Source: Cinnamomum chago (Eukaryota > Streptophyta > Magnoliopsida > Laurales > Lauraceae). From it: a stretch of DNA of 64,000 bases. Positions 1-64,000 of the stretch are shown here, in pieces. The position numbers and the translations under genes were made by a program. The notes beneath the pieces are model-generated. The model was not told the DNA's origin. It made no database searches and saw only the letters and a program-made list of their open reading frames with translations. Every line of letters begins with the position of its first letter. Positions within the stretch are counted from its first letter, which is position 1. The DNA lies in contig CP142456.1 in the NCBI GenBank assembly GCA_038049695.1, positions 77,213,422-77,277,421 of the forward strand, read 5' to 3'.

Positions 1-1200
1 TTCTATTATGGAGTCAAGTGTTGGATGAGAGATTTTAGGAAGTATTAGAATAGTGAGAGAGATTTTAGGGGATGCAAACCGTTTGAATAAGGAGAGAGAT
101 TTTAGGAGATGTAGATCTCTTATCTCTTAATGAAAAGAGAGAGTTTTTAGGCTTTGATGAAGGGGAGAGATTTTAGGAGATTGAGAAAGGTACCAAACAA
201 GGCCCCACTTGAGAGGCAAAAGCTCCCTCACTATTATCTGAGTGATTTTTCTTAAAGGAGAATAATTTTGTGCTGACGTGGCACCCCTCACAACTCACCT
301 CCCCCTTTTGCTTTAATATATATAATATGGGGAACTCTTTAGGATGCCCGTGCGTTTTGAAAAGCAAGAACGCCCCTTTTCTTGGACCAATAAGATAAGG
401 AGATGATTTAGGATAGATGCATGTTAGTATTTTTTTCATTGTTATGCAGAGCAAAATAGAAATGGGACATCACGTTTGGACACGTTGCTTCACAAGACTT
501 GATTTTCTAGGATTTCAAATATGTCTTCCCGTTAAAGGGGTTGAAACTGAAATTTAAACGTGTGGGTTTTTTTTTTGGGGGGAGGGGAGGGGGGGCGGGG
601 GGGGGCGCAATGATCGATCCACTTGCATCAGAACCATCAAGTGGAATTTATCCCATTTCACACTATTTTAGACATTATTAGCAATTTGGTTTTGTATCAA
701 GAAGTTTAACGAATTAAAACTTGAGGATCTAAACCTAAAGCTAGAATCAATTGATCGGCTTAATATTATATCTTCTTTCTAATCCACATCCAGATTTTTT
801 TATCTCATGACTCGTTCGTCATGAATCCAGATGAGCCCCACTTAACTTGAGTCGAGAAGGTGAGATTTGTTAAGCTTAAATAAAGGGTATTTATCTTAAG
901 AGTCCATAAAAATTAACATTTATTCAATTCACCTTAAAAAATACAAAGTACTTGGGTCTTGCTTAGTTTGTATGAAATTACAATTACAGGGACCATTTTA
1001 AAAGCCCCTTCTTTTACTTTTGCCTAGTTCTTTAAGAAGTCGAGACATCTTAGGCCATTAAACATAAAGCGATCACCATCCAGAGTAACATGCTACGTGC
1101 GCTGCATCTGCATCCCCGACCTACAAGCCCCACTTAGTAAATTATCTTTGGTTGAAAAGTAGGTTGGTCACCTGTTTGGCTAGATCTATGGATTTTTAGT
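1..1200. other. Intergenic DNA, no gene seen
   Basis: No coding region is supported. Positions 20-200 hold several degenerate copies of a purine-rich word (gagagattttagg). Positions 200-345 belong to a dispersed repeat that ends in 'cctc..ctttaatatatata' and recurs at about 25985-26063 and 33060-33140. A G-rich run with several blocks of four or more G lies at 577-606. The rest looks like unique AT-rich sequence. Confidence 0.6.
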
Positions 1201-1350
1201 CTCGCATGCATTAATGCTAATTGGTCCCATGAGGTTGATAAAGTATCGCATGCATTAATGCTAATTGGTCCCATAAGGTTGATAAAGTCTCACATCCATT
1301 AATGCTAATTGGTCCCATAAGGTTGATAAAGTCTCGCATGCATTAATGCT
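1201..1350. repeat. 44-bp tandem repeat, about 3.4 copies
   Basis: A 44-bp unit beginning 'ctcgcatgcattaatgctaa' and containing 'ttggtccca' and 'ggttgataaagt' is repeated in register. The repeat starts fall at 1202, 1246, 1290 and 1334, so the period is exactly 44. The third unit has small changes (cacatcc for cgcatgc) and the fourth is partial. No function is evident. Confidence 0.9.
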
Positions 1351-2321
1351 CATATCCTGGGGTCGAGAGGAAGTGGGGAGAGAGAGATTTTCTACGTTCT
1401 CGTTAATGAAGTCTTTAGAACCCGTGAAGATTGGGTTCAAAACTGCGTATACCCGACGATTTGCTCTCATTCGTTGCAAGACTCGAGTCAACTTCCACTA
1501 GTCTTTCTTTGTCAGTTACTTTGATTGGATTTAAAATGGTTCCTGTGCAATAATCTTAACCATCAATAAAATTTTCCTCAGGGCCACCCAGCTTCTGTCA
1601 TTTGCTATGACCGGCTTTCATATATCTATATTTTTTTCCTTTTTACTAACACCCCTCTATTCAACTGGATAGAATCCACTCTCATAGGAAATTGGCATCT
1701 GCCCTTGGAGTTCACGTGAATATTCTAATTTCACACCAAAAATGCAATTGGTAATTTTGGATTTGCCCACAAAATCCAGCTACTTATTTGGGTCCACCCC
1801 GGCAAACGGTCCCAACTGCTCATGGACAAGCTCGCCCCACTTCGTAAATCTCTGATTTAAAAAAAGGTTGGTCACTTATTTAGCTTGATCCATGCACTTT
1901 AGATTATCTGGTCATGGATTAAATCTGTGAAGACTGGAGTATGTGAAAGTGCAGATTTGATTACATGTACGTACGTTCTCAGTTATTACATGCGATGTTT
2001 AATGGGAAGATGACTCAAAACATGATAGCAATAGGAGAGAATATCACTTTGTGACATCTAACGAAGTCATGGTTTGAGAACACACGTAGCGTCCGAGCTT
2101 GTTGGGGAGACGAAGTCCACGTTCGACAATTCCTGTACAATAATCTTCGACTTTGGTACTGGGCTCAGCTTTGATTGGTTGGTTAAGTTCGGGAGTCTGG
2201 ACCACCCGTGCTATCCACCCAGCTATTGTCATTTGCTTTGACTGCCATCATTTTTTCTTGGAGTGTTGGCATATTAGTCCTCTTTAAATTTAGTTTCTCC
2301 GATCTAATGACCCAAAATTCA
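1351..2321. other. Intergenic DNA, no gene seen
   Basis: Short open frames here show no recognisable protein and no splice or codon pattern that would support a gene. Nothing repeated within the window was noticed. Confidence 0.5.
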
Positions 2322-2620
2322 GGTAATGTTACTAGAGTCACTTGACTATGATCAAGTTTCATTTTTAAACTTTTTTGCCGCAAAACACATGATATCATGG
2401 GAATAATATATGTCACAGAAACTGATAAATCCCATGATATCATAAGAGTGTCTCATGATCTCATGACTTTTTATGCAGCAACTTAGGAAAAAAGATTTTC
2501 AAATGATAGAACTTGAGAAATGAAGATCAAATGTGTATTTACTTTTTAGAAAATGTCATTTTCGTGTTATGTAAAAAAAAGAATTCGCTTGTTGGTTATA
2601 GAAAGCGTATAATATAAAAG
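2322..2620. repeat. Dispersed direct repeat, copy 1
   Basis: This stretch is a diverged copy of 3078-3375. Both contain the ordered landmarks 'agataatgt..ccagagtcac', 'tttttgcc', 'catgatatcat', 'aaatgatagaacttgagaaa' and 'caaatgtgtattta..tttttagaaaat'. It may be the relic of an older element, since the two copies flank the fold-back element at 2899-3044. Confidence 0.75.
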
Positions 2621-2898
2621 CTGATAAATCCCAAGATATCATAGGACTATGTTAACGTTCTTTGTGTCTCGGTCATGAAATTGAGAAAATCGAATTTAAA
2701 GAGGACTAATTTGTCAGAGCCCCTTTCTTCTTTTCTATTGTCATGTGGTACACCGCCAATTCAACTGGATAGGATCGAATATATACTATGATTCGGCTCA
2801 CGCAAGCCAACATCATACCAAGATACAAGCTTAGTGAACACAAAATTGGCCAGGGTAATTTGTAAGGAGCCTAAAAAGAAAGAAAAATATATATATAT

Positions 2899-3044
2899 GG
2901 GGGGAAGTTTCAAGTGCATATATCCCTCACCATAGAGTGAGGGACACTTCCATAATTAGAAATTTTCAAGTACAAAAGTTAATTTTCAAGTACATAGGGT
3001 GAAGAAGCTATGGTGAGGGATAGATGTACTTGAAACTTCCCCCC
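2899..3044. mobile_element. Short fold-back (MITE-like) element
   Basis: The sequence starts 'ggggggaagtttcaagtgca' and ends with its near reverse complement (gtacttgaaacttcccccc). The inverted repeats are about 35 bp (2899-2933 and 3009-3044), and each also contains the 'ccctcaccata' word or its complement. The left flank is (AT)n, so no target duplication can be assigned. Similar words at 53930-54067 suggest a second, degraded member. Confidence 0.6.
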
Positions 3045-3077
3045 TTAAATTTGATTTTCCCAATATCATGAAGAAAT

Positions 3078-3375
3078 TCAGATAATGTCACCAGAGTCAC
3101 CTGACTCCGGTGAATAGTTTTTAAATCTTTTTTGCCCCAGACCCCATGATATTATACGAACGGTGTATGTCGCATAACTGATAAACCCCATGATATCATT
3201 GGATCGTCCCATGAAGTTATGACTGTTTATGAAGCATCTTAGGATTTTTTTTTTCCAAATGATAGAACTTGAGAAATGTTGTCAAATGTGTATTTAATTT
3301 TTAGAAAATATCTTTTTTGCGTTCTGTAAAAAACCGAATTTGCCCTGCTAGTTACAAAAGTATATGATACAGAAA
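3078..3375. repeat. Dispersed direct repeat, copy 2
   Basis: This is the partner of 2322-2620, in the same orientation, with the same ordered landmark words and scattered substitutions and small indels. No coding content was seen. Confidence 0.75.
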
Positions 3376-3410
3376 TTGGGCATATTAATTACCTCTTTAC
3401 CTCTTTAAGA

Positions 3411-3590
3411 TAAGAACAACTCCTCACTTGAGTGGTAAGGAGTCCAGTTCTCATTGGGAGGTCTTGGGTTCAAACCCTGCCTCCCGCCTAGTTGTGACCC
3501 TAACTAGAACCCTAAAATATGCACATCCATCCACTTCAGGCGTAACCCCAAATTTTACATTAATAAGAGTTGGTCCCATCTAAGATTGAC
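3411..3590 (+). mobile_element. tRNA-like SINE candidate
   Basis: An A-box-like word (cttgagtggtaagg, near 3427) is followed about 35-40 bp later by a B-box-like word (ggttcaaaccc, 3467-3477), the internal RNA polymerase III promoter layout of tRNA-derived SINEs. The sequence does not fold as a functional tRNA and no anticodon arm is convincing. The ends and target duplication are not defined. Confidence 0.5.
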
Positions 3591-3914
3591 CATTTATTAC
3601 AAAATGTATTATCACATTAAGTGTTTTGATAAATTAATTTAGTAAATAACACTAGCTATTTATTTTGAGCGGTTCACGTTTTTAATACGTGGACACCATC
3701 TTGGAGCTCCACTTCTTTAAATTGCGATTTCTAGAAGTTTAGGGCTCACGGGATCCGCACTGAATTTCTTTTGGTGGGACCATAGTTTCCAAGGTTGGTG
3801 AATAAAGAGAGCCCTAATATTTCTTTTTTCTGTCGGCCATTTTCACTTGTGGTTAGTGTGGTCTAATTATGCGGCCATGGGTCACATTCACCCACGCAAC
3901 AGGTGTCCTCTTTC

Positions 3915-4378
3915 TAGGGGTGAGTATTCGGTCAATTCGGTCGGTTTTGATTGAAATTTTGACCGAACCGAAAATATTTCGGTTAAATTTCGGTCAATTC
4001 GGTTGAAAGGCCATATGGTGGGCTTTGTTATGGGGCCTAATTTGTTGGGAACATTTCTATAATAAAAAAAAACCCAAAGTATAGACAACTAGCAAATTCT
4101 AAATATCCAAAATAAAAAAGATATTAAAGCCAAGTATTCAACAGTTTATTAGCCTTAAGAGTTTATATATTTTATATATCTAAAATACAAAATTTTATAT
4201 GTATATTAATAAATCCGGTTAATTCGGTTAATTTGGTGAAAAAAATCCAAAACCGAACCGAACTATATTATCCAAATTTGCTGTAAATCTTAACTGAACC
4301 TAATCAATTTAACCGTATAATCGAACCAAATAAAAAATTTCGGTTCGGTTCGGTTCGTTAGACAGACGCTCACCCCTA
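3915..4378. mobile_element. hAT-type MITE with 8-bp target duplication
   Basis: The element begins TAGGGGTGAG and ends CTCACCCCTA, and is flanked on both sides by the 8-bp direct repeat cctctttc (3907-3914 and 4379-4386). An 8-bp duplication with TAGGG termini is the signature of hAT elements. It is 464 bp long and has no coding capacity. The interior is rich in ttcggt/accgaa words. It sits 90 bp upstream of the TATA box of the O-methyltransferase gene, so it is part of that promoter region. Confidence 0.88.
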
Positions 4379-4467
4379 CCTCTTTCACTTAGAGTATTCT
4401 AGAGTTGGGAGAATGAGACAGTCTCCAATCACATGATGCACATGTTGCACTTTTTTTTAGGGGAGTC

Positions 4468-4474
4468 TATAAAT
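4468..4474 (+). promoter_or_regulatory. TATA box of the O-methyltransferase gene
   Basis: The word TATAAAT lies 97 bp upstream of the ATG at 4571. This is a normal plant distance if transcription starts near 4500 and leaves a leader of roughly 70 bp. It is the only good TATA match between the MITE and the start codon. Confidence 0.55.
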
Positions 4475-4570
4475 GCCCCCTTCATAATTCTCGTTCTCTA
4501 ATTCACAGCTAAAACATAAGCTTATTAATTAAGACTTGAGAAAGGTGAAGACGACATTCAGTAGAAAGAA

Positions 4571-7500
4571 ATGGATTCAAAGAAAAATGAGCTTCAACAG
4601 GATGAGGAAATGCAGGCTGCAGCCCAAATATGGAAACATATTTATGGGTTCGCAGAATCACTCACCCTCAAGTGCGCAATCGAACTTGGGGTGCCCGACA
4701 TGCTTAACAAGCATGGTAAGCCTATGACCCTTTCGGAGATAGCAGGCGAGCTCACTATACCTTGTCCAAACATGGACCTTTTGCATCGCATAATGCGGTT
4801 CATGGTCCACATGAAGTTGTTCGCCAGTGTTGTTGATGGGCCAGAGAACATGTATGCATTGACACCGGCATCAAAGCTCTTGGTGAGAGCTGAAGAGAAG
4901 AACCTGGTGCCATTCGCCTTGTCGCAATTGCATGCCAATGAGATGGGGCCGTGGCACTATCTAATCGCAGGAATTGAAGGCAAGACGACGCCATGGTTGG
5001 CATGCCACAATGGAGTACCCTTTTATGATCTGGTTGGGAAGGAACCGGAGAATAACAAGCTTTACAACGATGCAATGGCGAGCTACACAAGTTTTGTGGT
5101 CTCAGCCCTCGTGCAAGGGTGCGCCAAAGAGGGTGTATTTGATGGGGTGCGCACTTTGGTGGATGTTGGGGGCAACACGGGTGTGGCATCTAAGGCCATC
5201 ACCAATGCCTTTTCCCATGTCAAATGCACAGTTTTGGACTTTGCTCATGTGGTAGAGACTTTGCCCAAAGACCCCATAGTGGAATTTGTGGCCGGCAATG
5301 CCTTCGACTATGTGCCGAAAGCTGACGCAGTTCTAATGAAGGCAATTCCTCACCCCCTTTTACTGCTTACATAACCAGCACATGCATGGGACTACATATG
5401 CATTAGTGTGATTTTGTTAAAATTTCTATGATTTTGTTAAAATTCTATGATGCTAAGATCTCATTAGATACAAACAAATAACACATAATGTGATTAAAAT
5501 CATACACGATTCAATGTCTGTGGGGCAAAATTGAGGAGGGATTTACAACTTCCTTAACCCTTTTCACTTCTATTTCGCAACATGATCGAATTCAAGGAAA
5601 TTCACCATAGGCAAGGAAGTAACCCAAGAGATTATTTTATAGAGAGGATCCTCCCATCAAGGTAAGTAATCTAAAATCATCTCTCCAATCATATCTCCCT
5701 AATTGAGTAACTTACAAAGGCAGGTTTTTAAATCCTTTGACTATGCGGAAAATATCTTTTATTGGATGTTCTAGAACAAAGTGAGCTCATGTGGTCAGGT
5801 GGGCCACACTCCCTTATTCCAATATTAGTCAGTACCAGTATGTATAGAAATCTAGTTTATAGGTCATTTTCTTAGCTTTAATTGGGTCAGATTTAGACCT
5901 CTTTTGTGCCAATTGATTTTACAAATAGTCACTATCTAACATGAGTATCGGTTTTGAGTATAACAAATAATCATTTATATTTTATGTATTTTTTTGGGGC
6001 TTCCTAGTTTTTCCAGGAATTAAACTCAAATACCCAAATTAAAGAGATTTTGGGTATTTGATAAATGATATTCAAGTTATTGAATAAAACTCCTCATAAA
6101 ATGAGGATTACAGTGCCCAACCCAATCTAAAAGAGATGGGAATAAAAGATTTGTTTCATGTTCATTATATTATTATAATTATTTTTGTTGGACGTAAAAA
6201 AATATAATTATAATAATTATAATAATTATAATAATAGAAACTGTCCAGCGCACTGTATAGTGAGTCGGACAAAAACTATATAGCTCGCTAGATTGCAGCA
6301 AACCCCAGCCTGGGCTAGTGGGCCGGGCTAGAAGGTTGGGCCAACCAGACCTGATTTTTCTAGCCCAACCCGTTAGCCTTTTCCGGCCCATTAAGGGTAA
6401 AACTTTTCAGATTGACCCACTTGTTAGATAGTGCTTATTTGTACAATCAATTGGCACAAAAGAGGTCTAAATTTGACCCAATTAAAGCTCAGAAAATGAC
6501 CCCTAATTAAACTAGATTTCTGTACATACTGGTACTAACTGAAGCTTCAGTGTGACCTATTGCCTTTATCACTCTAGATATGTATGTAGTCCATGTAAGA
6601 TGTAACAAGATATATCTAAGTGTAAATCAAATACCGGTAACATGAATAGGTCTCTGATCTGATCAAATCAAGGGGGTATAAATTGATCAAGTAAATGTTA
6701 AATTAATCTTAGACACTATTTAATTGATTAGATCAGAACCGTTACAAGTCATTCACCGGCGTTATAATAATTTCTAAATGTCATTGATTAAAATCTGAGT
6801 TGATCATATAGGCTAGAAATGGATGGTCGAAAACATTTTTTTTTATTTTTATCATAATGGACTTATACGAACTCAGAATTGCATTGTGTTTTCTCCTATA
6901 GGTTGGTATAGATTGGATCTTTAATCTAAACGGTTCGGATCCATTATAAGACCTGTCTAATATTTTTCGCATATTGATTAAACATGTAAATTAGATTTTT
7001 GAAATACTTTTTAAATTAGATTTTTAAAATACTTTTTCCGCATCAAGTTTGATATTATGATTGTTTATTGTGTAATTGTTATTTGCATATAATGTTATTT
7101 CTTTAGCAACACTAATAATAGTTTTTAGATCCATTGATTAAGTTTGGTTTAATTTTTGCCATATTAAGGACATTTTGACCATTATAAACTTAACTATTAG
7201 ATCATGATGGGCAATCTTTGAACGTCAAATGATTTTTTTTTCTTTTACTGATTTGGTGTGATTAAGAATTTCTCCAAATTAGTTTGTCATACTTTTATTT
7301 GACAATCAAATGATAAATTAAGTGTTATCATATATATCAATTGAAAATTAGCTTTTGATTTACTCGTTAGCCGCCAAAGCGACACTAGTTATGAAAATGT
7401 ATAATTTCTTGAATTGAGTTTAATGAATCACCTCTTATTTGAGTGATTATTATATCACTTAAGATTGCGATTTCATTAATGGAGGTTCACGCAAAGGTGA

Positions 7501-8592
7501 GATCATCCGAACAGTTAGAAATCATAATTTGACATGTTTATGAATCTGATATAAATTTTTAAATGATTTACACCAAAAGGTATGATCTTCTTAATTTACA
7601 TCACATTTGTTAGCATGGACAGATTAATTATGGAAATCAATATTTCACATGTTGTTTATCCACCTAAAGGTAGATTTACATTAATGTACCCATTGCTTTG
7701 CTCTAGTTACAAAATCTTAACATATAGCTATTTATTGTTTCTTACAGTAACCAGATCATTAGCCGTACTTTCTACCTTAGGGACCATACCCACTTTGGAT
7801 TGTTCCAATTTCGTTGAATAGTTGGATGCTTTAATAATTGCTATAATGTTCTTGGACTTAGAAATTGCCTTCGACAAACCCATGACTGAAAATCCCACTG
7901 AAAACTCTACTGCCGAAGAAAGGACAATCTATGAAAAATGGATAAAGGCAAACAAAATAAGAGTAAAGATCATCCTAAATTCTATTTCACGTACTATTCT
8001 AGGGTCCATAGGAATAAAAGATAAGGCCAATGACCTATTAGATATGGTGAAAAAGTAATTTACGAAAACTGATAAGGCAATAGGAGTTTCATTGATAAGC
8101 CACCTTTCAAGTATGAAATATGATGAAACTTGGGAGTAAGCAACACTCCCTTATTCCTACAGATTTTACTTACCCATTTTACTAAGCTGATCAGTGCATG
8201 TTATCTTGTATACATGTTGGTGTGTGTTTCTGGGTCTTGATCTGATGAAGGTGGTTTTGTTGCAGTCTTTTCTCCATAGCTTTGATGATGATAATTGCAT
8301 CAAGATCCTCAACAAGTGCAGGGAGGCCATACCTGCAAAGGGAGGGAAGTTGATCATCGTAGAGATAGTAGTGGACATTGATGGAACTCCTGAGTTTGCT
8401 CGGTCTAGACTCTGCATGGACTTGGAAATGTGTAAGTTTGGGGGCAAGGAGAGAACTGCGGATGAGTGGAAAAACCTCCTTACAAAAGCTGGTTTTGGGA
8501 ACTACAATATAATACCCATGAGTGTCAACGAGGCCATCATTGAAGCATATCCTTATCCTCATTTGGACACCAGTAATCTACTTTCAACCTAG
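4571..8592 (+). CDS. Plant small-molecule O-methyltransferase (COMT/resveratrol-OMT type), two exons
   Basis: The protein is expected to transfer a methyl group from S-adenosylmethionine to a hydroxyl of a phenylpropanoid, flavonoid or alkaloid in the cytosol. The substrate cannot be read from sequence. Exon 1 is 4571-5341 (257 codons) and exon 2 is 8266-8592 (108 codons plus TAG), giving 365 residues, the usual family length. Residues about 15-70 form the N-terminal dimerisation domain (AQIWKHIYGFAESL). The SAM loop is LVDVGGNTG (196-204), with the acidic SAM ligand D223 in VLDF. His261 is the expected catalytic base. E290 and E319 (GGKERT) match the family's supporting glutamates. Oddities: the donor at K257 reads AAG|GCAATT, so a GC-AG intron is needed at the family's conserved intron site. 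The usual LHDW is LHSF (261-263 = HSF), and the usual GDMF is GNAF (N243). No internal stop is seen. It could be a diverged active enzyme or a young pseudogene. Confidence 0.82.
5825..6540. mobile_element. Element with about 117-bp terminal inverted repeats, in the OMT intron
   Basis: Positions 5825-5940 and 6423-6540 are inverted copies of each other with few differences. Each contains the landmark words for 'agtaccagtatgtatagaaa', 'attgggtca', 'gacctcttttgtgccaattg' and 'tatctaac' or their complements. The roughly 480 bp between them includes an (ATAATT)n tract near 6165-6238. No target duplication or transposase was found. Long inverted repeats without coding suggest a non-autonomous Mutator-like or fold-back element. 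Confidence 0.7.
6541..7770. other. OMT intron sequence, nothing else recognised
   Basis: AT-rich intronic DNA between the inverted-repeat element and the copia remnant. No open frame with a recognisable protein and no repeat shared with other parts of the window was noticed. Confidence 0.5.
7771..8139 (+). pseudogene. Ty1/copia gag (UBN2-type) remnant in the OMT intron
   Basis: One frame reads the typical copia gag start: a 'TIPTLDCSNFVE' segment where the family has its LDGTNF-x-W motif, then LIIAIMFLDLEIAF, then YEKWIKANKIRVKIIL, and finally FTKTDKAIGVSLISHLSSMKY. Two in-frame stops interrupt it. One is TAG at the position of the conserved Trp (7819-7821), the other TAA at 8056-8058 where Gln is likely. 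No LTRs, protease or integrase are present nearby, so this is a decayed fragment on the same strand as the host gene. Confidence 0.7.
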
Positions 8593-9054
8593 TATTGATT
8601 TATCTACGTGGGTTTGTCCTCTTTGCCATAGTAGTAAAAGAAGCAGTGCGTGCTCAATGCCAATAATATTACTCCATTTCTTTTTTAAAATTAGGGAAGA
8701 ATTGAATTTTGTTGGTGGCAATTTTAGTTCTTTTACTTTTATTTTGGCCCTTATAAATAGCTTCTCCCCACACACACAAGGCCCTCGCTGCCATTTGTGT
8801 TAGAATGGGTTCGATCCAATTGGTTGTTTTTATGAAGGGAGGTGCCTCACCACCGTGCTACTTGTCATGATAAAAATAAAAGGGTAAAACAAAAGTTGGT
8901 GGCAATTTAAAGTCATGCTTAATTAATGCAGTTTTACTTATTAGTTATTTATCCTTTGCTAGCAATTTGAGAATGAAAAGTCTGAATAATTTCGACCAAG
9001 GTTCAGTTTCGCATCTCTGTTTTCTCCTTAATATCTAAAAGTTGATTCAATTAG
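8593..9054. other. 3' flank of the OMT gene
   Basis: Presumed 3' untranslated region and downstream DNA. AT-rich words that could serve in polyadenylation occur near 8870 (ataaaaataaaag), but no signal can be chosen with confidence. No further gene is seen before the LINE insertion. Confidence 0.4.
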
Positions 9055-9071
9055 ATTTTAGTGTGTTTGTT

Positions 9072-9628
9072 TTTTTTTGCTAAGATGCAAATTGAATTAA
9101 GAAAGGAAAAAGGGAAAAAACAGCCAAACATGCAACAGAGAAGAAGCCCAGAAAACCAACAAACAACACTCTATCTTATAGAGGGATAGGGCTGATTACA
9201 GAGAAAGAAAAAAGAATCTAAAATGCAACTAGAAAAAGGAGGAGACAAATTGCTAAGGGCAATAGAAGCATCTTCCATAAAGAATTTAATAACTGAGTCC
9301 AGGGAAGGAACCTTGTTGGAGAAGATTGACAAGTTTCTGACCTTCCAAATGCTGAAGATAGCAGTGATGAAGAGAGCTCCTAGCCCCTTCTTGGCTCTAG
9401 AGCAGGAGAAGCTGGAGAAAGTAGACCACATTACTGAGACAGAGCAGGAGAGGGGGAATCTGAAATTCCCTTTATCTTCTAAGCAGGCCCAGAAGGCAGC
9501 AGCAAAGGGGCAGTGAAAGGACAAATGGAAGGCTGTCTCCTGATGGGAGCCACACAGACTGCAGCAAGAAGCCAGGTGCACACCAATCGACTGGGCCCAA
9601 GCATTGGTGGGGAGCTTGTTATGGAATA
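9072..9628 (-). mobile_element. 5'-truncated L1-type LINE (3' end only)
   Basis: The insertion is flanked by a 17-bp target duplication, attttagtgtgtttgtt (9055-9071 and 9629-9645), and starts on the + strand with a T tract, the reverse of a poly(A) tail. The minus strand encodes the zinc-binding C-terminal region typical of plant L1 ORF2 (CSLCGSHQETAFHLSFHCPFA, with Cys-x2-Cys...His...Cys spacing), ending near 9171. Only about 0.55 kb remains, so it was dead on arrival. It lies about 480 bp downstream of the OMT stop codon. Its 3' end (..cttagcaaaa) resembles that of the L1 copy at 14741-16398. Confidence 0.88.
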
Positions 9629-9645
9629 ATTTTAGTGTGTTTGTT

Positions 9646-10809
9646 AGTTACATTTACTGTATCATTTTCAAATGGACTTAAGACATGATTTGTCTTATTC
9701 AAGAAGTAAGCAAAAGGGGAACAATCCTATCAGACAAAATTGTCTGAAATGGAAGGACAATTATACGAACAGTGAAACATGAAGTTACTTTTGGTAGGTC
9801 GTGTTTTTAATTTTTTTTTTCTTTAACTTTTGGGCCCCTGAAGCAAGATCCACACCACTAACTAGATTCAAAGGGTAAAAAACGGTCACACATCCAAATT
9901 TCAACCGTTAGATGATCTTATACTTTTAGATATTTATAAAAAAAGATCATACCGTTAGATTCATTTTTTTACATTTGTGGGCCCCAAACGAATGATCAAA
10001 GCCGTTAGTCCTTTTTGGAAGGATAAACATGGCTATGAGGTCAATTTGTAGTGTCTAATTTATTGTAGATTTCGAATAATCAAAGAAAAACTCTGGACCG
10101 TTGATGCACCATCCATTGTTAGGATGACTAAGAACAACCACCCTATCATCAACCATTGCCCATTCCCCAATCTTGAGATATTTGTAAAACAAAATGAACA
10201 ATTGAGGTTAAATTTTAGACTCTGTGGGCCCCTTTATCAAGATTTGAACCATTGGGCCTCTTAGGAATACTACAAATAGCCATATGGTCAAGTATTAACC
10301 ACTGACTCACTATGTATATCAATAAATTTATAAAAAAATTTATCAACCATTGAAATAAAAGAATCTATTGGAATCTATTTAAAGTGTTACCAAGCAACCT
10401 ACTTCTACATTGTCTATTTTAAATCGAGCCATGTAAAATAGATCTATTTCATACATATAAGAGTCACCAAACAAGCCCCAAGTCTCTCAATATGGTTTCG
10501 ATCCTCTTAATTTCGATCTCTTTCTAAATTCAAATTAAAAAGAGATTTCTAATAATCCAACACTCTTTAAGCCTTCATCTCTTTCTTGACTTTTTGGTGA
10601 TGCCATCTCGTTCTCAACTTGCCAAGCCCTTATTAAAGAAGCACGTAACTGTGGGCCCATTATGGTGCCATATCATGTTATCATCTCTTAAAGTTCTCGC
10701 TATCCTAATCATTGATTACCTGGTTTGATCTTTGGTTGTAATTTTTTGTTGGTCCTTATTCATAACGAGATCTTTTCATGTATCTTGCCCCTGAGTTTAA
10801 TGCCTTATT
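9646..10809. other. Intergenic DNA, no gene seen
   Basis: No coding region is supported. The stretch at 10760-10795 (ttattcataa..gagatcttttcatgtatcttgccc) recurs at about 17345-17385, so it belongs to a dispersed repeat. Confidence 0.5.
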
Positions 10810-11630
10810 TTCTTAGGTGGGCCCACATCTAAAATTACTCTTTTCTCACTTTGTAAGCTTTCACATTTCGTTCTATTGTTACATTTTACATACTTAGATA
10901 AAAAAAAACTAAAGTACGGCAATTTGATGGTAAGTTAAACTTAAAAAGTAAGTAAAAATTGACTCATATATGATAAATAGGGTCGTAAATGGGTCCCCGA
11001 TTCTCCGATTACCCGAAGGTTCCGACCCGTTAGGTTCCGAGTCTGGATCCTTATTTTAGTCCCGATAAGCAAATGGCTCCGGTTTCAAATCTTTTTTTTG
11101 GAACTGATACCTAAACGGTTCTGGTTCCGGATCTACAGTGGCTCAAACCCATGGTCCCGGGACCCGACCAAATATACACTAACATAAGGTAACTTTAGTA
11201 TGTGAAAACAGAACCCTTTTTACTTTTCTACTTTTCTACATTAGGGTTTCTATTTTTCTACATCTCATACCCGGAATCAAAACCAGACCCGCCTCACAAA
11301 TGGTTCCGGTTCCGGTTTTGGTTCTCATTAATATTATTGGTTCCGGTTCCCCCTCTTAGAAAACGGTTCCAGTTTCACCCTTGACCCGTACTGAAACCGA
11401 CCCGTTTACAACCCTAATGATAAATGATACTTTTGAAATTATGAATAAGTCATCTTTAATTTGTTAGTGCATTCATTTATTAATTCAATGAAAAGAGCGA
11501 TATGCAACAGTAACAAACTATCATAGACAAATGGTGGATTGTGGGAAGGTATTAAAGATAGTGGGAGAGGGAAATTAGGAAGGTTGGCTTTTAAATATTT
11601 GAAGTTTATTCTCTATTCTCTTTCTAATAA
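10810..11630. repeat. Dispersed repeat copy A, interrupted by a hAT MITE
   Basis: Apart from the insertion at 10978-11416, this region is nearly collinear with 33145-33522. Shared landmarks in order include 'tttcttaggtgg', 'acccacatctaaaattact', 'gtacggcaatttgatggtaa', 'gcgatatgcaacagtaacaa' and 'tttgaagtttattctctatt'. The two copies are in the same orientation with only scattered substitutions. No protein is encoded. Confidence 0.88.
10978..11416. mobile_element. hAT-type MITE with 8-bp target duplication
   Basis: The 439-bp element starts TAGGGTCGTAAATGGGT and ends with the near complement ACCCGTTTACAACCCTA. It is flanked by the 8-bp duplication atgataaa (10970-10977 and 11417-11424). The interior is rich in ggttccgg/accgg words and has no transposase. 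The related repeat copy at 33145-33522 lacks the insertion and has a single atgataaa at the same place, which proves the ends. Confidence 0.92.
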
Positions 11631-12719
11631 ACTAGCGCTACAGGGCCCGTGGATAAATTAGCGCTTCAGGACTCGCGCCCAACGCGAGCCTTTAATTCAT
11701 CGAAAGAAAACCTAGTTTAAATTGAAAGTAGACACCAAACAAACAAACAAACTACATTTATTACAATTTAATTAAATATAATATTATTAAATATGTTTTC
11801 ACCTGTAGATGTTATTGTTTTTTCATTTTGACGTAGTCTTTGCATCCGTAACATTTGAGTTCAACGTTGCCTTGCAATCTTGGAAGGATTCATATCATCT
11901 TGATGTTCCATTCTTAATTATGGATAAGAGAGGAAAATGTTTGTTTCTTAGTATCATATAATAAACACCCATGCCATGTATATTGAAACAAAACTCATGC
12001 AAAACAAAAGGGGGTAATATATGATTGTTACAAATTTCATATAGAAAAATAAAGGCAGATAGAAAAAAAACTACATCAATATTTAAATACTAACCATGTA
12101 AATAAAGCGTAAAATGTCAAATATTAAAACATTAACTAATGGAACTTTTAGGAATATGTCGTGTGATTGTGACATATACATATATGTGTTCATGAGCAGA
12201 GATCTTAATAAGAAATTAGAATGGAAGAAGCATTAGGTTCAATTATTGGAGACAATCAAAGTTAGTATATGGAATGCATAGGACCTCCACTTTCCCCTTG
12301 GCCTTTTGAATCTTTTTAAACCAAGTGGAGGACACTCGGTTAATCTGGGTGGGCCGGGTACCCTCTCCTCTTATCTTCAATGTCAAAACACTAATTCCTT
12401 CTGGTATTTTTAAGTAACAGTGCTTGCCCATCATCAATTTCTCATTACTTCTATTCCTATCTTTCATAATCTTTTAAAGCTGTAATAAAAAAATAAGGGG
12501 GGATTCGGCGACGGGTCCCTGAACATTTCACTTTGTTGCTTTAGGTCCACAATCCTTTCTTATGGTGTGATAGGTCCTTTTTCCAAATTTGAAAACCTAA
12601 AATAACTAATTTACCATTTCTTTAAATCATATCCCATGATTAGTGGGAGAAGCCATTAATAATGGTCAACTACCATTAAATTAGTCACGATTAATAAAAT
12701 TTCACTAATGAGATTTTCA
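11631..12719. other. Intergenic DNA, no gene seen
   Basis: AT-rich sequence with a short palindromic GC-richer patch at 11634-11690 (agcgct..cgcgcccaacgcgag). No coding region or transposon end was recognised. Confidence 0.5.
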
Positions 12720-13095
12720 AATCAAATTCAAAAAAACACAAATAAGTTTCAAAAAACAAGAAAAAAAGTTCAAATAAATTTCTAAAAATGAAATAAATTT
12801 AAAAAACGCAAATAAAATTTAAAAAATGCAAATAAATTTCAAAAGAAAGCAAATAAATTTCAAAAAACACAATAAATTAAAAAAAGCAATAAATTTCAAA
12901 AAACACAATAAATTTAAAAAAAAGCAATAAATGTCAAAAGAACGCAAATACATTGAAAAAGACACAAATAAATTTCAAAAAATATAAATAAATTTCAAAA
13001 TATCCAAATAAATTTAAAAAAAAATATAAATAAATTTCAAAAGACTCAAATAAATTTCAAAAGAAGTAAATAAAATAAAAAATGCAAATACTTGA
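12720..13095. repeat. AT-rich minisatellite (aaataaatttcaaaa type)
   Basis: More than a dozen degenerate copies of a 15-25-bp unit of the form caaataaatttcaaaaaac run head to tail. A related but distinct array continues at 13500-13940, and the two are separated by the reverse-transcriptase fragment at 13130-13440. Confidence 0.85.
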
Positions 13096-13129
13096 ACCAC
13101 GCATTCTTATTCATAACTCTCCTCAAATT

Positions 13130-13440
13130 TTGCTTCTCCCGAGAAATGGTAAACTGGATCAAAGCATTATCAACGGGCCTTGGATTTCCCCATCAACGGT
13201 AGACCGTCAGATTTCTTCAAGGCGAGTCGTGTACTTAGGCAAGGATGCCCGCTGTCCCCTATTTGTTCAGTCTTATCGCAGAATCTATCATCAAGTATTT
13301 GAACCAGGGTATAAGCCTAGGCCAATCAACAGGTGTGAAACTCGCCCCAAATGATCAAGCAATTAACCACGGACAGTATGCGGATGACATCATTCTCATG
13401 GCGGAAGCGAGCGAGTATGAGGCTAGGTTCTTTAGGGTAT
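13130..13440 (+). pseudogene. L1-type reverse transcriptase fragment
   Basis: The conserved core of a LINE reverse transcriptase can be read with one frameshift. The first frame has FPINGRPSDFFKASRVLRQGCPLSP (13180-13259) and the next frame has YLFSLIAESIIKYLNQG and then the catalytic QYADDIILMAEA (to about 13417). The shift falls near 13256-13262. It is isolated inside an AT-rich minisatellite, with no endonuclease, tail or target duplication visible. It is therefore a scrap, not an element. Confidence 0.75.
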
Positions 13441-13499
13441 AAACCTTTTATGTGAAGCGGTAAAAATCAATAAGAAAGAGCAATTTATCCCAACACAGA

Positions 13500-13940
13500 G
13501 AAATTCAAAAAAATAAAAATACATTTGCCAAAACTAAGATAACCCCAGTTTCCAAATTAGCGAACAGTGTGGCAAAAAACTCAAGTCTTTTTGTCAAAAA
13601 CTCAGTTAAATTATTTCAAAAAAATACAAATAAAATTCAAAAGGCACAAATAAATCTGCCAAAAATTCATATAGATTTGTTTATAATTCAGATAGATTTG
13701 TTCCAAACTTCAGATAAATAGCCTAAAACTCGGATAGATTTGGTCAGAACTCAAGTAAATTTGTCCATAACTCAGATAAATTTGTTCCAGAAGTCAGATA
13801 AATAGCCAAAAACTCAGACAGATTTGTCCAGAACTAAGATAAATTTATCTAGAACTCAGATAAATTTGTTCCAGAAGTCAGATAAATAGCCAAAACTCAA
13901 TCAGATTTGTCCAGAACTTAGATTAATTTGACTGGAACGG
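13500..13940. repeat. AT-rich minisatellite (actcagataaatttgt type)
   Basis: Degenerate tandem units of the form cagataaatttgtccagaact, alternating with 'gttccagaagtcagataaatagcc', fill this stretch. A 60-70-bp higher unit (two short units plus a variant) is visible around 13740-13930. No coding is supported. Confidence 0.8.
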
Positions 13941-14009
13941 GGATGGACTTCTGGAACGGGTCAGGTCAAACCTGACCTAGAACCAACCCGGAACTGCTGC
14001 AGATCCTAG

Positions 14010-14460
14010 GCCCACTTTCTTCTTCTTCTTCGTTCTGGAATGTGAAGCACAAAAGCAAACTTTCATTCGCCTTCTTCCTCGATTCCAGCGATGGCATAGC
14101 ACGACGTCCAGTGGTGATCCCCCTTCTCCGGCAACACGTAGGAACGACAGTGGCACAGGACATCCGATGATGGCGCAGAAGATCGTCTTCTTCTTCGTTT
14201 CGTGTTCTGCAAGTCTTCTTCTTCTTCGTTTTCTTGGTCGTCTTCTGCTTCTTCTTTGCACGTGTCTTCTTCTTCTTCTACTTCTTCTTTGCAGGGGTTT
14301 TCTTCTTTTTCTTTTTCATCTTCTTTGCAGGGGTCGTCTTCTTCGTTGTAGGGGTCTTTTTCTTCTTCTTCTTCTTCGTTGCAGGGGTCTTCTTCTTCAG
14401 ATATCGATCTCAACTTTTGAGATCCAATCCGTCAATATCCATGTCCGGTTTGAAGTAATG
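14010..14460. repeat. (CTT)n-rich low-complexity tract
   Basis: The + strand is dominated by cttctt triplets mixed with a repeated 'gcaggggtcttcttctt' word. Read on the minus strand it gives long Glu/Lys-rich frames with GAG/GAA repeats. This is composition, not evidence of a gene, and no recognisable domain or flanking exon was found. Confidence 0.75.
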
Positions 14461-14740
14461 AGGGGGAGAATGGAAAATTTGAAATTTGAAATTTCAAAAT
14501 TAGATGCCTAAATAGTTGGAAGAAGGCAAATTAGTCATGTAAATTGTATTCAGGGAACTCTGGCTGCAAACAGTCTAACTGCTTAGACCAAAGCCCTTAA
14601 AAAGAATTCACATGGACTAGAGGCTGGACATATTCAATTCTAGGGACCTTTCGCTAATTATCTAAAAAATAAGAACACCTTCCTTCATAAATGACACCTT
14701 AATATGGACAAGCCATAAAACAATCTCAATTGCCCCATTT

Positions 14741-16398
14741 TTTTTGCTAAAAGGCAATTGTATTAGAGGAGGGAGAAGAAAAAAGAAAGGCTAAAAGCCC
14801 CCAGGATAACATCCAAAGATTACAAAAGAGAGAACAAAAACAAAAGACCATTCCAGCAAACTAACAGGGCTGAGGGAATGGAAAGGAACCTGTAGAACTC
14901 AAGGATTGATCTGCCTGAGAAAGGTTTGACCAGCTTTCTTAGAGAAGAAGAGATGAGCTCATCAAGGAGGATTTTGGCCTTCATCTGAGAGACATTGGAA
15001 TTTCTGAATAGGAGATCATTTCTACATTTCCATATGATGTAAATTGTGGAAAAGAAAATTGCAGCAGCCCCCTGAGTCGCCGGCTTGTCACAGTTGGCAG
15101 AGAGATGATGCCAGATCCACGTGGGGGAAGGATGGAGGTTGAAAGTAACACCAGCACCTTAAAGAGTCCAAGACCAAATGGCAGCAGCAAATTGACAGTG
15201 GAAGAAGAGGTGGAGAACAGATTCCATGTTGGACTTGCAGAGACAACAGCGATTGGCAATGCTGAAACCAACAGACTGAAGCCAATCCAGAGTAGGGGTT
15301 TTGTAGTGCATGAGTCTCCATGCAAAGAAGGAGATTCTGGGAGGCAACAAGGAGTTCCATATGAGAGGCATCCAAGCAGCTTTCAAATCTCTGTAACGAA
15401 GGAGATCCCAAGCTTCTTTGAACTGAAGATCCTTACCAGGGTGGGATTTCCAGCTAATGAGGTCAGCAGAATCCTGATGGAGGGCTAAGTCCTGAAGCTT
15501 CAGTCTGAGAAGCTCAGCCGAATCCGGGGGGATATTATCTGGGATCACCCATCTATCAGCTAGAAAGAGAGAGTTGATTCTCTGATTGAGAGGGAAAGAG
15601 AAGGAGGGGAACATGGAGGCCAGGCTATAGTCCTCAGCCCAGCTATCGTACCAAATATCAACGAGAGAGCCATCACCAACGATCCATCTAGAGCCAGAGT
15701 GGATAAAGTGGGCCGCCTGCCTGATTTGGCGCCAGATACACGAACCAGTTCTAAGGGTAGTTGGACTCCAGAGAGAGGACTTGTGGAAGTACTTACTTCT
15801 CATCCAATTCGCCCAGAGGGATTGAGAAAAGGCAGCCTGCCATCCAAGCTTAATAAAAGAGGCCTTGTTCTGCTCATGAAGACGTCTGATGCCCAAACCA
15901 CCTTCATCAGTGGGGAGACAGAACACCTACCAACGGAAGTAGTGCCTTTTGGGATGAGAAAGATCTGCTGACCACAAGAAATGCTTCATCAAACGGTCCA
16001 AGTGATTTATCACAGATTTAGGAACAGGGAGGACCAAAGCAATGTGGGTAGCAAGGCTGCCCAGCACATGTCTGATTAGAACTCTGCGACCAGCAAGGGA
16101 TAGGAGCTTAGATTTCCAGCCCACTCGCTTGGAGATGAATCTGTCAATCAGCTGGTTGAAATGATGCTTCTTAGGCGTGCGAAGAACTAGAGGGGCGCCA
16201 AGGTACATCGAGGAAAGTGGAGAATCGTGGAGGTTTGTCAACTCCTGAATCTGTCTCCTTTTTCTAGCGGAGCATTTACCAAGGAAGAGCTTGCTTTTCC
16301 TTAAGTTAATAACTTGCCCAGAGCAGCATTGGTAGGAGCTTAAGACTAGATTAAGAGCTGTCAAACTAGGTTTGTAACCTCTGAGGAATAGAAGAATA
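14741..16398 (-). mobile_element. 5'-truncated L1-type LINE (C-terminal RT plus zf-RVT)
   Basis: A 15-bp target duplication, tcaattgccccattt, flanks the insertion (14726-14740 and 16399-16413). The minus strand carries the C-terminal third of L1 ORF2. Positions 16364-15927 hold the post-YADD region (ending RRVLIRHVLGSLATHIAL..MKHFLW), and 15926-15159 hold GGLGIRRLHEQNKASFIKL, then the zinc-binding zf-RVT segment CCLCKSNMESVLHLFFHC. One in-frame stop lies between the two blocks (15927-15929) and another ends the frame at 15159. The 3' end on the minus strand is '..ttttagcaaaaa', like the L1 at 9072-9628, so both belong to one family or close sister families. Confidence 0.9.
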
Positions 16399-16413
16399 TC
16401 AATTGCCCCATTT

Positions 16414-18626
16414 AGTCAAGTCTATTCATGAGATAAGGAAATACATTCATCAATAATAGCCAATCTCTTGCATCATGGACCAAATTTGTGAAAGCATTTC
16501 AAAATGAAGGCATGTGAATGTATGGCCAAACTACTTTCCCTATTTTAGTCCTACAGAGCTGAATGCACATGGTGGATGCCTTATAATATTGTTGAACCAA
16601 GTGATTTAATCTGAATGAGTCCAATTGAATTGAAAGGTAAGTAACAGACCAACTTCAATCAGATTGTTCCATTTTCTTTAGTCCTAACCACATGTTTCTT
16701 ATGATGATTTGTTAATGTTTTAACTTTTTCTAAACTGTTTATTTCTCTTTTCATTGTCTCCATAGGTAATCAAGAAAAAAGGAAAAAAAAATGAATGAAT
16801 GAATGTAAAAAAAAAACATAAAAAAAAAATAAATAAATACCGGCCTATTCATCAAAATATAATAATAAAAATAGAACTACATGAAAAAATAAATAATATT
16901 AATAAAAAAAGGAATGAATGTAAAAAACATAAATCTAAATAAATCGGCATGTTCGCCAAAATATAATAATAAAAATAAAACTACATGCATGCCCACCCCT
17001 TTCAGCATGCAGTTCCAAGCATCTCTGATTCATTCTTACCATCTGGAAGCCAGTATTTCATTGTAGAGCCAATATAGAGAACCCACTCCATGTTGTGATT
17101 TTATTATGAGCTTTGAAGTGGGTCCGGTTTTCGCTGGGCGCACCCCACTGTCAGTACCACTCCTTCCACTTATTGGTGTAAGAACAATCAATTGAGGGAT
17201 CCAGATTAGTCAATATTCTAGGCTTCCATAAAAAGTAGAAGGCATCAATCTTTTGGATTTTAATCAAACGGTGAAAAATAGTTAGATGGCTTGATCCCGT
17301 ATTCACCATGAGAATAGAGAATAAGCTGAAGGTATCAATCTTATGAATTTTATTCATAAGGAGATCTTTTCATGTATCTTGCCCCCGTGCTTAACCCGGG
17401 GCAAAAAGTAAGATATTACATTTTTAACTTATTAGATATCAAAATTAATTATAAACATATAAGAATACATTCATACATATTTATATAAAAACAGTCATCT
17501 TCAATCATAAATACAAGTGTTATCATCACATAGGCGAATGGTCATTTCAATCTTTCCGCACAAATTTCTTCTCTACCCCTTTGAAGTAGCACCAATACCA
17601 TTTTAGAAACGATCAAACCGTTTTTTAGCTCTAGATTTAAAAATATATATATATAAACATCTTAACTTTAAAAGCCATAAATTATGAGACTTTAAAGCCA
17701 TAGGCTAGTGTTATTTGATTCCAGTAATAATTGACCTACCTTGGAGTAATATACATATCTCTTAATTATGGGTCCATGTGGGCCCACAGAAGTGTAATTA
17801 TGGTGGGGCAAACCTTGGGTCATTTGTCTATATAATCATATCAGAAAACTATAAGATTCAATAAAAATAAAAAAAACTCCAACCTCAAAACATTTTTATC
17901 ACAAGCCCATCTATGAGGTGGTCTACCAGAAGGTCAGGTCTGATTTTCGTTCACGTGTGACAATCTCTGAATAAAGTAGAGCTCTATTTGGAAACTAAAA
18001 GAAAATCATATTTTTAATGAAAATTTTATCAGCGTAAATTGTTGAAAGGTGGGCCCCAAATATTAAAATAAGAAGATGACAATCTTGAGAGAATGGAAAA
18101 TTAATGGTGTTGAGAGAGAGAGAGAGAGAATAATTCATAATCCATATTGACATAGAAAACTAATATCTATGTATAATCTATGAGTGGGTCCCACTGTAGA
18201 AATAAGTTAAATATTTTGGGCCCATGCACTAATTGATTTTCATCCATTAAGAAACCAGACAATGGCCAATAGGCTTGCCTCCCTCCATCAGTGGGGCCCA
18301 CTCTTAGAAAAAAGGGGTTAAGAGAAGGCCATTGAGATTTCATCCAATACTGGAGTCCAATCTTGAAATATATTTAATACGAACTAGTGCCCACTACTGG
18401 ATCCATCCATTTAGGGAAAGCAACTGAAAGGAGAGTAAAAGAGCAACAATTTGGATTTCAATCATCGATAGGGCAAACAAACAAACCGACTATAAAGATT
18501 TTCTTATAATTTGGATAATAGCAAGAAATAGGACTTAAATTTAAACGTTCATACAAATATCTTATGAGAGGTTTTAGGAGAGAAATAGTTGCCCTCTTTG
18601 AAAAGAGAGACTTTTTAGGGATGAAT
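16414..18626. other. Intergenic DNA, no gene seen
   Basis: No gene is supported. An AT-rich segment is duplicated in tandem (about 16788-16885 and 16912-16985, sharing 'aaaatataataataaaaata' and 'actacatg'). A (GA)n run lies at 18111-18129. The piece near 17345-17400 is shared with 10760-10800. Positions 18590-18626 resemble the flank at 25980-26000, consistent with one target split by the next element. Confidence 0.5.
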
Positions 18627-19729
18627 GTGGCAACCATGGTTCAAAATCTCAATCTCGGTCGCGGTATCGGCCGGGCCGAAAAACTAATATGATATCGATA
18701 TCGGTCGCGGATATCGGTCCGTCGCGATCATCGCAGTATGAATTTTTTTAATCCAAAAAAACAGGCAAAAATATCCAGAAAATCCAGAATATTAGAAAAT
18801 GCTGGAAAACAATATTTGTTTCCATTAATAACAACAATAAATCAAAGTCTCGGTCACCTTAAGTTATGAGTCCTATCTGTGTCACAGTTCACTGTCTTTT
18901 CCAGTATTTCATATAATGCAAACATTATTGATGCTCATGATCAATTTATTAGTGTCAAATATAAAAAAAATAAAGATAACATATCAATCATCATTTAATA
19001 CTAACTTAATCATCAAATAAAGTTGTAAAATCATTTTCAAAATCCTAAATATATAGATCTAACATGAAAGTATTAGATCAATCATTTACGCATCATACAA
19101 TGATCATGAATCATTAAAACAACATATTTATGATGAAATCTCCAAAAAATGATATATTATAATTCAAATATTAAAAAATCTGAAAATAAAATACTTAAAA
19201 TAAAAATCTAAATCATGTTTATGACTATGAGTAGATGTAGATCTATCATCTACACACTATTAATAAGCCTTTGATATCACAACTATCCTAACAAGTAACA
19301 ACAATTAATTTTTGGAATTTTTTTTAATAAAATCATTTTCAAAATCCTAATTATATAGATCTAACATGAAAGTATCACTACAACAATTTACACTTTTACC
19401 GGCGTTTTTTCCCGGCGCAATCATTAAACGCCGGGAAAAGTATAATTTTTACCGGCGAAAAAGCTCATTTCGCCGGGAAAAGATAGAGTTTTCCCGGCGA
19501 CAATTTTTCATCGGCAAAGGTTCTATTTTTCCCGGCGATTTATTTTTTTCGCCGGCAAAGGTCCTATTTTTTCCGGCGATTTGTTTTTTTCGCCGGCAAA
19601 GGTGAATCTTTCACCGGCAATCCAAATAATTCGCCGGCAATTTCACCCGATGCCCGATGTATTTTTCCCAGGACATTTTTAAAAACATTTTTACCGGCGC
19701 ACTATTTGCGCCGGGATTGTTATTACTAA

Positions 19730-20263
19730 TGCCCAGAGCCCCAAACAAAATTCTCAATCCCTCATCTCTCTCTGACCCTCTCTCGCCCGCCATCCCCTGC
19801 GTCTCCGATCCTTCCATCTCCTTCTCCCTCACGACCTCAACCCTCTCCTCCATCTCCCAGGCGCAGAACCCCCCTCTCCTCCATCTCGATCACCCTAATC
19901 CCATCTCAAAAACCCCCCATCTCCATCTCCATCTCCATCTTCTTCCTCCCCATCGCACCATTCCTCTCTCACGCCTCACCCTCTCCACGCCTCCCCTGTG
20001 TATCAAGCATCTCCATCGCCCATCTCACAGTATCCCCTGCGCATCAAACATCTCCATCTCCCATCTCGGTCTCTCCTCTATCCCCATCACCTGAGGCCGA
20101 TCCCTGCCATTCATCAGAAGACCACCACATCCCTCGCCTCTGAGTCTCTCTTGTCTCCCTCTGCATCTCTCTCGGTGTACCACCTCCTCTGTTATTTTCT
20201 CTCCGGCATCTTGTTTGGTTCAGAGAAATAGAGAGAAGCAATGGCGACGAACCTGGTTACATT
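19730..20263 (+). other. CT-rich leader and first exon candidate inside the CACTA element
   Basis: A 500-bp stretch rich in ctccatctc words ends in an ATG (20240) that reads MATNLVTFQK before a donor-like gtataa. It looks like a captured promoter or 5' untranslated region plus a short first exon. The composition differs sharply from the AT-rich flanks. The source gene is not recognised. A further exon-like piece at about 20406-20518 reads YPYRVIEITPPPKNLGIRCF and ends at a gtaagc donor, but a stop lies upstream in that frame. Confidence 0.45.
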
Positions 20264-20689
20264 TCAGAAGGTATAAAGGCAAATTGATCTTTGAATGAAT
20301 GAAGTTTTTTTTTTCTTTCCGTCTTTCTTCTTTCAATCTTTCTGTGGTTGTCTTTCTTTCTAACCTTGATCTTAATGTTTAATTTTTCCATGGATCTGGG
20401 CTTCAGATTTTCTGTAAGAAGAGAGATAGAGAGAGAGAGAAAGCGATCGTTACCCCTACAGAGTCATTGAAATCACGCCTCCACCCAAAAACCTCGGCAT
20501 TCGCTGCTTCCCCTCTGTAAGCCAATTTCTTATTACTCCTTTTTTGGGGTTTTCAACTGCATTGGTTTAGAAACTCGATTTTGGTCTATACACGAAACGT
20601 TTTTTTTTTTTTTAATTAGTTCGAAATGTCGATTTTGATCTATATGCGAACTGGGTTTCTTGATATTGGTAAATCAAGTGAGATATGAT

Positions 20690-20931
20690 ATGCAGAGGGG
20701 AGTGAAATCTACAAAATGTCAATACCCAACAATAAAGTTTGCATTTATAGTTGGGAAAGGAAAGTTGTGTCAAAGGGGTGCTGCTAGAATTGGAAGATGG
20801 AAGGATGGCTGTATCTCATTCGGTCCAATCGTTTTGGATTGCAATACTCGCAGAAGTGTTATTTCGTTCTGGAAGATAATTGCCTCAATTGCTTCAAATC
20901 GGTGCCCATCTCCAAGAAAGAGGTATTAGTT
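20690..20931 (+). other. Unrecognised open segment in the CACTA element
   Basis: An open frame (20660-20929) reads through QRGVKSTKCQYPTIKFAF and GAARIGRWKDGCISF. It lies between the other captured exon pieces and on the same strand. I do not recognise the protein. It could be a captured exon of unknown origin or chance. Confidence 0.3.
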
Positions 20932-21605
20932 TAAGAGATCATTTGAAATTTGAATCAACGGGCTATTTGTTTCTCTCTGTTTTTCCTTTTTTTTTCTATT
21001 ATGTATGGTGCTTGATGATATGAAATAATCCCATTTTTCAAGTTATGTTGATATGAAATAATGCCATTGTTCAAGTTGTTCTTTGAAATTTACGGTTTTT
21101 GTGCTAACCCATGCCGCTGATGAGGAAATATTAGGTTTATGTGATAACCCATCTTTTTTTCTGAAAGGCAGAGTGAGTGCAACTGTCTGTTTTTTTTTTT
21201 TTTTTTTTAACCTCTAGTTTGATTGAGTTTTGGTTAGTTTTATATTGACATTCTAATTCTAGGCTTTGGATTTCCCTCCTCAGCTTCTTCTTATTATTTA
21301 TGCTCCCTTAATTTTAAAGTGATAGGAAAAGGCAGATCTTTGAGCTGCTATGTGTGAGGATTGATAAGAATGCGCCATGTTCAAAAAAGTTAATTCACTT
21401 TCGAGCTAGAATAATACTTGGAAGCATTCTATATATTTTCTTAAATCCATTTGTTTGGATCTTGGTTCTTTGGAATAACAGGTTCTGGTGGGAGTTTTTT
21501 TTTTAAATCAAATTTATCGTCACATAAAAGATTGAATTTCAAGCTATATTTTATTGACTGGTGTATGTGAACAATGAACATTAGTTCACATATGCAACAA
21601 AGCAG

Positions 21606-21749
21606 AAATTTATTGACAACTTCATGAATGACTGGAAAGTGCTACTTGGCCGAAACCATGTGATTAAGAAATTTGAGCTCTGTGATTTTACCCCAATCTA
21701 TGAGTGGCATGAGAGGGAGAAGGAAAAGAAAAAGCAAATGAGCACCGAG
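21606..21749 (+). pseudogene. Captured exon of DNA topoisomerase I
   Basis: An exactly 48-codon exon, bounded by an acceptor (..gcag) and a donor (gtaaat), reads NDWKVLLGRNHVIKKF, then CDFTPIYEWHEREKEKKKQM and STE. This matches the core entry region of eukaryotic type IB topoisomerase I (family consensus: NDW-LLG-NH-I, DFTPIYEWH--EKEKKK). The rest of the enzyme, including the catalytic Tyr domain, is absent from the element. It is a single captured exon, not a gene. Confidence 0.85.
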
Positions 21750-22474
21750 GTAAATCAAGGTTTCCTTTCATTGATTTTAGATTAGAGTAAAACAGTGAGC
21801 TGTACAGTGTAAATTGATACATATGGAACTGGTGTATGTGAACAATGAACATTAGTTTAATGATATTGACTTGTTTTATGTCTTAGTGAAAAATAGATGT
21901 TTGTCTATGATACCTGGATACTTCAAAATTGGGAACGTATCCATATCATGTTGTCTCCCATACTTAAGATTTACATGTTAAATTTATGCCTAATAGCATC
22001 CATTGGAGTATCTTGTCTTTTGATAGGTAATATTAATAGAGATTTTGATTGAATTCTGAATTTTGGTAGGTACTACATTTTTTATATCTCTTACTTCCTC
22101 CAAGTATATCTGATATCTCTTACTTCCTGTTTTGGGAGCATATAAAATTCTCCAAGTTTCCAGGGTTTTAATTCCACTGGTAGAATTCCTAAGAAGAATG
22201 TTCTCTGCTTCTAAATTGGCACAAACTCAGGCAACATAAGGGATGGTTGCAACACTTCATTTGAATTCAGTACAAGTCTCTGTGGATGCAAGTTGCTGGT
22301 TTGGCTGTCACATTCGAAATCATATGTAGTTTAATTTCCAGAATCTTTTGATGCTCTTGCATCCAATCCTTGATTTAGGATTGTACAATTCATTTTTATT
22401 GATTAGTCTTACCTTTAGATGAGGCTATGCTGATTAGTCTCACTAGTTTTTGCTGTTGTTTCTTTTGTCCTCAG

Positions 22475-22582
22475 ATGGTGCTTGTTGAGTAGCCGTGCTG
22501 CGGTGGGATGATGCTCTAAAGGCATACACTGCAAAAGCATCTCAGGCACCAAGCCCACACCTTGTTTTGGATGCTACGCTAG
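22475..22582 (+). pseudogene. Captured exon of TOR kinase (FAT domain)
   Basis: The exon-like piece between a ctcag acceptor and a gtctgt donor reads RWDDALKAYTAKASQ, then PHLVLDATLG. This matches the FAT-domain segment of plant target-of-rapamycin kinase just before the GRMRCL motif; the animal counterpart has WEDALVAYDKK. An in-frame TGA lies just upstream within the piece (22487-22489), so it is broken. The rest of the kinase is absent. Confidence 0.78.
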
Positions 22583-24078
22583 GTCTGTATAAATTTATAC
22601 TGGTGTTTTCTTTGGTCTTCTAATTTTCTTTTCTTTTGAGCTATTACCATTAGTCTTATTGTATATACAAGCACAAATGACAGGAGCCCATGGCACAGTG
22701 GAAGGTTTTGTGGGTTCAAGTCATGTTACCAATCTCTCTCTCTGTCTTTCACACACACACATGTATATACTGAAATGGTAAAAGTTAATTTATTGCTACA
22801 TAAAAAAAAAAAAACCAATCAGAAAATTACAATGAAATTTAAGAGTTAGTCACAAGTTGTTACTTCCTAATGTCATATGTGAACCTTTAAATCTACCACA
22901 CATGATTTTCTTTACATGGTAGTTTCTTCGGAACCTGTAAAATGGTTATGGACTGGCTTTGTCTGTTAGCCTTTCGTAGTGTTTTGTTGTAGTTGTCTAC
23001 CTGTTTTAGAATTTTATGTCTTCACTTGCCTCTTTTAAAAGGTTGGTTAGTATTTTTTTATTGGTAGGAGCTAAAGAGTCACAGGAAAAGTGCTGGACAA
23101 CTTCCATTAGTACACTAAGAAACACAAGAAATACGGAAAAGAGGACAATCAGAAAGTTCCGGATTTTAAGCATGCAGTCAACCAAATTGAATTCATATTG
23201 GAATGCTGTATTACTAATAGCCTTGTCTCGCTTGTAATGCTTTCTTCTTTCTTCCAAACACTTTTAAGTTGTCCAGACTTTGATATCAGCAGAGCTGTTG
23301 CAGAAAATCTGTCCCTGCAGAAGGGGATACATATACATTTTAAACATTAACCCAGTTAGCAGCAATGTTAATTTACACGGAATGCATTGTTTTTCACACA
23401 CTAGCTTCTAACAAATAGAGATCTGTAGATTAGAAATTTTGTACTTATTTTTCTTGCTGGATGGCTGTTTTATTGAATCCACACACACATTCCAACAATG
23501 AATATTCCTTGCAAACCAGTAGGAAAGTTTTGGGGACAAACTCCTCCCTCACTATGTGGGGGCAGCAGACATTGAGAATCCAATTGGGGCCTCTCTAAGT
23601 TTATCCTCATGATCTGTCCCTAACATAATGCCAGCTATAATATCAAATCTGTTCTGCTTTACAGAAGCTTTTACTGTTCAAACCTTGGACTAGATTGTCT
23701 TCTTCCATCTCCAATGTTAGCAACTATTTGTTGCCTAGAACCATTTGAACTCTTGTCAGGTAAAATTCAAGACACAGTTATCATCTTAGAGCATGTTGAA
23801 GTTTGATCAGAATTAGAATTCTTTGATTCATAATTTTTTCTGTTTCAGTAGGTTGCATACTCCCTTTTGGGACCCAAAGTTGTTTAGCATGCTGTTTATT
23901 TGGACATTTTGATGGACTATGATTTGAGTGTTGGACATGTTGTGTATGATTTATTTCACCACTTGGTGGATGATTATGTGAAATATCAATAAATTTAGGA
24001 AGATCAGTTAAAGCATCTCTACCGCAATGCAGGATTTCGATCTTGATAGACAGATGAGAAGAATTTCTTTGTCAATGC

Positions 24079-24624
24079 ATGCAATTTTTTTTTTTAAATT
24101 TCTTTGTCAATCTTTATTTTTCTGTCGGAAGAGAACTCAAAGCTGAAGATGACACAAGATTTTCACAAATTGATCTTTTGTTTTTGTTTTTGTTTGTTTT
24201 CGCTGAATACAACTTGATGATTTATTACTTCAACTTTGTTTTAGTCAATTTCAATTTGTTTTGCTTATTTTCTTTTTTGGTTTTCAGCTATGGCGAATCA
24301 AATTGCAGTAACTGTGAGAAAGATGCTGAACATAAGCACCCCCATCTTATATATGTAACTCAGGTTGGTTTTAAATCCTGTTGGATCAATGTATTTGGTT
24401 TCATTAGTGAATCCAATGTTTCATTCTTCAGATACATGAACATTAGTATTTTTTTTTTCAGATGGTGTTCATGCAAAGAGAAAGATAAACAGCAACCCAA
24501 AAGCTTGGGACGTAGAGTTAGAAGAAGAACATTCTCAGTCTCTATCCCATTCCCATCAAGAGCAAACCATGGTCTCTCCACTCTTGAATATGAACATATA
24601 ATTGTCAAAATGCATTCGTTTTAA
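24079..24624 (+). other. Open segment with Cys-rich exon-like core, inside the CACTA element
   Basis: A piece near 24286-24363 reads SYGESNCSNCEKDAEHKHPH and LIYVTQ, after a ttttcag acceptor and before a gttggt that could be a donor. The Cys-x2-Cys and His-rich composition suggests a captured exon of a metal-binding protein. I do not recognise the source. The surrounding open frame is mostly intronic sequence. Confidence 0.35.
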
Positions 24625-25977
24625 TTTTATAATGGTAATGGTAAAGTGTTTTCAATGTTGCAAGGATGTTTGAATATTAATATGAAGTGAAATGAATTTT
24701 CTTATTTCATTTGTTGATGATTTTGGAATGGAAATGGATGTAGGGTGTGTAGCAGATGTGGTTTTGGATAATGGAATTAGAAATTTCAATTTAGTCATGT
24801 GACAAACAGGAAAAGAAATTTAAAAATCAAATAAATAAAAAAATTATTCCTGGCGAGAAACGACGCCGGCAAAAAGAATTTGAAAAAAGAATTTTCGTAA
24901 ATTGTAAATCTTTTCCCGGCGTAAAAAACGCCGGCGAAAGTCTTTCTAAATTTATTTTTTAAAAACTAAACCACTTTTCCCGGCGCAAATTAACGCCGGC
25001 GAAAGTCTTTCTAAATTTCTTTTTTAAAAAATAATCCACTTTTCCCGGCGCAAAATAACGCCGGGAAAAGTTTTTCTAACATTTATTTTTGAAAAAATAA
25101 AATCTTTTCCCGGCGCAAAATAACGCCGGGAAAAGTTTTTCTAAACATTTATTTTTAAAAAATAAAACTCTTTTCCCGGCGAAATAAAACGCCGGTAATG
25201 TAGGACTTTTACCGGCGCTGTCTTTTTCTCGCCGGCAAAAGCTATTACTGGCGACCTTTTCCCGGCGCACTGCCGGCGCAAGAAAAATCGCCGGTAATAG
25301 ACATTGCCGGCGTTTAATGGACCTTTACCGGCGCTTTTTTAGCGCCGGCAAAAGTGTAAATTGTTGTAGTATGTAGATCAATCATTTAGACACCATACAA
25401 TGATCATGAATCATTAAAACAACATATTTATGATGAAATCCTCAAAAAATGATATATTATAATTCAAATATTAAAAAATCCGAAAAAATATTGATAAAAA
25501 TGTACAAAATCATGTGTATGAGTAGATCTAGCATGAAAGTATGTAGATCTAACTTCTAAATGAAGAAAACAACACAAGTGACAAACCTCTATGGTTCATC
25601 TATAAAAAAAAACATAATAAAATGCTTTAAATTGATTTTCTCTTACCTTAGATAATATTTTCTTCAAAAAATATAAGTGAGATTTGAAAATATGCAAGAG
25701 AGATGTGTGATGGAGTGTGACTGTTGATATGGGTAGTAAGGAGTTGAGAAGAGAGGAGAAGAAGATGAAGATGGGGAAAAAATAAAAAAATTAGGGCTTT
25801 CACTATCGGCCGAGATATCGCTACAACCGAGATGAACCAAATCTCGGCCGATATGAGCCGAGATATTGGCGATTTTTTTCGATACCGATATCTCATCGGT
25901 TTGGTATTGGCCGATACCGGTTCATATCGGCCGATATGAACCGGTATCGGCCGATTTTTTGATCCATGGTGGCAACC

Positions 25978-26461
25978 CTCATAGTCCAGAGAGACTTTTT
26001 AGAGATGATGAGGTGACACCCCTCACAGCTCACCTCCTCATTTGTTTTAATATATATAACTAGCAACAAACACCTGTGCTGAGTTCGGGCCAAAACAAAG
26101 ATATATTAAGTTATTATAATAATTAAAAATATAAAAAGAGAATCCACTATTATTATTTTTAAGAATATTTAGAAGAAAATAACATGAAAAAAGATTTTAA
26201 GATTTTATGGTAAAAGAAAAAGAATTATTGTGAAAAATAATAATGAGAATCTTGTAATATCACACCTATAAAATCTATGAAATTGAAAAAATGCATGGGT
26301 TGAAAGTCCCCACTAAAAAGAGAGAAAATTATGGATGGAAGCAAAAAGAAAAAATGATACCTTTCAAAGAAGGAAAAAAATGAGAAGAAAAAAAAATATA
26401 CGCGTCCATTAATATTAGTCATAAGAAATGGATCCAAATTTTTGTTACCCATTGCTAATAT
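25978..26461. other. Intergenic DNA, no gene seen
   Basis: Positions 25980-26063 continue the dispersed repeat seen at 200-345 and 33060-33140. The rest is A-rich and holds no supported feature up to the next CACTA element. Confidence 0.5.
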
Positions 26462-26824
26462 CACTACAAGAAATTTGGGGTTTAAGGACGACACAAATTT
26501 GTCCCAAAATGTACATATTTCGTCACCGAAACTAATTGAGACGAAAAATTTTCGTCACCCGTTTCGTTGCCAAAGCCTTGTCGCTAAAAGGTATTGGAGA
26601 CGGAAAAAAATTCGTTATTAAAAAAGATAAATTTGTGACGATTTTTTTTGTCTCCAATACACTCTATTGAAAACATAGTTGTAAGTAATTTTTTTTCGTC
26701 TCCAATACACTCTGTTGGAAACATACTTGTAAGTAATTAGTGACAAAATATTTTGTCATTAAAGGAAGAAATTAGAGACAAAAATATTTTGTCATAAATA
26801 TAAGAAATAGAGACGAAAAAATTT

Positions 26825-28016
26825 TGTCGCGCCCGCCGAACTCAAGAATTTCCCAAGAGGTCACCCATCCTAGTACTGCTCCCGCCCGAGCACGCTTAAC
26901 TTCAAAGTTCTTACGATTTCTAGAGCCACACAGTTTTAGTAGTCCTTATGCTAAGTTAATACGGGATTTGACTTATAAGCCCATGGTCAAGACTTGGATA
27001 TTTCCGATGCGGGCTAACGGAGACTCGTCGTTTGAAGCCCGTGGTTGACACGCTACGCCCCGTGGTTAAGGGTACCGCCCGGACCAAGATCTCACATTCT
27101 CCCCCACTAAAAATAGAGCCGTCCTCGGCTCTGATACCAACTGTCACAGCTTCGCCCAACTCAGCATGAAATTGTCCGCTTTGGCTCACGTGCAAGCACG
27201 AGGACTTCCTAGGAGGTCACCCATCCTAGTACTGCTCTCTCCCGAGCACGCTTACACTACACCAAAAATCAGAAATTGGAACGGAAAAGCGTTCCTAATC
27301 CTTCCGTTCCTAATCCGTTAAAGTGTTCCAATTTCCGTTCCAATTTGGATTAGGAACGGTTGGTACCAAATTGGAACGGAAATTGGAACACTTTAACGGA
27401 TTAGGAACGGAAGGATTAGGAACGCTTTTCCGTTTCAATTTCCGATTTTTGGTGTAGTGTTAACTTCGGAGTTCTTATGATTTCCGGGGCCACACGGTTT
27501 TAAAAAGCCTCATGCTAAGTTAATACGGGGTTTAACTTATAAGCCTATGGTGAGGACTTGGATATTTCCGATGCGGGCTAACGGAGACTCGCCGTTTGAA
27601 GCCCGTGGTTGACACGCTACGCCCCATGGTTAAGGGTATTGCCCGGACCAAGATCACACATTCTCCCCCACTAGAAATAGAGTCGTCCTCGACTCTAATA
27701 CCAACTGTCACAGCCCCGCCCAACTCAGCATGAAATTGTCCGCTTTAGCCCACGTGCACGTGCGAGGACTTCTCGAGAGGTCACCCATCCTAGTATTGTT
27801 CTCGCCCGAGCACGCTTAACTTCGGAGTTCTTACAATTTCCGGGGACTCACGGTTTTAAAAAGCCTCATGCTAAGTTAATACGGGGTTTGACTTATAAGC
27901 CCAAGGTCGAGACTTGGATATTTCTGATGCAGGCTCACGGAGACTCACCGTTTGAAGCCCGTGGTTGACACGCTACGCCCCGTGGTTAAGGGTACCACCC
28001 AGACCAAGTTCTCACA
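26825..28016 (-). mobile_element. Cassandra-type TRIM in tandem: three LTRs, two internal regions
   Basis: Three LTRs lie in series: 26825-27096 (shortened at its left end), 27142-27660 (contains a MITE) and 27706-28016. On the minus strand each starts tgtg.ga.cttgg and ends in ..ctgtgaca, and each contains the 3' half of a 5S rRNA sequence, which defines Cassandra elements. Two internal regions of only 45 bp (27097-27141 and 27661-27705) hold, on the minus strand, TTGGTATCAGAGCC, a tRNA-Met primer binding site, running into the polypurine tract TAGTGGGGGAGAA. There is no coding capacity. The LTR-internal-LTR-internal-LTR arrangement points to unequal recombination. No target duplication was found. 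Confidence 0.8.
27255..27459. mobile_element. 205-bp hairpin MITE with CACTA termini
   Basis: The element starts CACTACACCAAAAATC and ends GATTTTTGGTGTAGTG. It is flanked by the 3-bp duplication TTA (27252-27254 and 27460-27462) and interrupts the 5S-like part of the middle LTR. The other two LTRs show the uninterrupted sequence (gcttaacttc). The two halves are long inverted repeats of ggaacgg-rich sequence (ggattaggaacgg and complement), so the element can fold into one long hairpin. The 3-bp duplication and CACTA ends place it with CACTA elements. Confidence 0.9.
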
Positions 28017-29159
28017 GTAGCAGAGACTGAGAGAGGTAGGTGTACCTGGCGGTGGCGGACTCCTGGATGGAGGATGATGGGCACAGATGATGGTGATTGG
28101 TGATGGTGGCTGAGTCTGGGAGTTATAGGCGAGAGAGACTGAGAGAAGTAGAGATGAGAGGGATCACCGATCAGGGATGGGTCTGCCCTACGTGTGTTGA
28201 TGGAGGGTGATGATGATTGATGGGGGCCAATGGGCCATGGGGCTGCTGCCTGAGACGATGGGTGGGAGATGTTGGAAAAGGGTTTTGGAAAATGGGGAAA
28301 AGGGTTATTCTCTCCTCTTATGGAAAAGGGTTTTGGAAAAAAGGGAAAAGAGTTTTGGAAATGAGAGACCGGGATAAATGGAGGGACAAAGGGGGAAATG
28401 GGTTTTGGAAAAGGGGCGTTGGATTTGGGGGGGGGGGCGATGGACGTTAGGGCCAGGGGGGGCATTTTAGTCATTTTAAAGGCTTTTCCAAAGCAATACT
28501 TGTAAGAGAGGAATAGACTCAAGTGCGAATGAAATTGGCGCCTTATTTTGTTGGCCGAAATATTTTCGTCTTCCATAACTTATCCTTATTAGTGACGAAT
28601 TACGTTCGTCGCAAAAATAAATTATATTTTGTGACAAAAAATTTCGTCTCCAATGAGCTAAAATAATTCGTACCCGTAAATGAAATTGGCGCCTTATTTT
28701 GGTGACGAAATTTTTCGTCTTCCATAACTTATCCTTATTAGTGACGAATTAAGTTCGTCACAAAAATAAATTATATTTTATGACAAAAATGTTCGTCTCC
28801 AATGAGCTAAAATAATCCGCGCCAAAGCAAATGAAATTAGTGCCTTATTTTGGTAACGAAATATGTTCGTCTTCCATAACTTATCCTTATTGGTGACGAA
28901 TTACGTTCGTCGTAAAAAAAAATTATATTTTGTGACAACAATTTTCATCTCTAATGAGCTAAAAAAATTGGCGCCAACACAAAACAAGTTGGCGCCATAT
29001 TTTTGTAGACGAAATTTTGTTTTCGTCTCCTATACTTTTGAAAAAAAATGAAAACAAACGACAAAATTTATATTTCGTCCTCTTTGGGTGTTCTTTTAAA
29101 ATAAAAAAAATATTTGTCATCAAATTTCGTCACAACAGCCTAAATTTCTTGTAGTGTAT

Positions 29160-30401
29160 CAAAGCCCAATGAATTCAACTCCTTTAATGATAGGATCATT
29201 GAGACCTCATAAATGGAGTTCTTGCTGCCATCAAATTGATTATGTCTGAAATAAAAAATAAAAATAAAGAAAATAGTAAAAGAATTTCAAGCTTTATGGT
29301 AGATAGTACTCTCAAACCCATCATCAAACCCCAAGAAAGACGGCCAATTTAATCAAAGAAATTCAAAAGTCATTGGTAATCAAAGAACATGGGATCATTG
29401 CCCACTATCGTCATCCCAATGAAAATTGATGCTCTGTGTGCTGCTGTGCCTATGGAGGCCCGTCAGGCCAAATTAGCATGCATGGGCAAGGCTCAGAGCT
29501 TTTTAATTTATTTGAAATTAGTTGAGTATTTTACTTCAAACATTCCTTTAGAATTTGAAGAATAAACCCATAATAAAAAATAAAATTAAGAAAACACCAC
29601 AAAAATATAGCATGAAAACATAAGTGCATATACAATCCAATTATATAAATAGTTTAAATGGAGAGATTTAGGGAGGTGTAGTGGCTCACATTAAACCCCA
29701 AAGCTAATTGAAAGGTTATTAATTGAAAGGGTTCCATGGGGCAGTTAAGATCATACACATCTGCATATCAATTACTGGTCTAGGAATTAATAGTTCCAAT
29801 CCTGATCCAATCTGTTGTCGCCCTAAACTCAATCCATTGCCGGCCTTAGTACTGCTTGGATGATTTTAGTAGGTTCATTGATTTGTTAGACAGCTTAGAG
29901 GAGTGACAATGTTTATTCATATCTGCTAACCCAATCCAAACTTTATCCTAATTCAGGTTTCAGTTAGTTTCCCTATTGAAAGATAATTAATGGACTCGAT
30001 CTTTAATGTGATAGAACTCACCCTAAGATGCATGAGTTCTAAAGTGTACAACTAATAGGAATATGCATATTAACAACGACAAAAGAGCTTTAAATAAGGC
30101 ATATAATTTGACATATATCTCTTGAAAGAACCCAAAATTAAGAAATAAAAAATAAGTAAGCAGAATAAAGTTATCCCTAAAATTTATAGGCATTGCTACA
30201 AATGTTTTCCATTATAGTGGCCCACAATCTCCTTGTTGAATTTGGCGTCTTCTCATTCATGATATATAGTGTCCATAATCCTTCAAAGCTATTATTTAGA
30301 GCCCAGTTGATCATTAATGGATAGTTCCTTGAAATCAAATCTCCTATGTAGGTGTGATAAGGATGGAAGAGATTGTTCAAGAGAAACTATAGGAGATATA
30401 A
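29160..30401. other. Intergenic DNA, no gene seen
   Basis: No coding region, transposon end or notable repeat was recognised. A short word (gagagatttagggaggtg) near 29660 recurs near 32941. Confidence 0.5.
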
Positions 30402-30609
30402 TAAAGATGCGAGTTTGTTACCAAACCAAACCAAGCCTTTTCCCACTAGGTGGGGTCGGCTATATGGATTTGACGACGCTAATCAAATATGTTTAGGGTC
30501 ATGTCCTCCGTTAGATCCATGTAGGCAAGGTCATGTTTAATAGTTTCTTTCCAACTTCTCTTGGGTCTCCCTCTCCCTCTCCTACTCCTGGCAATCTCCA
30601 TGCTTTCAC

Positions 30610-31485
30610 TCATTCTCTCGTCTCATCCACTAAAACAATATCATCTGCAAATAGCATACACCACGGCACCTCATCCTGAACATGTCTTGTAATCTCATCC
30701 ATAATTAGGGCAAACAAGTACGGGCTTAACGCTGAGCCTTGGTGTAAACCAATCGTGATAGGAAACTCTTTAGTCTCTCCGCCAGTCGTTCTTATAGATG
30801 TCACGGCTCTATCATACATATCCTTTATTGCCTCAATATATGCGACACACACTCTTTTCTTTTCCAATACTCTCCATAGAATCTCTTTAGGAACCCGGTC
30901 ATAGGCCTTCTCCAAGTCAATGAACACCATATGTAAATCTTTCGGACCTTCTCTATACTGTTCCATTAACCTTCTCAGAAGAAAGATAGCCTCCATGGTT
31001 GATCTCCCAGGCATGAAACCAAATTGATTATCTGAAATGTGTGTTGTTCTTCGTAGTCTTCTCTCAATAACTCTCTCCCATAATTTCATTGTATGGCTCA
31101 TCAATTTAATCTTGCGGTAGTTCGCACAGTTCTGAATATCTCCTTTGTTCTTTTATATGGGTATAAGAATACTTTTCCTCCATGCATCAGACATCTTCTT
31201 GCTCTTTAGTACTACATTAAAAAGCTTTGTCAACCAACTTATGCCATCCTCCCCCAAGCACCTCCAAACCTCAATAGGGATACCATCTGGCCCAACTGCT
31301 TTCCCAATTTTCATCCTTCTCAATACTTCTTTAACGTCTTCCCTACTGATTCTCCTATAGAACATATGATTCGATTCTTCCCTAGCAATGGTAAGTTGCC
31401 CCAATTGTATATCACTACTACTGCTATCGTTAAATAACTTGTAAAAGTAGCTTTTCCAACGCTCCTTTATCTCCTCATCCTTCAC
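30610..31485 (-). pseudogene. RTE reverse transcriptase domain (broken)
   Basis: Two blocks are readable: 31485-31153 with MKIGKAVGPDGIPIEVWR, and 31104-30610 with [20 protein letters not shown], the catalytic [12 protein letters not shown], the [18 protein letters not shown] block, and [10 protein letters not shown] with the active-site pair of Asp. A stop and a frame change separate the two blocks. This enzyme would copy element RNA at the nicked target. As read here it cannot be made as one protein. Confidence 0.85.
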
Positions 31486-31869
31486 TAATACATTTTCATC
31501 CTCATCCTTAATGCATTTAACTTGGTTTAAGTCCTTGGTCTGCCTAGCTCTGGCTTTGACAAGTTTGAATAGCTCTCTTTCACCTTCCTTAGTGTCAAGT
31601 CGCCTACATAGCTCATCAAATGCCTTTGCCTCGCTCCACTATCATGCCTCTTTATGTGCCGGAGCGCCCCCTTTGGATTCTCCTAAGACTTCTTTCCCTA
31701 CCCTCCTAATACACTCTGCTACCTTATCCCACATATTATTTGCACTCTCATTTACTGCCCAAACGTCTTCCTCTAGTACTTTTTCCCTTAATGCTAGTTG
31801 CTTATCACCTTTCAAGTTCCACCATTTAGTCATTGAGCATCTATACAACTTCTTTTTTCTAGTCCACCT

Positions 31870-32556
31870 TTATAGCTGCACATCTATTATCAACAACCTA
31901 TGTTGGGAAGTCAAGCTCTCCCATGGTATAACCTTGTAATCTTTACAAGCTAAGCGACCTCTTTTCCTAGTTAAGAGGAAGTCAATCTGTGTCCTTGAGG
32001 AGCTACTCTTATAAGTCACTAAATGCTCCTCTCTCTTCCTAAAAAAGGTGCTAGTTACCATGAGATCATAAGCCACTGAAAACTCCAAAATATCATTCCC
32101 TTCTTCATTTCTATTACCGTATCCATGTCCCCCGTATACTCCTATATATTCATCTATGTCGCGTCCTACATGACCGCTCAAATCTCCTCCTATGAAAACT
32201 ATCTCGCCTTGGGGTATCTCTAGTAGCACTCCTTCCAAGTCTTCCCAAAACTTCTCCTTATGTCCATCTCCTAAGCCCACCTGGGGGGCATAAGCACTAA
32301 TTACGTTCACTATCTCTTCTCCTAAGACTAACTTAATTGCAATAATCCTATCTCCACAGCGTTTTTCACTAACTATATCTTCCTTTAAGTCCTTGCTTAC
32401 CACTATGCCGACCCCATTCCTCGATCTATTAAGTCTCGTATACCATAACTTATACCCAGTTCTCTCAATCTCTTTAGCTTTCTGTCCCACCCACCTTGTC
32501 TCTTGCAAGCAAGCAATTGCGATTCGTCTCATTTCCATTGTATCCACCACTTCCAT
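31870..32556 (-). pseudogene. RTE endonuclease domain
   Basis: This 228-codon frame begins MEVVDTMEMRRIAIACLQET, with the catalytic Glu in LQETRW. It continues through NVISAYAPQVG and the FIGGDLSGHVG motif, and reaches RTQIDFLLTRK and SQHRLLIIDV with the catalytic His. These are the ordered motifs of apurinic-type endonucleases that nick target DNA for RTE insertion. The region is fairly intact, but it is followed by stops before the reverse transcriptase. Confidence 0.85.
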
Positions 32557-32918
32557 AAGTTTCCCAGTTAGGCTCCCAACGTTCCACGTACCTAATCACA
32601 GCCTTCTATTTTGGACTAGCTTCCTTACCCCCCACACTCGTCCCAAGTGTGAGGACCCTTGCCTATTTAGCACTGCACCCGGGCGTCGATGCAGCGGTCC
32701 TTGCTCACTTATCACTGTACTCTGACCATATAGCGCGTCGCTAAGTGGGGGACGCCCCCACGAAATTTCATTAGGTCTTAAATCCATAAAGAAATCTGAC
32801 TAAGTATTGTGTTGGCTGTCGGCTACCTAACGTACAAACCTCCTCCTTTGTCTGGGCTTGGGACCGGCTATGTCAAGGATACCCCAACATGGGCGGAGTT
32901 AAAGATGCGAGTTTGTTA

Positions 32919-33586
32919 TCTTTATAAAATTGAATGAAATGGAGAGATTTAGGGAGGTGATTTGGAGAAGAGAATTGAAATGGAGATTCAGGGAGGAGAT
33001 TTGTTTCGGATGAGTGTAGTGGTCCACATCAAAGCCTAAGGTTGTACATTTTTTTTTTTGTATATTTCTCTTAAATGAGAAACTTTTAAGGGATGAGGTG
33101 ACATCCCTCCTCCCCCTTTGCTTTAATATATATATATAATTTTCTTAGGTGGACCCACATCTAAAATTACTGTTTTCTCACTTTGTTAGCTTTCACATTT
33201 CGGTCTATTGTTACATTTACTTACTTAGATAAAAAATACCAAAGTACGGCAATTTGATGGTAAGTCACACTTAAAAGCAAGTAAAACTTGACTCATATAT
33301 GATAAAGGGTACTTCTGAAATTATGAATAAGTCATCTTTAATTTGTTAGTGCCTTCATTTATTAATTCAATGAAAAGAGCGATATGCAACAGTAACAAAC
33401 TACTTTAGACAAATGGTGGATTATGGGAAGGTATTAAAGATTGTGGGAGAGGGAAATTAGGAAGGTTGACTTTTAAATATTTGAAGTTTATTCTCTATTC
33501 TCTTTCTAATAAATTTGAATAACATGATTCCTTATTCAAGCGACAATAAATTTCATCAAAATGCTGTGTCACTTGAATGCCTAAAT
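32919..33586. repeat. Dispersed repeats, including repeat copy B (empty MITE site)
   Basis: Positions 33060-33140 are the third copy of the family at 200-345 and 25985-26063. Positions 33145-33522 are nearly collinear with 10810-11630 but lack the hAT MITE, having a single atgataaa near 33298. No gene is present. The 19.7-kb CACTA element begins right after this block. Confidence 0.8.
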
Positions 33587-33689
33587 CACTACTAGAAATT
33601 TGACCTTTTGCTCATGAAAAGGCGGGCGGCTGCTTGTGGCGGTCGCAAAAGGGCCATTAGCGACCGCCTATAGACGAAACGGTGGTCGC

Positions 33690-33944
33690 TAAAAGCCCAT
33701 TACAATCCCCCCCGCCAAACCCTCTTTTTCCTTCCCACTTCTTTTTCCCCTGCTCCCGCGCTCTCTGCATCTCCTTCTCCTCTGCATCTCCGCGCGTCCT
33801 CACTGCCTCGATCCCTCATCTCTCTCTCTCTCCCTCCCTTTCATCTCTCTCTTCTCTCCCTCTCCTTCCCTTCTCTCTCCCTCTCTCCCTGTGTTCAGTA
33901 CCCTCTCTGCCCAGCCGCCAGCGCCTGATTCTCCCTTCCCACTG

Positions 33945-33982
<38 letters not shown>

Positions 33983-34115
33983 TGCACGTCCCTCACCTTG
34001 CGCCTTTCTCGTCTCCTTCGGCATCTCCCTCCTACGCTCACGGTCTCCCTCGCCAGCGCATCCTCACTGTCCCTCCGGCATAGCGGGGCTCTCTCTCTCT
34101 TAGAAGGGTATCCAT
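33690..34115 (+). promoter_or_regulatory. CT-rich leader of the CACTA element
   Basis: A pyrimidine-rich tract with long (TC)n runs (33810-33985) follows the left arm and ends near a possible donor (catcag|gtattc at about 34118). By position it is the likely promoter or 5' untranslated exon of the element's transcripts. The Glu/Arg-rich and Leu/Ser-rich frames it produces on either strand are composition only. Confidence 0.45.
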
Positions 34116-34119
34116 CAGG

Positions 34120-37100
34120 TATTCATCTCTCTTTGCCTCTCTCTCACACATCAAACCTCTTTCCCTAAATCCCTAAACTTCTAACTCTATCCCTGATTTT
34201 TTTTTTAATTTTAGCTTCTCATATTTCCATATTTTTGTGATCTGATTTAAATGTGGTGTAGATGATTAGACTCATTATGTTCATACATGAATCTTATATT
34301 ATGAAGCAGTTGATGAGTTTTAAATGTGGTTTTGATTTGGATTGATTTCAAATGATGTGATTTGTGCAAAATAGTGTCTCTCACTCTTCACATTAGCTTC
34401 TTGGGTTTGCTCAACTTGGTAGCTGATTAGTTAAGTGGAAGTGGAGTGAAAGTGGATTAGGGATTTTGTGTAGAAAAGAGTTTTCGCTTTCAATGTAGAT
34501 GTCATTCTTTTTATATGCAAAGAAATTGTCATTCTTTAAGTAGGAATGGTTTGAAAATCATGGTTGAAGGAGTGTGTGTGTGTGTGTTGTGGAGTGTTGG
34601 GTGAAATGATATGCATCTAATGATATGTAGTGTGATTTGGCCTGCATTTGGATGTGCAACTTTGGTTTATACGATGTACAAGCCTCTACACTGTATCATT
34701 TTTAATGAAAATCTGATTCCCATCCTACAATGCACATTGTATGGGAAGGGATTTAAACCATCCTCCACATGAAATGGGAGAAGAAGGAACTGTTGCTTTG
34801 TTTATATTATTGTCCTTTTGTCGTTCAATGTTACTTTATGATATGCTCCCTTGCTTCTAAAGCGTGCAGTGTTGTTTATACCCTCTTTTGAATCAAAGCA
34901 TTTATAATTCCTCAATTTTGAACGGCTGCAACAATGAGATTTTGTTCATGTGTTGTTTTGAAGATGATAATCATTTCACTATATCAAGAGTTATAGGAAA
35001 CCATTCATAAGAAGAAAAAAAGAAAAAGAAAAAGAAAAAAACAATGATTTACCTTTCAAAATATGTCTCTAACCCGAGGCCTCTCAACTTTATATCACAT
35101 GAACCACACCTGTGAATGTAACTCCAATAGGGAGTCAAACCACAACCCATTTCCGATAGTCATAGTGAGTTTCTCTTCTAAATATAGCCCATTCAAGATT
35201 GTTTCCCAAATATAGTTCTTTCCAACAAGAAAGTAGTCATAAAGTCTCTTTCTAACTAAAACCATGATAATAAAGGAACAAATATTATTAATAATCTTTT
35301 TTAGTGATCCAGGCCATAGGTTTTGCAAGGCTTCAATGTCCATGGATATGTGATGATTCCATCTGTAACCACTATGTCATACTCTTCAATTTATTCTTTA
35401 AACGTTGTGCAGAGTGCAAATCTTGCTGGCATAGCTGATCACAGATTTGTTTCTCTTATCTAACTTCTCCATCTCAAACATTTGTATTTGAGATCCTTGC
35501 AAGTGATTATAGATATTCTACATGTGAATTACAACCAACCACATATGAGTCAAAACACAAGTGAAAAACGAAACTCCAACCAAAGCAAAATCCTCAAGTG
35601 GAAGTATTTCCGGCCATTAACTCTGCCACCAATCGTGCTTGTATTTTTTCCTTACATTTTGTGTCTTGTAGTGGTTGTTTTAGCAAACATTCACTTAGCA
35701 ATTATCATCTTTTCTTTCTGGCTAAGTTCTCAATGGAATTGTTTGACTCAAGTGAATCAGTTTGTATTCCTGAATAGTAAGTTTCTTTAAACAGAAGCCT
35801 CTTGTTATATGATGCCATACTAAAGGGAAAGAAGTCTATGATGGTTCAAATGATTGTAAAGCTCCATTGTTGCCATGTAAATTTAAGATAGTTGCAAACT
35901 TATGGGGTTACTTAAATTTATTTATTTAGGAGATCAATATGGCTACTTTAATTGATCATGACTTGGCAAACAACTGAAGCATAAATGTAAGTGATCTCGT
36001 GATTTTTCATTTAGTTGTTTCCTTGAATTGACTTGTTTAGAAAGTTGGAAGCATAAATACAATAATTTAAATCTATATCCTAGTACTTCTGCTGGTCATG
36101 AAATTCATGGAGAAGTTCAGATCAAAGAAAATTCTGTAGATAATTTTATTGATTTAAAAAAGGCTTCTAATAGAGTGTTTAGGCATTTAATTTGGTGAAC
36201 ACTTACAATTCATTTTTAATTATTATATCAAAATTAAACAAGGCATTTAGAAAGGGGAAGTGATGAGCATGAGAATTGTGTGTGTGGGGAGATGGTTAAT
36301 TCCCTGTTAGAGTTGGATTGCTTTGGGTCTTTCTTGAATTGCCTTTATCATGGACAAATTTAATGGTTGATATCTAAGAAGAAGTTTTTGGGTGTTAGTG
36401 ATGTGGTAGCTGAAAATTAGCACTTCAGCAGTTTAAAGAAAATAATATATGGAGTGTAGGTTCAGTGGATCTAGGAATAAGTAAGATGAGCTTTTCAAAG
36501 TTTAATATTAGGACATTGTGTCATAGATTTTGATATTTAGGAGCAAGTTTAGAATGGAATGGAAACAATAAGTTGGATATATCAAATAGTTAGCAATGGG
36601 TGTGCAAAGTGAAGACAAGCTAGTCAAATGGTGTGGTCATCTAGTGCCACTTTGATTAAAGGAGATAACTGTTAGAATTACTTTGGTAAAGTTATATTTT
36701 GGCCGATTGGGCGTTCATGAAATGCGTGTAAAAGTGAAAATTTTGTATGACTTTTTCGCCTATTATTTCAATCTTAGTGGCAGCTTTGTATTGATCCAAA
36801 TGACAGTGCTGCTTATGTCTTTTGAAGCAAAGCACTCATAAAGCAACATTAAAAGGAAAAAAATGGCATTATCTGCAGAAAAGTGCCCCTCATTTACTGC
36901 CATCTTTGATAAGAATTTTAGGGTTTTTGTTATTGGTGGCCATGTGGCCAAAAGCATAAATCAAAGGAGAATAATCACCTAGTGTTTGGTGATATATCTC
37001 CAAGGAAAAAAGACTCAGTCTTATTAATGTAAAGGTGATGGAATAATGTACTTGACAGAACCCCCCTTCTCTAAAAGCTTGTATTAGATTATTAATGATC

Positions 37101-38217
37101 TAGCTTTGTGCATTATTTTTAGTATGATGATTTTTACATGAAAGAAGGATAAGAATGAATATAAAGATTGTATCTTTGATTTGGGGATGAAAGGATCATG
37201 TGTGCTCTGGCTAAAGTAAAGGGCTTTGGGTCAATGGGAACACTGTATATTATTTGACTGAGCTTTATGGTTATATGGCTTTCTCATATCCATTTATGGG
37301 GTTATGATTGTCCATTGAGGTGGTTGGACTAAGTTGGACCAGAACCACTAGTTCTTGTTTAGTTGATGAAAAAAGATTCATGCCTTCTATAATTTATATA
37401 AGACCCAATATAACTATCATGAGGTTCTTCACACTTTTTTATTTATATGCCGCATACAATTTAACAATTACTTCCCATCCATTAACCCCAAATGGAATCG
37501 GGGTAAGTCTTTGAAAGGCTTTAATTCATCATGCTACATAACAAAGAAGGAAATGATACATAATCCACAAACAAAACTTCAATCTCACAAGATAACAAAA
37601 TTGTTAGGGAATAAAACATCAAAATAATTCCAGTCATCAACATCAATTTTAAATTTGAAGATTTCATTGGTTGTGAACCTTTCATTATCAACTTTTATTC
37701 ATTTGCATGCATTAGTGAAACTTAGACCCGTTCTAGAATTGTGTACGACATCTGTTCGGTAATCCTTGATGCGACGGATTGGGTCTTTTACTAGATTCGC
37801 TGTTCTTATGATGTACATTCGAACTTTGTCGTATACAATTCTTGAATTGTCCAGTTCGGACAGTTTGAGAATGCAATTATCCATCTTATACTCAATAGCT
37901 CATGCAAGTCTGATGTTAGACAGAGTTTCGGTTGATGTCCCATTGTTCTCTGGGTACATATATAGGTACGACTGATGTTGTACTTGTGTCGTGTACTTGG
38001 AGAACCACGCAGACATGCTGCCGAAATTTTGTCTGACTAGGGGACGAAGCATTTGAGTTGTTGAGTGCAAGTTGGATCTGCATTCTCGAATGGGATAGGA
38101 CCAACCACCCTGTAGTAAGGAGTTTGCAGTTTATGGATAGGTGACTTGCATGATGCCACGGTACATTAGGCTAATTATACTTGCTCATTTTAGATTTCCA
38201 CATAAACAATTACGGAG
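34120..38217. other. CACTA element interior, no gene recognised
   Basis: About 4 kb of AT-rich sequence between leader and transposase. A (GT)n run lies near 34575-34590. Open frames at 35095-35343 (minus, ending GNGLWFDSLLELHSQVWFM) and 35482-35790 (plus, one hydrophobic stretch) match nothing I recognise. They could be captured fragments or chance. A long first intron of the transposase transcript would also explain the region. Confidence 0.45.
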
Positions 38218-41200
38218 ATGGACAAGAGTTGGATTGATTTACCGAATAGGATGTCTCGGGAATACATGGAGGGGATTAACCAGTTCATGGAATTTACCAA
38301 TGGGTTTGACAATGAGTTCATCAGTTGCCCATGTAGAAAATGTGCGAATCGGTATTATTACAGAAGAGAGATTGTCCGAGAGCATCTGATTCTGAACGGA
38401 TTCTTGAAGGAGTACAAGAACTGCATAAGACATGGAGAAGAGTATGTTTCCTGTCGCAGAGAGGAAATAGATGAAATTGAGGTGGATGATATGTCAGAGC
38501 CTGATCCGATGATCGCAATGCTAAATGATATTGCGTGCGGGTTGGCACCCGAATACACAAGCTATGAGACTGAGGGGGCAGGTGGGAGTAAACCTCGCTC
38601 TAGTGTCGATGAAGAAGCCTTGAGATATTTTGAAATTCTAGACGATGCACGGATAGAATTGTATCATGGATGCAAGGACTTCAGTAAATTGTCCTTTATT
38701 ATTGAGTTGTTACATTTGAAGGCATTGAACCAATGGTTTGACAAGTCTTTCAATATGCTCCTCCAGTTGTTGCATCGAGTGCTCCCATCCGGTGCAAAAC
38801 TTGCTGAGTCCTACTATCAGGCTCGCAAGTTAACTGAAAATTTAGGCTTCACATATGAGACTTTGGATGCATGTCCGAACAATTGTATGTTGTTTAGGAA
38901 TGAGAATGCCCATCTTGATAAGTGCATTGTGTGTTAGACTTCGAGATGGAAGGAGGACGGGGTTGGTTACAATCGTCAGAATAGTTCTACAAGTGTTATC
39001 AACCGTGGCAAACTTGTGGCAGTAAAGCAATTGAGATATTTCCCACTTAAGCCAAGGTTGAAGAGGCTTTTTATGTCATCAAATATTTCTAAACTGATGA
39101 GATGGCATGCCGAGAATAGCAGGGACGATGGTAAGTTAACCCATCCAGCAGATTCTCTAGCGTGGAAAGACTTCGATCGGAGGAATCCAGACTTTGCCTT
39201 GGATTGTCGCAATGTGCGGCTTGGTTTGGCTGCAGATGGTTTCAGTCCATTCAGATCCATGACTGGGGCAAATCACAGTACATGGCCAGTTGTTTTGGTA
39301 CCTTATAATCTTCCGCCATGGATGTGTATGAAGCAACATTTTCTGATCCTATCCACACTTATTGATGGACCAAGAGGACCAGGGGACAAGATTGATGTAT
39401 ATATGCAACCTCTGATTGATGAATTGAATGAATTATGGGCTGATGGTCTGATGACATTTGATGCCGAAGGCAATGAAATGTTTAAACTCCGCGCCGCATT
39501 ATTATGGACAATCAACGACTTCCCTACGTACGCCAACTTGTCGGGTTGGAGCACAAAGGGAGATTTTGCATGTCCTTGTTGCAATAAGGAGAAGAAGTCA
39601 ACTTGGTTGAAGCACGACAGAAAATGGGTATACACGGGTCATAGGCGTTTTCTACCTCCATTGCATAGGTTCAGGAGGGACAAAGTGTCATTTGATGGGA
39701 GTCGAGAATATGGTCTAGCACCTCGAACAATGACAGGAGTTGAATTGTTGTCACAGCTCGAGCAGGAGCAAATACATACTGTGTATGATTTTCAAGATTT
39801 ACTGGCCCCGGTGCTGCCTTCTATTCCCGGTGCAAATAGAAGGCGAGGTCATAATTGGAAGAAAAAAAGTATTTTCTACGATTTACCATACTGGAAAGAT
39901 AACTTACTCAGGCACAACTTAGATGTTATGCACATCGAGAAGAACGTTTGTGATAATATACTGTGGATCATTCTCGGTGTTCAGGGGAAGTCGAAGGATG
40001 GTGTCAATGCACGCCGTGACTTGGAAGAAATAGGCTTGAGAAAACCGTTGCACTTGCAGTTGAGAGAGTCTAACAAGGCATACATGCCTCCTGCGCAGTA
40101 CACGATGAGTAAAGATGAGAAATATGTCTTCCTCTCAGTTCTGAAGGGTGTCAAGGTTCCTAACGGGTACTGTTCGAATATCGCAAAGCATGTGAACATG
40201 AGAGAAAGAACATTACAGGGTTTGAAGAGTCATGACAATCATATTCTTATTCAACAGTTATTGCCTATCTCCATACGGAATTGTTTGCCTAAGAATGTTG
40301 TAGCACCGTTGATTGAAGTTAGTAACTTCTTCAGACAACTTTGTTCTAGAGTTCATCGAATTGATGAGTTGAATGGTTTGCAAGAGAGGATTGCTGTGAC
40401 GTTGTGTCATGTAGAAAAAAATTTCCCACCTGCATTTTTCGATGTCATGGTTCACTTGACCATACACTTAACCAATGAAGCCCTGCTTGGTGGCCCCGTC
40501 CAATTCAGATGGATGTATCCGATCGAGAGGTACATGAACACATTGAAGAGATATGTTCGTAATAGAGCTCGTCCAGAGGCATCAATAGCGAAGGGGTATT
40601 TGATGGATGAGTGCACCAATTTTTGCGCAGCATATCTTAAAGATAATATTGAAACAAAGTTAACTCGGCCCTCGCGGATTAATGATGGTCCAGTTGGAGA
40701 GGGCACGCCATTTGATCTCAACAATATTGAGTGGATTCAAGCTCACCGGTGGGTGTTGTTCAACACCCCATTTGTTGTGGCTTTGACTCAGTAAGTTATC
40801 ACTCATTTATAAGAGTAACTTGTCAGTTTTTTGCCTAAATCATCATACTTGTCGTTAACACGTGTTATGCATCGCAGGACACACATCGATGAGCTGAAAC
40901 GGGACATGCCTCGTGCTACAGAGAATGAAATTCATCAGTCCCATTACCAGTCATTTCACGAATGGTTCAAGAATCACGTATGTATTCAATCATTAGGAGT
41001 AGTTTCACTAATTCTTGTCATATTACTTTCATGTAGTGATATTCAGTGATTACATGCGTTGTGTAGGAGTGTAGCTTACGAAGAACCAACGATCCGTATT
41101 TGACCGATGAAATGAACCAGTTAGTTGATGGCCCCTTTATAACGGCCCGACGTTACACAACTTGTGATGTCAACGGTTTTCGATTTCACATCAAGGATGT

Positions 41201-41678
41201 AGATGACAAACGAGTGACGCAAAATAGTGGGCTCGGTTGTCCATCCGTCGATGCTAGTTACTACTATGGCTGGTTGAAAGATATTGTTGAAGTTGTATAT
41301 AATCACGAGTTAAAGTTTCTATTGTTTAAGTGTGATTGGGTGGATCCCATCCGAGGGGTGAAAACAGATAATAACCAGTTTACATTGGTAAATTTTAACA
41401 ATTTGTTACATCGTGATGATCGAATAAGTGCTGAACCGTACATACTGTCCTCAATGGCGGAGCAAGTTTACTATGTAAGAGATCCGAAAGATCCTAACTG
41501 GCAGGTTGCAGTTAAAATGTCAAGGAGGGGAGTGTATCAGATTGAATGTGATGAGCCAGATATTGATGCATTCGCCCAACAAGTTCTTGACCAGAATGCA
41601 GTTGTTCAACATGATGAAGATATTAATTGGGTTCGGGAAACCATTGAAGGAGATACAGTTGACTTACATGACCAATGA
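38218..41678 (+). pseudogene. TNP2-type CACTA transposase, one in-frame TAG
   Basis: Three exons are clear: 38218-40790, 40878-40977 and 41067-41678, with GT-AG junctions (Q codon split at the first) and a total of 1,094 residues. The N-terminus is a transposase-associated domain (residues about 4-75, KSWIDLPNRMSREYMEG, then CPCRKCANR). The tnp2 core covers about 270-600, including SGWSTKGDFACPCCNKEK and the conserved LDVMHIEKNVCDN. A DUF4218-like block lies at about 698-800 (HLTNEALLGGPVQFRWMYP), and a DUF4216-like block at about 960-1010 (FLLFKCDWVDP). The protein would cut and join the element's ends in the nucleus. A single TAG at 38935-38937 (codon 240) interrupts an otherwise open frame in a conserved CIVC..SRWK stretch. 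Everything downstream is intact, so the break is recent or bypassed. Confidence 0.93.
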
Positions 41679-41787
41679 ACGGTTGGGAACTAATTCACTA
41701 ATGTTAAATTTTAGTGTAAATAGTTTTTAAATGTTAATTTCAATTATCTCGTTTAATGAAATTTATCTTACAAACATTTAAATAGAT

Positions 41788-43672
41788 ATGTTAGGACGAA
41801 AGAGGAGAGATCGTCCACTGACGATGGACGAGCTGCTGCGCTAGGCCAGCAGGCTGTCTGGGGAACCTAGACCGGCACCGGATGCCGCCCAGTCTGGTTC
41901 GATGGCCCCACCGAGTAGGCCATCGACCTCTCATCCGAGTACATCCACTCCAGTGGTTGCTTCGGCGTAGTCCACTGGGTTCAGCTCCACCATCTCGGCT
42001 TGCATCGGCAGATACATAGACTGGTATAAGTTTATTTAATTAAAATATTTTAATTCTAGCAAATTATTTTATTTCAATTTAATTACATTATCTCTAATTT
42101 AAACAGGTGCTACAAGCACGGGCCCATCTTCCAGCAGGGGGAGAGGCCTGCTAGAGGGATCCGGACATGGAATTCCGGCCATCCCATTAACGTAGAGTTT
42201 GATGAGACATTTCATCTGGTGGGCCCTCATGCTCGCCAGCTCATCAGCCAGTTAGGACATATGGTCCGAGACCCATATGCATTCCCTTTGACTACACTTG
42301 ATTGGGAGGCAATCCCGGTGGAGATGCTAGATCGTACCTAGTAGCAAGTCAAGGTAATAATTTAAAATCTCTCCTCAGGATGTGTCAATTTAAACCATAA
42401 CTTAATGAAAAATTATTTGTCACTGAAAGATTATTTGTCCTTTTCAGGACAATTTGAGGGCATGTCCTGAGCTCTTCCGGCCAGTTTGCATGTCGAAGTG
42501 CCGGAAGATGTGGAAAGACCATAAAAATAAAGTTAAGATGCAACACTGGAAGCCTCATCAGGATGCGCGTGACATACTTCAGCGAGTTCTGAGGGGCGTT
42601 CTCCCTGATCAGTGGACTCAGCTCATCCGGTACTGGATGAGCGAGGAGGTTCAGGTGAGAAACTTGTAATTTTTTTATTTTAATTTTAACAATTTACTAG
42701 TGACTAACGTAACTAACAAAAATTCTGACTGATAAATATTGAAAACAGAGAGTGTCTGCTACGAATGCGCGGAACCGCGCAATGCAGGGTCCCGCACACA
42801 GGTTGGGGACTCGACACATCACCCAGGTCCGCCACGAGGTAAAAAGTTAGATCGTACATGTAATTTATGTTTTTGTCATTCTGTATAATAGTACACTAAT
42901 AATATAACTCTCCACCAAGCAGTTGCGTTCCGATGGTGTTCCGGTCGACAGGATGTCCGTCTGGATGCGTTCTCGAGAACCTCGCCACCCAAAGGTTGCA
43001 GCTATCTTCATAAGTTTTTATATTGAACCGTTTAAATTATGTTTCTATTACAATGTCTTGTTATGCATGATAATATACTAAATGAATCAACTACGCAGGC
43101 CCAGTATCAGTCACGCCTGGAGGAGTTACCTGAGGAGGAGCACAGTTTGCCATCGCGGAGGGATGAGATATTCTACTCCGTCATTGGCCGGGATGGGCAC
43201 GGATACACGCTGACGTATGGGATGGGCATTCCACGCACGCACATCACACGATCAAAGTCATCCGGTGCTAGCTCCTCCCAGGGCATACGCTTCCGTACGG
43301 ATGAGGAGGTTCAGGAGTTGCTGCAGTCCATGAAGGCAGCGATCAGAGAGGATGTGACAAATGAGGTCAGGGTAGAGATGAGGGCCGAGTGGAGAGCGGA
43401 GATGGCAGAACTTGAGAGTCGTCTATCACAGAGTCGCGCCCCGCTCACTTCAGATCCACCACCCACTACTCAGGTTAGAAAGAAAAAAAGATTGTACGTT
43501 TAAATTGTCAAATATGTCATTGATGCATCAGTACTTATGTCTTTTTTTTATTGTTTTTAACTATATAATAAATAATTACGGACACCAGACGCTGGCAGCG
43601 GCCACAGGGCTAGACATGAGTTTGGTGGAGAGGGCAATCAAGATTTAGCAGACTTGACTGATCCTAACCAGG
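41788..43672 (+). pseudogene. Second CACTA transposition gene (Transposase_24/TNPA-like), with TAG stops
   Basis: Seven exons can be laid out with GT-AG borders: 41788 to about 42000, 42107-42353, 42448-42654, 42749-42838, 42923-42994, 43099-43473 and 43589 to about 43671. Exon 2 reads VEFDETFHLVGPHARQL and exon 3 CPELFRPVCMSKCRKMWKDH. Exon 4 carries SATNARNRAMQGPAHRLGTR, the N-rich motif of plant Transposase_24 proteins. Exon 6 gives a Glu/Arg-rich coiled-coil-like stretch after the IPRTH segment. Its relatives act beside TNP2, probably binding subterminal repeats. TAG codons stand at 41842, 41968, 42339 and 42342, all in the reading frame. The last exon's reading frame is uncertain. It starts 110 bp after the transposase stop. 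Confidence 0.8.
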
Positions 43673-43710
43673 TAAAATTATTTTTTTTTTAATTCAAGAT
43701 TTCAAATTTT

Positions 43711-46700
43711 AAGTTAAAACCTAACATAAAACTTAGAAAACGGGCCTCCGGGCGCCCAAAACGAGCAAACGGGCTCCGTTGCCCTTGAATCTTTATGGGC
43801 ACGGGTCCCTAGTCAGCCATGACTTGCAAGAACTGACAGAATGAGATTTCAACTCCCGGATTGCCCGTAAAGTTGAAACGTAGGTTTAAGTTAGAACGTT
43901 AGCTTAAAACTTAGAAAACGAGCCTCCGTGCGCCCAAAACGAGCAACCGGTCTTCGTTGCCGGTGAAACTTGACGGGCATGGGCCCAAAGTCATTCATGA
44001 CTTGCGCGAACTGATGAGCCAAGATTCCGACAACCGGATTACTCGTACAGTTGAAACGTAGGTTTAAGTTAGAACGTTAAGTTAAAACTTAGAAAACGGG
44101 CCTCCGGGTGCCCAAAATGATCAAACGGGGTTCGTTGCCCGTGAATCTTGACGGGCACGGGGCCCTAGTCAGTCATGACTTGCAGGAACTGACGGGATGA
44201 GATTCCGAATCCCGGATTGCCCGTACAGTTGAAACATAGGTTTAAGTTAAAACGTTAGCTTAAAACTTATAAAACAAGCCTCCGGGCGCCCAAAATGATC
44301 AAACGGGGTCCATTGCCCGTGAAACTTGACGGGCATGGGCCCAAAGTCATTCATGACTTGCAAGAACTGACGAGACGAGATTCTGACTCCCGGATTGGCC
44401 GTATAGTTGAAACGTCGGTTTAACTTAAAACGTTAGCCTAAAACTTAGAAAACAGGCCTCCGGGCGCCCAAAATGAGCAAACGGGGTCCGTTGCCCGTGA
44501 AACTTGACGGGTACGGGGCCCTAGTCATTCATGACTTACGGGAACTGACGGGAAAGAATTCTGAATCCCGGATTGCCCGTACAGTTGAAACGTAGGTTCA
44601 AGTTAGAACGTTAACTTAAAATTTAGAAAACGAGCCTCTAAGCGCCCAAAATGAGCAAACGGGGTCCGTTGCCGGTGAAACTTGATGGGCACGGGGACCC
44701 TAGTCATTCTTGACTTGCAGGAATTGACCGAACTAGATTCCAAATCCTGAAATGCCCGTACAGTTGAAACGTAGGTTTAAGTTAGAACGTTAGCTTAAAA
44801 CTTAGAAAACGAGCCTCTGGGCGCCCAAAATGATCAAACGGGCTCCGTTGCCCGTGAAACTTGACGGGCATGGGTCCAAAGTCATTCATGACTTGCAAGA
44901 ACTGACGGAACGAGATTTCAAATCCTGGATTGGCCGTACAGTTGAAACGTAGGTTTAAGTTAGAACATTAGCTTAAAACTTAGAAAACGGGCCTTCGGGT
45001 GTCCAAAATGAGCAAACGGGGTCCATTGCCCGTGAAACTTGACGGGCGCGGGTCCCTAGTCATTCATGACTTGAAGGAACTGACAGAATGAGATTTTGAA
45101 TCCCGGATTGCCCGTACAGTTGAAATGTTGGTTTAACTTAGAACGTTAGCTTAAAACTTAGAAAACGAGAATCCGGGCGCCCAAAATGAGCAAACGGGGT
45201 CTGTTGCACGTGAAACTTGCCGGGTACGGGGCCCTAGTCATTCATGACTTGCAGAAACTGACGGGACGAGATTCCGACTCCCGGATTGCCCGTACAGTTG
45301 AAACGTAGGTTTAAGTTAGAACGTTAGCTTAAACTTAGAAAAAGAGCCTCCGGGCGCCAAAAATGATCAAACGGGCTCCGTTGCCCGTGAAACTTGACGA
45401 GCACGGGGCAATAGTCTTTCATGACATGCAAGAACTGACGGAACGAGATTCCGACTCCCGAATTACGCGTACAGTTGAAGCGTAGGTTTAAGTTAGAACG
45501 TTAACTTAAAACTTAGAAAACGGGCCTCCGGGCGCCCAAAATTATCAAACGGGCCTTGTTGCCTGTGAAACTTGACGGACACGGGGCCATAGTCATTCAT
45601 GACTTACAGGAACTGACGGAACGAGATTCCGACTCCCGGATTACTCGTACAGTTGAAACGTAGGCTTATATTAGAACGTTAGCTTAAAACTTAAAAAAAG
45701 GGCCTCCGGGCGCCCAAAATGAGCAAACGGGGTCCGCTGCTCGTGAAACTTGACGGGCATAGGGCCCCAGTCATTAATGACTTACAGGTACTAACGGGAC
45801 GAGATTCTGAATCCCGGATTGCCCGTACAGTTTGAAACGTAGGTTTAAGTTAGAACTTTAGCTTAAAACTTAGAAAACAATCATCCGGGCGTCCAAAATG
45901 ATCAAACGGGCTCCGTTGCCCGTGGAACATTGGCCGAGCAGTTGAAACGAATGTTTAAGTTAAAACGTTATTTTAAAACCTAGAAAACGGGCCTCCAGGC
46001 GCCCAAAATGAGCAAACGAGGTTTGTTGCCCGTGAAACTTGACGGGCACGGGCCCCTAGTCATTCATGACTTGTAAGAACTGACGAACGAGATTTCCAAT
46101 CCCGGATTGACCGTACAGTTGAAACATAGGTTTAAGTTAAGATGTTATTTTAAAACTTAGAAAACGGGCCTCCAGGCGCCCAAAATGAGGAAACGGGGTC
46201 CGTTGCCCGTGAAACTTGACGGGCACGGGCCCCTAGTCATTCATGACTTGCAGGAACTGACAGAACGAGATTCCGAATCCCGGATTGCCCGTACAGTTGA
46301 AACGTAGGTTTAAGTTAGAAAGTTAGCTTAAAACTTAGAAAACGGGCCTCCGAGCGCCCAAAATTATCAAACGGGCTCCGTTGCCCGTGAAGCTTGACGG
46401 ACACGGGGCCATAATCATTCATGACTTGCAGGAACTGACGGAACGAGATTCTGACTCCCGGATTGCTCGTCCAGTTGAAACGTATGTTTATGTTAGAACG
46501 TTAGATTAAAACTTAAAAAAGGGGGCTTCCGGGCGCCCAAAATGAGCAAACGGGGTCCGTTGCCCATGAAACTTGACTGGCATGGGGCCCCAGTCATTGA
46601 TGACTTGCAGGAGCTGACGGAACGAGATTCCGAATCCCGAAATGCCCGTACAATTGAAACGTAGGTTTAAGTTAGAACTTTAGCTTAAAACTTAGAAAAC

Positions 46701-49700
46701 GAGCCTCCGGGCGCCCAAAATGATCAAACGGGCTCCGTTGCCCGTCGAACATGACGAGCATGGGTCCAAAGTCATTCGTGACTTGCAGGAACTGACAGAA
46801 CGAGATTCCAAATCCCGGATTGGCCGTACAGTTGAAACGTATTTTTTGAGTTAAAACTTTCGCTTAAAACCTAGAAAACGGGCCTCAGGGCGCCCAAAAT
46901 GAGCAAACGGGGTTCGTTTTCCGTGAAAAATGACGGGCACGGGCCCCTAGTCATTCATGACTTGCAGGAACTGACGGAATGACATTTCCAATCCCGGATT
47001 GACCGTACAGTTGAAACATAGGTTTAAGTTAAGATGTTATTTTAAAACTTAGAAAACGGGCCTCCAGGCGCCCAAAATGAGGAAACGGGGTCCGTTGCCC
47101 GTGAAACTTGACGGGCACGGGCCCCTAGTCATTCATGACTTGCAGGAACTGACAGAACGAGATTCCGAATCCCGGATTGCCCGTACAGTTGAAACGTATG
47201 TTTAAGTTAGAACGTTAGTTTAAAACTTAGAAAACGGGCCTCCGGGCGCCCAAAATTATCAAACGGGCTCCGTTGCCCGTGAAGCTTGACGGACACAGGC
47301 CCCTAGTCATTCATGAAATGTAGGAACTGACGGAACGAGATTCTGAATTCCGGATTGCCCGTACAGTTGAAACGTGGGTTTAAGTTAGAACGTTAGCTTA
47401 AAACTTAGAAAACGAGCCTCCGGCCGCCCAAACTGATCAAACGGGCTCCGTTGCCCTTGAAACCTGACGGGTACGAGTCCATAGTCATTCATGACTTACA
47501 GTAACTGACGGAACGAGATTTCGAATCCCGGATTGCGCGTACAGTTGAAACGTAGGTTTAAGTTAGAATGTTAGCTTAAAACTTAGAAAACGGGCCTCCG
47601 GGCACCCAAAATGATCTAACGGTCTCCGTTGCCCATGAAGCTTGACGGACATGGGGCCATAGTCATTAATGACTTGTAGGAACTGACGGAACGAGATTCC
47701 GACTCCCGGATTGCTCGTACAGTTAAAACGTATGTTTATGTTAGAACGTTACCTTAAAACTTAAAAAAGGGGGCCTCTGGGCGCCCAAAATGAGCAAACG
47801 AGGTCCGTTGCCCGTGAAACTTGACGGGCATGGGACCCCAGTCATTCATGACTTGCAGGAACTGACAGAACGAGATTCCGAATCCCGGATTGCCCGTACA
47901 ATTGAAACGTAGGTTTAAGTTAGAACTTTAGCTTAAAACTTAGAAAACGAGCTTCCGGGCGCCCAAAATGAACAAACGGGCTCCGTTGCCCGTCGAACAT
48001 GACGGGCATGGGTCCAAAGTCATTCATGACTTGCAGGAACTGACAGAACGAGATTCCAAATCCCGGATTGGCCGTACAGTTGAAACGTATGTTAAAGTTA
48101 AAACTTTAGCTCAAAACCTAGAAAACGGGCCTCCGGGCGCCCAAAATGAGCAAACGGGGTTCGTTGTCCGTGAAAAATGACGGGCACGGGCCCCTAGTCA
48201 TTCATGACTTACAGGAATTGACGGAACGAGGTTTCCAATCCCGGATTGGCCGTACAGTTGAAACATAGGTTTAAGTTAAAACGTTATTTTAAAACTTAGA
48301 AAACGGGCCTCCAGGCACCCAAAATGAGCAAACGGGGTCCGTTGCCAGTGAAACTTGACTGGCACAAGCCCCTAGTCATTCATGACTTGTAGGAATGGAC
48401 GGAACGAGATTCCGATTCCCGGATTGCCCGTACAGTTGAAACGTAGGTTTAAGTTAGAACGTTAGCTTAAAATTTAGAAAACGAGCCTCCGGCCGCCCAA
48501 ACTGATCAAACGGGCTCCGTTGCCCTTGAAACTTGACGGGTACGGGGCCATAGTCATTCATGACTTACAGGAACTGACGGAACGAGATTTTGAATCCCGG
48601 ATTGCGCGTACAGTTGAATCGTAGGTTTAAGTTAGAACATTAACTTAAAACTTAGAAAACGGGCCTCCGGGCGCCCAAAATGACCAACAGGCTCCGTTGC
48701 CCGTGAAACTTGACGGGCACGGGGCCATAGTCATTCAGGACTTCCAGGAACTGACAGAACGAGATTCCGAATCCCGGATTGGCCGTACAGTTGAAACATT
48801 GGCTTAAGTTAAAACGTTATTTTAAAACTTAGAAAACGGACCTCTAGGCGCCTAAAATGAGGAAACGGGGTCCGTTGCCCGTGAAACTTGACGGCCACGG
48901 GCCTTTAGTTATTCATGACTTGCAAGAACAGACGGAACGAGATTCTGAATCCCGGATTGCCCGTACAGCTGAAACGTAGGTTTAACTTAGAACGTTAGCT
49001 TAAAACTTAGAAAACGGGCCTCCGGGTGCCCAAAAGGATCAAACGGGCTCTGTTGCCCATGAAGCTTGACGGACACGGGGCCATAGTCATTCTTGACTTG
49101 CAGGAACTGACGGAACGAGATTCCGACTCCCGGATTGCTCGTACAGTTGAAACGTATGTTTATGTTAGAACGTTCGCTTAAAACTTGAAAAAGGGGGCCT
49201 CCGGGCGCCCCAAATGAGCAAACGGGGTCCGTTGCCCGTGAAACTTGACGGGCATGGGGCCCCAGTCATTAATGACTTGTAGGAACTGACGGAACGAGAT
49301 TCCGAACCCTGGATTGCCCGTACAGTTGAAACGTAGGTTTAAGTTAAAACTTTAGCTTAAAACTTAGAAAACGAGCCTCCGGGCGCCCAAAATGATCAAA
49401 CGGGCTCCGTTGCCCGTCGAACATTATGGGCATGGGTCCAAAGTCATTCATGACTTGTAGGAACTGACGGAACGAGATTCCAAATCCCGGATTGGCGGAA
49501 CAGTTGAAACGTATGTTTAAGTTAAAACTTTAGCTTAAAACCTAGAAAACGGGCCTCCGGGCGCCCAAAATGAGCAAACGAGGTTCGTTGTCTGTGAAAA
49601 ATGACGGGCACGGGCCTGTAGTCATTCATGACTTGCAGGAACTGACGGAACGAGATCTCCAATCCCGGATTGGCCGTACAGTTGAAACATAAGTTTAAGT

Positions 49701-52509
49701 TAAAACGTTATTTTAAAACTTAGAAAACGGGCCTCCAGGCGCCCAAAATGAGCAAACGGGGTCCGTTGCCCGTGAAACTTGACGAGCACAGGCCTCTAGT
49801 CATTCATGACTTGTAGGAACCGACGGAACGAGATTCTGAATCCCGGATTGCCCGTACAATTGAAACGTAGGTTTAAGTTAGATCGTTAGCTTAAAACTTA
49901 GAAAACGAGCCTCTGGCCGCCCAAACTGATCAAACGGGCTCCGTTGCCCTTGAAACTTGACGGGTACGGGACCATAGTCATTCATGACTTACAGGAACTG
50001 ACGGAACGAGATTTCGAATCCCAGATTGCGCGTACAGTTGAAACGTAGGTTTAAGTTAGAACGTTAACTTATAACTTAGAAAACGGGCCTCTAGGGGCGC
50101 CCAAAATGATCAAACGAGCTCCGTTGCCCGTGAAACTTGACGGGCACAAGCCCCTAGTCATTCATGACTTGCAGGAACTGACGGAACGAGATTTCGAATC
50201 CCGGATTGGCCGTACAGTTGAAACATTGCTTTAAGTTAAAACGTTATTTTAAAACTTAGAAAACGGGCCTCTAGGCGCCCAAAATGAGGAAACGGGGTCC
50301 GTTGCCAGTGAAACTTGACGGACACGGGCCCCTAGTCATTCATGACTTGCAGGAACTGACGGAATGAGATTCCGAATCCCGGATTACCCGTACAGTTGAA
50401 ACGTAGGTTTAAGTTAGAACGTTTGCTTAAAACTTAGAAAACAGGCCTCCGGGCTCCCAAAATGATCAAACGGGCTCCGTTACCCGTGAAGCTTGACGGA
50501 CACGGGGCCATAGTCATTCATGACTTGCAGGAACTGGCAGAACGAGATTCCGACTCCCGGATTGCTCGTACAGTTGAAATGTATGTTTATGTTAGAACGT
50601 TAGCTTAAAACTTAAAAAAGGGGGCTTCCGGGCGCCCAAAATGAGCAAACTGGGTCCGTTGCCCGTGAAACTTGACGGGCATGGGGCCCCAGTCATTCAT
50701 GACTTGCAGGAACTGACGGAACGAGATTCTGAATCCCGGATTGGACGTACAATTGAAACGTAGGTTTAAGTTAGAACTTTAGTTTAAAACTTAGAAAACG
50801 AGCCTCCGGGCACCCAAAATGATCAAACGGGCTCCGTTGCCCGTCGAACATGACGGGCATGAGTCCAAAGTCATTCATGACTTGCACGAACTGACTGAAA
50901 TAGATTCCAAATCCCGGATTGGCCGTATAGTTGAAACGTATGTTTAAGTTAAAACTTTAGGTTAAAACCTAGAAAACGGGCCTCCGGGCGCCCAAAATGA
51001 GCAAACGGGGTTCGTTGCCCGTGAAAAATAACGGGCACGGGCCCCTAGTCATTCATGACTTGCTGCAATTGATGGAACGAAATTTACAATCCCGGATTGG
51101 CCGTACAGTTGAAACATAGGTTTAAGTTAAAACGTTATTTTAAAACTTAGAAAACGGGCCTCCAGGCGCCCAAAATGAGCAAACGGTTTGACGGCCACAG
51201 GGCCCTAGTCATTCATGACTTGCAGGAACTGACGGAACGAGATTCCGAATCCCGGATTACCCGTACAGTTGAAACGTAGGTTTAAATTAGAACGTTAGCT
51301 TAAAACTTAGAAAAACGAGCCTCCGGCCGCCCAAACTGATCAAACGGGCTCCGTTACCCTTGAAACTTGACGGGTACGGGACCATAGTCATTCTTAACTT
51401 ACAGGAACTGACGGAATGAGATTTTGAATCCCGGATTGCGCGTACAGTTGAAACGTAGGTTTAAGTTAGAACGTTAACTTAAAACTTAAAAAACGGGCCT
51501 CCGGGCGCCCAAAATGATCAAACGGGCTCCGTTGCCCGTGAAACTTGACGGGTACGGGGCCATAGTCATTCAGGACTTGCAGGAACTGATAGAATGAGAT
51601 TCCGAATCCCGGATTGGTCGTACAGTTGAAACATTGGTTTAAGTTAAAACGTTATTTTAAAACTTAGAAAACGGGCCTCTAGGCGCCCAAAATGAGGAAA
51701 CGGGGTCCGTTGCCCGTGAAACTTGACGGGCACGGGTTCCTAGTCATGCATGACTTGCTGGAACTGACGGAACGAGATTCCGAGTCCCGGATTGCCCGTA
51801 CAGTTGAAACGTAGGTTTAACTTAGAACGTTAGCTTAAAACTTAGAAAACGGGCCTCTGGGCGCCCAAAATGAGTAAACGGGGTCCGTTGCCAGTGAAAC
51901 TTGACCGGCATAGGGCTCTAGTCATTCATTACTTGCCGGAACTGACGGGACGAGATTCCGAATCCCGGATTGCCCGTACAGTTGAAACGTAGGTTTAAGT
52001 TAGAACGTTAGCTTAAAACTTAGAAAACGAGTCTCCGGGCGCCCAAAATGATCAAACGGACTCCGTTGCCCGTGAAACTTGACGGGCACGGGTCCCTAGT
52101 TATTCATGACTTGCAGGAACTAACAGAACGAGATTCTGAATCCCGGATTGCTCGTACAGTTGAGACGTAGGTTTAACTTAAAACGTTAGCTTAAAACTTA
52201 GAAAACAGGCCTCCGGGTGCCCAAAATGATCAAACGGGCTCCGTTGCCCTTGGAATTTGACGGACATGGGGCCATAGTCATTCATGACTTGTAGGAACTG
52301 ACGGAACGAGATTCCGAGTCCCGGATTGCTCGTACAGTTGAAATATAGGTTTATGCTAGAACGTTAGCTTAAATCTTAGAAAACGGGCATCCGGGCGCCC
52401 AAAATGAGCAAACGGGCTCCGTTGCCCATGAAAATCTACGGGCACGGGGCCATAGCTATTCATGACTTGCAGGAACTGACAGAACGAGATTCCGACTCCC
52501 GGATTGCTC
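43711..52509. repeat. 178-bp satellite array, about 49 copies, with higher-order repeats
   Basis: The unit runs from 'ggtttaagttagaacgttag' through 'ttagaaaacgggcctccggg', 'cgcccaaaatgagcaaacgg', 'cgttgcccgtgaaacttgac' and 'tagtcattcatgacttgcag' to 'gattgcccgtacagttgaaa'. Unit starts at 43883, 44061, 44239 and 44417 give a period of exactly 178. One unit near 45925 lacks about 75 bp and one near 51186 is also shortened. Marker variants recur every seven to eight units: the ggggg variant at 46521, 47769, 49193 and 50620, and the gtgaaaaatgac variant at 46923, 48170, 49594 and 51021. No protein is encoded; open frames here are chance. The array lies between the second transposition gene and the right arm of the CACTA element. 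Confidence 0.97.
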
Positions 52510-53241
52510 GGATCCATCGCAGCACCCTACACGGCCAAATCCTTTTTTTTTCTTTTTCTGTAATTGTAATGGATTTTATTTGTCGAAACTTTTGTAATGT
52601 TGTTAATATAATTAATATAAACCTTTCTTTTGTTATTAGTAATTTTTAACTGATGGCAGTAAAACTTTCTTTTGTTATTAGTAATTTTTAACTGATGGCA
52701 TTAGTTGTATATAATACATTCATGTACAGGTATAAAAAGCAGGAAAAAAATTCAGAAATTTTAGAAATATAGTAAAAAAAGTTAGTAGTATTAGCGGCCG
52801 CCTAAAAGTAACTATTAGCGACCGTTATGGCTGCCGCTAATAGTCTTAAACATTTTAAAAAATTAAAAAAATTACAAAAATTAAATTAATAGCGACCGCC
52901 AGTGCAACTATTAGCGACCGATATGGCGGTCGCTAATAATTAAAAAAAATATAAAAATATAAAAAATTTGAAAAAAAAAAAGTTTTAGTGACGGCATTTC
53001 GATCTGTTTTTAGCGACCACTGTGGTGGCCGCAAATGGCCTTAATTTTTTTTTGAAAAAAGTATTAGCGACCGCCACCTGGCGGCCGCTAATACTTTGAT
53101 GGTCGTTAATACTGTTTGCGACGAGCCAATTGCGTCGGCTGTTGCGCGGTCGCTAGGCAGTCGCTAAAACACTTTAGCGACCGCGAGACAACTTTTAGAG
53201 ACGGCTTTTGGCGGTCGCTAAAAGTCCCTTTTCTAGTAGTG
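52510..53241. repeat. Right arm of the 19.7-kb CACTA element
   Basis: After 250 bp of AT-rich DNA that includes a 36-bp tandem duplication (about 52624-52697, 'ctttcttttgttattagtaa' twice), the arm holds many gcgaccgcc and ggcggtcgc words in both orientations from 52792 to 53222, then the terminal TTCTAGTAGTG. These repeated words match those next to the left end and are the probable transposase or accessory-protein binding sites. Confidence 0.8.
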
Positions 53242-54067
53242 TATCCAATTTCTTTCAGTTTTATTCATTTTGCAGGTTGCTTCCCTGCAGATTATATTTA
53301 CCAAATGCCTTCATACTTTTGTTTTGCGTCTCATATCTAATGTCTGGATGAGTTGAATCTTGATCCTCTCAGATTGTGAATCATATTTTGGAAATTCATT
53401 ATTCAAATAGTAAAGGAATATTTTTTTTAAAGTATAAAATAGGAAGATTCTTAAAAAGAGTATAAAAATTCTGAATCGATCTCAAAAAAGTAAATGGAGA
53501 TTTGAATATTTCAAAAATAATAATAATAATAATTCACAATTCTTTCAATCAAATCATTTCGATAAATTCTCTTTAAAGAAATGACAAAAAGAAATTAAAT
53601 AAGTTTGAATTTGAATAGTGCATCTTGTTGAAAGGGTTATATATGTATAAACTCAATTGAATTCCATTAACAAAAGTTAAAGTGGCGTATTATCTCAATG
53701 TATTAATATTCGTATATGGAGATTTGATCATGTTAAGATGGATACAAAGAAAGTGGCACATAGATTGGCGAAGGAAGCTTTACTCGAACCGACATATCAT
53801 AGTTGGAAAGACTGTACTCCACAATTTATTCATGATTTTGTGATCCTCAAATGTGATATTGCACATCATTCTTAATGCAATACGATATTCTCTCTCTCTA
53901 TATATATATGTGTGAAGAATATTCATGTGCATCCATCCCTCACCCTAGAGATGCTTTCATAATTGAATATTTTCATGTACAAAAAGAGGAAAAGTACTAT
54001 TTTGTCATATGCATAAAAGGAATATGCATGTGCAAAAAGAAAAAATTTCCTCATTCTATGGTGAGGG
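53242..54067. other. Intergenic DNA, no gene seen
   Basis: AT-rich and without recognisable coding. The last 150 bp (53930-54067) contain 'ccatccctcaccctag' and 'tctatggtgaggg', words shared with the fold-back element at 2899-3044. The next CACTA element seems to have landed in a degraded member of that family. Confidence 0.45.
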
Positions 54068-55239
54068 CACTACAAGAAATTTAGGCTGTTGCGACGAAAT
54101 TTGATGACGAATTTTTTTTTTGTCTTAAAAGAACACCCAAAGGGGACGAAATATAAATTTTGTCGTCTATTTTCATTTTTTTCAAAAGTATAGGAGACGA
54201 AAATAAAATTTCGTCTATAAAAATATGGCGCCAATTTGTTTTGTGTTGGCGCCAATTATTTTAGCTCATTAGAGACGAAAATTGTTGTAACAAAATATAA
54301 TTTTTTTTTTGTGACGAACGTAATTCGTCACCAATAAAGATAAGTTATGGAAGACGAACATATTTCATCACCAAAATAAGGCGCCAATTTCATTTGCTTT
54401 TGTGCGGATTATTTTAGTTCATTGGAGACGAACATTTTTGTCACAAAATATAATTTATTTTTGTGACGAACTTAATTCGTCACTAATAAGGATAAGTTAT
54501 GGAAGAAGAAAATATTTCGTCACTAGAATAAGGTGTCAATTTCATTTGCGGGCGCGAATTATTTTAGCTCATTGGAGACGAAATTTTTTGTAACAAAATA
54601 TAATTTGTTTTTGCGACGAACGTAATTCGTCACCAATAAGGATAAGTTATAGATAACGAACATATTTCGTCACCAAAATAAGACGCCAATTTCATTTGCA
54701 TTGGCGCGAATTATTTTAGTTCATTGGAGACAAAAAAAATTGTCACAAAATATAATTTATTTTTGTGACGAACATAATTCGTCACTATTAAGGATAAGTT
54801 ATGGAAAACGAAAATATTTGGTCACCAAAATAAGACGCCAATTTCATTTGCAGTGGCACCAATTTCGTTCGCACTTGAGCCTATTCCTCTCTTATAAGTA
54901 TTGCTTTGGAAAAGCCTTTAAAATGACTAAAATGACCCCCCTAAGGCCCTAACGTCCATCCCCCCCCCCCCCCCCACCCCAATCCAACGCCCCTTTTCCA
55001 AAACCCATTTCCCCCTTTGCCCCTCCATCTATCCCGGTCTCTCTTTTCCAAAACCCTTTTCCCCCTTTTCCAAAACCCTTTTCCAGAAGAGGAGAGAAGA
55101 ACCCTATTCCCCATTTTCCAAAACCCTTTTCCAGAAGAAGAGAGAAGAACCCTTTTCCCCATTTTTCAAAACCCTTTTCCAACATCTCCCACCCATCGTC
55201 TCAAGCAGCAGCCCCATGGCCCATTATTGGCCCCCAAGC

Positions 55240-55428
55240 ACACTAGGACACAAACCCAATTATGATTTTATAAGAACTATGAATGCATGCAATAAACTGA
55301 CTGCTAGAATGAACCCAACTATATGTTCAAAGGATACTTATGGTAAGACCGGCTCTCTTCTTTTGTGTGAACGAGCGGACCAACTCGGCCCTAGCATATA
55401 TGAAACCTGTGTCTCAGCCTGCGTTTAA
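55240..55428 (+). other. Unrecognised open segment in CACTA copy 2
   Basis: The frame 55216-55428 reads NYDFIRTMNACNKLTARMNP, then ERADQLGPSIYETCVSACV. It starts where homology to the sister element (28214) ends, so it is element-specific sequence, perhaps captured. The source is not recognised. Confidence 0.3.
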
Positions 55429-55574
55429 AATGGATTGTTCCTTCACATGATTTTGTTTCCTTTTGCAGTTTTAATTACAGTAGTAAAGAAAGGGTAGTAC
55501 ACTATATGTTATGTTGATGACCCTTTTGTCCAAACCGATTAGAAATTTAGAAACTTATTAAGTTTATAATTCAG

Positions 55575-55809
55575 GTATGTCAAGAGTCGAAGCGATAAGC
55601 AGTTACAAGACCCTGAATATGAGGATACAACAACCACATGTGATCCTGAAGATACAACTGGAACTGGAGCTCCAATTGTTCCATGTGGTCTTATAGCCTG
55701 GAGTTTGTTCAATGACACATACAGCTTCAGCCGCAACAAGGAAGATCTGGTTGTCAATAAGAAGGACATTTCCTGGAAGAGTGATAGAGATGGTAAATTT
55801 AGCGACAAG
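55575..55809 (+). pseudogene. Captured exon of an ALA-interacting subunit (ALIS, CDC50/LEM3 family)
   Basis: Behind a ttcag acceptor the frame reads YVKSRSDKQLQDPEYED, then a Cys-containing spacer, then IVPCGLIAWSLFNDTYSF and NKKDISWKSDRDGKF. This is the conserved exoplasmic region of the beta-subunit of P4-type lipid flippases (family signature: RYVKSR...IVPCGLIAWS-FNDT-FSF). The start, the second transmembrane segment and the C-terminus are absent. Whether the exon ends at gacaag|gtcttt (55809) is inferred. It is a captured piece on the + strand of the element. Confidence 0.85.
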
Positions 55810-57145
55810 GTCTTTTCCGTGATTTTTTTCTCTCATGTGAAAAAGGGCCTGGGAGTGGTTGATTTTTGTTTTTTTTTTCTTGTATCATTGTGTGGTTTTG
55901 TCGGTAGTTTCTAATTTACAGTTTGAAGTTTGTATTTGCTTGATTTGGATTGGGAAGCAAGAGTTTAGTAAATGAGTTTTGCTTGTTTTGTATTGTTATT
56001 TCTCATGAGATTTGTTTTATTCAGTTCTTAATTTGTTTTGTATTGTTATTTCTATTGTTAATTTTTGATGAGAAGAATTGAGCAAGAAAGAAAGAAAAAT
56101 GGGAGTGTTATTGTTGATTCTGTTGATGGGTTTTGTGGTGTGGTGGGGGGCTCTCATTTTTGCTGGGTTTTGATGGGAAACAAATTGCAGAGCATATATG
56201 AAGTTATGGTTTTGGGTGTTGCAGGCAATGCTCAGATGAGGGTTGGGATGTGATGGGGTGCTTTAATGATGTGTTAATTGATATGGCTATAGTGGTTTGC
56301 AATCCGTGAGTGATTAAAATAAATAGGGCTGGGTCAGTTTATCTTAATCAAGACTCAAGAGTAACTTTAGTTGTCACATATACTCAAAGAAAATAAAGTT
56401 CATTGATTATAAACAATCCAAGTTGATGGAAATTTTACTGTGATTGAGAAATAAGTTCTTAAGTTTGATATAAATCAGACCAAGTTGCAAGGAGATGGTC
56501 CTTCCCATTCCACTAGGAGGGGGGGGGGGGATTTATTGTCATCCATTTTCCACTTGAAAAGAATGGGGGTTTTGCAAGAGATATCTCTTGTTCCATATGA
56601 TTTAGCTGATCTTTCAGATGAGGGAAGCTTCTTGGTCTTACAAATGTGCTACCTAGTATTACTTTAGTTTACTGCTTTCCTCTCTATCTACTTTTGTTTA
56701 GCAACACATCCCTATACTTCATAACATTCTTTCCATCTAATGCCTGATGGTGATCACAATTCACATCCAACATCACTCTCACACGCTTCTCTCCTGAATC
56801 CTGTGATCTGGTTATAATCTTACTGATGGAGATGGTGCATGTAAGTGAGTACTGAATCATAAATTGGACTATTCAAGTCATGTTAGTTAAGCATGTTGTT
56901 ATGCTTATATCTTCTTATCTAACATCTGAATCAAAAAGTGGTCAACATGACTTTTGTGCATCAGTGAGCGAGATTGATTTTTGGTTTTGGAATCAGGTCG
57001 ATCTGACTTCAGGTTTTGAAGTTATGAATTTTCTACTGGAGACAACTCTGCTTCACTCAGGTTGCTGTTTTTCTGTGACCAGTCAGCTTCAAGGTGATTT
57101 TACACTACTTTCCATTCAATCTGGGTTAAATCTCAAAACATGAAA
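55810..57145. other. CACTA copy 2 interior, no gene recognised
   Basis: T-rich, intron-like sequence follows the ALIS exon. A G run lies at about 56519-56530. Short open frames (56065-56253, 56880-57143) match nothing I know. It may be intronic or flanking sequence captured with the ALIS exon. Confidence 0.45.
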
Positions 57146-57899
57146 CACTACAAAAAAAAGGACTTTTAGTCTCGCTTTTAAATTGAGCTTTTGTGTCGCT
57201 TTTACAATAAAGTGACACAGTATGGTCTGATGTGTCACTTTAGAAGAGGAGTAAACGAGGAGGAGGTTTGTTGTGTCACTTTTCTAAACAAAAGTGACAC
57301 AAGAAGTTTGGTTGTTCTTTTCTTTCAGGAAATAGAAAAAAAAAGCGACACATGAATTTGGGCGGGTACTTAGAAAGTGATGATTTGGGCAGGTGTCCCC
57401 TCCATCTTATATCCCATTCCTTTGTTCCCCCCATACCTCATTCCTTTGGTACCCAAATACCCCAACGATCAGACCCATCCCCTTGAGGAGTGTCTGAGAC
57501 GATCGACAGGTGCACATCACCTCAGTACCCCCCATCCCTCCAATCCTCACGCACCTCAGTAGCCCATCCCTCCAATCCTCCCTTGCATCATCTCCATTCA
57601 CACAACCCAGGCGATCACCTTCAGCCCTACGCATCATCAGCCAGCCTCCCATCTCCATCTCCATCGCAGCCATCACTACAAGAAATATAAGCATTAACGT
57701 TGAAAAAGCGGGCGGAAAAGAACAAGCACTAGAAATCAAATGAAAGGAAGTAGGAGGAAAGTTTGAAAATAAAAACCCTAGCCTCTCTCTCTCTCCAAGT
57801 ATGTTCATTTCACAGCACTCACAAGAGAAAGACTCTCTCTCTCTCTCTCCACTTCTCTCTTTCACAGCACTCACAAGAGAAAGACTCTCTCTCTCTCTC

Positions 57900-58367
57900 A
57901 TGGCAGCTTCAACCACAGCAAAAGAACCCACCACGCCCCCACCTCCAGTTATAGGGAAAGCAGGAAGATACACTGTCTTCCTCACTCCTCCCTCCACTCC
58001 AAAACCCCGTCAAAGTCCCACCTTAGATTCTCCTAAAATCCCTCCCCAGACTGAATTTCCAAGATTCCCCCTCCTGTCCGGCCTCCCCCTCAGCAATTTC
58101 CCCAAAAGCCGACCCCCAACTCCTCCCCATTTGGGTTCTTCTGGAACGCCGTTACCAGAGTCCAAGATTGTAACTTTATCCAATCCATGGCTTCTTTTCT
58201 CATTTTTTTTTAATCTAGGTCTTACTTATTTTGTAATCTAATGGGATTCTTTTGTGGTGGATTTGGCAGTTCATTCTAACGTGGATGAGTATTTGGCAGA
58301 TTGGTTTGGATTGAATCAGTCCAAGTATCAGTGGGCGTTGAACGATTACTATGAGAGCAATGAAATT
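57900..58367 (+). pseudogene. Captured gene segment, Pro-rich plant protein of unknown function
   Basis: A (TC)n-rich leader (57780-57899) leads to ATG 57900 and a Pro/Thr/Ser-rich frame (AASTTAKEPTTPPPPVIGKA, then GRYTVFLTPPSTP) up to a possible donor at 58170. A second exon (58270-58367, ending before gtgagt) reads DEYLADWFGLNQSKYQWALN, then DYYES. The second block looks like a conserved plant protein, but I cannot name it. The reading frame across the intron is off by one at the most obvious donor, so the junction is uncertain or damaged. Confidence 0.5.
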
Positions 58368-59272
58368 GTGAGTTTCTTCTGATCTTCAGTTTGGGTTTTT
58401 TTTTTTTTTTTTTTTGGGTTTGTTTAGATGTGTCCCAGATTGGATTTGATTTGGGTTTTTCTTCTGGAAAAATCAGATATTTTTATGTTTCCCTGATGAG
58501 GTTGGAGATTGTGAGTAAAATCAGTATTTCTTATGGGTGCTGATGAATTGGATTAAGAAATTCCGAATCTCAGCACTGTTTTAATTCATTTTCTTATGGG
58601 TGCTGATGAATTTCGCTTGCCTCTTACCAGAAAGGCCCACAGCTGTTGCATACCTCTCAAAATAACTTATCTATTGAGACACACATCTATGATCTCACGC
58701 GTGCACACCCCTCCCTAACCAGACAATTAACCGTGGTTGACCCAAAGTCATTTCATGAAAGAACCATTTCATGCTGTTTTTGTAGGTTTCAGATAGAGTT
58801 ATAAAACCACCACCAATGTTTTAGCATCCATTTGGGAGCCATTGAAACCCACCCTCACAGAAGTCATCACTTGTAATGGTTGGCATATCAATTACTTGAA
58901 ACACATTCAAGCTAACATGGAGAAATCAGCAGCAGTTATCTCATCCAAACTAAAATTAACACACCCTCAGCCTTACTAAGTAAAACAATGATGATATTGT
59001 CATAAATTCAATGTCATGAAAACCATAATTGGAAGTTTTCATATGCTCATACATCTTATCAAGTGCAAATTACAGTAATCAAGCATAAGTTAGCTCAAAC
59101 ATGGAATGTCTGGAAACAGACTAGCGGAAGGCAACTTTTCATATGCTCATCAGCCTATTTCTTCATGGAACCTGTCTTGTTGCAAATTTCTTTTCATGAT
59201 TTCTTCATCAATACTTACTAAAAGATTTTCTTTTTCTTTTTCTTCTATACAATTCTTTTTCCTGTTTATCAG

Positions 59273-61032
59273 CTGATGCAATGGTGTCCACTGGCCTTGC
59301 AGCTTTGGGTTATGAATATATAAATCTAGGTTTGGAATTAGATTCACCTATTTAAATCTTTTAGTTTCACCACAGTTAGTGGTTTTTTCTTCTCTTTTTT
59401 TATTGGAGAGAGAAATCATCATAATATATAACAACTAGTTTGTTGGTTTTTATGACCAGATGACTGTTGGGCAGAATTATATAGAGACTCTAAGGTAAGA
59501 TCTTGCATATTAATTCGTTTCATTCACCGTTAAAAAACTCACACTTGTTTTGATAGGGAAACCTGGTTCCAAAAGCTTCAATTTTCCCATCAGGCATGAA
59601 GGCTCTTGCAGATTATGTGCATGGCAAAGGGCTTAAGATTATAATCTATGGCGATGCGGGGTATATACATATTTACATTGGCTTTCCTTAATGAAGCATA
59701 CTACTGTGTTTTCCAAACTTGTAATTGGTTTCACATTTTAGTCTTCCCTTCTGATATTATTTTGTAATTTTTGGATTTTACTGTGATTTGGAACTTTCAA
59801 GACCCAGACTTGTGCCAGAACTATGCCAGGCTCACTTGGATATGAAGAACAGGATGCAAACACCTTCGCATCGTGGGTACGATTAGATCATTTTAATTTC
59901 CATAGCTAGTTGCAACATTATTAGTTCAGAGTTATTAAATATCTCAATTAGCAAAACAGTTTCCTAGCGTGAAATATTTCAACTTGCATAGATATTAGCT
60001 AATGTTCTAGTTTGAGTTTTCATCATTTTATTACCACTCTGATGAGCTTGATTTCCTCTATTCTTGAAGGGAATTGACTATTTGAAATATGATAATTGTC
60101 ACAAGAATGGAGTGAGCCCACAAGAAAGGTACAACACAATGAAATAAAGAATGAGTTTGGTCACTGTTACTTATAATTATCAGGATAATTAAGGAGAGAT
60201 TAAACATTGATTACTTATGTATTGAATGGCACATGTACTCTAAGATGAGCAAAGCTCTTCTGAAGACAGGAAGACCCATCTTTTTCTCTCTATGTGAATG
60301 GTCTGTTGTTTAACTATGCTCTTGCAGCAATTGCTTTAGTGAGAAATACTTACATTTCTCCTTAGATTTCATAACAATAATAAGATGGTTTGGTATGATT
60401 CTAGGGGCCAAGAAAACCCAGCAGCCTGGGCACCAGCTATTGGAAACAGCTGGCGAACAACGGGCGATATTAAAGATAACTGGAATAGGTAATTAACAAG
60501 AGGCTAATTGATGCAGTGATGCATTTGTGTGTATTCATTCTGTTGTGTAAATTGTAAACATGGTGCTCTACTCCCTTTCTACTTTCTAGTATTACCTCAA
60601 GGGCTGATCAAAACGACGCATGGGCATCATATGCTGGACCGGGGGCATGGAACGGTATACTCCTATTTGCCTAGTACTGGATCCTTGATCTCTCAAACAA
60701 AATGTAGAGGCCAGAACCATACTAAAATATGTTGTTTGGAGTTGTTTGTATAGATCCTGATATGCTAGAAGTTGGAAATGGTGGCATGTCAACGGAGGAA
60801 TATCGCTTTCACTTCAGCATATGGGCACGGGCTAAGGTAGCCATTTTTCAAAGTACTCTGCAGACACACTTGTACTGGGTCTAACTAGTGTCTACATTCA
60901 TGAAATGATGATTATCTGTACATAACTACCTGATTGTTTAGGCCCCACTACTGATTGGATGCGACTTAACATCAATGGATGATGAAACACGGGGGTTATT
61001 GAGCAACAAGGAGGTCATTGTAGTCAATCAAG
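59273..61032 (+). pseudogene. Captured alpha-galactosidase (GH27) segment, ten exons
   Basis: Ten exons follow in order with GT-AG borders: 59273-59329 (ADAMVSTGLAALGYEYINL), 59460-59494 (DDCWAELYRDSK), 59557-59660 ([13 protein letters not shown]..), 59802-59876 ([19 protein letters not shown]..), 60070-60128 ([10 protein letters not shown]..), 60245-60300 (SKALLKTGRPIFFSLCEW), 60405-60488 ([20 protein letters not shown]..), 60590-60654 ([19 protein letters not shown]), 60754-60836 ([18 protein letters not shown]..) and 60942-61032 ([20 protein letters not shown]..). The GH27 nucleophile Asp (KYDNC) and acid/base Asp (RADQN) are both present. Missing are the signal peptide, the N-terminal PPMGWNSWNHF block and the C-terminal domain. 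Active relatives release terminal galactose from galacto-oligosaccharides and galactomannan. This copy is a genomic fragment, not an mRNA copy. Confidence 0.93.
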
Positions 61033-63589
61033 GTACAGAGACTGTTCTGTCACTCACAGATTTCTTTGCCATAGATGTTGAGCAAGTGATATGTGAACTA
61101 CATGCATGAAATTCTTTGCAACATGCATCAACAGTTTAGAAGCTGAACAAAACTCTACAAATATATCAAGTAAAAATTCAATTTTACTGTGATTGGATTT
61201 TACATTGATTGAAGTGATATTTGCCATTTGATTGATAACATTTTGAAATCAAGTGAAATTTTGATCCGAGTGTCATGGATCAATCCTACTGGTGATCTCA
61301 TCAACATCACCAATGGATGGGAGATATGTTATGGTCCATCCAAATTGTTAGTAGCTTAACTTCCTTGTGTACAGTGAAGATGGTGCATTGGATTGCATGG
61401 TTGTCAGAATTATCTGAATATGAAATTGTGATATGCTAATCACATTATTAGGATCTGAGTTTCTTGCACACGTTGGGTATGAATGGTGGATTAGAAGGTT
61501 AGGATTGGGTGCTCTTTCTTTGTTTATAGTGTCTGCATTGTAATTGTATTGATCTCATTTCTCTTTGTGACCCATCACCCATATGAGGAATTGCTGTGAC
61601 CCCCCCCCCCCCTGCACTTTCCTAACCAACCATTAGACTGAGGTTCTCCTTGACACAATTGGTAAGGGATATACAATTTCTTGGGGAAGGTAGGATAGCT
61701 AGGTTCGAGCCTGAATTGGAACGAGGAGTTATTGTTCGTTACCACTCTTCAAATTGTTTAGAATTAACAAAAAAAGATTAATTAAAAAAAAGCTTAAGTA
61801 ATTTGTTGAAGCAAGGGGCAGTAGGGTAACATACTGACAGCTTGAAAAATAGGTTGCCAAGGCAATGAATGATTACAGTGCTTCCCTGCATCTTTTTAGG
61901 TAAGTTCATTGTGGAGAATGGAGAATGAACCCTCATATGTTTGGATGATGTGCAATCAAGGTAATGAGAATGAATCTTCCCTATTTGACAATTCATCTGA
62001 ACATTGGATGTTGTTGAAGTTGAATATAGACTTTGAAAAAATTTCAATCTGAACATTGGTAAGCAGCTCAGAATTTCAATCTACATTTACATAAATTTAA
62101 AAAAAAAAATCATACCTTGGATGGTTGCAGAAATCGTGAGCAAAGACCGAGCAGAGAGAGGATTGCAAACCTGAGGGAGAAAAAATAAAAAATACCAAGG
62201 TCTTTTTGAGTTCAAAAGAAAATACAGGGCCCTTTCAATATAAATTGATTTCTCTCCATTGAGGATGTGTGGTTAATACATGCACAAGTGGGTCTTGGAT
62301 GCTAAATTGCAGATCTAATCAAGCATAGGCATAGGATTTGCCCACCAGAATTGAATCCAATGGATCGTCCATGATGGCCAAATCTTGCATTAGTTTGGAT
62401 TGAACATAGATGAAGATTGTAATTGCACGACCTATTAAATTATATAATTGCACATGCAAGATATTACATAGGGTTTTGTTACTCATAATTTAATCTTCTA
62501 GCTTTTTTCTTTGTGAGTACAATTGAGAGAGAGGTGAGGAGGGATATGTGAGGAGCGTCACCTCTCTTCCTTATGGGGCATGGAAATCAACATCCCTTTT
62601 AAGGCATTCCCAAGCTTTAGAAATCAACTAGAGGATGATATTTGCATGAGAATTTGCATGATTTTCCTTTTAATCTCTGGCTGTGTGGATTCTGGTGCGG
62701 ATAGGCTATTTGATAAGCAATTCCTCATGGATTGAACTGCATTAGTGTGAAACAAAGGCCACACTGCCCACATGATATGGATATAATAAATATATGGGAC
62801 CCTTTGAACAGAGTAGCAATTAGGAGGGGGGGGGGGGGACTGTCGACTGTGATTAACTTGCATAGTTTTCGGTACATTAATGCTTATTAAGTGTTAGTTG
62901 TAGATGGTGATAGGAATACTAGGTCATCATATTAGTGAATTATTGATTGCTCCTAGTTTGCTTGCTACTATGATCTTATGACATGTGAATTGCTAGTGTT
63001 TCAATTGCTCTTTCTCTAGTGACAAAATGTTTTCTCTTTAATATGAATCCTTGATATTGTTGGTTAAACTCTCCTTCTTACTTGATTATATTATTGATAC
63101 ATAGTCAAATTGTTATTATTTTGTAGGTGAATGAAGAACTTAATTAAACGGAGATGGAATGCCTTTTGCTAAGTGGATCTACTAATTAGGTTAAGTTAAT
63201 TTTGGTTAGTTAGGGATTTCCGGAAATTGTTTACAATGTAGCTTGCCTTTTTTTAGATGCTTTTGTGAAGGTTTTGGATTATGTCGTGACGCTTTGGTTA
63301 CGAATTCGAAGGTTAATGTAAATAGTTTGGATTATGGATGGATTCAAATTGGCTATGTTTTGAATAGTTTGTTTGATTTAGTGCGTGGACGAGCAAGTAC
63401 GTTCCTTAATGTGAATGGTGATTAATTTCCAATTAATGAAATGGTTCTTATTGAATGTTGCTATCTATATTTTTTTGCATCTTTTGTAAGGCAGGTTTAG
63501 TGATTTGAATGTGTATCCATACTGCAGCATGTTACTAGTAATGTATATATTGCATTTTTATTTTAAAAAAAATGGATGGTATCTCGCTT
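61033..63589. other. CACTA element interior downstream of the captured gene
   Basis: No further alpha-galactosidase exon was recognised. A C run stands at about 61600-61611 and a G run at about 62826-62838. A SINE-like word pair (acacaattggtaagg and ggttcgagcc, 61653-61711) is present. The rest is AT-rich and unassigned. Confidence 0.45.
61640..61745 (+). mobile_element. tRNA-like SINE candidate
   Basis: An A-box-like word (gacacaattggtaagg, about 61651-61666) is followed 40 bp later by the B-box-like aggttcgagcc (61701-61711). This is the spacing of an RNA polymerase III internal promoter in tRNA-derived SINEs. The ends and target duplication are not defined, and it is clearly degraded. Confidence 0.4.
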
Positions 63590-64000
63590 CTATGGAAACT
63601 GTCACAACTGATGACTACTTGTGTCACTTTTGGTCCGAAAACAACATATTGATCACTGCTTTTGAAAAGGGAGACAACAAAGTTATCTTTCTTGTGACAC
63701 TTTTAAGTTTTTTCAGTGTCACTTTTGGGTTTAAAGCGACACAAGTAACCATTTTTTGTGTCATTTTGATAACAGAAACTGACACAACAAATGTATTTCT
63801 TGGGACGCTTTTACGAACTTTTAGTGACGCCGGCAGATAAGACGCTTGCATAGTAATCAGAAAAGCGACACAAACCACTTTTTAAGACACTTTAAAAGTG
63901 ACTCATTAAGACATTCTTTTTGTAGTGAAAGTTGTAGACCTCTGATAAATATTTCATTTGGATCAAGAATCATGTTGTTTCGAGTTCAGAAGAGGAAGTT

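Follow-up and report, generated by a model that had tools for sequence, protein, structure and literature searches.

A CACTA transposon intron as a possible birthplace of a chromosomal satellite in Cinnamomum chago

How new centromere-type satellites start is an old question, and for the most part only finished arrays are observed. The question arises at a locus of Cinnamomum chago lying in a window of 64,000 bp, by which we mean the whole stretch of DNA analysed. Here, the last intron of a CACTA transposon gene holds a tandem array of a 178-bp unit that also makes up large chromosomal blocks, so that the intron may be the birthplace of a chromosomal satellite. A single genome combines arrays at an exact transposon-intron position, an intermediate older lineage and large blocks with higher-order repeats (HORs). 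Their coexistence makes both the direction of flow and the role of splicing in tolerance of the array directly testable.

The array and its host transposon

The array was detected by TRF as 178-bp repeats at 43708-45928 and 45939-52507, together with a 356-bp row spanning 43708-52507. About 49 copies over 8.8 kb had been counted in the preliminary description; a fuzzy anchor count and separate monomer matching both yielded 50. Most units measure 177-180 bp, two are short (110 and 160 bp) and the final one is truncated at 158 bp, with a mean pairwise identity of 0.859 (49 units, the first one excluded). Residence in a transposase-bearing CACTA element, also proposed earlier, was borne out by TIRs at both ends and by a Transposase_21 match between them (Table 1). 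The TIRs begin with CACTA and match at the first 12 of 12 and at 20 of 25 terminal bases, and GCGACCGC-type subterminal motifs were found at both element ends. Because the flanking bases, AAT before and TAT after, differ at one of three positions, there is no exact 3-bp target duplication.

Table 1 Features of the array and its host element in the window
Feature	Position	Strand	Basis or content
CACTA element, array-bearing	33587-53241	+	19,655 bp; best CACTA...TAGTG pair of the scan
Left TIR and subterminal motifs	33587-33690	+	CACTACTAGAAA at end; GCGGTCGC, TAGCGACC, GGTCGCTA at 33639-33691
TNP2 gene, main part	38206-40794	+	Transpos_assoc 8.8e-22; Transposase_21 5e-93; DUF4218 4.9e-46
TNP2 gene, 3' part	41067-41678	+	DUF4216 8.5e-20
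Second gene, Transposase_24 type	42107-43671	+	Six modelled exons; borders set by eye
Second-gene exons	42107-42353, 42448-42654, 42749-42838, 42923-42994, 43099-43473, 43581-43671	+
Splice donor and short leader of array intron	43672-43707	+	CAG/GTAAAATT, array 36 bp on; 13-copy alignment
178-bp array	43708-52507	+	50 units of about 178 bp; TRF and fuzzy anchor count
Array part with higher-order repeats (m14-m45)	46131-51815	+	Partner table and lag test
Last-exon-like sequence	52508-52540	+	Abuts array directly; resemblance by eye, 15-copy alignment
Right arm: subterminal motifs and right TIR	52780-53241	+	Motifs 52792-53213; TIR end 53241

The main part of TNP2 comprises two open stretches in one frame (38206-38937 and 38938-40794), split by a single in-frame stop. 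When exons 1-5 of the second gene are joined, with X at two stops, the product scores 59.2 bits against Transposase_24 (cut-off 28.7, E 6.5e-16), and the acceptor of the sixth exon reads CG in the window copy. The array had been placed simply between this gene and the right arm; that position can be refined to the last intron of the predicted Transposase_24 gene. A donor stands in front of the array, and 13 of 14 aligned copies have the acceptor TTCAG/GTTTGA behind it; the window copy is without this acceptor. Since the intron would be terminal in the gene and spliced out, the array could probably grow or shrink at little cost.

Recurrence intervals of 1247, 1424 and 1427 bp, previously noted in the array, indeed rank among the strongest 12-mer lags (1424, 1427, 1247 and 1248), as does a five-monomer lag of 891/892 absent from the earlier list. 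The seven- and then eight-monomer HORs deduced from them stand for approximately m14-m45 and not for the rest of the array: the partner table gives a period of seven monomers first and eight afterwards within this part, and no regular partners in m01-m12 or m46-m49. Partners lie seven apart in m15-m22, m16-m23, m17-m24 and m18-m25 and eight apart in m22-m30, m24-m32, m25-m33, m27-m35 and m35-m43, with further steps of five (m14-m19) and six (m21-m27). Lag tests covered 49 units, the first (43708) having been missed by the anchor, and order shuffles were restricted to units above 150 bp, which excluded the 110-bp unit. At lag 8, mean identity was 0.885, whereas 2000 order shuffles averaged 0.863 (sd 0.0036, z 6.3); the observed value is barely above the shuffle maximum over any of 19 lags (0.8851); z was 3.4 at lag 16, 1.9 at lag 15 and 1.3 at lag 7 alone. 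The periods in the arrays of other family copies differ from those of the window array.

Family copies and chromosomal blocks

The preliminary description had tied the failure of its satellite-seed idea to an array missing from other copies of the family and a unit present nowhere else; the opposite was found, in copies and in blocks alike. Among the first 20 of the 39 other tnp2 places listed, 19 copies retain the 5' flank of the intron, and all 19 carry the array, with no empty array intron among them. Their arrays hold 3-42 matched monomers in the stretches read, compared with 50 in the window. An older CACTA lineage has the array at the same position in all three copies read, which were taken from 16 dispersed places with the block-type 43-mer. 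Flanks were inspected at five of at least about 35 array places (L002-L008): four have a CACTA flank within 3.4 kb, and the fifth, at C3:52.66 Mb, has none within the 3.4 kb examined. Across 11 arrays, first monomers share an identity of 0.924 between copies, and internal monomers are more alike within copies (0.886) than between them (0.867).

The seed idea chiefly predicts that the monomer also exists as large separate blocks, and such blocks were likewise observed, on at least three chromosomes. The blocks extend over approximately 0.32 Mb on C3, 0.6 Mb on C9 and 0.86 Mb on C12, with long, homogeneous HOR arrays on C3, where a 5518-bp unit of 31 monomers recurs and is 100% identical over 4482 bases, and on C12, which proceeds in 4255-bp steps of 24 monomers. 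Apart from the monomer, no CACTA sequence was found in the 30 kb read from the blocks on C3 and C12, which together span about 1,200 kb. In the parts of the blocks read, the monomer carried by the dispersed elements also builds long arrays that lie apart from them. Approximately 5,900 excess forward-strand monomer matches were not placed by several follow-up pattern searches.

Human alpha satellite is built of 170-180 bp monomers organised into long, chromosome-specific HORs of nearly identical copies. The C3 and C12 blocks resemble it in form only, and no sequence relation is claimed. We tentatively suggest that the last intron of a CACTA gene might have acted as a satellite nursery, in which an array tolerated during the evolution of the transposon would have seeded chromosome-specific, alpha-satellite-like HOR blocks that may now be centromeric or pericentromeric on several chromosomes, with transposon copies of intermediate sequence surviving in this genome.

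Escape from the transposon or capture by it

The evidence favours escape from transposon to chromosome, as far as unrooted trees can indicate direction. We consider it probable that the array is an old, intron-borne and inherited part of a large CACTA family, moved by transposition. Lodged in the last Transposase_24 intron, the array would spread to new sites by CACTA transposition, and its length would change by local unequal exchange or slippage, presumably tolerated in a spliced terminal intron. With less certainty, an array of the older lineage may have moved out of its element to found the satellite blocks on the chromosomes, whose long HORs, specific to each chromosome, may have been gained later.

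Monomer trees were built from random internal monomers (100/198 without the old copies, 80/198 with them), and matches under about 130-150 positions were dropped from trees and monomer comparisons. In an unrooted tree of these short monomers, the blocks and the older CACTA copy L053 separate from the rest with a support of 0.88 and two misplaced monomers. By their flanking sequence, L053 and L054 belong together, apart from two young copies, at 21 of 22 informative sites, and the combination of both groupings is not expected under plain early capture. Adding L055 lowers the support for blocks plus L053 to 0.77-0.79 (three misplaced), and a split uniting the blocks with all old copies fits poorly (13 misplaced, about 0.5). 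Measured by mean identity, every one of the 11 L053 monomers lies closer to the monomers of young CACTA copies than to those of either block.

Capture would mean that the satellite on the chromosomes came first and that a CACTA ancestor took a piece of it into an intron; we regard this as rather unlikely. The greater diversity of block monomers, with within-block identities of 0.79-0.81 against 0.867 for internal CACTA monomers (second HOR copy of L029 removed), is also compatible with the blocks having come first. Without the old copies, moreover, the tree separates blocks and CACTA arrays cleanly, and for every one of the 84 block monomers the closest CACTA monomer is that of the 5' edge of the arrays. 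However, block monomers group with L053 and not with L054, although the two are sisters in their flanks, and the array occupies an identical place in young and older lineages. Repeated exchange, in which conversion or recombination passed monomers between blocks and CACTA arrays on more than one occasion and with no single direction, appears improbable: the first two full monomers of L055 do show variants of the block type, the three that follow show those of the CACTA type, and L053 is mixed at position 73, but in the tree made with young copies none of the 228 leaves falls into the wrong group.

Transposon-born satellites are already known. In Chenopodium quinoa, a 171-bp array of 32.5 units, close to the 3' end of a CACTA element with tnp2, was described as a captured satellite dispersed by the element (PMC8978399), an interpretation by its authors that lends capture some weight here as well. 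It shares with our array a similar unit length, the type of host and element-borne dispersal, whereas an intron position or HOR is absent from the available sections of that paper. Kinship of the two monomers was suggestive with the window consensus (p 0.003), weaker with four other consensuses (0.019, 0.037, 0.101 and 0.159), and is not claimed. The present case gives reason to revisit CACTA arrays previously interpreted as captured satellites. In Lathyrus sativus, satellites reportedly arose from short arrays within LTR retrotransposons (PMC7004042); the pairing of a short array in a dispersed transposon with a long satellite at certain chromosome regions is similar, but the host is not a CACTA element and the abstract does not mention an intron. 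The Chenopodium satellite CficCl-61-40 also has a CACTA source (PMC7320549), yet its monomer of about 40 bp derives from a fragment of the tnp2 coding domain, unlike our internal 178-bp array. Helitrons and MITEs are likewise DNA transposons whose internal arrays are described inside and outside elements, in other superfamilies (PMC9659126, PMC12628747). In the accessible text of these reviews, CACTA is mentioned nowhere in PMC12628747 and twice in PMC9659126, one mention shown being the tnp2 case. Sequence-letter strings looked for in the searched literature gave no match.

Possible function and assembly

That the array is functional in the element, as a structured RNA, a protein-binding platform or a silencing target kept by selection, seems very improbable. 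The consensus RNA fold is strong (z -3.57; 0 of 200 shuffles equally stable), and 385 CACTA monomers show 102 double changes in its pairs against 85.5 (sd 9.0) when shuffled, including 32 against 14.0 in the outer helix. However, the paired fraction of cells is 0.8987, compared with 0.8977 after shuffling, double changes in block monomers do not exceed the shuffled level (47 against 49.4, and 12 against 13.8 in the outer helix), and kinship alone can lift sequences above shuffles without any structure. A structured RNA was consequently rejected, covariation being weak at best in CACTA monomers and nil in block monomers. CpG observed/expected is 1.19 in the array against 0.69 elsewhere in the element, but conservation is no higher at CpG positions (0.901) than at other C/G positions (0.897). 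The lack of empty introns among the copies read is compatible with a function, while a copy number ranging from 3 to 50 matched units speaks against it. The earlier proposal of a platform for element proteins gained no support from a motif count and was not taken up: none of six strings, representing the subterminal motif with its variants, is present in the array, and each appears 2-7 times outside it in the element.

Least probable of all is that the assembler produced the array lengths and perfect HORs: the 5518-bp unit, identical over 4482 bases, could also be such a product and a single assembly supplied the data, but no N bases occur at four loci in the blocks or at 20 other spots, units of the window array diverge by 14% on average, and arrays of unequal length are present at more than 20 places.

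Inheritance and intronic position of the array

The CACTA element carries a TNP2 gene with Transpos_assoc, Transposase_21, DUF4218 and DUF4216 domains, which in the window copy is broken by an in-frame stop at 38935-38937. The exons of a second gene, whose borders were set by eye, gave a Transposase_24 match of 59.2 bits (cut-off 28.7) when exons 1-5 were joined; the model contains two stops at the end of exon 1, which may represent damage or a wrong border, and its exon 6 lacks an AG acceptor in the window copy. No exact 3-bp target duplication was found around the element, which has AAT and TAT at its sides. The head-to-tail array within it, reported in the preliminary description, was recovered as 50 units, the most in any array counted (42 in the L023 copy).

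The window occupies C6:77213422-77277421 of the genome assembly (1.06 Gb, 14 contigs). A search of that assembly for other copies listed 39 other tnp2 places at 97% identity, from 40 scored among 704 first-look candidates. For the first 20 places on this list, 10 kb on the downstream side was read: the sequence immediately 5' of the array was kept in 19 copies, all 19 of which also contain the array; the L014 copy shows no similarity to the element downstream of tnp2. Each stretch matched 3 to 42 monomers, some of these counts being lower bounds, since 0.5 to 3.7 kb of other sequence separates the flank from the first matched monomer in six copies (L018-L020, L025-L027) and the right arm was not found in the 10-kb stretches of L009 and L010. 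Between 11 arrays, the first monomers have an identity of 0.924, while internal monomers are more alike within copies (0.886) than between them (0.867). These comparisons suggest that the array is passed on together with the element and that its turnover proceeds from the inside.

Alignment of splice sites predicts that the array is intronic. A donor, which reads CCAG|GTAAAATT in most copies and varies in a few, lies 36 bp before the array start. On the 3' side of 14 other aligned copies, an A+T-rich tail is followed by TTCAG|GTTTGA in 13; the corresponding region of the L017 copy is one base off this motif. A stop is the second codon past this splice, in a frame deduced by hand. The window copy lacks both tail and acceptor, its array being joined directly to last-exon-like sequence at 52508-52540. 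In this one case, the copy with the longest array is the one without a splice acceptor; the acceptor of the 42-monomer L023 copy is intact.

The preliminary description had also proposed seven- then eight-monomer higher-order repeats. Among 49 aligned units of the window array (m01-m49; mean identity 0.859), identity rises to 0.885 at a unit distance of 8 (z 6.3 relative to 2000 random orderings of the units), with z values of 3.4, 1.9 and 1.3 at distances 16, 15 and 7. In a table of partner units, steps of 5, 6 and 7 occur around m14-m27, and between m22 and m45 the step is 8, so the proposed pattern holds for the array middle but not for m01-m12 and m46-m49, which have no regular partner in that table. 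The strongest distance is 2 in L023 (z 4.7), 6 in L017 (z 3.8), and 1 to 4, 5 or 9, some weak, in the remaining copies. Because these distances differ among copies, higher-order repeats seem to arise within each CACTA copy or its recent ancestors.

Features of the window and related arrays; positions without a chromosome name are window positions
Feature	Position	Strand or orientation	Remarks
CACTA element	33587-53241		scan for CACTA ends
Array of ~178-bp units	43708-52507		50 units
Further array of 178-bp monomer	C6:77330298-77332270	minus; opposite to window array	~65 kb from window array
C12 block	46.629-47.485 Mb	opposite to C3 block	pattern matches
C9 block	enclosed by matches at 39.841 and 40.451 Mb		3 exact matches
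Short CACTA-type element	26462-29156		ends CACTACAAGAAA matching 12/12; TAT at both flanks
Inverted arms flanking the large element	28229-29156; 54068-55225	inverted	152-bp tandem repeats
LINE-type retroelement-like open stretches	30610-32595	minus	by eye
O-methyltransferase domains	4565-5374		Dimerisation, Methyltransf_2

Chromosomal blocks and their relation to the element

The 178-bp unit also forms large blocks on C3, C12 and C9. A 32-base monomer pattern with up to 2 mismatches matched the genome 9239 times on the forward and 3368 times on the reverse strand (control 0), and its exact matches cluster densely on C3 at 5.5-kb spacing. Matches on C3 begin at 86.836 Mb, and exact 47-mers return mostly at 5.5 kb, with gaps, from 86.976 to 87.153 Mb. 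The 10 kb read there is satellite throughout and repeats every 5518 bp (31 monomers); the 4482 bases that could be compared between repeats are 100% identical. Perfect higher-order repeats and array lengths alike are those of one assembly. On C12, where 14 kb was read, eight successive steps measure 4255 bp (24 monomers), one being 4257, and satellite fills about 4.5 of the 10 kb of locus L031. All three short stretches read on C9 contain satellite, one in its first 0.6 kb only; that at 40.200 Mb was picked independently of matches. Of 20 points sampled within or beside the C3 and C12 blocks, one (C12:46.88 Mb) is satellite, and this sampling sets outer bounds on their extent. Four loci in these two blocks (30 kb) contained no other CACTA pieces. 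A second repeat family, LTR-like by eye, adjoins the satellite on both chromosomes (L030 1-3730; L031), 83% alike over 1393 bp.

The forward excess amounts to about 5,900 matches; it recurs with another pattern (3237 vs 441) and is absent with two more (239 vs 247; 58 vs 36). At 13 matches per 5.5-kb unit, the C3 block yields some hundreds, fewer than the excess. Another large block probably exists, by the exact matches listed neither on C1 nor on C2; one of a different monomer variant would account for the excess.

Consensus monomers differ at 8-13 of 178 positions between block and CACTA classes and at 6 between the C3 and C12 blocks. A tree of 228 leaves with young CACTA copies alone beside the blocks split blocks from CACTA without error (support 0.82), and the nearest CACTA leaf of all 84 block monomers was a 5'-edge monomer. 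A block-type 43-mer occurs at 16 dispersed places, of which three were read (C5:80.49, C11:3.25 and C7:5.12 Mb); all three are CACTA copies whose array has the same position and whose flanks are 85-89% identical over 1.5-2.0 kb. Adding the older-lineage copies L053 and L054 set blocks plus L053 against the rest (support 0.88, two misplaced). In the flanking sequence, 21 of 22 informative sites unite L053 and L054 to the exclusion of two young copies. With L055, a third older copy, 12 of 150 CACTA monomers grouped with the blocks, 10 of them from L053 (support 0.77-0.79).

As the blocks join L053 but not L054, escape of the array from an L053-like transposon fits better than early capture of a chromosomal satellite by the element, and is, on these unrooted trees, the more probable direction. 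Capture retains an appreciable though lesser probability: the units are short, L053 monomers have a higher mean identity with young CACTA monomers than with blocks, the blocks exceed the CACTA arrays in diversity, and some arrays, L055 for one, are mixed.

Mechanism, known cases and neighbouring features

We found no good sign of a role for the array inside the element. Subterminal motifs are absent from it, which argues against the earlier suggestion of a binding platform for element proteins. The consensus monomer forms a stable RNA fold (z -3.57); double changes are slightly in excess in CACTA monomers (102 vs 85.5, sd 9.0) but not in block monomers (47 vs 49.4). CpG positions are conserved no differently from other C/G positions. 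A neutral mechanism is simplest: in an intron at the gene's end the array would carry little cost, leaving its length free to change by slippage and unequal exchange, and transposition would disperse the resulting arrays.

Internal arrays have been described as satellite seeds in Lathyrus LTR retrotransposons (PMC7004042) and in Helitrons and MITEs (PMC9659126, PMC12628747), as has a CACTA tnp2 fragment in Chenopodium (PMC7320549). Most similar is a CACTA element of quinoa that contains a 171-bp array close to its 3' end, an array considered captured by the authors (PMC8978399); no kinship of its monomer with the 178-bp unit is claimed. The passages on Tpn1-family CACTA elements in the Ipomoea nil genome paper mention no such array (PMC5105172). 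Word and sequence searches of the open-access literature, weak evidence of absence given that scope, found, among the best-ranked papers listed, neither a CACTA gene whose last intron contains an array nor CACTA-related chromosome-specific higher-order blocks.

Several further features were observed in or near the window (see table). The inverted arms flanking the large element are 82-96% complementary in pieces and appear to be a pair of oppositely oriented members of a single smaller CACTA family.
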